Positions 1 through 64,000 of a stretch of 64,000 bases of DNA are shown here, piece after piece. A program made the translations under genes and the position numbers. The notes below the pieces were generated by a model that saw only the letters and a list, made by a program, of their open reading frames with translations, ran no database searches and had not been told where the DNA came from. The stretch's first letter is position 1, and every line of letters starts with the position of its first letter. The stretch spans positions 1-64,000 of the forward strand of contig JAQMWT010000322.1 in NCBI GenBank assembly GCA_029834535.1, read 5' to 3'. The DNA comes from Chrysophaeum taylorii (lineage: Eukaryota > Sar > Pelagophyceae > Pelagomonadales > Pelagomonadaceae).

Positions 1-714
1 GAAATTCGGCCAGTGGAAGTAATGTCAGGTCGCGATACTGATCCGGCGTTCCGTTCGCACTTCATTGCTGGGCAATTCTGAGCGCTCGCGGACGAGCGTC
101 GAACTTGCTCAGGCCTCACCGCATATGAAAGCATCTACTCTCTCAACGATGTTATTCAATTGACCATCCAGATTTCCAAGATTCTGGAAGCCAACCTGCC
201 AACATCGAAGAGGCGATTAAGAAGGAGAAGGAAAGGAGCGCACCACGGATGAGGAGAGAGCAGCAGCAGCAGAGGCAGCAGTTGCAGCCAGTCAACGGGT
301 TGGTTATGTTACTGACTCGGTTGGAACCTGGCTACCACAGGGGATAGATCCATACGCGTCAAGCAATTACGACGTGCCTCAGTTGCGGCCGGCATGGTAG
401 TTTAACCACGACAACGGTGTGTCCTGTGCCGGACAATCCCTCGAGGAAGAGGCGTGCTGCTCAGACGTTGACGAATGCGGGTTTTCCAGCAACGCCAGAG
501 GACAGGAGCAATACCGACGGACGCTTTTAGCTGCAGCAGGACAGGCTTCAGTGACTCAGCTAGCGCCGCGCGTTGTGCAACAGCCGCAGGTGGTCTACAC
601 AGCAGCACAGGTGCCAGGTGCAGGTCAACAGCAGCTGGTTGCAGGCACTCAACAGCGTTTGGTTGCAGGCACTCAACAGCAGGTGGTCCGAAGGCAGCCC
701 GCAGTGCAGCGGAC
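1..714 (+). pseudogene. Ty3/gypsy gag, C-terminal part with zinc knuckle (copy A)
   Basis: Bases 1-420 match the capsid and zinc-knuckle coding part of the inverted copy (39390-39840) but with several single-base losses that break the frame. From about 419 one open frame continues through a Gln/Val-rich stretch containing repeated VAGTQQ-type peptides. The intact equivalent in the other copy has a knuckle of the form C-x2-C-x7-H-x4-C, an unusual spacing. Role by family: virion-like particle protein that binds the RNA genome. Non-functional here. Confidence 0.8.
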
Positions 715-2280
715 CGCTCAGACCTCGGTGCGCCTGGAGGATCTGACTACGGCTCTCAACACGATGAACTTGATTCGTCAGGCACAGCAGACGGCTCCAC
801 CGGTTAGAGGGCAACAGTCTCAGAGAGCGAACCCTAGCCAGCGCAATGATGGTGTCGCCGCTCAGTGGCTTGAAGTGCTTGGCGAAGATCAGGATGACAC
901 TAAGCGAGCGGACTACTGCACTGTGCAGTATTCTGAGCTCATGGAGGGCAACGTGTATGACGATGACGATGTTGGGGGCGATGATGATAGCTTCTCTGCA
1001 GAAGGCTATTCCCCTGGTGACCCCATGGAACCTCCTTCCTTTTTGGTCATCACTGAAGATGCATGGGTGGAGGAGCAGGAGCAAAGTACCGAAGTGACTG
1101 GAGTTGCATCTAGAGTTCCCTCGGAAGACGAAGATAATCGTGACGGATTGGGGTATACGATTGTTCGTGTGGGACAAGATACCTTGGTTGCTATGGATAT
1201 AGTGCCACCGAGGGACGACTGCGCCGAGCGTTATGCCGCTCACCCTTCCATCTCTTCGGATTTCGAGAGTTTCTGCCCTCAGACTGCGTTGAATACCACT
1301 CAGGATCCCGACCATCGTGAAAATAAAGCCGTGAGGTATTGCACGAGATCCGCCTCGTCGACGTATGTGCCTGTGACTGTCTCTTCGCTAGATGGTTCGA
1401 AATATTCCATCATCGCTGCCGGTTTGGATGGCATGGCTGATTCCCCCATCGATCACCGCTTGTATCGCAAACTTGATCGTGACGGCAAAATCATCTATCG
1501 TCAGCCACTCCCCTACATTACTCTAAATGGATCAGGAGGTTCGGGAGCTGCTATTCGAGAATGGGTCATTCTCCGGATCTCCTTGGCCGACGACATCCAT
1601 GCTGCTCATGTTCTTCGTTGGTCAAACGAATGGGCAGTTACTATTAGGAGCACGAGAATTACGACTCTTGGGTACGATTTTGGATTATGCGACAGAGCTA
1701 TTTTTCGGCGTTCTGAAGTGACCATTGGAGTTCTCAAGAATCGGACTTCCGCCTCGCCACAAGACCAGCATGGAATTGTCCTTTACAATGATGCATTCGA
1801 TGCGACTCCGCAGGTAGTGCAGATGTTCCCGACAGCTAAGCTTGCTGTGCAATACGGAAATATCCAAACTTGGACGCCAGTTGGTAAACCGTGGAGTTAT
1901 GACAGTCTACTGCTATTCGTATCAGAGCGAGTCACCATCACGTTCCTCCGGTGATCAGACTGCTGAAAAAGCGGAAGACCAACTTAAATGCCCTGCAGAC
2001 GAGGAAGATATCATCCCTCATTTCGCGTACGTGACGAGTACTCGATTTCTTCTTCCAAGCCAACCGTACTTCTTGGAGATGGAGTGCGATGTGCCGCTGG
2101 AAAAGGGTCACGTATTCCGACCTTATCGGTCACTCCCAGATCTCCGCCTTGTAACTGGTTCCTATTCATCGTATTGCGCTGACGAGCCCAACGAAGTTCA
2201 TGTGGCTGTGGACACATTGGTGACGAGGTATCGACCCCGAAGTCCCGGTGGTCGAAGGCGAGATCATGCCGCATGAAGGA
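715..2280 (+). pseudogene. Protease-like region and protease-RT linker (copy A only)
   Basis: An open frame from gag continues to 1954, and an overlapping frame runs 1842-2276 after a frameshift. Residues around 1400-1450 (AGLDGMADSPID) followed about 80 residues later by LGYDF have the spacing of a retropepsin active site and its second conserved LGxDF motif, but the D-S/T-G triad is not canonical. The following part (FLLPSQ, then VFRPYRSLPDLRLVTG, then VHVAVDTLV) resembles the beta-rich linker that usually follows the protease in Ty3/gypsy polyproteins. An acidic, low-complexity stretch lies at 940-1100. This whole region is absent from the inverted copy. The protease assignment is inference; the linker is somewhat firmer. 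Confidence 0.5.
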
Positions 2281-2479
2281 TGTCAACATGCAGCTAGAAG
2301 CCATTGATGACGTGTGTCATGCCACTCTTACGGCTGCTGTTGACGACAATGAAGTCGAGGAGGATGTCTTGAGTGACAGACCTCCTCCTCAGCCACCTCC
2401 AGATGAAGAAGTGACAAAAACACCAGAAATGGAGATGGAGGCGACTGATAAGGAGCTGCCATCTAAGCACGCCTCCTTG

Positions 2480-3200
2480 GTTTGGATACTCACCACCTAC
2501 ACCTTTGTCGTCGTCTACTTTGCTGGCGCTGGAGGATCAACGTTGGGTATCCGGCGATGCAATGAGCTATATGGCAGTTCATTTCGCATTGTCCTGGCTT
2601 TGGATGCTTGTCCTCAAGCCCGAGCCACCTTTGAACTCAATTTTCCGAAGATTCCCTATGTTTTGCATGAGTTGGGAAATCTCATCGTCGTACATACGAC
2701 TTGGTGTTGTCGTATTTACACTCAGATTTTGGAAGCATTCTTATTTTCACGCCAGTCCGCCGTGTATCTATGGATCGACTGCCAATTTGCACTACAGGGA
2801 CGCACGCAAGGGCGCTACTATTACTTCTTGGGTCCTGCGTCATTTCCGCAACGCACCTTATGTGATTGGACGATGGACGCTCGAGCAGGAACCATCAGTG
2901 ATCCCTTTTGACCCAGCGCTGGGATTTACAGGTGGTCACCCGCTCATTATAGTGAACAGTTCCTCTACGCGCACGGCTATCGGCCCTGCCTTCACGGTGA
3001 CGCGCAATAAGCTCCGCATAGGACCTCATTTCTCGAACACCCGTCCACTCACGTTGCAGATGCACCAGGAAATTATGACCGTTCCTGCTACGTGGCAATG
3101 GGGTGCGACAGTTTCAGAGACAAGCTATGAAGATGCTTGGCAGTATGGTGCCACCCGCGACTATGACGCGGATTGCGCTAGCAGTGCACAATTCGTTTGA
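2480..3200 (+). pseudogene. Retrotransposon-borne C5 cytosine DNA methyltransferase domain (copy A, broken)
   Basis: Translation shows C5-methyltransferase motifs in order: motif I FAGAGGSTLG (about 2518-2550), a motif II-like LDACPQARATFELNFP, motif IV PPC with the catalytic Cys at 2757-2765, a Glu-containing motif VI candidate (WTLEQEP), a PAFTVTRN segment like the PApTIt stretch after small target-recognition domains, motif IX (RPLTLQMHQE) and motif X (GSMVPPATMTRIA). By family the enzyme would transfer methyl from S-adenosylmethionine to C5 of cytosine in DNA. Lesions against the inverted copy: a 1-bp loss just after the HELG codons (near 2675), an in-frame 150-bp deletion between two TTTTG repeats at about 2910 that removes motif VIII, and a 2-bp loss near 3123. 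Confidence 0.85.
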
Positions 3201-3419
3201 ACCTTCACTTCGAAATTTGGGTAAGTTGCGGAATATTGCGACGACCACGCTAGCCCAACCTGATCACCATATTCTACGGTTTTCACCTTTTGCTGTAGAG
3301 TCGCGCATTCCAACGCTCGACCCTGCCACTCGAAGTGTATCATGGATTGCGCCCGGTGAACTCTATTCTCCTGCGAGTCCTGCACCATCCGCTGCTGCCA
3401 CCATCGCCACTGCTGTTAT

Positions 3420-5190
3420 GCAGAGCAACCAAGTTGATAACCAGCCCTCCGCAACTGCTGAAGAAGAAGGCACCGCGAAAGAGCGACCACCGTATTTCAA
3501 TACGTACGACATTCCGTGGGCGGACGCGCCTCACGACGAACATGGTCAACCTTCACCGGTGATGCCTCCTCATTTAGCGGATCAGGAGAGCATGCAGGTC
3601 ATCCCTCCGACCGTCGCGCAGGTCGAAGAGGTGATGACTTGGTTGGGTATTACAGAGCATCCTGCTTTAGATGATGACGAGAAGCTGATGATGAAGCATT
3701 TAATCTCGTATTCGTGGGCATTTTCGATGATGTGATGAGACCTGTTGATTCACCTGAAGTGACGCTCCGGTTCAAAGAGAGACCCGACTCCCGTCAAACT
3801 CTCGCCATATCGGTTGTCGAAAGAAAAGATTGAATGTTTGCGGATGCAGATTGAAGCGTGGACCCGAGACGGAGTTACGAATTCTCCATGGGGTTTCCCT
3901 TGATGTTGCCTAAGAAAGGTGCTGAGCCTGGCACTTCCAATGCTTACAGAGCAGCTGTCGACCTACGGCGCCTCAATGCATTGCTCAAGGATGATAGCTG
4001 GCCGAGTGTGAGCATGGCTGACGCGTTGATGTTTCTCATCGACAAGTTTTGTCGTTCCAGTTTGGATATTCGTTGGGGCTATCACAATTTACGATTGTCG
4101 CTAGATGCACAAGATGTGGTCACCTTCACTAGTCCTCTGGGAGCGTACAGCTACATGCGTCTACCTTTGGTCTAACCAGCCGGAAGTTTGTTTGCAAGCA
4201 GTTGAACACTGACTTGTCGAAATGGATATATCGTGATCTCGTGGCATATATCGACGATATTCTCGCCGGTCACGCAGATACAAAGAATCACTTGCAGTGC
4301 CTTGTGCAAGTTATTCCCCATCTCGCCTTGAAAGCGCCAAGATCAAGAAGATTCATTTTATGCAAGAAGTCATTGAGTTTTGGGTCATTTATCTACCCCG
4401 AACGGACTTCTTCCATCACCAAGGTCTTTAGAAGCCATCAGACACATGCCAATTCCTGGCACTTTGTCGGATGCTGACCCTAAGAAGCAAGTGCGATCTT
4501 TCCTTGGAATGGGGAGTTTTTGCCGGCGTTATGTAAGGAATTTTGCGAAAGTTGCAGAGCCATTAAGACAACTGACGTTGCCGGACGTGAAATTCAAGTG
4601 GACGAAAGAGTGTCAGGAAGCTTGGGATGCCATCATCGAGGCTATTGTCACTTCGAAGGGCGTCTACCATCCTGATTACTCGTTACCTTTTTACATTCGA
4701 ACTGATGCTTCCGCGCATGGGTTGGGTGCTTACCTATTTCAAAAGGTACCAGTCGTTGACGACGATGGAAGAGAATCGAAGAGAGAGCCATCGAGTACTG
4801 GAGTCGAACCGTGCCTAAGTCGATGAGGAAGTACCTCGGCGCTTGGAACTCCTCGCAGTACTCTCTGCTCTCGAAAATTTCCGATTTTATATCGAAGGTC
4901 ATCAGACGAAGTTAGAGACGGATCATCGTAATTTAACGTTTCTTCGGGATTCGAATCATACGTCTGGACAGTTAGCACGATGGGCTATGCGGCTTGCGTT
5001 CGACCGGGAGCTCGGATACAAGCCTGGAAGCTCCCCTGGCATGCGTATTCCGGATTGTCTGTCGCGCAACCCTATCGACAAATTGATCGAGAAAGATGAA
5101 GACGGGGAACCGATCAATGAAGCTTTTTTGATTTTCCAAGAAATCCCCACCGATGTCCTGGCACAGCTTGCTTCACCTTCTCTTCGGTGA
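3420..5190 (+). pseudogene. Ty3/gypsy reverse transcriptase-RNase H (copy A, frameshifted)
   Basis: Fragments in several frames (3420-3735, 3858-4175, 4202-4477, 4380-4826, 4843-5190) together cover a Ty3-type RT and RNase H. Visible motifs: GVIRPANSPWGFP region, LDIRWGYH, the catalytic box AYIDDILAG (about 4240), the FLGMGSFCRRYV thumb region, RNase H carboxylates in IRTDAS (about 4700) and ETDHRNLTF (about 4915), and DCLSRNP at the end of RNase H. At least five frameshifts separate the pieces, so this is a pseudogene. Confidence 0.93.
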
Positions 5191-7022
5191 CGATGCCTAT
5201 GCTGACGGACAGCGGACCCACCGCAGCTATGGTAGCAGTTAGTACGCGACAGAACGTACAACCGCCTCAATTCTCGTACGAGTCTGAGCCAGTTGACTCC
5301 GTCGAACGTCTCCCTTTTGCGGATCAAGCGGAGGATGAGATCACTCTCGATGAGATAGCGAAAGAACAAGCTGAGGATGAAACATGCAAGCGCATCAGAC
5401 GAAAGCTCGACTCTGAACAGAAAGATCAAGACGAGCAGTCATCCGTACCATATGAGGTTGATGACAACGTGTTGTATAAGGTCGATGATTCAGCTTCTCA
5501 ACGTCTTATTGTGGTCCCTCAGTCTATGCAAAAGCGTGTGATCGCCATGCATCACCGAGGCTTGTTCGGAGGCCATGTAGGACGAGACTCCACAGCGAAT
5601 CAAATCTTAGAACGGTATTGTGGCCAAACGTCTCATCATCCGTTAATGAGTTCGTCAATGCCTGCATTATTTGCCAGAAGATTCGATCCACCATGCCTAG
5701 CGCCATGGCTTGCTCTGTCAACCGAATCGCGTCGGAGATTGCTATGTCCTAGGTATGGATTTGATTGGACCTCTGCGAGGCGCTGACCTGTACACGTATA
5801 CTCGCAATGTGCGATGCAGCATCACATTTCTTGAAATTAGCTCTGATCAACACGAAGCATGATTATTCGATTTTGAACGCGTTTGTGGACAAGATTTTAC
5901 TTGAGGGATGTCTCCCACGGTGTATAGTCACGGATAATGGAAATGAGTTCGCGAACAGGTTATTTCGCACGTTTGTTCGTCAATTCAACGTACGTTATCG
6001 TACTACCCTTCCGTATCACCCTCAGAGTAATCATACTGAGCGTGTCAATCGATTCATCAAAGCTTTCTTGCGAGCTGCGATCGATGAACAGCGTCAGCCA
6101 GACTGGTCGAATTTCCTCCCATATGTGTCATTCATGTACAATAGGATGTACATTCCGGGAACGAAGATTTCACCTTTCATGATGCGTACTGGCAAGCAAC
6201 CCCTGTTACCACCCGATTACAATCTTTTGAGTGAACAGCGTGATCTACCGCAATCACGTCATCAGATTTTGGTGGACTTTAAGAACAAGTTTGAATTTTA
6301 TAGTCGACTCGTTACGAGCTCACCAGAAAGCACAGGAGCCAAAAACTCAACTATGATGCCCACCAAATTGACATCCAGTTTCCCCAGGTGATTATGTTCT
6401 GCGTTTCGTGCCTCAGACGCGCCACAAGCTACGGCCCATTTGGCGCGGGCCGAACATAGTTACCAGATAGATCTCTCCCGTCGTTTACGAAATTCAAGAC
6501 GTCAACGACGATGATGCTGAATCGGTTGTAGTATCTGTACAACAGATTGTGCCTTTGAAAGTGCCAACCATCGACACTTCTTCCGCCCCCCTGCATTTAC
6601 CTTCGGACCGCGACCGGTTCAAACATGTTAAGTTCGTGATTTTCAGGGTGAAAGGACGATCCAACGCGTGGAAGAAGCGTATCTATGTTGCCGAAGTCTA
6701 CGAAGAATATGACCACGACAATGATACAGTTGCGCTTCACTATTATACCGATTTGGGACCGCGCGATGATCCTCGCGTCTTTGATCCTACTAAGCCTCTG
6801 GCTGAGCGACGCTTAAGACCAGAATATAAAGATGCGGACGGAGGTAGCTTCACACGTTTACGACCAAACATGGAGGGCTGTGAACCCTGTGTGACTGATT
6901 TTCGCCCGGATGAAATCGATGTCCTCGTCACTAACTTCGGTCTCCACAGCAACAAAGTTCCTGCTGATGTAGCTGAACGAGCTTATCGTACCATTCGTGA
7001 GCGTGACCTTCGTCACCCTTGA
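5190..7022 (+). pseudogene. Ty3/gypsy integrase with conserved C-terminal tail (copy A)
   Basis: The zinc-binding His pair lies near 5545-5580; the Cys pair and the first core Asp (MDLIGPL, about 5757) are split by frameshifts. The second core Asp is in VTDNGNEF (about 5930) and the Glu in NHTERVNRF (about 6035). After the DNA-binding region (frameshift near 6320-6480) an open stretch 6549-7022 encodes a tail (KFVIFRVKGR, then VAEVYEEYDHDNDTVALHYYTDLG) that is also present in element B. The stop codon at 7021 precedes the purine-rich tract and LTR. Confidence 0.92.
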
Positions 7023-7058
7023 AGTCGAGGACGACTTCATCTCAAGTAGGGGGCTCCT

Positions 7059-7387
7059 GTGGCAGTAACGCCCATTCCCCCCACTTGCCTGCCTGCCACC
7101 TGACTTACCCTGATTGTTGCCCTGGTATTGACCTTGCACTTATGGGGGGGTGTCATCTTGACACCCTCACCTGCGCTTCCGCTGAACCCAATGTACCGGG
7201 CATTTGTATTGCTTTCTTGCTGTCTTCTTGATATTACCCTCATTTGATTGTCCGATTTCGTGATGGCGTAAGGTATTACGCTGAGATCGGGCGTGTGGTG
7301 GTTTCACCCACGGTTCGGGTTGGGAGAAAGGGCTGTTGAGGCCCCTGGTCCGGCCAGGAGGGGCGGGTATCTGAGAAAACCACTACA
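7059..7387 (+). repeat. 3' LTR of Ty3/gypsy copy A
   Basis: A 329-bp block starting TGTGGCAGTAAC and ending CCACTACA, so it has TG...CA ends. It matches, in reverse, both ~330-bp LTRs of the inverted copy (33885-34214 and 41505-41834). The purine-rich AAGTAGGGGGCTCC stands directly before it, as expected for a polypurine tract. Confidence 0.92.
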
Positions 7388-7513
7388 TCTTCTCTTCTCA
7401 TCGTCATCCGTTTTTTGCGTGATCATGCTCCCGCTATCCCCCTGCTTATTGACAACGCAAGCGCATTACACGTCGCTAATCACTACCGAACCTAAAATAC
7501 CGGTATCAAAGGT

Positions 7514-8478
7514 CAGGGTTTAGTTTTAGTACTTTAGTACATGTTTTAAACCGGTTTAAAACCGGATTTAACTTGGATTTTACCGGTTTAAACATCTTCT
7601 CGCGTCCAGTTGACATCGAAACTCTCAGAAAACGCTGCAGGACGCCCGTTTGTGTTCAGGGAGCAAAATCTTTCTCTTCTGTGCCACACGCTCGCTGCCT
7701 CCAGTTGAAGTTGCACACGCTGGTGACCGTTATGGTGACCATGTTCAAGGGGGGACGGCCCAGGAGTTCGGTGAGCGACTACGTGATCACAACGCCTAAG
7801 GGCGACGGCATGTTCGAATGGAGATGTGCGGCACGCGGCTGCACGCACGCACGCACGGGCAAAAAGTTCAAGCCAACTCAATGGGTTGAGCACATCGTCC
7901 TGGATTGCAATCACACGCCCGATGGCGTTAAGTGCACGCTCGCGAGCAAGTCGTCAGCTAAGAATATCTCGGGGTGTGTATGGGCCACGAATAAGCGGCC
8001 CGCCGTTGTCCACGACCTTCGCGCCTCGAAGCGACATCGTCCGCGCCTTCGTTGTTGCCGAAGACTGGGACGGCTCCGTCGCAAGTCGTGTCGAAGCAAG
8101 CTACTAGAGTCACCGAAGTCACTGATAGGTGTGATACGCGCCGTGCCAATCTAATCAACGAGAAGATCACCAAATTCATGGTTGGTTGCGCTCTGCCTTT
8201 CAGCATCGTCAACACCTCTTTCTCCATCGATATGATCAGGGCGCTCAACGCGCCTACGTCAAGCACTTGCCCAAGTCCGAGGCCTTTCGGCGCACGTGGG
8301 CGCCACGGCTTTTGGAAGAGACCGTACATAATATCAACAAGATGTGGTTCGCCACCGGCAACTTCGCTCGAACCATTGGGTTCGACGGCTTAGAAGACCA
8401 AGGCCGGCACTCAACTCGGGGTTAGCACGAAGAGTGTACATGGTGAGCTGACGTGGCGGTACGAAACCTAAACCCCCC
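7514..8478 (+). pseudogene. hAT-family transposase relic
   Basis: Bases 7742-7962 encode a BED-type zinc-finger-like segment (WRCAARGC, later HIVLDC) followed by a Lys-rich linker, typical of the N-terminus of hAT transposases. Bases 8110-8425 encode, over two frames, a stretch matching the hAT pattern of a short helix (INEKITKFMVGCALPFSIV), a conserved Phe/Leu block and a degenerate DG-E motif (GFDGLED). The frame shifts near 8245. Possible terminal inverted repeats are CAGGGTTTAGTTTTAGTAC at 7514 and its near complement ending about 8476. The C-terminal dimerisation domain is missing, so the copy is inactive. Confidence 0.6.
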
Positions 8479-8595
8479 AAATTTGTGTGTTGTTTTTTAC
8501 CGGAAAAAAAACAAAAAAACCAGGTTTAAACTACCCCTGTAAAAAACCGAGAGGTACGGTACTAATCACCCTAAAGTCAGTGCTCCCTCTCGACA

Positions 8596-8930
8596 TATCA
8601 ATTTGCGAGAATTTCGGATTCGAGACTACCAGGCCAACTCGGTCACTCGTCCCCTCTGGTGTCCTACTCACGACCAGATCGCTGATCATTTTTCAAAACT
8701 TCTTCCCCGCATCTTGTTCCGCAAGTTCAAGAAAGCCGACGGTCTTCATTTCGCCGGGATGGGGTTCGCTCGGTTGGGCAGAACGCGACGGACAGGTCGA
8801 TTGTTCGTGGACCAACACGTCCGCGGCCTGCGACGCTTTTGCACGACCTCGCATAAGACCGCGCGCAGTGGCGGTACACCATCAACAAGTCCGTCCTCGT
8901 CCCTCGCCTCTGCCCCAACTGCGTGATTTT
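8596..8930 (+). pseudogene. Ty1/copia RNase H C-terminal relic
   Basis: The translation contains PTHDQIADHFSKLLPRILF, the signature near the end of copia RNase H (usual form: QlADiFTKpLp...F). Nothing of the upstream reverse transcriptase is seen, and the frame soon becomes low-complexity. It is a short fossil of a copia element unrelated in position to the one at 61.4-64 kb. Confidence 0.65.
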
Positions 8931-8994
8931 CCTCTGTGATTCCGTACCGGCTCCTGCCGGTCCGGCCTGGCTCCCATGCTCGGGAGAGGTCTGA

Positions 8995-9018
8995 AGTTAG
9001 TTAGTTAGTTAGTTAGTT
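8995..9018. repeat. TTAG tetranucleotide microsatellite
   Basis: Six uninterrupted TTAG units directly downstream of the copia relic. The rest of 9019-9265 has no gene; it contains TTGAGAGGCTTGGTGAGCG, a motif that recurs at about 60645. Confidence 0.9.
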
Positions 9019-9265
9019 CATTCCACCTCTGTGGCGGCAACTCCTGACCGCTAAGGCTTACCCCTCCCTCTCTCGAGGCTTGATACCCGTTCAACGGGAC
9101 ACCTTTCCCTATCTTCTTAGTGACATCATACCTCTCTCTTGTGAGAAGCATTCTTGCTGTATTCTTGTAGTATCCTTGCTATCATATACCATCTCTCCAT
9201 CTTGTTGAGAGGCTTGGTGAGCGTGAGCAAGGTGTGTGGCGAGCGTATCCGACCCCGAGTCCGTG

Positions 9266-9353
9266 TTTTCCTCGTTTAGTGAGGTCTAGGACGAGTCGGT
9301 GAGTACCCCCTTTGTCACCCGGGGGTCGGGAAGGTTTTTTCTGTACCGCCATA
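9266..9353 (+). repeat. 88-bp direct repeat, left copy, flanking element B
   Basis: Begins TTTTCCTCGTTTAGTGAGG and ends with TACCGCCATA. The copy at 14498-14585 has the same length with only a few substitutions. The two bracket element B, so this is either an LTR remnant or a piece duplicated in a rearrangement. CCTC...GAGG at its left end can form a small hairpin. Confidence 0.85.
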
Positions 9354-9547
9354 CGCGGTGGAGGATATGAGATCGTGCGACTACATCGGTCGCCGACGAG
9401 CGAGTGCTGCCGTACGTGTTGTATTACGTGGTCCGGATTTGTACGTGCGCCCTGATCAAGCACACGGAGTTCCATTGGACCGGTTTGCGTTGAGAATATA
9501 CGCGAACGTTGTTTGTGTTCGTGTGCTCCGAGTGACGACGAACACGC

Positions 9548-11300
9548 GTGCGCGTCAAAGGTGAAAAGATCAATAAGAGCCACCCTGAGGTGAGGTACAA
9601 ATACGAAGAAAAGTTCGATGTGCCATGGAAGGATGCGCCACGCGATGCGGACGGTGTACCGTTACCGCAGACTCCCGAGCACGTCAAGGACAATGATGCG
9701 ATGAAAGTCGTAATTCCGACGAAGGAAGAAGTTGAAAAGGTTGTTCGAGATTTAGGAATTCCCGACAAGCCGCATCTGGATGATGATGCGAAGAAGATAT
9801 TGAGCCATTGCGTGCAATACGCGTGGGCTTTCTTTGATCCGATTATGAGACCAGTGAACTCGCCACCGGTTTCTCTACGCTTTAAAGACGCAAACCCACG
9901 ACCGATCAAGATGACGCCTTATAGGTGACGCCAGCAAAGCTCGAGTGTCTCAGAAAGCAGATCACTGAGTGGTGTCGCGATGGAGTCATCCGACCGGCGA
10001 ACTCTCCGTGGGGATTCCCTGTACTGATGCTGCCTAAGAAGGGAGCAGAGGCCGGGACGTCGAATGCTTTTCGCGCTGCAGTTGACTTGCGTCAGCTCAA
10101 TGATCAGCTGGTCAATGACAGTTGACCGAATATTCGTCAAGATGATGCTTTGGCTTTTCTTGCCATGCGCCGTTGGCGGACGTGCATTGATATTCGATGG
10201 GGTTATCATAACTCACGTTTGGACGCAGCTGCTCAGGACGCTGTTACGATGGTTAGTCCACTTGGAGCCCATAGTTTCTTGCGTTTGCCTCTAGGAGTAA
10301 AAACAGCAGGAGCTCTCTTTTGTAAGCAGATGGCTAGCGATTTGTCCACATGGATGTATAAGGACTTGGTCGCGTTTGTCGACGATATTATGATGGGATC
10401 GGATGAACTCCATCGACATTTACAAGTTTTGATTGAAGTGTTGTGCCATTTAGCACAGCGAGGATATAGTGGACGAACTTCGAAGTTCCACCTCCTCAAG
10501 GTTGAAATCGAGTTTTTGGGACATATTTCGACTCCGGAAGGCTTGAAGCCGAATCCCAAGACGTTAGAAGCGTTGCAGCAGATGCCGATTCCCGGTACGT
10601 TGCCCAATACGTCCCCGAAGACCCAGATTCGATCTTTCATTCGTATGAGCAACTATTGCCGCAGACATGTGAAGAATTATTCGAAGATTGTGGAGCCGCT
10701 TACGCGATTGTGTCTTGAAGGCGTTAAGTTTGAGTGGACGCCTGAGTGCCAAAAGGCATGGGACACGATCATCGAAGCTGTGGTGGACTCTCGCGGAGTA
10801 TATCATCCTGACTACGATCTTCCTTTTCAGATCCGCTCGGATGCTTCCAAGGATGGTCTGGGTGCGTATCTTTTTCAGCTCGTGGAAATCAAGGACGAAA
10901 CCGGCAAGGTGACACGAGAGGAACGAGTAATTGAGTATTGGAGCCGAGCTGTGCCGAAAGAGATGCGGAACTATGAGCCTCGCCGGCTAGAGCTACTGGC
11001 AGTTATTCTGTCTCTTGAGCATTTCCGCTCTTATATTGAAGGTCACAAGACGATCCTTGAAACAGATCATCGCAACTTGACGTTTTTACGAAAGGCGAAG
11101 CACTCGTCTGGGCAGTTGGCTCGATGGGCGATGCGGCTCGCCAATTTTGATCCTGAATTGGGTTACAAGCCAGGGAAGTCGCCGGGAATGAGCATCCCTG
11201 ACTGTCTCTTTCGCAATCCTATAGATCATGTCATCGAGACGGACGAGTTTGGTGAACCCTTGAACCACGCGTATCTAGTCTGCCAAGAACTCCCTCGTTC
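9548..11300 (+). pseudogene. Reverse transcriptase-RNase H of element B
   Basis: Starts within a pre-RT segment (KFDVPWKDAPRD) equivalent to the start of RT in copies A/C. An in-frame stop lies at 9926-9928 and another break at about 10125-10150. From 10150 a long open frame carries IDIRWGYHNS, the catalytic box AFVDDIMMG (about 10375), RNase H acidic residues in IRSDAS (about 10835), ELLAV and ETDHRNL (about 11065), and DCLFRNP. Role by family: copies element RNA to DNA and removes the RNA strand. Confidence 0.92.
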
Positions 11301-13244
11301 TGTTGATGATGAAGGAGTACCTTTACCTGGGTGCCATGTCATTCTGTCGCTTGTTACGACTGAGTTGCCTGTGGAGGAAGAGGAAGAAGACCTCGATGAT
11401 CCGATGCAATTGGTCACGTCTCATGCTACGAAACAACGTCAGAAGCAACAACTGCAGACCCAGCCTAGTATTTTCCGTGATGCAGATGATTACCAAGAGT
11501 ACATCGACAAGATTCCGGATAATTTGACTTTGGAAGAGATAGCCAAAGAGCAGATCACTGATGCTACTTGCGAGGACATTCGATATCGCATGGCTCAGGG
11601 CCATTCTCTTCGTCGGTACGGAGCCAATTATCGCTATCAAGTGGTGAAAGGAGTTCTCTACCGTGCCGCACCCGACTTGCAGCCGATGATAGTCGCACCC
11701 CGAACTTTACGGACGCGCATCATCAGATTGTACCATGACACACCTCTCAATGGTGGTCACATGGGTCGTCAAAGTACAGTGCAGTCGATACTTGAACGTT
11801 TTTGGTGGCCCCATATGTCTAGTGAGGTGGGTGCTTACATTGCTGGTTGCATAGTGTGCAAGAAAGCTCATACGCCTGAACCAAAGAGAGCAGGTCTGCT
11901 TCAGCAACCGGTGTATGATGGTGATTGTGTCGTCCTTTGTATGGATTTGCTTGGGCCTTTGCCCAGTGCTGGTCCCGAGACATATCTCATCGTCTTTTTT
12001 TGATCCATTTTCTCATTTCTTGATTCTTGACGTACTACACCACAAGACTGCTGAGTCAATCCTCGAGTCGTTTGTCGCGAATATATTATTCAAAGGTTAT
12101 CTACCTCAGAGGATTCGTACCGACAATGGGAAAGAGTTCGTCAACAAGTTGATGGAAGAGTTTTGTCGTCTTTTCAATGTTCGGTATAGTACCATGATTC
12201 CGCATCATGCTCAGGCTAATCCTGCGGAAAGGGTCACCGCTTTATCAAGGCTTTCCTCCGTGCGTGCCTTCAAAACCGCAAGATCACGGAATGGCCCGAA
12301 TTCGCGGAGTACATTGCTTTCTGTTACAATCGTAACTTTATTCCGGGGACTCAGATCTCACCTTTCGTGCTTCGTCTTAACCGGCAGCCTTTATTGCCAA
12401 CCGATTACACGATCATGGATCTTGATGTCCGCCGCCTGCCGAAACTCGCTCCGATGTTGTGGCAGAGACTCGCGAGAGGCTGAAGTTCTATACCGCTACG
12501 GTGAACGAAGCTCGTGAGAAGGCTCTTCGTAAACAACGTCTCGCCTATAATGCGGACCATGTTGATGTGGAGTATGAAGAAGGTTCACATGTTCTGCTCT
12601 ACATCCCTTTTCTTCAGAACAAGCTTCGACCTGAATGGCGCGGTCCATTCGTTATTTTGGAACGCTTGTCCCAGGTCACTTACTGGATTGAGTCTCTTGA
12701 TTCTCCTCCCGAACGCCGTTGTGTTCATGTTAGCCGGATCACCCCTGTGATGGTTTCTCCAGTGGTCGATCGAGCTGTGCCCAAGCCCAAGGAGACCTTT
12801 GGGGATGATTACAAGCATGGTAAGTTCGTTATCTTTCGGATTCCGGATAATAAACGGTCCGATTGGCGAAAGAAGATTTACGTCGCTGAAGTTTATGAAC
12901 CCTATGATTTTGTGAATGATCGAGTCGCTCTGCATTTCTATGCTGATCTCGGTCCCCATGACAAGGTTTCTTATTACAAGCCTACTTCACATCTCTCTAC
13001 TCGCAAGCTTAAGCCGGAATACAAGGACGTGGACGGTCACAGTTTCACCGACAAGACCAAGGTCAACAACAGTACCACTCCTCGTGTCACCGACTTCGCC
13101 CCGCATGAGATCGATTTGTTGATTCCTAAGTTCACTTTGCGTGGTGGACGCGTTCCTGAACCTGTCGTTGAACGTGCCTACAAGAAGATTCGTTCTCGAG
13201 ATGCTCATTCAGCCAAAGCTCGTGCTTCTCGCCGGACTCGCTGA
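11300..13244 (+). pseudogene. Integrase of element B with conserved C-terminal tail
   Basis: Zinc-binding His/Cys pairs (HDTPLNGGHMG, then CIVCKK) at about 11735-11860, first core Asp in MDLLGPLP (about 11942), frameshift at about 12003, second Asp in RTDNGKEF (about 12120), Glu in NPAERV (about 12225), then a further shift. A long intact stretch 12459-13244 encodes the DNA-binding part and a tail (GKFVIFRIPDN, then VAEVYEPYDF, then ALHFYADLGP) that aligns with the tail in copies A/C. Conservation of this tail between otherwise diverged elements argues for function. Confidence 0.9.
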
Positions 13245-14282
13245 ATACGAGGAGCTCTGCGATGAGCTACCGCACGGTCCGTCGTTTTACTTGAAATTGG
13301 ATACTGACGACGAAGAGCATGGAGCCTCGGTTCGTCGTATCCGTCGTCTTAACAAGACGTATTGCGACAAGATTTTGGATTATTTTAGATCGACTTGCCG
13401 ACCTCCGCGCACGCAGCAGGAGCTGCTCGACAAGCTGCGGAAGGTCACCCAGGCTTCAGTTCCGAAGAAGTCTGGGGAGCGGCACTCCAGACGTATTGTA
13501 CCAGATTCCAATCGGAAGCCTTGGAGTTTTGTTCCGTGTCCAGCCGCACGATAGATGATGTCGATATCCTCGACCAGCTTATAAGTGGATTGACGTCCAA
13601 GGAGTTGAGGACCCGTGTGCGGACTATGAGGAGCGGACATCCTGATAGTTACGTGACTTTTAAGTCGATGGTAGCGCTTATTACGCGGCTCGAGAACGAC
13701 TTACGAAAGTTGATGGAGGAGGAGAAGGACCAAGGCCCTCATAATCCGAAATCGAATAAACCGCCGCGAGGGTGGGGAGGTCGAGCTATGGCCTCCGATC
13801 AACAAGCCAAGCAAGATGCGGATAAACCGTCTGGGAATACGGATCCGCTGATCTTACGAGATCCTTTTTTGTGGGGCAAGAGAACGTGCCCGCACTGTGG
13901 GTTCTTCTGGACCACCCACGATGAAGATGAACACGGAAATCGCGTAGTTTGCAACCGCGATCCGGATCGTTACTACTGTGCGATATGGAAGCGAATTCGT
14001 AAGCAGAAGAAGCAGCCCATATCGTGGTCCGATTGGGCGAAGCGTGATGATGCATCTCATGCGAACGCCACGCGCGGATCGGAGCCTTCTAATGAAATTC
14101 AAACGGCCCTCACCGATCTTGGAACCACAATGGCGACCATGGTGAGCGAGGTCAGAGGCATCAAGGATACTACGTCGTTTTCTACACGAAAGCGAGACGG
14201 ACGATCACCTTCTAGACGATCGTCACGCCGACATCGAAGCCAGAGCCCTGATCGAAAAGCCCATACTGCTCAAAGCAGATGA
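13245..14282 (+). pseudogene. Gag-like region of element B
   Basis: Two overlapping frames (13141-13554 and 13395-14282) give a capsid-like segment, then a Cys/His cluster (CPHCGFFWTTHDEDEHGNRVVC) and an Arg/Ser-rich tail (KRDGRSPSRRSSRRHRSQSP) suited to RNA binding. It lies downstream of pol, the wrong side for a normal element. A capsid assignment rests on position, composition and the Cys/His cluster, not on a recognised family match. Confidence 0.55.
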
Positions 14283-14419
14283 CCATTACTCGGTCGAGAA
14301 ATTACGTTACCTACTACCTGTGCATCTAGGGGACACCGTTGCACCAATTTTTGAGGAACACGACGACGAACTGACGAGGAGGAAAAGAAATGCCGAGAAG
14401 TTACAAAAGGCGAGATTCG

Positions 14420-14500
14420 CCGAAGGTTTGAAAAGGTCCACTGGGTGCCGATGACGTATCGCAAGGTTGTGATGCTCTTCAGCGGCGCCGGAGGAAGTTT
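14420..14500 (+). pseudogene. Truncated C5 methyltransferase N-terminus of element B
   Basis: Bases about 14438-14499 encode MTYRKVVMLFSGAGGS, a motif I of the C5 methyltransferase type (usual form LFsGaGGls.G). The coding sequence is cut exactly where the 88-bp direct repeat begins. Position after gag agrees with the place of the methyltransferase in copies A/C. Only motif I is present, so the call depends on that context. Confidence 0.55.
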
Positions 14501-14585
14501 TCCTCGTTCAGTGAGGTCTAGGACGAGTCGGTGAGTACCCCCTTTGTCACCCGTTGGTCGGGAAGGTTTTATCTGTGCCGCCATA
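14498..14585 (+). repeat. 88-bp direct repeat, right copy, flanking element B
   Basis: Matches 9266-9353 over its full length with only a few substitutions, ending TGCCGCCATA. It interrupts the methyltransferase motif I sequence. Confidence 0.85.
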
Positions 14586-15345
14586 ACCTCTTCTTCACCA
14601 CCATCTCATCAAGTTACTCTTTCCGCTACTCTTCCACCGTACAATTCCGCCCAGAACACTCTCCACATCCTTGTCGATGGAAAGTCGCTTCCTGCTTAGT
14701 TTGATCCAGATTTCGCTCGCCTAGTTCAATCTGTGAGGGCGTTGAGATAGAAAATTTGATTTAGGGTAAGTACCCCATATCCTAGGGTTAGCTCTCTTAC
14801 TTCTCGCGCACTTTTTAATTCAGAAAAACGCTGTGTTATTCACACCGTGCTGTCCTCATTGTTAGAGTACAGAACGAGGGCAGACTACCACTGCCCTCAC
14901 TCTGCTGAAGGGTAACACTGTTGAAATTACTGTTCTCTAGGCCAACTCTCTGGAAGATGAGATTCCAGGGAAAGCAGATGGAGATGTCAGGGTGACATCT
15001 CCAAGTTCAAAGCAAGAGGGAGATAAGTGGGGCAAGGGCGCTACCGCTACACTCTCTTTCGAACCCCCACTTAGCAGTCGACCATTAACTAAATAAATAC
15101 GCCCTGTACCTCGGGGTTCACATGCATGCATGGCGACAGGCGTCAAATTCCCCTCGACGCACCTTCAAGCGGCCCTCGTCTTTTTCCCCAGTGATTCTGA
15201 TTCTGCGCACCACGGCACGTGGGTGGTATCAGCCTACGCCCCATACAATGGGCTTAGTTAGTTCCTCCGCCCAGACCGAAAATTTAATGGCAAAACAGAT
15301 TTATTACTTTCGCTCACAACAGTCGGTAACGGTCGACACGACAAA
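14586..15345. other. Non-coding stretch upstream of the O-methyltransferase
   Basis: No convincing gene on either strand. It contains a CACTTAGCAGTCGACCATTAA motif near 15070 like the dispersed CTTAGCAGTCGACATTTAAAG repeat seen at 21.9-22.4, 33.3, 42.0-42.4 and 61.3-61.4 kb. This suggests old transposon-derived sequence. The last 100 bases are the probable promoter of the gene at 15346. Confidence 0.5.
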
Positions 15346-16548
15346 ATGCGCAGCAGGAATCTGTTCGTATGCGCCGTCGCCATGTTGGGCGTCATGTTGC
15401 GGTCTGAGTGGCTAGCGTTTTCGGGGCGCGTGTGGATGCGCGACTTACTCATCAGGGCTGCCGAAGCCGCGGCGCCGCCCGCCGTTCGAGTCCACGAGAT
15501 CGTTGCTGGCCAGGCGCGCGCGATGACGCTGTTTCACCTTCTCAATCTCGGAATTTTCGACGAACTCGCGGAAAAAGGACCGACAGCGTGCAGAGAGCTC
15601 GGGCGCGGGACTTTCTCTGAGGTCGGGGCGAGCTTTGCGTGTCGGTACGCGCGGTTCGGTGCTGGCGCTGGACTTCTGGAACGACTCGCAAACGGGAGCG
15701 TCGCGCTGACGGAGGCCGGCAAGCTCCTGGTGTCGAACCATCCGACCTCGATGAGAGATTACGTCATGATCAAGTTCGACCAGAGGTACTACGAATCCGA
15801 GCGACGTGTTGGCGAGCCTTCGAACCTTGCTGCTCGAGAGCCGAAATCGGGTTTCAAGCTCGCAACTGGGCTCGAGTTCTTCGACTACATGAAGACGGCG
15901 CCCGATTTTGCCGACTTATTCGATGCGGGGATGCAGGGATTCAGCGCGGCTGTCGATCGAGTCATCGTCGCCGACTACGAGGTGTCGCCGTCGGCGACGG
16001 TCTGCGACGTTGGCGGAGGTACGGGACATCTTCTTGCCTCGTTCTTGCAAGAGTATCCCAAGGCCCGTGGCATTCTTTTCGATCAGGATGAACAAGTCAA
16101 GGCTGCGCTGCAGAAGGGACCACTGAGGCCGTTTGCCGAGCGTACTCAATTCGTGGCCACGAATTTTTTCGAAACGCTCTCGCCAGTCACCGCGACCTGC
16201 GACGTCATCTTCATGAAGTGGATCGTCCACGACTGGGGCGACGAAGATGCGGTCCAAATCCTGCGCAACGTCGCCGCTGCCGCGCTGCCCGGCGCCACAC
16301 TCGTCCTCTTTGAAATGACCCTCGACGTCGACGGCCCGAGCTTCGAGCGCCTCAAGCACGTCACCGACTTCTACATGCTCAATCTCCCCGTTGGGGCGCG
16401 GGAACGCACGTTGGCGGAGTACGCTGATGTATTCCTGGCCACTGGCCGTCTGAGCCCCCCGAAACGCGCCCTCACTCGCTCATTGTACTCAGCCCTCCAC
16501 GCCACTGTTTTGCCATCGACTCCCAGTACAGTGAATAATGAGGGTTAA
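15346..16548 (+). CDS. SAM-dependent O-methyltransferase (Methyltransf_2 type)
   Basis: A 400-residue protein in one exon. Residues about 45-90 resemble the dimerisation/winged-helix part of plant-type O-methyltransferases. The SAM motif DVGGGTG lies at about 220, an acidic loop (LFDQDEQV) follows, and the catalytic-His motif KWIVHDWGDED at about 291-301 is the classic LHDWxDe signature. By family it would methylate a hydroxyl on a small aromatic or isoprenoid substrate; hydroxyneurosporene and acetylserotonin methyltransferases are relatives, and the substrate cannot be read from sequence. The N-terminus has a hydrophobic stretch (residues 6-18) that could be a signal or anchor. The start is the first ATG of the frame. 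The stop lies one base before the next gene's likely ATG. Confidence 0.82.
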   Translation: MRSRNLFVCAVAMLGVMLRSEWLAFSGRVWMRDLLIRAAEAAAPPAVRVHEIVAGQARAMTLFHLLNLGIFDELAEKGPTACRELGRGTFSEVGASFACRYARFGAGAGLLERLANGSVALTEAGKLLVSNHPTSMRDYVMIKFDQRYYESERRVGEPSNLAAREPKSGFKLATGLEFFDYMKTAPDFADLFDAGMQGFSAAVDRVIVADYEVSPSATVCDVGGGTGHLLASFLQEYPKARGILFDQDEQVKAALQKGPLRPFAERTQFVATNFFETLSPVTATCDVIFMKWIVHDWGDEDAVQILRNVAAAALPGATLVLFEMTLDVDGPSFERLKHVTDFYMLNLPVGARERTLAEYADVFLATGRLSPPKRALTRSLYSALHATVLPSTPSTVNNEG

Positions 16549-16549
16549 A

Positions 16550-16942
16550 ATGACGCTGTTTGCACTCTCGCTGTGCGGGGTGAGCGCCGCGCTTTCGTTC
16601 GGGCGGAGCTCGGTGCGGATGGCGTCGGGCGACCTGAACGCTGCCCAGCGCGCATTCGAGGCGAAGAGCGGTGGGCGCGTGTTCGAAACGCTGGTCGAGT
16701 ATCCTTGCGTGTTTAAGATCAAGGTCATCGGCCGCGATGACCCGAGCTTTGTCGACGACGTTGTGTCTTATATTGGGCGCGTCACCGACACGGCGCCCGC
16801 CAACATATCCTTTTCCACCGCGGCCTCGAGACAAGGCACCTTCGTCTCTGTATCTGTCGAGGCACCCGTGGCCAACGCCAACGAGCTCTACGAGTGTTAC
16901 TCCGTTCTCCGCAACGACCCTCGCGTCAAGGTCGCACTCTAG
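16550..16942 (+). CDS. DUF493 (YbeD-like) protein, probably plastid-targeted
   Basis: About 130 residues. The C-terminal 85 residues fit the DUF493/YbeD family, a small ACT-like alpha/beta fold: YPCVFKIKVIGRD, then a helix, then TFVSVSVEA and YEVL-like ELYECYSVLRNDPRVKVAL to the end. The N-terminus (MTLFALSLCGVSAALSFGRSS) is a hydrophobic signal peptide with a Phe after the likely cleavage site, the pattern for import into secondary red plastids. Another in-frame ATG at 16538 overlaps the upstream gene; the ATG at 16550 gives the better signal peptide. The biochemical role of the family is not settled. Confidence 0.75.
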   Translation: MTLFALSLCGVSAALSFGRSSVRMASGDLNAAQRAFEAKSGGRVFETLVEYPCVFKIKVIGRDDPSFVDDVVSYIGRVTDTAPANISFSTAASRQGTFVSVSVEAPVANANELYECYSVLRNDPRVKVAL

Positions 16943-18675
16943 TCTGTATATAATGATCCCCGGATGGAAGGGCCGTGGACGACCATGTTGATCTCGCGCG
17001 AACCCGCTCGTCGAAGCGCGGGTCGGTCACGAGGAGGGATACGGTGTCTTACGTGTCCCAATGGCCGCTGTCGTCGATTCGGGTGCACGCGATGAGGTGC
17101 AGCGACCAGCAACGTTCTTAGAGCGCAGCGAGCGAGAGCGCCGCGGCCTGGGTGTTCCCTTGCGCGCACACGGTAGCGTGATGCTGGCAGCGTGATACGC
17201 CAAGCTATTCGCGCCAAGCGGTCGAGCCGATCCATCGTGTCGAACGTGATCGCCGAACGAGCGATCCAGCAGTCGCGGCAGTGCCGGTTGATTGCCGTCG
17301 CAGGTGGCTACATCCGTCGACAACCGCAACTGTGTGGAAAACCGCCGCTGTCATCGACATCCGTCTGTCTCTTCGCCCGGCCGCTCTCCGGGGTGTTTCT
17401 TTCTCCTCCGCGTCTTGCGCCTGTTCTTCCTTTCCTCCAACGCAGATGTCTTCTTCTCCCGCGCCCTGGCGTTCTTCCCACTGTTCTTGTGGGCCATGTA
17501 AGCCGCATGTTCCTCTCCTGTCGCGGATATTATTACCTACGAGCATAAGAAAATCCAGCAGCAGAAGCGTATCCGACTCGTTGCGCCACCGTCACCATCG
17601 GCTGTTGCTGCTGGCCCGTCATCATCATCAGCTCCTGCCCAATGCGGGAGTGGGTGGCTCGCGTCGACATCAGCAGCTTGCCCACTAACTACTGCCGTGT
17701 ACGAAAACATCGGCTGAGCAGGAGTAGTCGGAAACGCCGCTTGGCACAGTCCGGAGTTTGGCGAAGAGCGGCGGCCTCGCACCGACAAAGATCGCGAGTC
17801 TGCGGGGCTCCCGGACGGGGAACTCCCCCGCGTCGCACGCGTTCGACGGACGTTCGTTTCGAGCGCTGCACAGTCGAGAAACTTTAGTGGCATGCCTTGT
17901 TGACAGACAGACCTCCGGTTGCCACGTGGTAACCGAAGAACCCCCACTGCCACTCGGGATCGAGCGACCGCACGACTCGAGACTGGTGCGTATTGCGGCA
18001 CCGGCCAAAGTTTCTGTAAACCAGGCGCACGAAGATGGTGTCTTTATGCGGCTGAAGACGCCTGCCCACGCCGAAGCGCCCCGGTGAGCAGGACAATCGC
18101 GCCGAGGTCCACCGGCGTCGTGTCAGCAAGCCCTCGGGATGTCATGCATTTTGATTCGAACAATTATAAAACCTACACGGAGGCGGGCCTCCTCGTCGGT
18201 AGTTGTGCGTCCATCAGGGCGTACCGAGAGTGTTGACGTACGCACAGTCCAGCGCGTTAGGATACATTGAGAAGAAACAGCAAGCCCACGAGAACATGGA
18301 CTTCGCGGCGCGAGCCACGGACTCAACATTCGGGGGCACAGCGTGCCCAAACACGCGGCAATTAAATGAGCGTCGTCCCTTCCTTTCCGACCAGTTCGAC
18401 GTGCTTTACCCCCAACAATAGTAACGCGCAGCAGATGTGGCACCCCGTGTGCGTCGTTGTCTCGGCCCGCATCAGAAGCAGCCGTGTCACCCAGCAGGGC
18501 GTCCTATACCTCGCAATACGCGCACCGGACTACTACTTCGACGGTCGTGGTGGGGTGGCCGTCCGAAGAACGGAAAAAAAACGAGTAGTCTAGTGGGGTG
18601 GTGCTGCTCGTCGGACTGGGTGGCTGGCCCCGATACCCGTAGAAGGGTGCCCAGCCAGGCGCCTGCGAAAAATGA
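16943..18675. other. 1.7-kb interval without a recognisable gene
   Basis: Many overlapping open frames exist on both strands but none has family motifs or a convincing start. A Lys/Arg-rich stretch on the minus strand (about 17380-17510) and a Gln/Ala/Gly-rich one (about 17540-17690) could belong to a small intron-containing gene, but no acceptable splice junction joins them. It also holds the 3' flank of the gene ending at 18676. Confidence 0.4.
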
Positions 18676-20931
18676 TTAGAAGTCGGAGTAGTAGGTGGAG
18701 GCGGTCGGCGGGGAGATTGTGTCCCGGAGCGAGGCACGGACGCGATCGAGGCTGGAAACGTCGAAGGCAGCGCGGTCGTGGCTGATGTCCTTTTGGCTGA
18801 AGCGGTCGAGGCGAGCCTGGAGGTGGTCGACGTCGAGCATGAGCTGCATGGCGATTTTCTGGGTGTCTGTTGTCGCTGCGTTGGCGTCGTTCCCCGAAGA
18901 ATTAGAAGAAGAGGTAGCACGAAAATTATTCGCGTTGGTGGTGGTGGTGGTGGTGTCTCTGTTATTTCTTTTGTGTTCCTCGCGCTTGCGGAGGGTGTCT
19001 CGTACCTTGAGGGCGTTGTCGAGGACGTCCTTGACCATCGCGCTGAAGGCGTCCATGATACGCGAGGAGACGGACGCCCGGAAATTGGTGGTGGTCGGGA
19101 GTTTGTCTCGCCAGGTATTGTCGAAGTCGTCGATCAACCAGCGAAAGGCGTCTCGATCGAGGTAATCCGAGGGGGCGACGGGACGGGGCTCGTTGGTGAG
19201 GATGTATTTAGCAGAGACGCCCTTGACGGCGCGAAGGGACTCGGCCGTTTTGTGCGAAAGTTCGTCGGCGAGGCGGTCGAGGGCCCTTGTTTTGATGGAC
19301 CTGACGGGTCGGAGGGCGCTCTGATCCAAAGCGAGGAAGAAAGCGTCGATCGGAGCTTCCTCCGGCAACGCTCGGTCGGTTCCGCGTAGGGCTCTGGCGA
19401 CCTTTGGGGGCGTCGCGCGGTTCAAGGCTGCCGCGAGGTCGTGGACGTCGTAAGCGAGCTGCGCGAGCTGGTGGGGAGCGAGGTCGGCGTCCAACGCTTC
19501 GGCCGAAGCTCGGAGAGTCTTGGAGACGACGTCGAACGTGAGGCGGACGAGGTCGTGGGCTAGAGGTCTCAGGAAGGCGCCGTTCTTGGCCGGGTCGGGT
19601 TCCCATATATGGTCGACGCAGCTCAAGAGCTCGCGGACAAAAGGGGAGGGCGAAACCTCGCCGCCGCCGACGACGACGAGATCGTCTTTCTCGGGGAAGA
19701 GGACGGCGTCGAGGCGGGCGACGACGTCGACCTTGACGAGCTCAAAGTAGACCGGAAGGTTCCAGTTGGCCTCGAGGCGCCGGGTCGCAGGGTGGGCGCG
19801 GAGGCGCCGCGAGACGTAGGCGGCGCGGGCTGAGGTGGCGGAGGTTTCTCCGGTCGCGACGCGCGAGAGGTCCTCCAAAAAGCGGAACGTAGCCGAGTAA
19901 CACCGGTGGGCCGTGGCCGCGATCCCCAGGTCGAAGATCGAGGCGAGCTTCTCGCAGATCGCCGCGGCGATGGGGCGCCAGACGCCGTTGCACACGAGAT
20001 CCACGGCCAAGAGGGAGGGCCGAGGGTCGCCGGGCGCCATCGCGGTTTCGCACGCGACGAGAGCCGGTCCGCACCGCTCCTGCACGAAGTCGAGGGTCGC
20101 TGCGTAGATCGAGGGCAGGCCCGCACAGCTCCCGCGGTCGGCGCCGTCGAGCCGACCCTGGGTGAAGGTGACCGCGAGGAACTCCCCGAGCAGGCGCTCG
20201 CCGTACCGGTCCTCGAGCCGGCGCCCGAGGCCGAGCGCGGCGGCCGCTCTCAGCGCCGCGCGGCGACCCTCGTCGTCGCTCGCCCTGTTCGTCGACGCGC
20301 AGCAGAGCCGCTCGAAGGCTGCCTCGACGCCCAAAATCGTCGCGGCCTCGGCCTCGTCCACGCGCTGGGAAAATTCGTGCATCTTCGTCACCAGAGATCC
20401 GTCCGAAACGATTTCGACCGCCGACGACAGCTGCGCGCGCAGCGATAGAGAAGCGTGTGCCGATCGCTCGACGTCGCCCTCCTCCTTCTCGAGCTCGCAC
20501 AGCAACGCCTCGAACCGTTCGATCGCCGACGCCTCGCGCCGTTGCTTACGCGCCGCCCGGCGCTTCTCGACCTCCGCCTCGAGCTCTCGACGACGCGACC
20601 GCGCCTCCTCCAGCGCCCTGGCGAGATGGCCGTGCAGCTCGATGAACGCGTCGCGCGATTCGCGCACCTCCAGCGTCAGCGACTCGGCCACCCGAAAAAA
20701 TTCACCGTATTTTGACGACATGAGCTCGAACATCGCCTCGGAGATTGCGCTGCGCTCCTCCTCGAGCGCGCGCTGCATCTCGGGGATTTCCAGCTCGCGC
20801 GACTTCCCGTGGAGCGCACCCAGTATCTCGGACCCCTCCAGCCCGCCGTCGAGGGCCTCGCCGATCCACGCGCGAACACCCCCAACACCCTCCGGCGACA
20901 TCGGCGTCGGCTGCGCCTCCACCGTCGCCAT
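18676..20931 (-). CDS. COG2: Conserved oligomeric Golgi complex subunit 2
   Basis: A 751-residue single-exon protein, close to the usual COG2 length (about 740). Residues 55-110 match the COG2 N-terminal pattern: a helix with EEERSAISEAMFELMSSKYG, then FFRVAESLTLEV and a long charged coiled coil to about 190. Around residue 400 the segment NWNLPVYFELVKVDVVARLD is the hallmark of the COG2 C-terminal domain. COG2 belongs to lobe A of the COG tether, which holds vesicles for retrograde traffic within the Golgi. A low-complexity Thr/Asn/Ser insert lies near residues 665-695. The ATG is only about 10 bases from the end of a Helitron-like element, so its 5' region is transposon-derived. Confidence 0.82.
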   Translation of the reverse strand: MATVEAQPTPMSPEGVGGVRAWIGEALDGGLEGSEILGALHGKSRELEIPEMQRALEEERSAISEAMFELMSSKYGEFFRVAESLTLEVRESRDAFIELHGHLARALEEARSRRRELEAEVEKRRAARKQRREASAIERFEALLCELEKEEGDVERSAHASLSLRAQLSSAVEIVSDGSLVTKMHEFSQRVDEAEAATILGVEAAFERLCCASTNRASDDEGRRAALRAAAALGLGRRLEDRYGERLLGEFLAVTFTQGRLDGADRGSCAGLPSIYAATLDFVQERCGPALVACETAMAPGDPRPSLLAVDLVCNGVWRPIAAAICEKLASIFDLGIAATAHRCYSATFRFLEDLSRVATGETSATSARAAYVSRRLRAHPATRRLEANWNLPVYFELVKVDVVARLDAVLFPEKDDLVVVGGGEVSPSPFVRELLSCVDHIWEPDPAKNGAFLRPLAHDLVRLTFDVVSKTLRASAEALDADLAPHQLAQLAYDVHDLAAALNRATPPKVARALRGTDRALPEEAPIDAFFLALDQSALRPVRSIKTRALDRLADELSHKTAESLRAVKGVSAKYILTNEPRPVAPSDYLDRDAFRWLIDDFDNTWRDKLPTTTNFRASVSSRIMDAFSAMVKDVLDNALKVRDTLRKREEHKRNNRDTTTTTTNANNFRATSSSNSSGNDANAATTDTQKIAMQLMLDVDHLQARLDRFSQKDISHDRAAFDVSSLDRVRASLRDTISPPTASTYYSDF

Positions 20932-21255
20932 TTATTATTACGAGTGCAGGCCAGTAAGTTCACCTAGTCCCAATCTCTAAACCCCAGTAAGTTCACCTAA
21001 TCGCAGTAAGTTTCATATAAGTTCACCTGGTCAGTAAGTTCACGTAGCTCACACCCACTCCTTTGAGCTCGTCGCTCTCACCCCCGCCAATCCAAGCTGC
21101 TTTGTTGATCCGCACGCGCCGCCAACCCTTGAGTTTACTCTAAAGCCCCCAGTAAGTTCACCTGGTCCCAGTAAGTTCACCTGGTCACTCAGTTCACCTA
21201 GTCCCAATCTCAAACCCCAGTAAGTTCACCTGGTCCCAGTAAGTTCACCTACAGT

Positions 21256-21830
21256 GCGCGTGTAGACGCCGGGAGGGGGCTTATCGGTATTGCGCAGCAC
21301 GTGTGGGGTAGGGTGGAGTCTTCGACTCAGAAGAGCATATCCTCGGGGTTGCCGATCGACAGAGAGCCGCGTAGAGCTGGACGTGACAGAAGACGGGCTT
21401 GGGCAAGAGGATGCCGACCTCGCGGGGCGTCTGGCCCTGGTTCTTGTTGATCGTTTGGCGTAGGCGGGCCTTAATTGGAGGAGCCTCGGTGACAACGACA
21501 CGATCGATCATGTATCTGGTACCGTTGCAGTGGCCGTGGGACGGGTCGAGGTTGCGAAGACTTTAAGCTCGCGATCAAAGTCAGCATGCCGTTGGTTGTC
21601 AGGGAGTTGAAAACTCGACTGTAAAGAGCGAGGCGTCGTCTTCCGACCCAACCTAGTCTGCCGAAAAGAACTCCGACGCCTCGTCTCCGGGAAAAAAAGG
21701 CCGCGGTCATGCGCGCGTTGTCAGCATCGACAACATCGTTTCGACGGGGCGTGAGAATGGCGCGCCGAAAGAGCCGCCGCGGGTCGTGGAAATAGTCTGC
21801 GAGGTCGCCGTAGACGGCTTGGAGGATCAA
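21256..21830 (-). pseudogene. PIF1-type Helitron helicase C-terminal fragment
   Basis: Encodes, over more than one frame, VYGDLADYFHDPRRLFRRAILTPRRNDVVDADN and then TINKNQGQTPREVGILLPKPVF. These correspond to the conserved C-terminal helicase motifs of Helitron-encoded PIF1 proteins (usual form TINKSQGQTl..vGiyLp.PVFshGQLYVAlSR). Upstream helicase motifs and Rep are absent. The frame is broken, so no product is expected. Confidence 0.75.
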
Positions 21831-21879
21831 TGTCTGGCTCGTGGGCCTACATGATCCTTACCCTAAATCGGGGGACAAA

Positions 21880-22430
21880 CAAACAACCCACCCACGTCTT
21901 TCATGCTCCCCACAAACACCCCCCCCTCTTAGCAGTCGACATTTAAAGACAAACAAACAACCCACCCACATCCTTCATGCTCCGCACACACACCCCCATC
22001 TTAGCAGTCGACATTTAAAGACAAACAAACAAGCGGGGCCCGTCCTCTCTTCGCCTGCCCCACGACTCGGCGATGACCCCGACTAGGTCCCGCGTACTTA
22101 TCTCTGCCCGTCAGGCACATCCCTCCTACCCCACAAACCCACCCACATCCTTCATGCCTCCCCCCACACACCCCCCTCTTAGCAGTCGACATTTAAAGAC
22201 AAACAAACAAACATCTGTCGATTTAATTTAGTTAGGGTGAAAGAGCCGCCGCGGGCCGTGGAAATAGTCTGCGAGGTCGCCGTAGACGGCTTGGAGGATC
22301 ACTGTCTGGCTCTCGCGCCTACCTGATCCTTACTCTCGCGCCTACCTTATCCTTACCCTAAATCGAGGGACAAACAGACAGACCACACACACCCCCCTCT
22401 TAGCAGTCGACATGTAAAGACAAACAGACA
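21880..22430. repeat. Cluster of CTTAGCAGTCGACATTTAAAG repeats
   Basis: Short repeats of the form CACACCCCCCTCTTAGCAGTCGACATTTAAAGAC (shown in two parts: CACACCCCCCTC and TTAGCAGTCGACATTTAAAG) recur at about 21925, 22000, 22175 and 22390, separated by CCCACATCCTTCATGC-type sequence. The same units occur at 33.25-33.5, 41.95-42.4 and 61.34-61.44 kb. Confidence 0.8.
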
Positions 22431-22610
22431 GACAAACAGACAAACATCTGTCGATTAGTAGTTAGGACCCTCTCCTCTCCTCTCCACGAGTTAATTACTT
22501 ACTCCCTGTCCTCAATCAACACGACCCGTTGATAATAGGGTAAATGTCACATTGATAGTAATATCCCCTTGCTACTAGATAATAATAGAGGCATCAACGC
22601 GGACGGAGAG

Positions 22611-24345
22611 ATGATGTTGCGGCGACGTAAAGTTGAGGATGAAGAGGAGGATGAGGAGGAGGAGGAGTTGAAGGTGGACATGCAGCACCCGCGCGAGTCG
22701 ATTCTGGTGACGACGCCGTCGCTCGCGTCGCGGCGCGGGATCGATCCGAAGGAACTGCGGGGGGAAACCCGGCGGACGTTGGCGCTCGACGGGTTTCTTC
22801 ACCGGAAGACGCGGTACGGCGCGTGGAAGGAGCGGTACTTTCGGACAGAGGGGCCTTACTTGCTCTACTACACGACGAGTTTAAACGAGATAAAGGCGCG
22901 GCGGTTCGACGCGCGCAAAAAGAAGCTCGGACCGTACGAGTACGACTCGACGGGAAAAGCCTATTCGGAAATGTTCGACCTGCGGTCGCCAGGGACCGAC
23001 ATTTCGTACGGCGCGCACGGCGCGTTGATCGTGCTGTGCTTGGGGGGCGCGAAGAAGATCGAGGTCAAGGCGGACTCTGAAGCGGACGCGCGCAGATGGG
23101 TCGAGACGCTGGAAAAAATTCGGGCGTTCAACGAGGCGCGCAAGCAGCGAATCGGAACGTTTTGCGTCGAGATCGACGGAGCCTACGTGGTGGGCCCCAA
23201 GGTGATTCACCGGTGCGAGTGTACAATCAACGGTCCCGAGGCGAGCGAGACGTCGTCGGCGAGTCGGGTAGAAGGAATCGACGACGTGGCGTACGAGAAC
23301 TTGGACGAGTCGCTCGAGGCGGTGTCGAGGGCTCCCGACGTCAAGCTCCGTGCCGAGATTCCCGTGTACCAGGCCTCGTCGGTGTTCCGGGTCACAATCC
23401 GGAGTTTGACGGAGGAAAGACAGCGGAATTCGCTGCAGGGACCGGTCGCGATTTCGAGCTCGGAGGGCGTCGCGTCGCGCGACGTGTCGCTCTTCGAGCT
23501 CCAGGAGGAACAGGCCGAGGTTTTTTTTCAGGGGATGGGGGAAAGCAAAGCAAAGCATGGCGATCACGGGAACCCCGCCTCGGCTCTCGAAGCCGAAGCG
23601 GAGGGCCAGGTCGTCTGGCCGTCCAAGGCGCCCGACGGCTCGAGCCCCGCGCCCGGGGGGTTCCGATGGTTGGCGCTTTTCGAGGAGGATAGCAGTCCCG
23701 AGGACCAAGCTCCTCGCGTGCGCGGCCTCGTGCACTGCCGGCTCCGATACTGGGAACACGTGGTCCAGACGATCGACCTCGTCGGCGCCCACGACAGGTA
23801 CGAAGCCGACGACGACTCGGACCTCACCGAGTTCAAGCTCGATCTCCTCTCGGGCGGGATGAAGCGGCTCGAGGCGGTCTACGAGGACATGTCGGCCGCG
23901 GGGGACGCGGTCATGCGGCTCCTCCAGTGGGAACGACCTCTCCTCTCGCTGGCGTGCTGGGTTTTTCTGACGACGGCAGTCGCGACGATGCCCGACGCCT
24001 CGACCCTCGTCGTTTTTCCGTTGTTCGCGCTCGTCGGAATCTGCTTTACCCTTCCGCATGCCATTTCGAACCGCCAGTTTCAGGTCGAGGGCGACCAGCA
24101 GTTTGCCAAGGCCGCCGACGAGACCCACCGCCGCGACATCGCCGAAATCAGCCTGGCCGTCGTCGCCGCGCGGGACTTGGTCGCGCCTGATTCTTCCTTC
24201 TTCGTTTCGACCGATCCCTACGCGGTCGTCGTTCAGGAACCACCCCCCTCCAAAAAGCTCCCGCAGATGCTCGTGGGTCTCACCTCGGTCAAAAACGGCA
24301 CCCTCTCCCCCGAGTGGGTCCCGGGAGCCCCCGAGAAAAAAAACT

Positions 24346-24378
<33 letters not shown>

Positions 24379-26114
24379 GATACGCGTTTTCTTCTTCTTG
24401 TTCGCCGTCGCGTCCCCCCGAAGAGGGCTCGTCGCCCGTAGCCGTCGACCAGAACGAGGCCCTCAAAATGGTCGTGGGCGCCCACTTGAGCGAGCGGATC
24501 CTCAACGACGTCCTCCCCGAAGAACCGGGGGGTCGCAACGCTGTCACCCTCTCGGAATCCGCGACCAAAGACTTTGGCGACGGCGCCGTCGTCAAGCCGC
24601 CCGTCGACTTCCGCTCGCGCTGGCGCGTCTCCTCGACCCTCCTGAGCCCCGCGACCGCGAGCTGGACCTGGCCCATCCTCCAGGAACAGATCGGCCACTC
24701 CCTCGTCCCCTGGCACGACGCCAAGGGGCGCGTCTTGATCGAAATCTACGATCGAGACGTCGCCTCGGACGACACCTTTTTGGGTTGCTGCCGCATCCCG
24801 ATCGCCAAGCTCTTCTCTTACCAACACCACCTCGACGAGTGGTTCCAGCTCGAGCGCTACCCGGACGGCGACATTTCTTCGTCCGATAAGAATAATAACA
24901 AAGCGACCACCTCGAAGAAGACGGCGAAGAAGAACGCGGCGATCGACGCCTCGACCGCCGCGAACTTTGGCAGCGTCAGGATCTGCGCGCGCGCCCGCGT
25001 CGTCGACTCGGCCTCGTCGCTCGACCTCTCGCCACCCTCCGAAAAGCATCGACACCACAGCAGCTGGCAGCATGCCCAGGCAATCCGCCGCAGCATCCTC
25101 GAACCTGAGATCAGAATCAGAGACGATAAGAAGGCGGGCTACGTCGGACAGTACAAGGACGTCGCCAGATCCCTCAAGTCGATGCAAGACTCGGTCCTGA
25201 TGCTCGCAACCTACTTGGAAAGGTTCGTCGCCTTGTGCACCTGGGTCCACCCCGCGAAAACCCTCTTCGTCGCCTTTGGCCTCGCCGCCGCGGTGTTGCT
25301 CTGCCTTGTTATCCCCAACCGCGTTTTAGTTGCCTCCCTCGTCGCCAAACTCTTCCTCAACGGTCTCTTCCTCAAACTCAGAGGCCAGGACAACTCGGAA
25401 GTCCCCTTCAAGGACCCCACCTATACCCAAATCTCTAACCTCCTCTCCTCCCTTCCCAACGCGACCCAGCGCGCCGCCGCCTACAAGATCAAACGCGACG
25501 TCTGGACTTCTCAATTCAAGCGTCACGAAAAGGCCGTCAGAATTAGCCTCCAATTCGCCTTTCGCGTCCGCTGCCAGATCCACGCCTGCATCATCTCCAA
25601 GACATCCACCCTCGCCGGCTTCACCTCGGCGCCAACCTACGGCGCCATAGACGAATCAACCCGCTCGACCGCCGCCGATTCTGCCCGCGCGCGACGCCGC
25701 CCCCAACAGGCGGTCGAAAATAAAAAGTGGACCTACGTCTACGTCGTCGTCGTCGACGCCATGGTCATCATCTGGCAAAACGTATCTGCCGCCGCCGACA
25801 ACAAAAAGCCCTTACTCTCGCTCCACATTGCCGGCCCGCCCCTCGTCGACGAGCCCCCGCCCTCGACCTGGCCCGACCGCCCCCGCGGCCTCACCCTCGT
25901 CTCCCTCGCCTCGAGACTCCCGCGCGCATCCAAAATCAAGGACTTCTACCTCGCCCTCGCACCCTACGACGTCGAAACCTTTGCCGCCGCCGTCCACTTC
26001 GAAATCCTCGACTCGGCCAACTGCCGCGACCACCACAAGCCCACCACCCATCACTTCTGGCGCCGATCCGCCCCCTTCTTCCATCCATGGCAACACCAAC
26101 ACCATCAACACTAG
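22611..26114 (+). CDS. PH- and C2-domain membrane protein (MCTP-like)
   Basis: About 1167 residues in one exon. Residues about 52-176 form a PH domain (GFLHRKTRYGAWKERYFR at its start, ending with the conserved Trp of RRWVETLEKI). A hydrophobic pair spans about 443-483. A C2 domain covers about 506-753, with an Asp-rich insert (DDDDDDGGGGG) and a second half typical of C2 (VLIEIYDRDVASDDTFLGCCRIP). Another hydrophobic pair lies at about 873-925 and resembles the C-terminal membrane region of multiple-C2 MCTP/FTIP proteins. By family it would bind phosphoinositides and, with calcium, phospholipids, perhaps at membrane contact sites; this is inference. I chose the ATG at 22611 since upstream codons in the frame lack an ATG. 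It lies between two Helitron-like insertions. Confidence 0.75.
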
Positions 26115-26895
26115 CTTCTTTTTTCGATCGCTTATCTTCTTATTCTTCTTCTTCGTGCTTTCCTTTGTGGAACACGATAATGCTTGACGACGAAACGACG
26201 ACGACTCTCTTGATGTTGTCTCCCTGTTATATTGTGAAACGAACGAATTCGAATTAACCTCAGCGCGCGCTCCGCATACTAGTACAGGCGGCGTCCCCCA
26301 AGTGCGTTGCGTAAAATGCTACTATTCTAGCCGGTGGGATGCCGAAGATGTGCGCATCAGGACCACCTCGATGAGATCCAGCTCCTTGGCATCGACAGGA
26401 ACCGCTGCGCGACGCGCATTCGCTCACTAGAGACGTCGACAGATGCTGCTGCCGCCGCAGCAACAGCGCGTCCACCCACCGACGCACCTTGGAGCCGACG
26501 GCGACGACTCGTTCTTCTTTCTCGCAGAGACCGCATGACGATCCTCATATCAGCTGACTGGTGCCGGACTCCTCCTCTTCCGCGCGGTCTCGCCGGACAC
26601 CACCTGCCGTTTCCTGAACCCATACCAGCGCACCGCCGTCTTCTGCTGAACGAACGCGAGCGAGAGGCAACTAGCGCCTCGCTTCGACTCAATAATTGGA
26701 ACAAGATTTCTACAGATTCGGGTGGAGCGGAAAGCAACTTCAAAAGGCCTCGAACGCCGCGATGCCCACTGCTCGTGCGCTCGATCGCGTGTGGCGCTGG
26801 GGGAGGGCTCTGCGTCTCCAAAAAATTGCGCTGCACTTCGCTCGCTAGCGCTTAATCAATGTTCGTGTGTGAGGACCTAGCTCTCGAGCGTCCGG
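26115..26895. other. Interval without a firm gene
   Basis: Open frames on both strands (26334-26855 plus, 26357-26836 minus) overlap each other, are Arg/Ser-rich and match no family I recognise. One could be real but there is no basis to choose. The 3' flank of the PH/C2 gene occupies the first 100-150 bases. Confidence 0.4.
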
Positions 26896-27096
26896 TCATA
26901 GACTTTCACTCATTGATCTTATACTATCATCATCATGCCCGGCTTTGCGCGTCGTGTAGCAATCGACACATGTGAGTAGCGCGATGGCGACGAGGAACAT
27001 TATGGTTTTTTGGCCGGCGAGAACGCCGCCGACAAGATTGGAACATCTTGTTAATATGTCTTCGGCCGACTTGTCGCGGCTCAATGCGAACATCAT
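26896..27096 (-). CDS. Hypothetical 66-residue single-pass membrane protein
   Basis: Starts with a double ATG (27096 and 27093). It has a polar N-terminus, one hydrophobic segment (TIMFLVAIALLTCVDCY, about residues 31-47) and an acidic/Ser tail. No family recognised. It lies between the PH/C2 gene and the Helitron-like array, about 80 bases from the array's edge. It may be a real small gene, an exon of a larger one, or chance. Confidence 0.35.
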   Translation of the reverse strand: MMFALSRDKSAEDILTRCSNLVGGVLAGQKTIMFLVAIALLTCVDCYTTRKAGHDDDSIRSMSESL

Positions 27097-27173
27097 GCTC
27101 GCCTCTCGGTGCGTGTGATTCGGGAGGTGAGAGCGTCGAGCAGAAAGGCGAAGAGAGGGTTTTAGGAGTAAAC

Positions 27174-28229
27174 AAGTGCAAGCCAGTAAGTTCACCTAGT
27201 CCCAATCTCTAACCCCAGCATTTTCACCCCGTTAAGTTCACCTAGTCCCAATCTCTAACCCCAGTAAATTCGACGTAAACCCAATCTCTATAGTTCGGCG
27301 TAAACCCACACCCACTCACCCCACTCTCCTTTGAGCTCGTCGCCCTCACCCCCGCCAATCCAAGCTGCTTTGATCCGCACACGCCGCTAAGCTTTGGGTT
27401 TACTCTAAAAGCCCCAGTAAGTTTGCACTTGGTCTCAGTAAGTTCACCTGGTCACTAAGTTCACCTAATCCCAATCTCTAACCCCAGTAAGTTCACCTGG
27501 TTCCAGTAAGTTCACCTGGTCCCAGTAAGTTAACCTATAGTGCGCGTGTAGACGCCGGGAGGGGGCTTATCGGTATTGCGCAGCACGTGTCGGGTAGGGT
27601 GGAGTCGTCGACCCAGAAGAGGATATCCTCGGGGTTGCCGATCGACAGAGAGCCACGTAGAGCTGGACGTCGCAGAAGACGGGCTTCGCCAAGAGGACGC
27701 CGACCTCGCGGGGCGTCTGGCCCTGGCTCTTGGTGATCGTTTGGCGTAGGTGGGCCTTAAGCGATACAGGTTGGAGGAGCCTCGGTGACAACGACACGAT
27801 CGATCATGTATCTGGTACCGTTGCAGTGGCCGTGCGACGGGTCGAGGTTGCGAAGACTTTAAGCTCGCGATCAAAGTCAGCATGCCGTTGGTTGTCGGGG
27901 AGTTGAAAACTCGACTCTTGAGAGCGAGGCGTCGTCTTCCGACCCAACCTAGTCGGCCGAAAAGAACTCCGACGCCTCGTCTCCGGGAAAAAAAGGCCGC
28001 GGTCATGCGCGCGTTGTCAGCATCGACAACATCGTTTCGACGGGGCGTGAGAATGGCGCGCTGGCTAAAAGAGCCGCCGCGGGTCGTGGAAACAGTCTGC
28101 GAGGTCGCCGTAGACGGCTTGGAGGATCACTGTCTTGCTCACGTGCCTACCTGATCCTTACCCTAAATTGGGGGACAAACATCCCCCCACACACCCCCCT
28201 CTTACCAGTCGACATTTAAAGACAAACAA
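27174..28229 (-). mobile_element. Array unit 1 (helicase fragment about 27542-28150)
   Basis: Contains the helicase C-terminal fragment in its fullest readable form (27530-28006). Its right end differs from the others: the GATTAGTAGTTAGGA end is replaced by a CAGTCGACATTTAAAGACAAACA sequence (CAGTCGACATTT then AAAGACAAACA) before unit 2 starts. Confidence 0.7.
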
Positions 28230-29293
28230 GTGCAGGCCAGTAAGTCCACCTAGTCCCAATCTCTAACCCCAGTAAGTTCACCTGGTCACCTGGTCGCAGT
28301 AAGTTCACCTGGTCAGTAAGTTCACCTAGTCCAAATCTCTAACCCCAGTAAGTTCGGCGTAAACCCACTCGTGCTCACACCCACTCCTTTGAGCTCGTCG
28401 CTCTCACCCCCGCCAACCCAAACTGCTATTATCCGCACGCGCCGCCAATCCTTGAGTTTACTCTGAAAACCCCAGTATGTTCACCTGGTCCCCGTTTCAC
28501 CTTGTCACTCAGTCCACCTAGTCCCAATCTCAAACCCCAGTAAGTTCACGTGGTCCCAGTAAGTTCACCTATAGTGCGCGTGTAGACGCCGGGAGGGGGC
28601 TTATCGGTATTGCGCAGCACGTGTGGGGTAGGGTGGAGTCGTCGACCCAGATGAGTATATCTCCTCGGGGTTGCCGATCGACAGAGAGCCACGTCGAGCT
28701 GGACGTGGCAGAAGACGGGCTTGGGCGAGAGGACGCCGACCTCGCGGGACGTCTGGCCCTGGCTCTTGTTGATCGTTTGGCGTAGGCGGGCCTTAAGCGA
28801 TACAGGTTGGAGGAGCCTCGGTGACAACGACACGATCGATCATGTATCTGGTACCGTTGCAGTGGCCGTGCGACGGGTCGAGGTTGCGAAGACATTAAGC
28901 TCGCGATCAAAGTCAGCATGCCGTTGGTTGTCAGGGAGTTGAAAACTCTACTGTAAAGAGCGAGGCGTCGTCTTCCGACCCAGCCTAGTCAGCCGAAAAG
29001 AACTCCGACGCCTCGTCTCCGGGAAAAAAAGGCCGCGGTCATGCGCGCGTTGTCAGCATCGACAACATCGTTTCGACGGGGCGTGAGAATGGCGCGCTGA
29101 AAGAGCCGCCGCGGGTCGTGGAAATAGTCTGCGAGGTCGCCGTAGACGGCTTGGAGGATCACTGTCTGGCTCTCGCGCCTACCTGATCCTGACTCTCGCG
29201 CCTACCTGATCCTTACCCTAAATCGAGGGACAAACAGACAGACAAACAAACAAACAGACAGACAGACAAACATCTGTCGATTAGTAGTTAGGA
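28230..29293 (-). mobile_element. Array unit 2
   Basis: Helicase fragment about 28575-29165. A small insertion alters the TATCCTCGGGG site. The right end has the standard TTAGGA/CAAGTG junction with unit 3. Confidence 0.7.
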
Positions 29294-30155
29294 CAAGTGC
29301 AGGCCAGTAAGTTCACCTAGTCCCAATCTCTAACCCTAGTAAGTTCACCTGGTCTGGTCCCAGTTTCACCTGGTCACTAAGTTCACCTAGTCCCAATCTC
29401 AAACCCCAGTAAGTTCACCTGGTCCAAGTAAGTTCACCTACCGTGCGCGTGTAGACGCCGGGAGGGGGCTTATCGGTATTGCGGAGCACGTGTGGGGTAG
29501 GGTGGAGTCGTCGACTCAGAAGAGGATATCCTCGGGGTTGCCGATCGACAGAGAGCCACGTAGAGCTGGACGTGGCAGAAGACGGGCTTGGGCAAGAGGA
29601 CGCCGACCTTGCGGGGCGTCTGCCTCTGGCTCTTGTTGATCGTTTGGCGTCGGTGGGGCTTGAGGGATACAGGTTGGAGGAGCCTCGGTGACACGACACG
29701 ATCGATCATGTATCTGGTACCGTTGCAGTGGCCGTGCGACGGGTCGAGGTTGCGAAGACTTTAAGCTCGCGATCAAAGTCAGCATGCCGTTGGTTGTCAG
29801 GGAGTTGAAAACTCGACTGTAAAGAGCGAGGCGTCGGCTTCCGACCCAACCTAGTCGGCCGAAAAGAACTCCGACGCCTCGTCTTCGGGAAAAAAAGGCC
29901 GCGGTCATGCGCGCGTTGTCAGCATCGACAACATCGTTTCGACGGGGCGTGAGAATGGCGCGCTGAAAGAGCCGCCGCGGGTCGTGGAAATAGTCTGCGA
30001 GGTCGCCGTAGACGGCTTGGAGGACCACTGTCTGGCTCTCGCGCCTGCCTACCTGATGCTTACTCTCGCGCCTACCTGATCCTTACCCTAAATCGAGGGA
30101 CAAACAGACAGACAAACAAACAGACAGACAAACATCTGTCGATTAGTAGTTAGGA
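29294..30155 (-). mobile_element. Array unit 3 (shortest)
   Basis: About 862 bases; it has a shorter AGTAAGTTCACC block than the others and a one-base loss in the GGTGACAACGACACG site shared with unit 4. Standard junctions on both sides. Confidence 0.7.
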
Positions 30156-31020
30156 CAAGTGCAGGCCAGTAAGTTCACCTAGCTCACACCAACTCCTTTG
30201 AGCTCGTCGCTCTCGCCTCCGCCAATCTAAGGCGCTTCGATCCGCACACGCCGATAACCTTTGAGTTTGCTCTAAAAACCCTTTACTCTAAAAAACCCAG
30301 TAAGATCACCTGCTCCAACCCCAGTAAGTTCACCTGGTCCCAGTAAGTTCACCTACAGTGCGCGTGTAGACGCCGGGAGGGGGCTTATCGGTATTGCGCA
30401 GCACGTGTGGGGTAGGGTGGAGTCGTCGACTCAGAAGAGGATATCCTCGGGGTTGCCGATCGACAGAGAGCCACGTAGAGCTGGACGTGGCAGAAGACGG
30501 GCTTGTGGGCAAGAGGACGCGGACCTCGCGGGGCGTCTGGTCCTGGCTCTTGTTGATCGTTTGGCGTAGGCGGGCCTTGAGGGATACAGGTTGGAGGAGC
30601 CTCGGTGACACGACACGATCGATCATGTATCTGGTACCGTTGCAGTGGCCGTGCGACGGGTCGAGGTTGCGAAGACTTTAAGCTCGCGATCAAAGTCAGC
30701 ATGCCGTTGGTTGTCAGGGAGTTCAAAACTCGACTGTAAAGAGCGAGGCGTCGTCTTCCGACCCAGCCTAGTCAGCCGAAAAGAACTCCGACGCCTCGTC
30801 TCCGGGAAAAAAAGGCCGCGGTCATGCGCGCGTTGTCAGCATCGACAACATCGTTTCGACGGGGCGTGAGAATGGCGCGCTGAAAGAGCCGCCGCGGGTC
30901 GTGGAAATAGTCTGCGAGGTCGCCGTAGACGGCTTGGAGGATCACTGTCTGGCTCTCGCGCCTACCTGATCCTTACTCTCGCGCCTACCTGATCCTTACC
31001 CTAAATCGAGGGACAAACAA

Positions 31021-31059
<39 letters not shown>

Positions 31060-31081
31060 TCTGTCGATTAGTAGTTAGGAC
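30156..31081 (-). mobile_element. Array unit 4
   Basis: About 926 bases, shares with unit 3 the one-base loss in GGTGACACGACACG, suggesting the two derive from one another. Standard junctions on both sides; extended CAGA tract near 31020-31060. Confidence 0.7.
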
Positions 31082-32151
31082 AAGTGCAGGCCAGTAAGTT
31101 CACCTATCTCTAACCCCAGTAAGTTCACCTGGTCCCAGTAAGTTCACATAGTCCCAATCTCTAACCCCAGTAAATTCGGTGTAACTTACACTGTAAGCCC
31201 ACTCGTGCTCACACCCACTCACCCCACTCTCCTTCGAGCTCGTCGCTCTCACCTCCGCCAATCTAAGCTGCTTTTATCCGTACACGCCGCTAGCCTTTGC
31301 GTTCACTCTAAAAACCCCAGTAAGTTCACTTGGTCCCAGTAAGTTCACCTGGTCACTAAGTTCACCTAGTCCCAATCTCAAACCCCAGTAAGTTCACCTG
31401 GTCCCAGTAAGTTAACCTATAGTGCGCGTGTAGACGCCGGGAGGGGGCTTATCGGTATTGCGCAGCACGTGTGGGGTAGGGTGGAGTCGTCGACTCAGAA
31501 GAGGATATCCTCGGGGTTGCCGATCGACAGAGAGCCACGTAGAGCTGGACGTGGCAGAAGACGGGCTTCGCCAAGAGGACGCCGACCTCGCGGGGCGTCT
31601 GGCCCTGGCTCTTGTTGATCGTTTGGCGTCGGCGGGCCTTAAGGGATACAGGTTGGAGGAGCCTCGGTGACAACGACACGATCGATCATGCATCTGGTAC
31701 CGTTGCAGTGGCCGTGCGACGGGTCGAGGTTGCGAGGCGTCGTCTTCCGACAAAACCTAGTCAGCCGAAAAGAACTCCGACGCCTCGTCTCCGGGAAAAA
31801 AAGGCCGAGGTAAAGAGCGAGGCGTCGTCTTCCGACCCAACCTAGTCAGCCGAAAAGAACTCCGACGCCTCGTCTCCGGGAAAAAAAGGCCGCGGTCATG
31901 CGCGCGTTGTCAGCATCGACAACATCGTTTCGACGGGGCGTGAGAATGGCGCGCTGAAAGAGCCGCCGCGGGTCGTGGAAATAGTCTGCGAGGTCGCCGT
32001 AGACGGCTTGGAGGACCACTGTCTGGCTCTCGCGCCTGCCTACCTGATGCTTACTCTCGCGCCTACATGATCCTTACCCTAAATCGAGGGACAAACAGAC
32101 AAACAAACAAACAGACAGACAGACAAACATCTGTCGATTAGTAGTTAGGAC
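31082..32151 (-). mobile_element. Array unit 5 (with internal duplication)
   Basis: Contains a local tandem duplication: the stretch GAGGCGTCGTCTTCCGA through AAAAAAAGGCCG occurs twice (about 31735-31806 and 31817-31892) with deletion of the neighbouring GAAGACTTTAAGCTCG segment. Standard junctions on both sides. Confidence 0.7.
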
Positions 32152-33182
32152 AAGTGCAGGCCAGTAAGTTCACCTAGTCCCAATCTCTAACCCCAGCAAG
32201 TTCACCTGGTCCCAGTAAGTTTCATATAAGTTCACCTGGTCAGTAAGTTCACCTAGCTCACACCAACTCCTTTGAGCTCGTCGCTCTCGCCTCCGCCAAT
32301 CTAAGCTGCTTTGATCCGCACGCGCCGCCAACCTTTGAGTTTACTCTAAAATCCTTTACTCTAAAGACCCCAGTATGCTCACCTGGTCCCAGTTTCACCT
32401 GGTCACTCAGTTCACCTAGTCCCAATCTCAAACCCCAGAAAGTTCACGTGGTCCCAGTAAGTTCACTTATAGTGCGCGTGTAGACGCCGGGAGGGGGCTT
32501 ATCGGTATTGCGCAGCACGTGTGGGGTAGGGTGGAGTCGTCGACCCAGATGAGTATATCCTCGGGGATGCCGATCGACAGAGAGCCACGTAGAGCTGGAC
32601 GTGGCAGAAGACGGGCTTGGGAAAGAGGACGCCGACCTCGCGGGGCGTCTGGCCCTGGCTCTTGTTGATCGTTTGGCGTAGGTGGGCCTTAAGCGATACA
32701 GGTTGGAGGAGCCTCGGTGACAACGACACGATCGATCATGTATCTGGTACCGTTGCAGTGGCCGTGCGAGGTTGCGAAGACTTTAAGCTCGCGATCAAAG
32801 TCAGCATGCCGTTGGCTGTCAGGGAGTTGAAAACTCGACTGTAAAGAGCGAGGCGTCGTCTTCCGACCCAACCTAGTCGGCCGAAAAGAACTCCGACGCC
32901 TCGTCTCCGGGAAAAAAAGGCCGCGGTCACGCGCGCGTTGTCAGCATCGACAACATCGTTTCGACTTGGCGTGAGAATGGCGCGCTGGCTAAAAGAGCCG
33001 CCGCGGGTCGTGGAAATAGTCTGCGAGGTCGCTGTAGACGGCTTGGAGGATCACTGTCTGGCTCTCGTGCCTACCTGATCCTTACTCTCGCGCCTACCTG
33101 ATCCTTACCCTAAATCGAGGGACAGACAAACAGACAAACAAAACAGACAAACAGACAAACATCTGTCGATTAGTAGTTAGGA
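32152..33182 (-). mobile_element. Array unit 6 (right end of array)
   Basis: Has an 8-base loss (GACGGGTC-like) at about 32767 that changes the helicase frame relative to the other units. Its right terminus GTAGTTAGGA ends at 33182, beyond which the sequence is unrelated (TATAAGAC). Confidence 0.7.
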
Positions 33183-33505
33183 TATAAGACAAACTATCTC
33201 CGCCCGTCAGGCACATCCCTCATACCCCACAAACCCACCCACATCCCTCATACCCCACAAACCCACCCACATCCTTCATGCTCCCCACACACACCCACAT
33301 CCTTCATGCTCCCCGCACACACCCCCCTCTTAGCAGCCGACATTTAATTTTTAATTTTAAAGACAAACAAACCCCGACTAGGTCCCGCGTACTTATCTCC
33401 GGCCGTCAGGCGCATCCCTCATACCCCACAAACCCACCCACATCCTTCATGCTCCCCACACACACCCCCCTCTTAGCAGTCGACATTTAAAGACAAACAT
33501 TTAAA
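33183..33505. repeat. Repeat cluster right of the array
   Basis: Tandem CCCACAAACCCACCCACATCC-type units and CTTAGCAGTCGACATTTAAAG repeats, with CCCCGACTAGGTCCCGCGTA at about 33373, which also occurs near 22080, 41960 and 42105. Non-coding. Confidence 0.75.
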
Positions 33506-33884
33506 TGCAAACATTTAACGCAAGTCCACTCCGAATACCTCGCTCACGCCCGCGGCATCGACGCCATCATCCCCCAGCCGGGTACAGCACCACCGCCTGG
33601 CTTCTTGGGCCCTGTCGAACAGCGGCTACGTAGCTACGGCACCGTCGCCGGCCTCGTCTTTGGTGCCTTCGGTGAGGCCAGCGCGGCGTGCCACGCTCTC
33701 GCCCAAACATGCACAGAGCGCATTGCTGCGCGAACCTGGGTGGCAAGCGGCTGCGCCAACTTCACAGAGGCAAAGGCGGCCCAAACTCACCGCATCTACC
33801 GTGAGTGGGGGATCGCCAACGCATTAGGCCGGGCTCGCTGTGCCCTCACCGCCCTCACCCATGTCGCCGCCTCGGGGAACCCCA
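33506..33884 (+). pseudogene. Fragment of an unknown mobile-element ORF, interrupted by Ty3 copy C
   Basis: An open frame reads HSEYLAHARGIDAII, then FGAFGEASAACHALA, then IYREWGIANALGRARCALTAL. The composition and the 'VFGAFGEAS' phrase resemble C-terminal regions of open reading frames found in other eukaryotic retroelements, but I cannot name the family. The frame is cut by the LTR that starts at 33885. Sequence from 41839 onward (RRIYVRRQHAYDLRAG in one frame) may be its continuation. Confidence 0.4.
33881..33884. repeat. 4-bp target-site duplication CCCA (left)
   Basis: CCCA directly precedes the LTR end TGTAGTGG. The same four bases (41835-41838) directly follow the other LTR. Short, so chance is possible, but it fits Ty3/gypsy integration. 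Confidence 0.6.
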
Positions 33885-34214
33885 TGTAGTGGTTTTCTCA
33901 GATACCCGCCCCTCCTGGCCGGACCGGGGGCCTCAACAACCCTTTCTCCCTACCCGAACCGCGGGTGAAACCACCACACGCCCGATCTCAGCGTAATACC
34001 TCACGTCATCACGAAATCGGACAATCAAAAAAGGGTAATATCAAGAAGACATCAAGAAAGCAACACAAATGCCTGGTACATAGGGTTCAGTGGAAGCGCA
34101 GGTGAGGGTGTCAAGATGACACCCCCCCATAATTGCAAGGTCAATACCAGAGCAACAATCAGGGTAAGTCAGGTGGCAGGCAGGCAAGTGGGGGAAATGG
34201 GCATTACTGCTGCA
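33885..34214 (-). repeat. 3' LTR of copy C
   Basis: 330 bp. On the minus strand it starts TGCAGCAGTAATGCCC and ends CCACTACA. It aligns end to end with 41505-41834. Confidence 0.93.
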
Positions 34215-34230
34215 GGAGCCCCCTACTTGA
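34215..34230 (-). promoter_or_regulatory. Polypurine tract of copy C
   Basis: TCAAGTAGGGGGCTCC on the minus strand, directly before the 3' LTR. It is purine-rich but imperfect (ends CTCC). By family it primes plus-strand DNA synthesis. Confidence 0.5.
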
Positions 34231-34249
34231 GACGAAGTCGTCCTCGACT

Positions 34250-35635
34250 TCAAGGGTGACGAAGGTCACGCTCACGAATGGTACGATAAGCTCGTTCAGC
34301 TACATCAGCAGGAACTTTGTTGCTGTGGAGACCGAAGTTAGTGACGAGGACATCGATTTCATCCGGGCGAAAATCAGTCACACAGGGTTCACAGCCCTCC
34401 ATGTTTGGTCGTAGGCATGTGAAGCTACCTCCGTCAGGATCTTTGTATTCTGGTCTTAAGCGCCGCTCAGCCAGAGGCTTAGTAGGATCAAAGACGCGAG
34501 GATCATCGCGCGGTCCCAAATCGGTATAATAGTGAAGCGCAACTGTATCATTGTCGTGGTCATATTCTTCGTAGACTTCGGCAACATAGAGACGCTTCTT
34601 CCACGCGTTGGATCGTCCTTTCACCCTGAAAATCACGAACTTACCATGTTTGAACCGGTCGCGGTCCGAGGGTAAATGTAGAGGGGCTGAAGAGGTGTCG
34701 ATGGTTGGCACTTTCAAAGGCACAATCTGTTGGACAGATACTACAACCGATTCAGCATCGTCGTCGTTAACGTCTTGAATTTCATAAACGACGGGAGAGA
34801 TCTTTCTAGTAACCATGTAAGGTCCGCGCCAAATGGGCCGTAGCTTGTGGCGTGTTTTAGGCACGAAACGCAGAACATAATCACCTGGGGAAAACTGGAT
34901 GTCAACTTGGTGGGCATCATAGTTGAGATTTTGACTCTCCTGTGCTTTCTGATGAGCTCGTGTAACGAGTCGACTATAAAATTCAAACTTGTTCTTAAAG
35001 TCCACCAAAATCTGATAACGTGATTGCGGTAGATCACGCTGTTCACTCAAAATATTGTAATCGGGTGGTAACAGGGGTCGCTTGCCAGTACGCATCATGA
35101 AAGGTGAAATCTTCGTTCCCGGAATGTACATCCTATTGTACATGAATGACACATATGGGAGGAAATTCGACCAATCTGGCTGACGCTGTTCATCGATCGC
35201 AGCTCGCAAGAAGGCTTTGATGAATCGATTGACACGCTCAGTATGATTACTCTGAGGATGATACGGAAGGGTAGTACGATAACGTACGTTGAATTGACGA
35301 ACAAACGTGCGAAATAACCTGTTCGCGAACTCATTTCCATTATCCGTGACTATGCACCGCGGGAGACATCCCTCAAGTAAAATCTTGTCCACAAACGCGT
35401 TCAAAATCGAATAATCCTGCTTCGTGTTGATCAGAGCTAATTTCAAGAAATGTGATGCTGCATCGTACATTGCGAGTATGTACGTGTACAGGTCAGCGCC
35501 TCGTAGAGGTCCAATCAAATCCATACCTAGGACATAGCAGTTCTCCGACGCGATTCGGTTGACAGAGCAAGCCATGGCGCTTAGGCATGGTGGATCGAAT
35601 CTTCTGGCAAATAATGCAGGCATTGACGAACTCAT
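34250..35635 (-). pseudogene. Integrase core and C-terminal tail of copy C
   Basis: The frame carries MDLIGPL (first core Asp), VTDNGNEF (second) and NHTERVNRF (Glu), then a DNA-binding part (FVPKTRHKLRPIWRGPYMV, the usual GPF/Y-type module) and a conserved tail (KFVIFRVKGR to LHYYTDLGP). It is separated by a one-base insertion at about 35543 from the frame holding the zinc-binding part. In copy A the same spot is in frame. Role by family: inserts the cDNA into the genome. Confidence 0.93.
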
Positions 35636-37904
35636 TAACGGATGATGAGACGTTTTGCCACCAATACCGTTCTAAGATTTGATTCGCTTTGGAATCTCGT
35701 CCTACATGGCCTCCGAACAAGCCTCGGTGATGCATGGCGATCACACGCTTCTGCATAGACAGAGGGACCACAATAAGACGTTGAGAAGCTGAATCATCGA
35801 CCTTATACAACACGTTGTCATCAATCTCATATTGTACGGATGACTGTTCGTCTTGATCTTTCTGTTCCGAATCGAGCTTTCGTCTGATGCGCTTGCATGT
35901 TTCATCTTCAGCTTGTTCTTTCGCTATCTCATCGAGAGTGATCTCATCCTCCGCTTGATCCGCAAAAGGGAGACGTTCGACGAAGTCAACTGGCTCAGAT
36001 TCGTACGAGAATTGAGGCGGTTGTACGTTCTGTCGCGTACTAACTGCTACCATAGCTGCGGTGGGTCCGCTGTCCGTCAGCATAGGCATCGTCACTGAAG
36101 AGAAGGTGAAGCAAGCGGTGCCAGGGACATCGGTGGGGATTTCTTGGAAAATCAAAAAAGCTTCATTGGTCGGTTCCCCGTCTTCATCTTTCTCGATCAA
36201 TTTGTCGATAGGGTTGCGCGACAGACAATCCGGAATACGCATGCCAGGGGAGCTTCCAGGCTTGTATCCGAGCTCCCGGTCGAACGCAGCAAGCCGCATA
36301 GCCCATCGTGCTAACTGTCCAGACGTATGATTCGAATCCCGCAGAAACGTTAAATTACGATGATCCGTCTCTAACTTCGTCTGATGACCTTCGATATAAA
36401 ATCGGAAATTTTCGAGAGCAGAGAGTACTGCGAGGAGTTCCAAGCGCCGAGGATCGTACTTCCTCATCGACTTAGGCACGGTTCGACTCCAGTACTCGAT
36501 AACTCTTTCTTCGATTCTTTCTCTTCCATCGTCGTCAACGACTGGTACTTTTTGAAATAGGTAAGCACCCAACCCATGCGCAGAAGCACCAGTTCGAATG
36601 TAAAAAGGCAACGAGTAATCAGGATGGTAGACGCCATTCGACGTGACAATAGCCTCGATGATGGCATCCCAAGTTTCCTGACACTCTTTCGTCCACTTGA
36701 ATTTCACGTCCGGCAACGTCAGTTGTCTTAATGGCTCTGCAACTTTTGCAAAATTCCTTACATAACGCCGGCAAAAACTCCCCATTCCAAGGAAAGATCG
36801 CACTTGCCTCTTAGGGTCAGCATCCGACAAAGTGCCAGGAATTGGCATGTGTCTGATGGCTTCTAAAGACCTTGGTGATGGAAGAAGTCCGTTCGGGGTA
36901 GATAAATGACCCAAAAACTCAATGACTTCTTGCATAAAATGAATCTTCTTGATCTTGGCGCTGTACCCCTTCAAGGCGAGATGGGGAATAACTTGCACAA
37001 GGCACTGCAAGTGATTCTTTGTATCTGCGTGACCGGCGAGAATATCGTCGATATATGCCACGAGATCACGATATAGCCATTTCGACAAGTCAGTGTTCAA
37101 CTGCTTGCAAAACAACCTTCCGGCCGGTTTGACTCCCGAAGGTAGACGCATGTAGCTGTATGCTCCCAGAGGACTAGTGAAGGTGACCACATCTTGTGCA
37201 TCTAGCGACAATCGTAAGATGTGATAGCCCCAACGAATATCCAAACTGGAACGACAAAACTTGTCGATGAGAAACATCAACGCGTCAGCCATGCTCACAC
37301 TCGGCCAGCTATCATCCTTGAGCAATGCATTGAGGCGCCGTAGGTCGACAGCTGCTCTGTAAGCATTGGAAGTGCCAGGCTCAGCACCTTTCTTAGGCAA
37401 CATCAAAATAGGGAAACCCCATGGAGAATTCGCAGGACGAATAACTCCGTCTCGGGTCCATGCTTCAATCTGCATCCGCAAACATCCAATCTTTTCTTTC
37501 GATAACCGATATGGCGAGAGTTTGATGGGTGTCGGGCTCTCTTCTTTGAACCGGAGCGTCCCTTCAGGTGAATCAACAGGTCTCATCACATCATCGGAAA
37601 ATGCCCACGAATACGAGATTAAATGCTTCATCATCGGCTTCTCGTCATCATCTAAAGCAGGATGCTCAGTAATACCCAACTCAGTCATCACCTCTTCGAC
37701 CTGCGCGACGGTCGGAGGGATGACCTGCATGCTCTCCTGACCCGCTAAATGAGGAGGCATCACCGGTAAAGGTTGACCATGTTCGTCGTGAGGCGCGTCC
37801 GCCCACGGAACATCGTACTTATTGAAATACGCGGGTCGCTCTTTCGCGGTGCCTTCTTCTTCCGCAGTTGCGGAGGGCTGGTTATCGACATGGTTGCTCT
37901 GCAT
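35493..37904 (-). pseudogene. Reverse transcriptase-RNase H and integrase N-terminus of copy C
   Basis: An 803-residue open frame. It has WTRDGVIRPANSPWGFP, LDIRWGYH, the RT catalytic box AYIDDILAG, the connection region (FLGMGSFCRRYV), RNase H (IRTGAS where the other copy has IRTDAS, so one acidic residue is changed to Gly; then ELLAV and ETDHRNL), then the integrase zinc finger (HHRGLFGGHVG, CIICQK). A frameshift at its end cuts the integrase core. The Asp-to-Gly change in RNase H would by itself be expected to damage RNase H. Confidence 0.95.
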
Positions 37905-38129
37905 AACAGCAGTGGCGACGGTGCAGCAGCGGATGGTGCAGGACTCGCAGAAGAGTAGAGTTCATCGGGTGCAATCCATGATACACTTCGAGTGGCAGGG
38001 TCGAGCGTTGGAATGCGCGACTCTACAGCAAAAGGTGAAAACCGTAGAATATGGTGATCAGGTTGGGCTAGCGTAGTCGTCGCAATATTCCGCAACTTAC
38101 CCAAATTTCGAAGTGAAGGTTCAAACGAA

Positions 38130-39010
38130 TTGTGCACTGCTAGCGCAATCCGCGTCATAGTCGCGGGTGGCACCATACTGCCAAGCATCTTCATAGCTAC
38201 TGTCTCGGAAACTGTCGCACCCCATTGCCACGTAGCAGGAACGGTCATAATTTCCTGGTGCATCTGCAACGTGAGTGTACGGGTGTTCGAGAAATGAGGT
38301 CCTAAGCGGAGCTTATTGCGCGTCACCGTGAAGGCAGGGCCGATAGCCGGACGCGTAGATGAGAAACTGTTCACTATAATGAGCGGGTGACCACCTGTAA
38401 ATCCCAACGCTGGGCCAAAACGGTCCCGTAAATTCGGTAGTACACGCGATAATAACGGCAGTTCCAAGCGAACATTGCAAGCAAGTAGGCGCGTGCGCGA
38501 GCACAGCAGCTCTGGCGTGATACTATAGAAATCAACAATACGCGGCAAATAAAATTGGTGGTGCACAAAAGGGATCACTGATGGTTCCTGCTGGAGCGTC
38601 CATCGTCCAATCACATCAGGTGCGTTGCGGAAATGACGCAGGACCCAAGAAGTAATAGTAGCGCCCTTGCGTGCGTCCCTGTAGTGCAAATTGGCAGTCG
38701 ATCCATAGATACACGGCGGACTGGCGTGAAAATAAGAGTGCTTCCAAAAATCTGAGTGTAAATACGACAACACCAAGTCGTATGTACGACGATGAGATTT
38801 CCCCAACTCATGCAAAACATAGGGGATCTTCGGAAAATTGAGTTCAAAGGTGGCTCAGGCTTGAGGACAAGCATCCAAAGCCAGGACAATGCGAAATGAA
38901 CTGCCATATAGCTCATTCCATCGCCGGATACCCAATGTTGATCCTCCAGCGCCAGCAAAGTAGACGACGACAAAGTTGTAGGTGGTGGGTATCCAAACCA
39001 AGGAGGCGTG
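38130..39010 (-). pseudogene. Retrotransposon-borne C5 cytosine DNA methyltransferase domain (copy C)
   Basis: The most complete version of the domain. Motif I FAGAGGSTLG (about 38935-38965) precedes a TGA stop at 38855-38857, where copy A has CGA. After the stop an open frame continues with motif IV PPC (38711-38719), the motif VI candidate WTLQQEP (Gln where copy A has Glu), motif VIII SRTRLLA (about 38480-38520), PAFTVTRN, motif IX TLTLQMHQE and motif X GSMVPPATMTRIALAV (about 38145-38195). The span of about 270 residues is compact, as in phage and algal-virus Dcm enzymes. It lies between gag/(deleted protease) and RT. One C-to-T change at a CpG accounts for the stop. Confidence 0.87.
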
Positions 39011-39071
39011 CTTAGATAGCAGTTCCTTAATAGTCGCCTCCATCTCCATTTCTGGTGTTTTTTTCACTTCT

Positions 39072-40166
39072 TCATCTGGAGGTGGCTGTCCGCTGCACTG
39101 CGGGCTGCCTTCGGACCACCTGCTGTTGAGAGCCTGCAACCAAACGCTGCTGAGTGCCTGCAACCAGCTGCTGTTGACCTGCACCTGGCACCTGTGCTGC
39201 TGTGTAGACCACCTGCGGCTGTTGCACAACGCGCGGCACCAGCTGAGTCACTGAAGCTTGTCCTGCTGCAGCTAAAAGCGTCCGTCGGTATTGCTCCTGT
39301 CCCTCTGGCGTTGCTGGAAAACCCGCAACCGTCAACGTCGGAGCAGCACGCCTCTTCCTCGAGGGATTGTCCGGCACAGGACACACACCGTTGTCGTGGT
39401 AAAAACTACCATGCCGGCCGCAACTGAGGCACGTCGTAATTGCTTGACGCGTATGGTTATCTATCCCCTGTGGTAGGCAGGTTCCAACTCCCGAGTCACT
39501 AACATAACCAACCCGTTGGACTGGCTGCAACTGCTGCCTCTGCTGCTGCTGCTCTCTCCTCATTCGTGGTGCGTGCTCCTTTCCTTTCTCCTTCTTAATC
39601 GCATCTTCGATGTTGGCAGTAGGGTTGGCTTCCAGAATCTTGGAAATTTGGATGGTCAATTGAAAGACATCGTTGAGGGTGAGAGTAGATGCTTTCATAT
39701 GCGGTGAGGCCTGAGCAAGTTCGACGCTCGTCCGCAAGCGCTCAGAATTGAGACCAGCAATAAAGTGCGAACGGAACGCAGCCGGATAAGTATCGCGACC
39801 TGCCATTGCTCTCCACTGGCCGAATTTCTGCACCCATCGCGCGATATGCTTATTCAATGACAAATTCCCTTGCCGTAAATTGAACCATTCACGTTCAAGC
39901 TCCTCAACCGTAGCCCGAGGTGGACAAGGAAGCTTCGTCACCTCTTGCATAGCATCCAAACAGTCCTCATCATGCTGGCGCAACTCTTTCATTGTGATGG
40001 TCCCATCCTTGTATTGTTTCCACATCTGCGGTCGTTCAACTTCCCACTTGCGATAAGCTTCCATAGGGGCGAGTTGATACTCGCCTCCAATCACAGTCAT
40101 CGCTATTGAAGGTTTATCAATCTTGCCTTCCATCATACGCCGCAATTGCATCCACCACGCGTCCAC
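39072..40166 (-). pseudogene. Gag (capsid-nucleocapsid) of copy C
   Basis: A 364-residue open frame: capsid-like alpha-helical region (WWMQLRRMMEGK, WFNLRQGNLSLNKHIARWVQKF, FIAGLNSE), a Gln-rich linker, a knuckle C-x2-C-x7-H-x4-C (CLSCGRHGSFYHDNGVC) and a Gln/Val-rich tail with VAGTQQ repeats. It ends at the 1.68-kb deletion junction (about 39093). Upstream codons continue without ATG into the previous frame. Confidence 0.82.
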
Positions 40167-40179
40167 CTCAGCACGGTCC

Positions 40180-41043
40180 TTAAATAATTTGCCCCGTGAG
40201 ATTCGAAAATGTGATACGTGTCATACCAGCAGCTCCCTTCTTGACACGAAGTATCTCTTCTTCGTCACGAGGACGCGCCGAACCGGGGTCAGTATGATGG
40301 TGCGGGGTAGGCTCCGGTCGACTTCGCGGTGGCTCATCGTCGGTCAGTGCCGATACAGCGTCATCATCGTCGTCGGGCGTAACACGCGTAGCATTCGGAG
40401 AGGTTGGCCGTGCCTCTCGAGCATGCGCCCGCATGCATTCCTCCATCATTCGCCGAAGTCGATCGTTGTCGATCCGCTCTCGCTCCACTTCTGAGCGTTG
40501 TTGTTGAGCGTCGCGGCGGGTGTTCTCGAGTTCACGTATGATTTGCTCCATCTGCGACTGGTACATCTCGAATCGTTCGTTGATGGTCTGCAGAACCTCG
40601 GGGTCGACATCCCCGCGAAAATCTGTCGCTCTCGTATTCACAGATGGTGGCCTAGGAGGTGCACTCTCCTCTGGTCCACGCATCGCCGTAAACGGTCCGG
40701 GTTCCGCTCGAGATGACTCCGTAGTATTCATCGCACGTTCGTAGGGTCGTGCGTACGGGAACGTCGGCTCACCTTGTCTTGAAGTTGCGTCTGACGCAAC
40801 CGTAGCTCCCCCTTCGCCGCCGCGTGGATCCGGAAGGATGACCACGCTTGGGGGGCTGTCGAGGCTATCATATGATCTTGCCTCTCTTCCGATGCCGCTT
40901 TCCTCGGCTTCCTGTCGTTGAAAGGGCGTAATGAACGGTGTTCTTCCAATAGACGCAAATGGAGTCCCTGCACTGAATCGTTGCAGACGCCCCTGTGCGT
41001 CCCGAAACCACTGCGATCGTTCTGTCATTGGCCTCTCTACCAT
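40180..41043 (-). pseudogene. Gag N-terminal region of copy C
   Basis: Starts with an ATG at 41043 (MVERPMTERSQWF). It is Pro/Glu/Arg-rich with a coiled coil (about 40490-40590: QSQMEQIIRELENTRRDAQQQ) and an Asp cluster. It ends in a stop at 40180, just before the capsid frame opens in a different frame. Either a frameshift mutation or programmed shifting would join them; the equivalent in copy A is outside the window, so this cannot be decided here. Confidence 0.6.
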
Positions 41044-41482
41044 GATCGCGATTTGCCCGGATAATAGGTTTGTTCCGGACGTTCTCAACTCACTTGTTGT
41101 ATTCTTTTCGTCAGACGACAATTGCCGCCAGCCGTCTGACTGCGCGCTGTACCGGTGCGCTGGTCTTACGGAAGCACTTGCTTTGCGCGTGAAGACTATG
41201 GACGGCCTTCCCGGTGTTGTCGCTCGCCGTCAGGGAGGTGGTCTGCCTCGCGCGAGCTAGTTAGGTCTTATAACAATGCCTTACGATATGCAAAAGTATG
41301 CAAAATGAGTCGTCGTGACTCCGCCCCCCGTTCGATCCGAATCACGTAAAATGAACCCCGCGGCGGTACCCGTGATCCTCTGGATCTTCACCCACAAATG
41401 CGTCGGCTTCGCACTCACTCGACCGTTACGAACCGACTCGCCGCCGAAAAACAGGAGATCGATAGTCCGGGAGTTGAACTAT

Positions 41483-41503
41483 CGATTCCCGTTTCTGAGA
41501 CCA
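41483..41503 (-). promoter_or_regulatory. Primer-binding site of copy C
   Basis: One base inside the 5' LTR the minus strand reads TGGTCTCAGAAACGGGAATCG. This is complementary to a tRNA 3' end ending in CCA, with a TCGATTC T-loop-like part further in. The primer would be a tRNA whose acceptor 3' strand is TTCTGAG plus A-CCA. Which tRNA cannot be told here. Confidence 0.7.
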
Positions 41504-41504
41504 C

Positions 41505-41834
41505 TGTAGTGGCTTTCTCAGATACCCGCCCCTCCTGGCCGGACCGGGGGGCTCAACAACCCTTTCTCCCTACCCGAACCGCGGGTGAAACCACCACACG
41601 CCCGATCTCAGCGTAATACCTCACGCCATCACGAAATCGGACAATCAAAAGAGGGTATTATCAAGAAGACCTCAAGAAAGCAACACAGGTGCCTGGTACA
41701 TAGGGCTCAGTGGAAGCGCAGGTGTGGGTGTCAAGATGACACCCCCCCCATAATTGCAAGGTCAATACCAAGGCAACAATCAGGGTAAGTCAGGTGGCAG
41801 GCAGGCAAGTGGGGAAATGGGCATTACAGCCACA
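41505..41834 (-). repeat. 5' LTR of copy C
   Basis: 330 bp, minus strand starting TGTGGCTGTAATGCCC and ending CCACTACA. About 16 differences from the 3' LTR by manual comparison, most of them transitions. Confidence 0.93.
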
Positions 41835-41838
41835 CCCA
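41835..41838. repeat. 4-bp target-site duplication CCCA (right)
   Basis: Matches the four bases before the other LTR (33881-33884). Confidence 0.6.
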
Positions 41839-42445
41839 CCCAGGCCGCCCGATCCCAGCAGGACGTCGCCCTTCGTCGCATATACGTCCGGCGGCAGCAT
41901 GCGTACGACCTACGGGCGGGGCCCGTCCTCTCTTCGCCTGCCCCACGACTCGGCGATGACCCCGACTAGGTCCCGCGTACTTATCTCCGCCCGTCAGGCA
42001 CATCCCTCCTAACCCACAAACCCACCCACATCCTTCATGCTCCCCACACACACCCCCCTCTTAGCAGTCGACATTTAAAGACAAACATTTAACGACTCGG
42101 CGATGACCCCGACTAGGTCCCGCGTACTTATCTCCGCCCGTCAGGCACATCCCTCCTACCCCACAAACCCACCCACATCCTTCATGCTCCCCACACACAC
42201 CCCCCTCTTAGCAGTCGACATTTAAAGACAAACAGTTATAGACAAACAAACCACCCACATCCTTCATGCCCCCCACACACACCCCCCTCTTAGCAGTCGA
42301 CATTTAAAGACAAACAGTTATAGACAAACAAACCACCCACATCCTTCATGCCCCCCACACACACCCCCTCCTCTTAGCAGTCGACATTTAAAGACAAACA
42401 AACAAACAAACAAACAGACAAACATCTGTCGATTAGTAGTAAGGA
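41839..42445. repeat. Repeat cluster with Helitron-like leading end
   Basis: Several near-identical units of CCCCGACTAGGTCCCGCGTA, CCCACCCACATCCTTCATGC and CTTAGCAGTCGACATTTAAAG. It ends with CAGACAAACATCTGTCGATT and AGTAGTAAGGA at 42445, the same leading terminus as the 20.9-22.5 and 27-33 kb Helitron-like units. No helicase fragment is present, so this is an internally deleted relative. Confidence 0.75.
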
Positions 42446-42916
42446 CTCAAAGGTTAGCGAACGTGCGAAGAGAGGGTTAGTGTTTCAACTTGATGACTCT
42501 TATCCCCTGGTGACAAGTTTGTCACCGGGCGCCCCGAATTATTAACCACGGCCACGGCCCCACCGAATTTATGAGAGCGTTTAACCCCTTCCGCGACTGC
42601 CGCCCCGGCAACCCGACGCCTTCGTCGCCGCCGTCGCGGCCTTTGTACTTCCGGGTTTGCCACTCCCGTCACCCCGCCCGGCGTCCCCAACCCCTGCACA
42701 CCCTGCGTGTACACTCACGTCCCTCCCCTCTTAGCAGTCGACCTTCAAAACCCCCTGTTCGTCGGCGGACAGACAACAATACGCGGTGCACAGCAAGGAC
42801 CGCAATCCTTAAATTATTAGGCTTAATTAACCCCGTCCACGCGACATTGATGACAAAAAAGGTCACCTTAGAGTTTGTGTGTGCATTCGTCGTATTTGGT
42901 GATGGCCACTTCTGCA
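42446..42916. other. 3' flank of the PWWP/SR gene with a perfect palindrome
   Basis: No gene seen. GGTGACAAGTTTGTCACC at about 42509-42526 is an 18-base perfect inverted repeat, and one more CTTAGCAGTCGAC motif lies at about 42728. Confidence 0.5.
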
Positions 42917-45900
42917 TCAGAGCATGGCGTACGCGGACAAAATCCGCTTCTTGCGCGCGCCCTCAACCCCAGCTCGGCCAGTGCCGTCTTTGCCGGGCCG
43001 GCCATGTCTCGCGCTGCTTCCATCACGGCCGAGGCTTCTTCCGGTGGTGTGTGACACCCTGCTTCGTTCGGTGCTTTTGCTGCGACTATTGCGGCGTTGG
43101 TGGGAGTTCGACCTTGGAGAATCATACGGCTGCAGTTGCTCCGAAGAGGACATAGAATCGCTATCACGGCTGCTTCTGCTTCTTCTGCTGGATCGCCCGC
43201 GCGTCACGCTGCTCTTATAGTTCTTGCGCGCCCTGGTGTTGTCATCAGCCCTGTACCTGCTGTGCTCGCTGCTGTTGCTGTGGCAATTTTCATTGTACCG
43301 CGACCTTGATCTCGAGCGCAGAGCAGACAGTGTGTATGGTTGGGCCTCGTTGCGACCCCTGCTCGGCGCTTTACTGAACCGGCTTCGTTCCCGACTGTTT
43401 ACACTCCTTTCATTTCCGATGCGGGCTCTGGTGGTGATGTCAACCTTGATGTCGCCCTTGCTGTGAGTAGAACGACCGCGCTGGCTGCTGTTGCTCTGAT
43501 CATAGCAGCCATGGCATGAATTCGGCTCATCCACACGACTGGCCGGGCGCGGCGGGAAGTTCACCTCGGGGCTCAAACGTCCTTGTCTTTTGCCGCATTC
43601 TTTGTTGGCCCGGGTTCTTCTTGCATCCTCGGCGCCAATTTGTCCTAGCTCGCTGATGTTGTGGTCATCGTCGCTTGGGCGCGAGGCAGCAGCTGCCACA
43701 GGCACCTGCGAAATTCGCTGAGCGGTCACATACTCGGCTGCTGCCTTTGTTGCGTGTCCATGCTGGTCTCGTTGCGCAAGAATGGCCCGAATTTGATCTG
43801 CAACCAGCATGGATGAAACAGGCGAGGATGCAGACACCCGGCTTGGATGGCACACGGGCCGAGCCTGAGACGTATGTGCGAGGACTTGGGTCCAACTTCG
43901 CGAAAAGGAACGTGAGGGAGCTGACACACAGGCTGGCTCTGGTGGTACTCTCGGGAGGTCGAAGGGGTTCGTGTGCACGCCCCAGCCTTCAGAGCTTCGC
44001 ACCAGTTTCAGTCTTATGCCTGTCGCTGTTGAACGCACATCATTAGCCTCGCTGTTTATGCGCAAATCCTGCCGAGGAACTTGTAGAGAGTCGGCGCGCG
44101 GTTGAGCACGGCCCTGCTGTTCTGGCAGCTCAGCTACGGTAAACGCGGCCTCTTGCTCTTCTCCATCTTGCGCGAGATCCTCCGGTGCTATTTTTGCTGA
44201 CATCGCCAACATCGCTGTCAACGAGGGTGCGGCTTGATCGGACTGCTGCTCAGGTGAGGGACGTGCCTCGGATAGGCTTCGCACGGTGCCAACTGCACTC
44301 ACAGCGCCTGCGGATAGTCGGGAAGTCGACTGCGCTGCCTCTGTGGTATCAGGGAACACGTGCACTACCAGCGTGCCACTTTGCTCGACATTTGTGGCCG
44401 CCGAGTCGGCATTGTTGCTCGAGGAAGCGTGTTGCCCGGGACAACTTTTGCGCTGCCGATGACGCCGCGCTGCCTCGTCAGTTATTGATGAATGTGGTGA
44501 GGCGACACCCAGCTGCGCGCTTTCGGGAACGTGCACAGTCGCCATACCATCGTTGTTGCTTGAGAATGCGGATTGCGCTGGCTGTTGCTCAGGATGGGAG
44601 TCTCGCTGCTGGTTGCTCTGTGTTGCCTCGTCGGTGCTTGAAAGCGCTGACATCGCTTCGATGTGTGGCAACGCAAAATACTCAATGCCAAAGCGCGTCG
44701 TCGAAGAGCAATCCTCATGCATTGCGGATGCGGGGTGCGCTGCTTGTTGTTCGAAAAGGCTTTCATGCTGCCGTTGGCTCTGCGTTGCCTCGCGGGTGCT
44801 TGCTGCGCCTGCGGGCATTGATGTTGATGTTACACCCAGCAACACACCTGCGTCGACTTGCACGGCCACCGCGCCGCCGTTGTCGCTCGGGGATGTGGGC
44901 TGCTCGAGCTCTTGCTCAGGACGTCGATCCCCCCGCTGATTTCTCCGCAGCGCATCGTTGATGCTCATCGTGCCCGCAGGCTTCAACATCGGCCTCTCAT
45001 CAAGCACGACGTTGCACTCAACGTGCATGGCAACCGTGATATTGCCCTCGTTCGATGGTGCCCTTTGCTCTGTTTGTTGGGGCTCTTGCTGCTGAAGGCT
45101 CTGCTGTGCACCGCTGGCGCTTGTTGTGTCTGCAGGAGGTGATGTCAGGTGTGGTACCACGGGGCTTTCTGACTGTCGCTCAGGAGGGGTTTCTTGCTGC
45201 TGAAGTCTCCGCAGCTCGCCACCCGTGCATTCTGCACTGCCGGTGTGTACTGAATCTGAAGCCTCCGGGCTAGCCAGGACCATGCTCTGTGACGTGGACA
45301 GGGCCAGTGAATCAGCATCCTTGATCATCACGCCGTCATCGTCAGAAAGTCGGGAAGAAGCTTGCTGCGCGGGAGTTAAACCCAACGCAGCAAGGTCCAC
45401 ATTTGCCACCATGCCTGCACCAGATTTTCGGGATGATGGGACAGGGCTGCGATCCTCAAAGGGTTCGAACGGTTCTGCGCGGGCAACAAGCCCCTCGCTT
45501 TGAGAGGCGACTTCGATCTTTCCACTTTTCTCTGCAGCAAGCCCAAAGAAGGATGATGAGGTAGACGGGGACAGGCCCACAGACACCGACGCGTTGCTTC
45601 CTTTCTGTCCAGGTGGTTCCACCTGGAGTAGCCTTGACTCTGTGGTCCAAGGTGCAGCGGGCTCCGTCGTTACATTGTCGAGTGCGGTGCTGGACCTTAT
45701 TTCTGCCTCTGGAGAAGAGAGTAAAGTCTTCGTAACGTCGACATCGCGATCCGCACACGACGGGGATGCTGGTCTCGACGGGGATGCTGGTCTCGCCTCT
45801 TGGTTTGCAGTTTCTCTCGGGGGAATAGTGTCGTCGACTTCGTCCGAATGAAAAACCAGGGCAAGTGGGTGCTGCTTCTTTCTCCTTACAGTCGGAACCA

Positions 45901-47407
45901 TGTTTGCCTCACCATCGTGCCCGATCACTGGCCCGGCCATCTGGATGCTGGGAGTCGTCGAATGAGGTCCACGGTTTCGTTCGTCCAGCACCCGGCCTGT
46001 AGATTCGCCGCCCATTCGCTTGCTGATGTTGACAAAGTTGAGTGCAGCTAGCTGAAAACCACTTGCCTTCCTCTTCTTCGTCCGTGAGGCAGCCCGAGCT
46101 GGAGCTGGCGAAAGAGCAGGCCTCATCGTCGTCTTTGCTTTCGTCGTCCTCGTATCGTCCGACTCCTCCGCCAGCGGACACTTCGCTTTGTGCCGTTTCT
46201 TCGCCTCGATGCGCTTGTACGACGCGCTCGGTGAGGACGCTACGGGCTCTGCTGGCAAGATCGACGGGACCTGCGGTGACTGGGCATCGTTCTGTTTGGT
46301 CGTCTCCGTGTAGTCCGCATCCACCACCATCGAGCGCGTCTCTTGCTGCCGGCTGTTCGCATCGATGCGAGGGTACGAGGATGGAGAGGACACGGCAGGC
46401 TGTTCTGGCGCGCACAACGGAATCTTAGGTAGTTGCACGTCAAGGTCCGTTGAATTTGCATGATGCACAGCAGGATGCATTTTCTGTGCAGCCTCGCGGC
46501 GAGATGCATGATGACAGGGAGACGACGCCGCAGTCGGCGTCGTCGTAATGGGCAGATAGTCTTCTTCGCCCCCGCGAGCCTCCGATGAAGTAAACGTGGG
46601 AGTTGCGGCGTCGCTTTGCGTCTCGGGCACAGGCGCAGTGCCGTCAGCAAGGCTCGGACCTTCTTCTTCTTCTTTGAACACACTGTGGGTGTCTTCAAGC
46701 AAGGAGGGTTTGTTGTTGTTCCGAGACGTGTCACCAACGACCGCGACTGTGTTTTGCTCGGATGTTCGCTCCAGTGCTGCACGTTTGTTGTTGTCTTTCT
46801 TGCCGTGTGGCGATGCGTGTCGCTCTACATCCGGCACGACGCGCTTCCTTTTAAATCGCCCGTCGCTTTTCCTTGCCGAGGGCTTCTTCGGAGAAGGCGA
46901 GCCTGCCGGCTTGTTAAGGCCGAGGAGCTCAATTGCCCGCGTAATCTTCGTAACTTGTCGCCCGCAGCCACCCGCCAGTCGCACGGCCTCGTGATGATGC
47001 TGAGCGACACTCGACGTTTCGAGGAGCTTGATACACGCTGCAAGGACGGCACCCCTCCAGCCTTTTTCTTCTTTCCTGCGGGGGGAGAAGCACGTGTCGC
47101 GCGCGTAATTCGGCCACCGAGCGCACCTGCAAGTTTCTTCCATAATTTTCGAATAGTACGGCCTGAAGGGGAGGATTCGGTCCTCGTCGTCGTATATGTC
47201 GTCCATGTCTTCGTGATTCAGGTAGTAGACCTCGGTGCTCTTCTTACCGTCATCGCGAGACTGGCATCAACGCAGCGCAAGATAAGAAGCACAGCTACCA
47301 AGACAGGTATCGCACACCTCCACTTCCGCTGGCCACGCCTTTTCCGTCCGCGTATGTGATTCAATCCACACGATTTCCTTCTTCTCGGGTATGTACGGCG
47401 GCGCCAT
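42917..47407 (-). CDS. Large disordered SR-rich protein with an N-terminal PWWP-like domain (one predicted intron)
   Basis: The long open frame (ATG at 47206) is continuous upstream to 47260. A short first exon (47318-47407) and a 57-base intron (47261-47317, GT...AG) give a natural start. Joined, residues about 12-70 read as a PWWP-like fold: IVWIESHTR, AWPAEV, VYYLNHEDMDDIYDDEDRILPF. PWWP domains read methylated histone H3 and DNA. The following 1300 residues are low-complexity (Ser, Gln, Pro, Glu) with many QQ/RQ spacers, and the C-terminal 200 residues are rich in RS/SR dipeptides, as in splicing-related proteins. A chromatin or RNA-processing role is inference. The intron needs transcript evidence; without it the protein starts at 47206. 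Confidence 0.55.
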
Positions 47408-47607
47408 CGCTTCGCGTCAGGACTACAACCCGGTTGCTGTGCTCTTGCCGCGCCGTTGGTCTTATTATGCTAAGACGCCATCGCCTCGCTCGAACAGAGA
47501 GTGTTCCTTCCTCTTTGACCGTTGAAAGACCGTTGATTTCGTAATAAGAATACTGCACAGATTCGAAACAGAGTGTGCAAGTATTCAGTTTTTACAAAGA
47601 GAAGAAG

Positions 47608-47838
47608 ATGACATTGGGTCTGCAGGCCTTTCGCTTCACGTTGTACGTGTCGCTGCCGGTTTTGGCGACGATCACGTACGCCAACCCGACGCTCATGCAC
47701 AAGATCGTGACACGGGTGCGTGTTTCTGCTGCCGTTGTCGCTCGAAGCATCGCGCAGATGAATTACATTGTTTACCCCCCCGAGGGTGAGCGTCCTCCGA
47801 TCGGCGAGGAGATCGAGAAGTACCGGAAGCCGCGATGA
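47608..47838 (+). CDS. PET100: PET100-like cytochrome c oxidase assembly factor
   Basis: 76 codons as read. The N-terminus (LGLQAFRFTLYVSLPVLATITYANP) is a short matrix segment and one membrane span, and the C-terminus YIVYPPEGERPPIGEEIEKYR matches the family's YPPE.RPP.e motif. PET100 is an inner mitochondrial membrane protein needed to assemble complex IV. Between them lie 14 residues absent from homologues. They correspond to 42 bases (47716-47757) that begin GTGCGT and end GCAG, so they are either a very short in-frame intron or an insertion. The next gene is convergent (stop at 48052); the 213 bases between them hold no gene. Confidence 0.7.
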   Translation: MTLGLQAFRFTLYVSLPVLATITYANPTLMHKIVTRVRVSAAVVARSIAQMNYIVYPPEGERPPIGEEIEKYRKPR

Positions 47839-48051
47839 TGCAACAACAACACCCGCCGGAGGGAGAGAGAAAGAAAGCTAGCCCCACTCGAATCACCACA
47901 GCCTCATCGTGAAAGAGCGAGCGACTGGTAGGTAGTAATAACGTCGTCCTTCTCTTAGCGACAACCGAGCTAATAAAAGCGCGCTTGATTGCTTAATTTT
48001 TGTAAAAATCGGCGCGCAAAAGAAAGCGCGGTTCGCGCGGCGCCCAGGGAG

Positions 48052-49542
48052 TCAGTCGTAGGAGTATATTGCGCGATCAGAAGAGGGCGGGACTCGAGAG
48101 CACGGCGAAGCCCGCGGCGACCTGCGGAGGGAAGATCCATCGACAGCAACAAAAGGACTCACGCCGCCCTCGTTGACGCCGAGGAGCTTCTGGCGAAGGA
48201 GGTGTCCGCAGACGTCGTTAAGGAGGACGGCGTCGGGTCCGTCGGCGAGAAAGGCGCCGTACACGCCGAGCTCGGCGACGCAGTCGCCGGCCGTTGCGAT
48301 GCCGTTCCTGACGAGGGCGCCGGGCTTGGGTTTGCTGGTGATGCGTTCCATGAGGATGTAGGCCGCCCTCTGCGCGGGGGTCATGGCGCGGAGGGCGTCC
48401 GCGAGGTCGGCGTCGTAGAGATTATTCCCGCCGCCCTCGCGCTGGGGTTTGAGGACGAAGGCCTGCGGCGCGTCGAGGGCGCGAGCAACGGCGTCGTCGG
48501 CGCCGGGGGCGGCCTCGTCGAGGTCGAAGAGGCCGGCGAAGACCTCGCGCACCTCTCGCGCCGAGGCGTCGCCCGAGCGACCGACGAATCGCTCGAGAGC
48601 GCCGGGCGCCGCCAGAGCTTGCTGGACCTTCTTTGTCCCGGCGAGCTGGTAGGCCGCCGAGGGGCACTTGACGGCGAGAGACGCCTCGACCAACCCGCGG
48701 GCCGTCCACTCGTCGGAAGTCGGGTAGTCGTCCGGGGAGTAGCCGGCGCGGAAGTAGACGACCGAGAACTCGACGCCGTCCAAGACGAGCGGTTTTCCCG
48801 GTGCCGTGTCGGCCTTGGCGAGCTCTTTGAGGGTGACGCGCTGCATCGGGATTCCGTGGTCGTCCCAGAGCGCGTGCTCTAGCATGCGTTGATCCATTTG
48901 ATTCCTCTCGTTCGGCTGAACGACCATCGCGACGCGCGGCGAGCTTACAGAGCGTCGCGACGCGTACGCGCGGTGGGCTTCCGCGATGCCGGCGGCGAGG
49001 CCGCGACCGGCGGCGTTCGGAGGGAGCTCTTCCAAGTTGGACTTATTCTTGGCCGCCAAGTACCGGTGGAGCCTCGAGATCGTCTCCGAGAGGCACGCGA
49101 AGCTGCTCGCTATGGTGTTGATCTCCACCTGAAGGGACCGCGAGACTCCGTCCTTCTCGTCCAACATATAGTCGGATCTCAAAAGGCCGAGCGTGAGGGG
49201 TTGGGGGTTGGGGTGCTCGCGGTACACTCGAAAAACGTTCGCGGTGAACTCGTCGCTCGCGACCGTCTCGATTAACACCCGTTCGAGCCACGCGCCGTCG
49301 CGCGACGCGCGATCCACGACCAGGCACAACGTCTTCTGGATCTCGCAGACCTTTTCGTACTCGGAACGCGGCCACGGAAACGGCGCGAGCGAAAAGGGCG
49401 CGTGCGAAAACGCCCCGCCGACCTCGTAGGCCTCGCCGAGGGCCTCGGCGTCGGCGTGCGGCAGCGCGTACACGGCGCCGTGCGCGACGCACCACGACAC
49501 GGCCTCGGGGATCATCGCCGGGTCCAGTTCCATTTTCGCCAT
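48052..49542 (-). CDS. GSS: Glutathione synthetase, eukaryotic type
   Basis: About 496 residues from the ATG at 49542 (MAKMELDP). Eukaryotic glutathione synthetase joins gamma-glutamylcysteine and glycine with ATP. Signature parts: EINTIASSFACL (substrate-binding), VVQPNERNQMDQR, YFRAGYSPDDYPT, and the glycine-rich ATP loop FVLKPQREGGGNNLYD at about residue 365. Near the C-terminus NEGGVSPFVAVD corresponds to the Gly/Ala-rich lid, but the final about 30 residues (Arg/Ser-rich) do not resemble the family, so the true end may differ. The frame stays open upstream to about 49650, but the first good ATG for a cytosolic enzyme is at 49542; a longer hydrophobic N-terminus from 49641 is possible. 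Confidence 0.88.
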   Translation of the reverse strand: MAKMELDPAMIPEAVSWCVAHGAVYALPHADAEALGEAYEVGGAFSHAPFSLAPFPWPRSEYEKVCEIQKTLCLVVDRASRDGAWLERVLIETVASDEFTANVFRVYREHPNPQPLTLGLLRSDYMLDEKDGVSRSLQVEINTIASSFACLSETISRLHRYLAAKNKSNLEELPPNAAGRGLAAGIAEAHRAYASRRSVSSPRVAMVVQPNERNQMDQRMLEHALWDDHGIPMQRVTLKELAKADTAPGKPLVLDGVEFSVVYFRAGYSPDDYPTSDEWTARGLVEASLAVKCPSAAYQLAGTKKVQQALAAPGALERFVGRSGDASAREVREVFAGLFDLDEAAPGADDAVARALDAPQAFVLKPQREGGGNNLYDADLADALRAMTPAQRAAYILMERITSKPKPGALVRNGIATAGDCVAELGVYGAFLADGPDAVLLNDVCGHLLRQKLLGVNEGGVSPFVAVDGSSLRRSPRASPCSRVPPSSDRAIYSYD

Positions 49543-49663
49543 CACCTTCAAACTCGAGGGGCCCGATACGTAAATGGACGACGACGACGCGCGGAACAAG
49601 AACAACCACCAGAATACAACAACCCAGGAGGAGGAGGGCATCCACCACACACGCGTAGCCCCT

Positions 49664-49936
49664 TCCTAACTACTAATCGACAGATGTTTGTCTGTTTGTT
49701 TGTCTGTCTGTCTGTCTGTTTGTCCCTCGATTTAGGGTAAGGATCAGTCAGGCGCGAGAGTAAGGATCAGGTAGGTGCGAGAGCCAGACAGTGATCCTCC
49801 AAGCCGTCTACGGCGACCTCGCAGACTATTTCCACGACCCGCGGCGGCTCTTTTAGCCAGCGCGCCATTCTCACGCCCCGTCGAAACGATGTTGTCGATG
49901 CTGACAACGCCGCGCGCATGACCGCGGCCTTTTTTC
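49664..49936 (+). mobile_element. Helitron-like 5'-end fragment between GSS and mL53
   Basis: Starts TCCTAACTACTAATCGACAG and continues through the CTGT/TTGT tract, TTTAGGGTAAGGATC and the start of the helicase fragment (VYGDLADYFHDPRRLF, then stop), ending in the AAGGCCGCGG region at about 49936. It is the same family as the 27-33 kb array but in opposite orientation. It fills most of the space between two divergent genes. Confidence 0.75.
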
Positions 49937-50020
49937 TAATTTTAATAAGGGGGAGGGCTTTTTAGGAGGAGAAGACTCTCAAAAAGGCGGCGTGTCGTCG
50001 TATTAGGGTTAGTTATTATC

Positions 50021-50368
50021 ATGGGTTTCAAGGTGCGGCGCGAGCAGGCCGTCGGACTCTTCAAGTTCGTCGAGTCGTTGCAGTTTCGGTTCGATCCGTT
50101 TCGGGTCGAGTCGCGCGCGCTCAAGGAGACGTGGCGGCAGATGTCGTCGCCGCGGTTCTTGGCGGCGAACCCCAAGGCCAAGGTGGGCGTCGAGATGAAA
50201 CGAGGTGGGCCGCCGAGCCTCGAGCTCGTCCTCGTCGACGGGAGACGATGGGCCGTCGAGGATGCGAGCGACTACACGGCGAAAGACCTCGTTACCGAGA
50301 TCCAGTTGAAGGCCTACCTCCTCGAAATGGAGTACCTCGAGACGAACAAACCGATGCCAACAACCTAG
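50021..50368 (+). CDS. MRPL53: Mitochondrial large-subunit ribosomal protein mL53
   Basis: 115 residues. The pattern FRFDPFRVESRALKETWRQM, SSPRFLAANPKAKVGV, PSLELVLVDGRRW and DLVTEIQ follows mL53 of animals and fungi (V.F.PF..n..s.r.fl...s..k....N....v.........p...v.f.DG....), a thioredoxin-like fold. The length is usual for mL53. Other members of the L51/S25/CI-B8 superfamily (mS25, mL43, NDUFA2) are weaker fits by pattern. It shares a promoter region with the divergent glutathione synthetase gene. Its stop is only 13 bases from the stop of the convergent katanin gene. Confidence 0.65.
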   Translation: MGFKVRREQAVGLFKFVESLQFRFDPFRVESRALKETWRQMSSPRFLAANPKAKVGVEMKRGGPPSLELVLVDGRRWAVEDASDYTAKDLVTEIQLKAYLLEMEYLETNKPMPTT

Positions 50369-50381
50369 AGTTTTGTTGTTA

Positions 50382-56416
<6,035 letters not shown>

Positions 56417-56883
56417 AGCATTTTTTCGACTCTTCTAGATATTATATTAATTTATAATCTCCAGACGCCGCCTCCCAAAGTGCGCTCCTTCGAGTCGATT
56501 TGCGAGTACCACTTTGCTGAGGACAGACAGGCTCCCTCTATTTGCAACGCACCCGTGGTTCATTCTGCGGATTGCCATATTTTTTGTTCGGGCACACTCG
56601 CTCGATGTGGCCCACGTACCCCCTTCTGGCCAACGTCGCAGCAGCAAAGGAAAGCCACCTCTTTTGTACAAAGGAGGATGCAACGCGCGCGGTGTTGCCG
56701 CCCCTGTGGCGTGAGTTATTACGCCACGGGTCGCAAAAGCATCGTAGATGGCACCCGATCGGTGGCACCCGATAGGTGGCAACCGATCGGTGGCAACCGA
56801 TCGGTGGCAACCGATCGGTGGCAACCGATCGGTGGCACCCGATCTAAGTAAGCACAGACAAATGACCGACCGACACCCGTTCA
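56417..56883. other. Intergenic region between the LRR and NusG genes
   Basis: Upstream flank of the LRR gene on the left and downstream flank of the NusG-like gene on the right. A minus-strand stretch at about 56590-56640 resembles a frameshifted CCHC zinc knuckle, perhaps a retroelement scrap. The right half is occupied by the minisatellite listed separately. Confidence 0.5.
56750..56844. repeat. 14-bp palindromic minisatellite (GGCAACCGATCGGT)
   Basis: About seven tandem units, two of them variant (GGCACCCGATAGGT and similar). Each unit contains the palindrome ACCGATCGGT. It ends about 35 bases before the stop codon of the NusG-like gene at 56884. Confidence 0.95.
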
Positions 56884-58965
56884 TCAGCGGCTTCTCGGTG
56901 CGGCATCGGAATCCTCGAGGCGGGCAACGAGTTCTGCTTTGCGGCCCGAGACCTTGAGGCCTCGCGCCCTGAGCTCGGCCTTGAGATCGGGGACGGTGAG
57001 GGACGCGTAGTCCATCGCCGCGGCGACGCTGGGTGGCGTCGCGGCCGGTTCGGGGGTGCTGGGAGGAGGCCGGTCCTGTTGTTTTTTCTTGTCGTGTTTG
57101 TCCAAAAAGGCCAGGAGGTCTTGGTCGCCTTGGTCGGCGTCCAACACTTGAAGTAGTTTCTCAAAGTCGTCGTCGTCGTCGTCGTCGTCGTCGGATGCGG
57201 AAAACGGATCGTCGTTATCAATCAAATGGCGGAGGAGGAAATCGTCGTCGGGTTGCGCGGGATCGTTCGCGTCTCGATCTCGTCGCGGGCCTGGCGACGG
57301 GTCGACATCCGAGCCGTCGGTGGGCAACGCGTCTGCGAAGTCGCGTCGGTCGTCCGCGAATACCATCTCCCCGCGGTCGCCGCGTCTCCTCGCGGGTGAT
57401 GGCTTCGCATCCTCGAGGTACCGGTCATCTTGATCGTCGGAGAAAAGGTCGTCGTCAAAGCCGCCGAGCTCGTGGAGGAACGAGTCGTCTTTCAGGGCGC
57501 CGCCCCGGGCGAAGTCCTCGAGCGCTTTTTCGGCGCTCGCCAAGTCGTCGACGAACGCTCGCTGACTTTTCGCCTCGGGAGCGGCTCGGCCGACGACTTC
57601 GCGTTGGTCGAAATCGTCGCGCAGGAACTCGCGGAGGAGGAAGGAGTCGTCGTCACCTGGGTTGGTGGCCTTTGACCTTTGCTCGTCCTCGGAAAACATG
57701 TCGGATTCGAGCAGCTCGCGAAGGAAGGCGTCGTCTTCGGGGGACGTCGTCGACCCGCTCGTCTTCGGCTGCAACGACAAGATTTCGTCGTTGAAGAGGT
57801 CGTCGTCCGTGAGCAGGACGCCACGTTGTTGGCGCTGCGTATCCTGCTTCGCGAGGTCCTCGAGGACCTTGTCTTCGTCGTCCGACTCGAGCAGTCGACG
57901 CAGAAAGTCAGAATCTTCGTTCTTCTTTTGGAGGCCCCGCCGCGTGGAGGGCCTCGCCTCGTCGTCGACGTCGCTGAGAAACGACCGGAGGTAGGAAGCG
58001 TCGGTATCGTGTCCCCGGACATCATCATCATCGTCGTCGTCGAAGGGGGAGTCGGACCGGGCGGCGACGGCAGCCTTGACGTCCCAGCGAGAGCGCTTCC
58101 GCTGCTTCTCCTCGCGTGCCGGCTTGGGCGCGTTGCTTTCGCGTCTCGCTTTGACGCGCTCGCGACGCGCTTGGATCTGCGCGTCGTGAGACAGCACGTC
58201 CCTCGGCTCGAGCTCCTGCTGCTGCTGCTGCTGCTGGCGCTCCTCGCGGACGATTTCCTCGACCTCGAGCTTGCGCACGAGCTTAGGCTCGAGCGGCACG
58301 TCGAAGACGTTCGATCCGACGCCCAGCAAACGCACGATGAGCTGGTCGTTTCTGACGCTCCGCACGACCCCCCTTTCCCCGGCGTGCGTCCCGTCGACCA
58401 CCGCGACGCGATCCCCGATCAAGTACGTCCCAACGATTTCCGAGCTCATCTCGTTCTGCCGGGCGACGATGCTCAGCATCCTTTCTGCCTCGTCGGAGCG
58501 CAGAGCGACCGGCCGCACCTTGCCTCGAACGTCCGTGCCGATGAAGTTGACCACCTTGGGCATCTCCATCAGCATCAACCAAATGTCGTGCTGGAGCTTG
58601 ATCCGACAGAATACGTAGCCGGGATACACGATTCGCGCCTTGTGCGTCACCTTCTTCCCCAGAGCTCCCGCGACGTTCTCGTAGGGCACGACGATCTCCG
58701 CAACGCATTCCTTGAGGGACGGCCTCTCCTCCAGCATCTGCACGATCTGCGACGCGATCCGCTTCTCCTGACCCGTGTAGCACTGCAAGATGTACCACCC
58801 GTACTCGTTCGACGCCCACGACTCGTGCCACCCCTGGGAGTCAGACTCAACCTCCTTGGTCACGGACGCCCCCAAACACGACCGGTGCCACTGTCCGCTG
58901 GGGCACACAAACCCCAGCGCCGTCGCGATCAACGCGGCGAACACGCCACCCTGGCGAAACAACAT
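56884..58965 (-). CDS. Plastid-targeted NusG-like factor with acidic repeats and SAP domain
   Basis: 693 residues. The N-terminus (MLFRQGGVFAALIATALGF) is a signal peptide ending before a Phe, the import signature of secondary red plastids. Residues about 53-170 are a NusG N-terminal domain (GWYILQCYTGQEKRIASQI, YPGYVFCRI, VVNFIGTD) and about 180-215 a KOW motif (GDRVAVVDGTHAGERGVV). NusG binds RNA polymerase and affects pausing and termination. A Gln run and an Arg-rich, acidic central region follow, with at least six copies of a D-x-F/Y-L-R-x-L-L-type motif. A SAP domain, usually DNA-binding, closes the protein (LTVPDLKAELRARGL, SGRKAELVARLE, last about 45 residues). The divergent SEC13 gene starts 67 bases away. 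Confidence 0.85.
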   Translation of the reverse strand: MLFRQGGVFAALIATALGFVCPSGQWHRSCLGASVTKEVESDSQGWHESWASNEYGWYILQCYTGQEKRIASQIVQMLEERPSLKECVAEIVVPYENVAGALGKKVTHKARIVYPGYVFCRIKLQHDIWLMLMEMPKVVNFIGTDVRGKVRPVALRSDEAERMLSIVARQNEMSSEIVGTYLIGDRVAVVDGTHAGERGVVRSVRNDQLIVRLLGVGSNVFDVPLEPKLVRKLEVEEIVREERQQQQQQQELEPRDVLSHDAQIQARRERVKARRESNAPKPAREEKQRKRSRWDVKAAVAARSDSPFDDDDDDDVRGHDTDASYLRSFLSDVDDEARPSTRRGLQKKNEDSDFLRRLLESDDEDKVLEDLAKQDTQRQQRGVLLTDDDLFNDEILSLQPKTSGSTTSPEDDAFLRELLESDMFSEDEQRSKATNPGDDDSFLLREFLRDDFDQREVVGRAAPEAKSQRAFVDDLASAEKALEDFARGGALKDDSFLHELGGFDDDLFSDDQDDRYLEDAKPSPARRRGDRGEMVFADDRRDFADALPTDGSDVDPSPGPRRDRDANDPAQPDDDFLLRHLIDNDDPFSASDDDDDDDDDFEKLLQVLDADQGDQDLLAFLDKHDKKKQQDRPPPSTPEPAATPPSVAAAMDYASLTVPDLKAELRARGLKVSGRKAELVARLEDSDAAPRSR

Positions 58966-59032
58966 TGTTGTGGGTTACTTCAATCCGTGCCCTAGGTTAA
59001 TAATAATAATAACCCCAGAGACAGACGAGAGG
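58966..59032. promoter_or_regulatory. Short divergent promoter between NusG-like gene and SEC13
   Basis: Only 67 bases separate the two start codons. It contains a TAATAATAATAATAA tract and CCCTAGG. Both 5' leaders and any core promoter elements must fit here or overlap the neighbouring coding sequence. Confidence 0.6.
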
Positions 59033-59974
59033 ATGTCGGGCGAAACGCTAATCGAAACAAAGCACGAGGACCACATCCACGACGTGCAGTGGGACTACTA
59101 CGCGCGTAAGCTCGCGACGGCGTCGAGCGACCGCACGGTGAAAGTGTGGTCGATCGAGGGGGAGACAAACAGCCTGAGCGCGACGCTGACGGGGCACGAC
59201 GGTCCCGTCTGGGAGGTCGCGTGGGCGCACCCTAGCTGGGGCGTTGTCCTCGCGAGCTGCTCGTACGACGGGAGCGTCATTGTGTTCCGCGAGGAGGCCC
59301 CGGGCCGGTGGCTGGTCGTGCACAAGTGGTCGGCGTCGAGCGCGAGTTCCATAAACTCGATAGAATGGGCTCCGTTCGAGCACGGCGCTCTGATGCTGGC
59401 GTGCGCCTCGAGCGATGGTCACGTGTCGATCCTCGCGCATTCGGCCGAATCAAACACCTGGAGCTGCCAGCGGTTTGTCGCGTCCTCGCTCGGGTGCAAC
59501 GCCGTCTCGTGGGCTCCTGCGGGGACGCCCGGAAGCCGCGCGGAAGCCGAAGACCGGGACGCTTTGCGCGTCGCGACCGGCACCTGCGACAACCTCGTCA
59601 AGGTCTGGCGCGCCCCGCTCCCGGAGGGTGGTCTCGGGGGGGGGCAACTCCGCTGGGAACCCGAGCCGATGACGCCCGAACGCGTCCATAAGGACTGGGT
59701 GCGAGACGTCGCCTTCGCGCCCTTTACCGGCGTCCCGACGGCAATGGTCGCCTCTTGTTCCGAGGACAAGACAGTCTACATCTGGACCCGCGCCCGACTC
59801 GATGAGCCCTGGACGCCCAAGCTCATGGACCGCTTCGACCACCCCGTCTGGCGCGTTTCTTGGTCCGTCACTGGTAACATCCTCGCCGTCTCCTCGGGCG
59901 ACGACGACGTCTCCCTCTGGAAAGAAAGCCTCACCGGCGACAAGTGGTCCAAACTCGACCACCCGGAAACCTAA
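59033..59974 (+). CDS. SEC13: SEC13, COPII and nuclear pore WD40 protein
   Basis: 313 residues, the usual SEC13 length. Six WD40 repeats are visible, with family features H.D.IHDVQWDYYARKLATASSDRTVKVW, LTGHDGPVWEVAWAHP, LASCSYDGSVIVF, INSIEWAPFEHGALMLACASSDGHVSI, a longer blade with a Gly-rich loop, and WVRDVAFAP, ASCSEDKTVYIW, PVWRVSWSVTGNILAVSSGDDDVSLWKE. With SEC31 it forms the outer COPII coat of ER-exit vesicles, and it also serves in the Nup107-160 nuclear pore subcomplex. The start is the ATG giving MSGETLIETKH; earlier ATGs lie within the divergent neighbour. Confidence 0.95.
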   Translation: MSGETLIETKHEDHIHDVQWDYYARKLATASSDRTVKVWSIEGETNSLSATLTGHDGPVWEVAWAHPSWGVVLASCSYDGSVIVFREEAPGRWLVVHKWSASSASSINSIEWAPFEHGALMLACASSDGHVSILAHSAESNTWSCQRFVASSLGCNAVSWAPAGTPGSRAEAEDRDALRVATGTCDNLVKVWRAPLPEGGLGGGQLRWEPEPMTPERVHKDWVRDVAFAPFTGVPTAMVASCSEDKTVYIWTRARLDEPWTPKLMDRFDHPVWRVSWSVTGNILAVSSGDDDVSLWKESLTGDKWSKLDHPET

Positions 59975-60790
59975 TTTTCTTTCCTCTCTTCTCGTCCCCC
60001 CTGTCTCACGCTTTTTCTGCTTTTCTTTTTTTTTTCTTTCTTTCTCGCACGAACCGCGGTTCCTCTGCTACCTCGCCGCTCTCGAACTTAACTTCAGTGG
60101 GTACAAAAGGCCTTACAAGATATAAACACCCAGGCTTATGGCGTCGTCACGAGAACGCCAGCTATCGACGCGGGCTTGGAAGAATGAAAAAAAGAAGGAG
60201 ACGACCGCGGCGAAGCAGGGAGAGGCAAGTGCGAAGAAGCATGAGAAGAAGGAATAGAGGGGCGGCGCAAGCAGCGCGCGTGGGCAGGAGAACCAGATGA
60301 GTAGGGGGTGGGGGAGAAAGAGTGTTCGGGGGTGAGAGAGAATGGGACTTGGGAAAGAGGCAGTGCCGCCGCAACCGCCGGTGCCGGTTGGTAGCCGGAA
60401 CGTTCGCAGTGGGACGGGGTATGGCCGGGGGTGCAGACGGAACGTTATCGACGAGTTGGTTGTCAGCGTGCCCGGAACTCCCGACACTGAGGGCTTGCCC
60501 TCCTTCTTAAGTCTTACTCTACATTCTATTTCTTACCCCTTTGTGCGACCACCCTGGTGACGACGTTCGAACTAACGTCACAACCTCACAAGGGTTATCT
60601 TGTTATCATAAAGCAACTAGCCAGCCTCAAGTAACTGTTGAGAGGCTTGGCGAGCGCGAACGTGAAGTGTGACAACAGGAATGAGGCGTTACACTAGCGA
60701 TAAGAGAATGACGTAGGGATACTGGATACGTGGTGCAGGGGTAAGTGTCATAGCTTCCTCACACAGGTGCTGGAAAAGAAAGAAAAGGAA

Positions 60791-60860
60791 AAAGCAAAAG
60801 GTGAGGGTAGGAACGCCGGTCCTGGTGTGTGCGCGAGTGCCCGGGGCTATATATACCCCG
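60791..60860 (+). repeat. Direct repeat with TATATATA box, copy 1
   Basis: Contains GGTGAGGGTAGGAACGCCGG, GCGCGAGTGCCCG and TATATATA at 60848-60855. The second copy is at 61161-61231. Each has a nearby GTGCTGGAAAAGAAAGAAAA segment. This could be promoter (U3) sequence of a decayed LTR. Confidence 0.75.
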
Positions 60861-61160
60861 GTGCTTCCCCATCATAGTGAAACGTGAACATCTGGGGCGA
60901 GTCAAGCATGCATGCGAGACGGTGGGGGCCCAGCAGACGACGACGCCATCTGCTTAAGATGAACATCTGCGTCTGAGATGATCATCCGGTCTGGTAAGTG
61001 AAAGCGCCCAGACGAGGGGGGTCTCTAGTGTGTGCGCTAGACGACGGGGCTCCAGCAGTTGGCGATGGCACAAGTGCGTCGAAGGCACTCACACACTCCT
61101 TGCGGCGCACCGGTGGGGCGGATTCGAACGCGCGATCCACCTCGAGCGCTTTAAGGGCCC

Positions 61161-61231
61161 AAAGCCAAAAGGTGAGGGTAGGAATGCCGGTCCTAATTCT
61201 TGCGCGAGTGCCCGAGGCTATATATACCCCT
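61161..61231 (+). repeat. Direct repeat with TATATATA box, copy 2
   Basis: Same blocks as copy 1, with TATATATA at 61219-61226, followed by GTAAGTGAGG-type repeats and GTGCTGGAAAAGAAAGAAAA at about 61263. Confidence 0.75.
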
Positions 61232-61493
61232 GTGAAAAGGGGTAAGTGAGGTCCTCACACAAGTGCTGGAAAAGAAAGAAAAGGAAAAGGGGTAAGTGAG
61301 GCGCTCACAGAGGAGAAGCTTTGAGGAAGACGTCTCCCCACACACACCCCCCCCTCTTAGCAGTCGACATTTAAAGACGTCAACACACACCCCCCTCTTA
61401 GCAGTCGACATTTAAAGACGTCAATAGTCGACATTTAAAGACGTCAATAGAGGCATTGTGGCAAGAAAGAAACAACAGAGATCAGGGCGAAGA

Positions 61494-62068
61494 TCACGAA
61501 GTGAGGTAAAGAGCACGAAGCCGGAGGAAGGAAGGAGCTTCCGTACTGCGGGTGAAAATATCGCTAAGATTGTGAAGGCGGGGAATGTGTTGGAGATCAA
61601 TGATGTGGTTGCGATGATATTTGGCGGTACTGTAAAAGCGAATGTTAATATGGCGGGTGCGCCGTGTGAGACATTGGAGACGGACTTGGGTGACGGTGGT
61701 GCTATTATCGACATACATTGGGACCGTGTGACGAGGGAGATCAAAGTCATCAAAAAGTTTGAGAAGCCAAGAGAGTTCAGCAGTAGCAGCGTAAAGAGCG
61801 AGCAATTCAGCTTCAAAAGAAGAGCGAGCAAGTAAGTACTGCGAGGGGTGCAGTAGGCTATCATAGAGCCAGCAAGGAGAAAACAAAAAACAGTTGTAGA
61901 GTGGCGGTCATCAGGGTCATCGGCCCAGCTGGAGTCGGAATAACCACAGAGACGAAGGGTAGTCGCGACCAAGAATAAGGGCAAGATCCTGAGAACCGTT
62001 GAGATAACGCAGAGTGTGGGATAAAGCGTGCCAGTGGGGTTTACCAGGATTGGGGGAAAAACGCGCAC
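61494..62068 (-). pseudogene. Copia RNase H
   Basis: Spread over two frames: YSDSSWADDPDDRHSTTVFCFLLAGSMIAY (first Asp, about 61900-61950), then AELLALYAATAELSWL (Glu) and MYVDNSTTVTQV (Asp), then TRHINIRFYSTAKY. The frame shifts near 61840 and again before the RT part, so it is inactive. Confidence 0.9.
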
Positions 62069-63017
62069 ACTGAGTGACGGACCAAGTGATATCAGGGCGA
62101 GTCATGATGGAGATGAAGAGGACACAGCCAACAATACGGCGAAAAGGGATGCGCGCCATGAAGATGTGATCTGGAGAACCAGGAGCAGGACAATCAGCCG
62201 CAGAAAGATGAAGACCTTTGGGAGCGGGAGTCAGTTCAGGTTTACAGTTGATGAAGCGATGTTCGGTAAGGATTTCAAGGACAGCATGGGATTGGTCAAG
62301 AGTTAGGGTTTTCTGATAGCGATCACGCGTAATGCGAAGACCAACGTAAGAGGTGAGATCAAGCTCATTGACGTCAGTGAAAGCGCGGAAACGGAGGAAA
62401 AAGGCTTGGTAATGGCCAATGCAATGACGAGGGCGCGCCACAAGAAGATCATCAACGACAAGAACGAGGCGCAGGACAACGGTAGAATTGAGCACGAGTT
62501 TGTAATTGCAAGTGCCACCAGATCCGCGGACGAAGCCACAATCATTGAGAAGGAACCGTTCCAAATAAAGCCACCAATTGCGACAAGCTTGTTTGCAACC
62601 ATACCAAGAGCGACGGAGCTTGTAAACGAATTTGGAACCATCGGTGGGTTGGCGAGGAGCATAGCCTTCGGGTGGCCAGACATAGATGTCTTCGTCGATG
62701 GGAGCTTGGATAAAAGCGGAGCTGACATCCAACTTGTGCAAATCCCAGTCATGAACAGCGACAAAGGTTAGAAAGAAACGAATCGTGACGATGTTAGCAA
62801 CCGGTGAGTAGGTGTCATGATAATCAATGCCGTGAACCTGGGTGTAACCGCGGACGACGAGGCGAGCCTTGTATGATTTGAAGCGGCCAGAGTCATAATT
62901 CTTGCGGGGGATCCACTTGAGGGTACAAATGTTGCCAGAAAAAGTCGAAGGAAGGCGAACAACATCCCAGCAACCAAGCTGACCAAGGGAGCTATACTCT
63001 TTGGCGATGGCTTGCAA
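61917..63017 (-). pseudogene. Copia reverse transcriptase
   Basis: A 366-residue open frame with LKWIPRKNYDSGRFKSYKARLVVRGYTQ, DYHDTYSPVANIVTIR, KLDVSSAFIQAPIDEDIYV, WYGCKQACRNWW and the catalytic box LVLVVDDLL, where the usual residue before V-D-D is Tyr. Downstream FRRIVGCVLFISIMTRPDITW is typical copia. The frame ends in a stop before RNase H. It could be part of an inactive copy. Confidence 0.93.
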
Positions 63018-63299
63018 CCAGCCAGGAACGCTCAGGATTGGTCGAAGCTAAAGCTTGTAAATGGGTGGAAGTAATGGTAGTTTCGTCAATGTATGAATAC
63101 TGAGAGGTTTCTTCGGAAGCAGAGTAATAAACATGTGCATGGGGATCAACAAGGGTGTTAGCTAAACAAAGGGGAAGGAAGACATAATGAACTAACAAAC
63201 GAAAGCTAACATAAGAGACGTACAAAGAGTTACAGGAGGAAACAGAAGCGACGGAGGAAACAGAAGCGACAGAGTGACAGGATGAAACAGAATCGCCCG

Positions 63300-64000
63300 T
63301 TAAAAGTTTGTTGGTTGTTGTAACGCGCGTTGGTCGACTTTGCGCGGTCGGCCCCGTCTGGCTCGACGTAATGGTGCACGTTTCGTATTGTCCGGGAACG
63401 GTTGTGTATGGTCCGGTGACGGTTGAGATATTGTTTCAGGGGTGATCAGTCCCGATAAGGCCGGCTCCTGAACATCAAAAACAGAAGACAAGGGAGCAAC
63501 AGCGGAAGATAAACGAGGGTCGTAATAAAATAAGTCAGGAAAACGAGAATCCACAAGAGACGGAGAAAGGGGTTGAGAGGACAGAGACTTAAGCAGAGCA
63601 AAATTTTCATCAAAAACAACATCAATCGAGGTGTGGATGACAGGACCGGTGGTGCGTTGAAGCAATATGCGATATCCAGGGCCTGCAGAGGGATACCCAA
63701 TGAAGATACCGGTTATAGCTTTGGTAGGCCATTTGTCGCCAGTAAGAATTGCAGCAGGACAGCCCCAAACACGAAGAAAATCAACACGGGGGAGAGTTTC
63801 ATGTAGCATTTCATATGGCGTCATATATCCAGGATTAGAGGCATTTGGCATGCGCTCAGAGATGAAGTCAGCCGTTTCCATGGCCCAACGCCAAAATCAG
63901 GTGGACGGTGCGCATGTACCAAAAGAGTGCGAGTAATATCAGCAGTTGCGCGATGAGAGCGTTCCACAACACCAGAAAAAGCGTGCGCCTGTGAAGTTTT
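63300..64000 (-). pseudogene. Copia integrase C-terminal part and linker
   Basis: From the right edge: NASNPGYMTPYEMLHETLPRVDFLRVWGCPA is the segment after the copia integrase core (usual TPyE.w....P.v.hLrvfG), then FIGYPSAGPGYRIL and VVFDENF, then a Pro/Ser-rich linker ending RRGRPRK, followed by a stop. The core DDE residues lie beyond the window or in the broken last 120 bases. Bases 63018-63299 are the degraded link to the RT. Confidence 0.88.

Follow-up and report, generated by a model that had tools for sequence, protein, structure and literature searches.

The window analysed here covers the opening 64 kb of contig C322 in the genome of Chrysophaeum taylorii (70.8 Mb in 697 contigs). 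A profile search of its open frames identified eukaryotic genes, alongside which lie two copies of a Ty3/gypsy retrotransposon. Copy A (positions 1-7388, plus strand), delimited by alignment to copy B, has lost its 5′ end at the contig start and closes with a 3′ LTR (7058-7388) that is 92% identical to the copy B LTR. Between these limits it contains an aspartic protease proposed from the motif LDGMADS (1385-1444), a region for which no Pfam protease match was found; a predicted C5 cytosine methyltransferase (MTase) domain (2426-3216; tblastn with the MTase of a better-preserved genomic copy, L040, E = 3.9e-129); reverse transcriptase (RT) and RNase H, read from translations in several frames (3855-4826, with YIDDIL at 4247-4264); and an integrase core (5765-6391) whose residues correspond to those of the rve match in copy B.

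Copy B (33885-41834, minus strand) is flanked by two LTRs of about 330 bp each (5′ LTR, TGT...ACA, 41505-41834; 3′ LTR, 33885-34214) that are 95.4% identical over 327 columns, with the 4-base direct repeat CCCA outside them. Its gag-like region consists of two overlapping open frames (39072-41229), recognised by kinship to the gag of genomic copy L039, as no gag profile matched the copy B frames above cut-off. The predicted MTase domain (38105-39052, 95.6% identical to L040) is followed by RT, RNase H and an integrase zinc finger (35493-37961; PF00078, PF17917, PF17919, PF17921) and by the integrase core (34250-35671; PF00665 and PF22938). RVT_1, RNase H and the H2C2 zinc finger exceed their Pfam cut-offs, as does the integrase C-terminal domain PF22938 (28 bits, cut-off 27), and the integrase core PF00665 falls just under its own (32.1 bits, cut-off 32.6). 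The order of RT, RNase H and integrase, together with the LTRs, identifies the element as Ty3/gypsy.

Both window copies are defective. Relative to the 316-aa MTase of L040, that of copy A is broken into four pieces by three frame changes and lacks about 50 residues, and that of copy B is a single frame with one in-frame stop. Copy B has also lost by deletion the approximately 1.7 kb that carry the putative protease in copy A, the alignment between the two breaking at A 717/2390 and B 39085/39088. Repeats, tandem or dispersed, lie on both sides of copy B (31000-33500 and 41945-42415) and have CACATCC-rich units in common, so the insertion point may have been a repeat array.

Other retrotransposon remnants are present in the window. 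A related gypsy RT (9593-10908, plus strand) shares 50-56% identity with L039; no MTase was detected with it, and a recognisable gag or protease upstream is also absent. A tblastn search with the RT/RNase H of a Ty1/copia element (L073, of family 2, described below) found the RNase H end of a family 2 remnant at 8564-8749 (plus strand), continuing at 14586-14693. These two pieces adjoin in the protein and are separated by the sister gypsy element; their identities are 82% and 78%, and a third, weak piece (40%) lies at 7346-7489. Long intronless frames occupy 18679-26111 and 42920-58974, among them COG2, glutathione synthase, an AAA/Vps4-like protein, a 1531-aa leucine-rich repeat protein and a 1449-aa frame without a Pfam match, which suggests an intron-poor host with GC-rich genes. 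A 696-aa frame at 56887-58974 (minus strand) joins a NusG domain to a SAP DNA-binding domain, a pairing that appears unusual.

Identity of the methyltransferase domain

A preliminary description of this DNA had placed a C5 MTase inside a Ty3/gypsy element, with the copy A domain beginning at 2480. A domain does lie there, and it begins at 2426, about 55 nt earlier. The motifs named in that description that were sought occur in both copies, on the plus strand in copy A and the minus strand in copy B: motif I, FAGAGG (2519-2536 and 38942-38959); the catalytic motif IV, HASPPC (2748-2765 and 38711-38728); AFTVTRN (2988-3008 and 38315-38335); and motif X, GSMVPP (3139-3156 and 38165-38182).

Against the Pfam profile PF00145, the window copies score 15.4 bits (copy A) and 18.3 bits (copy B), both below the cut-off of 22, and the domain is spread over five window pieces, three of which give no match. 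Better-preserved copies elsewhere in the genome exceed the cut-off (L040, 33.3 bits; L039, 30.9 bits; L011, 31.3 bits), and L040 and L039 also match the PHROG family phrog_116, ‘DNA methyltransferase’, at 44 bits (E = 2e-11) and 45.4 bits (E = 7e-12), respectively. Because these relatives exceed the Pfam cut-off and match phrog_116, the domain is real and chance motifs were rejected as an explanation. A C5 MTase within a Ty3/gypsy element, as first proposed, is thereby supported, with the significant PF00145 matches residing in L040 and L039 and the window copies themselves remaining under the cut-off. Contamination by a free phage gene was likewise rejected, the domain sitting within LTR elements. 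Matches to TIGR00675 (dcm) are weak, at 22-23 bits, far under that profile’s own cut-off of 100.65.

In an alignment that took in eight phage enzymes and two host genes, motifs I (FAGAGG), IV (ASPPC) and X (GSMVPP) of the gypsy domain fall in the expected columns. Conservation was scored in 25 unique copies among the fetched loci (L009-L072), picked for the absence of stops: SPPC is kept in all 25, and motif I and GSMVPP in 24 each. Motif VI reads LEQEP instead of the usual ENV, and LExEP is found in 25 of 25; this departure leaves PF00145 membership standing and makes full activity less certain. Among PDB sequences one cytosine-specific methyltransferase was matched (E = 0.58 by profile and 0.033 by sequence), which is not significant alone, and an AlphaFold model built from the gypsy MTase alignment (A1) had a pLDDT of 27.9, too low to inform on the fold. 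Taken together, the profile matches and the order of the motifs make it nearly certain that the predicted domain is a C5 cytosine MTase.

Place in the element, spread and selection

Genomic copy L039 encodes gag, putative protease, MTase and RT in a single open frame of 2070 aa; the corresponding frame of L040 (1493 aa) covers gag, putative protease and MTase and extends to the start of RT. Gag is recognised here by kinship between copies, its sole profile match reaching 15.1 bits, under cut-off. These frames show the MTase to be fused in frame between the putative protease and the RT of a Ty3/gypsy clade.

At least 112 separate genomic places match the gypsy MTase (138 matches to the copy B domain, of which 114 rows represent the 112 places and 24 short pieces went uncounted), and a query from a second subfamily gave at least 134 matches, mostly at the same places. 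The genome searches score the best candidates only, and every copy count is therefore a lower bound. The same element copies occur at near-equal positions on the contig pairs C6/C268, C10/C297 and C25/C521, which suggests that these are duplicated or haplotype contigs and that copy counts are slightly inflated. Among 30 copies compared, the closest pair is 99.4% identical over 3.4 kb, indicating that the family moved recently, in relative terms.

RT matches (a list of 128 rows minus one short row, the second fragment of a copy on C359) were compared with a list of MTase matches from which short post-MTase rows and repeats of the same places had been omitted. An MTase match lies at most 3 kb upstream of 79 of the 100 RTs of this family (at least 78% identity), and of none of 27 RTs of a sister clade (58-64% identity). 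The MTase thus marks one gypsy clade; the sister clade might still have one that is highly divergent.

Two of the 21 family RTs with no such match were read. One belongs to window copy A, which does carry the domain, so the upstream-match method misses some. In the other, on C335, the post-protease stretch ends 732 nt before RT, compared with 1840 nt in L039, and is out of frame with RT; this spacing identifies it as a deletion copy with a broken frame that has lost about 1.1 kb. Two more, on C284 and C510, have a same-strand MTase match 4 to 5.3 kb upstream, and some sit close to a contig start. Intact copies lacking the domain, which the preliminary description had named as evidence against it, were thus not encountered among the copies read (copy A and C335), and may occur among the remaining 19.

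Selection on the domain was estimated from the 25 stop-free copies, of which 21 form subfamily I and four form subfamily II. Between the subfamilies, the median dN/dS of the MTase is 0.069 (range 0.053-0.108, 84 pairs) at a dS of about 1.55. Within subfamily I the median is 0.190, with values up to 0.709 (210 pairs); the subfamily II median of 0.538 comes from four of six pairs, in which changes are very few. When L039 and L040 were compared along their length, the MTase had the lowest ratio (0.066), followed by the start of RT (0.092, 146 codons), the putative protease (0.104), gag/NC (0.233), the post-protease stretch (0.246), and the linkers preceding the protease (0.283) and following the MTase (0.479). 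No ratio was obtained for the initial part of gag, whose dS is saturated. As dS is near saturation throughout these comparisons, the ratios are approximate, but their order is clear. As a dN/dS of about 0.07 resembles that of RT and lies below that of gag, the MTase appears to be a selected part of the element. We consider it very probable that it is a working component, whose activity is predicted.

A second methyltransferase and the origin of the two enzymes

A different C5 MTase, which the preliminary description had not covered, occurs in a Ty1/copia family of the same genome (family 2), likewise just after the protease. A genome-wide search with PF00145 gave 57 matches, of which two are host genes (L001 and L002) and 45 fall at family 2 places; six of the 45 were read (L003-L008), along with longer stretches on C120 and C582 (L041, L042, L073). 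The order in family 2 is a gag-like frame, a protease motif (DGGAS), the MTase (PF00145, 38.6 bits in L041), an integrase-like region and a copia RT, and the whole order, RT included, was seen at one copy, on C120, where RVT_2 scores 129.6 bits in L073 downstream of the MTase. The integrase match is weak (rve 13.4 bits, cut-off 32.6) and was judged by place and residues. The family 2 enzyme has PCQ and ENV motifs and lacks a clear motif X. It gives at least 101 matches in 91 places, and its dN/dS over motifs I to VIII (median 0.138, range 0.102-0.296; 21 pairs from seven loci) points to purifying selection.

The preliminary description had called the gypsy enzyme one of phage or algal-virus type, and the phage part of this has weak support: a phage family gives the best profile match, and a mycobacteriophage enzyme is the closest neighbour in the tree (support 85/82), in a comparison from which Dnmt1, Dnmt3 and Dnmt6 references were absent. 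The tree was built from 17 of 18 aligned rows, the short F2_L007 (190 aa) being omitted and the row from phage Wanda having 207 aa. The best PHROG match of the family 2 MTase is also phrog_116.

In phage genomes, a tblastn search with copy B at 1e-5 found nothing; the MTase of L039 gave 97 weak matches at E up to 10, and among the best 15, the annotation reads (cytosine) methyltransferase or methylase in 14 and is missing in one. The copia MTase gave 51 phage matches, the best of which (3e-6) is a DNA methyltransferase. In the 30 phage matches listed, identity is about 22-31% and spans 35-52% of the query, with E above 1e-3 in nearly all. The phage C5 methyltransferases align with the gypsy enzyme at motifs I, IV and X. 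Against the PDB, the copia MTase reached E = 0.36 by profile and matched nothing by sequence. A search of 5.8 billion proteins with both MTases and the gypsy polyprotein returned no matches at E up to 0.01, and no related loci were confirmed in viral contigs (both MTases) or in genome contigs (gypsy MTase only).

Whether the two element enzymes form a single clade was neither shown nor rejected in the 17-row tree (p-AU = 0.106), and independent capture by the two families is therefore not established. Profile comparison found no relation between the gypsy and copia MTases, at low power (Neff about 1), and, at similarly low power, none between either of them and the two host genes, except for a weak hhalign match of the gypsy alignment A1 to the DNMT2-like gene over motifs I to IV (probability 4%). 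A broader scenario, which we regard as unlikely, is that gypsy and copia elements each captured a C5 MTase independently from a phage or virus-like source at the same post-protease point, with the element enzymes supplying de novo methylation that a DNMT5-type enzyme would maintain.

Host enzymes, precedents and possible function

Of the two host genes recognised, one is DNMT5-like (L002, C621:15462-18998), a single intronless frame of 2086 aa that combines an MTase (PF00145, 65.4 bits) with SNF2 (PF00176, 37.1 bits) and probably contains a RING-like zinc region, RING matches being under cut-off. The other is DNMT2-like (L001, C634:7324-11301) and carries PPCQPHTRQ, which we take to be a DNMT2 hallmark. 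The DNMT5-like gene is the sole candidate DNA-methylating enzyme among the recognised host genes, a statement that leaves aside 10 of the 57 PF00145 matches and any intron-rich DNMT genes, which six-frame searches miss. Loss of DNMT5a depletes methylation in a diatom (PMC9998398).

For a footprint of past methylation, transitions were counted in the 166 of 435 pairs among 30 gypsy copies that share at least 93% identity. C/T transition rates are 0.049 at YpG, compared with 0.033 at YpA, 0.044 at YpC and 0.062 at YpT, and on the other strand the G/A rate after C is 0.0485, compared with 0.0349-0.0539 in the remaining contexts. There is thus no CpG transition excess between gypsy copies in these 166 pairs, and lasting CpG methylation of old copies is not visible; brief methylation, methylation in other contexts or good repair are all possible. 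The two window elements have CpG observed/expected ratios of 1.02 and 1.08 and TpG plus CpA values of 1.15 and 1.11; for six host genes of the window the corresponding ranges are 1.34-1.46 and 0.67-0.92. This difference would fit mild old CpG loss from the elements, but GC content (about 51% versus 59-69%) and codon use also differ, and we therefore draw nothing from it.

Capture of an MTase by a gypsy element is not new as such. The charophyte precedent mentioned in the preliminary description holds, and its carrier too is a gypsy element: in KnitGypsy-Dnmt3 of Klebsormidium nitens, a C5 MTase likewise forms part of the gypsy Pol polyprotein and is likewise under purifying selection, with Ka/Ks below 0.2, compared with about 0.07 between subfamilies here (PMC5890265). 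As described in that 2018 paper, the Klebsormidium element differs in having a DIRS-like repeat layout, whereas copy B has an ordinary LTR pair with a 4-base flanking repeat; its MTase is a Dnmt3, and the gypsy MTase here was compared without any Dnmt3 reference. SymbioDIRS-Dnmt3 and SymbioLINE-Dnmt of Symbiodinium are similarly retrotransposon-borne C5 MTases at high copy number, carried by DIRS and LINE elements rather than by LTR gypsy and copia elements, and Symbiodinium Copia elements are described there as lacking a DNMT (PMC5890265). DIRS elements with adenine methyltransferases also pair a DNA-modifying enzyme with a retrotransposon, but these enzymes are structurally unrelated and act on adenine rather than cytosine, and the elements use a tyrosine recombinase (PMC5890265).

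In a 2025 paper, ‘Orphan’ eukaryotic DNMTs resemble the present enzymes in lying outside the ancestral DNMT families, some of them in retrotransposons, and the section on them names no gypsy element (PMC12344493). The same text, citing the 2018 work, places DNMT3 members in ‘LTR Copia and DIRS’ elements; Copia may here denote the Klebsormidium element that was named Gypsy in 2018. A 2019 opinion article states in general terms that stramenopiles, among other groups, have gypsy and DIRS elements encoding DAM and DCM (PMC6338049), and the MTase of a Sola DNA transposon reported from Ectocarpus is of the adenine or N4-cytosine type rather than C5 (PMC12477816). Our literature search, in which subscription papers were mostly missing, found no ochrophyte gypsy carrier, no detailed copia carrier and no case of gypsy and copia carriers together.

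The explanation that we favour, and consider somewhat probable as a whole, is that the in-frame MTase, which is under selection, is packaged with the element and methylates new cDNA; the cDNA step on its own is plausible and falls slightly on the doubtful side. The MTase would be translated as part of Gag-Pol, in keeping with the single open frame observed, and would probably be freed by the protease and packaged in the virus-like particle beside RT and integrase. Its substrate would be the new double-stranded cDNA while this resides in the particle or in the pre-integration complex, before or at integration, such that a fresh copy could arrive resembling methylated resident DNA. The host DNMT5-like enzyme could then keep the mark, and the element might benefit by looking like resident DNA or by tuning its expression. 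Methylation of cDNA was proposed for DIRS elements by de Mendoza et al., who found de novo CG methylation in yeast for two DIRS enzymes; the LINE and Klebsormidium gypsy enzymes showed no activity in the same 2018 yeast test, which the authors call inconclusive (PMC5890265).

An alternative that we think unlikely is that the enzyme mainly targets the chromatin of the host, in trans or where the element inserts, creating a favourable methylation state rather than marking its own cDNA. With at least 112 MTase places, genome-wide activity could result, and Symbiodinium, which has such elements, is described as having a mostly CG-methylated genome (PMC5890265); against this, the CpG ratios given above for the six genes and the two elements do not indicate heavy CpG methylation of genes, although methylation in other contexts or good repair could escape such a measure. 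Less likely again is methylation of RNA, whether the element transcript, a packaged tRNA primer or an RNA:DNA hybrid. C5 enzymes such as DNMT2 act on RNA, and the missing CpG transition excess would agree with an RNA substrate, a possibility that de Mendoza et al. raised for the LINE enzyme (PMC5890265). Phage DNA methyltransferases nevertheless account for the nearest profile and for the weak matches listed, and the host DNMT2-like gene, the sole RNA-specific reference compared, matches only at the 4% hhalign probability noted above.

A catalytically dead protein kept for a structural or nucleic-acid-binding role is improbable: the divergent motif VI would be compatible with it, but SPPC and motif I are retained in 25 and 24 of the 25 stop-free copies and dN/dS is about 0.07. 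That the domain is a chance passenger, derived from a host gene fragment that a few copies picked up, has a negligible likelihood and is refuted, even though both window copies are broken and under the Pfam cut-off, by its in-frame fusion with gag and RT, its dN/dS between two subfamilies and its presence at no fewer than 112 places.

Cytosine methylation is usually a host weapon against transposons. Writers borne by elements of two LTR superfamilies, with the gypsy enzyme selected as strictly as RT, suggest that the mark can also help the element, and both gypsy and copia elements may mark DNA to their own benefit. It is a long-standing question where new marks originate when a host has a maintenance enzyme and no evident de novo enzyme; if the DNMT5-like gene is the sole host candidate, this genome would make the source of new marks testable.
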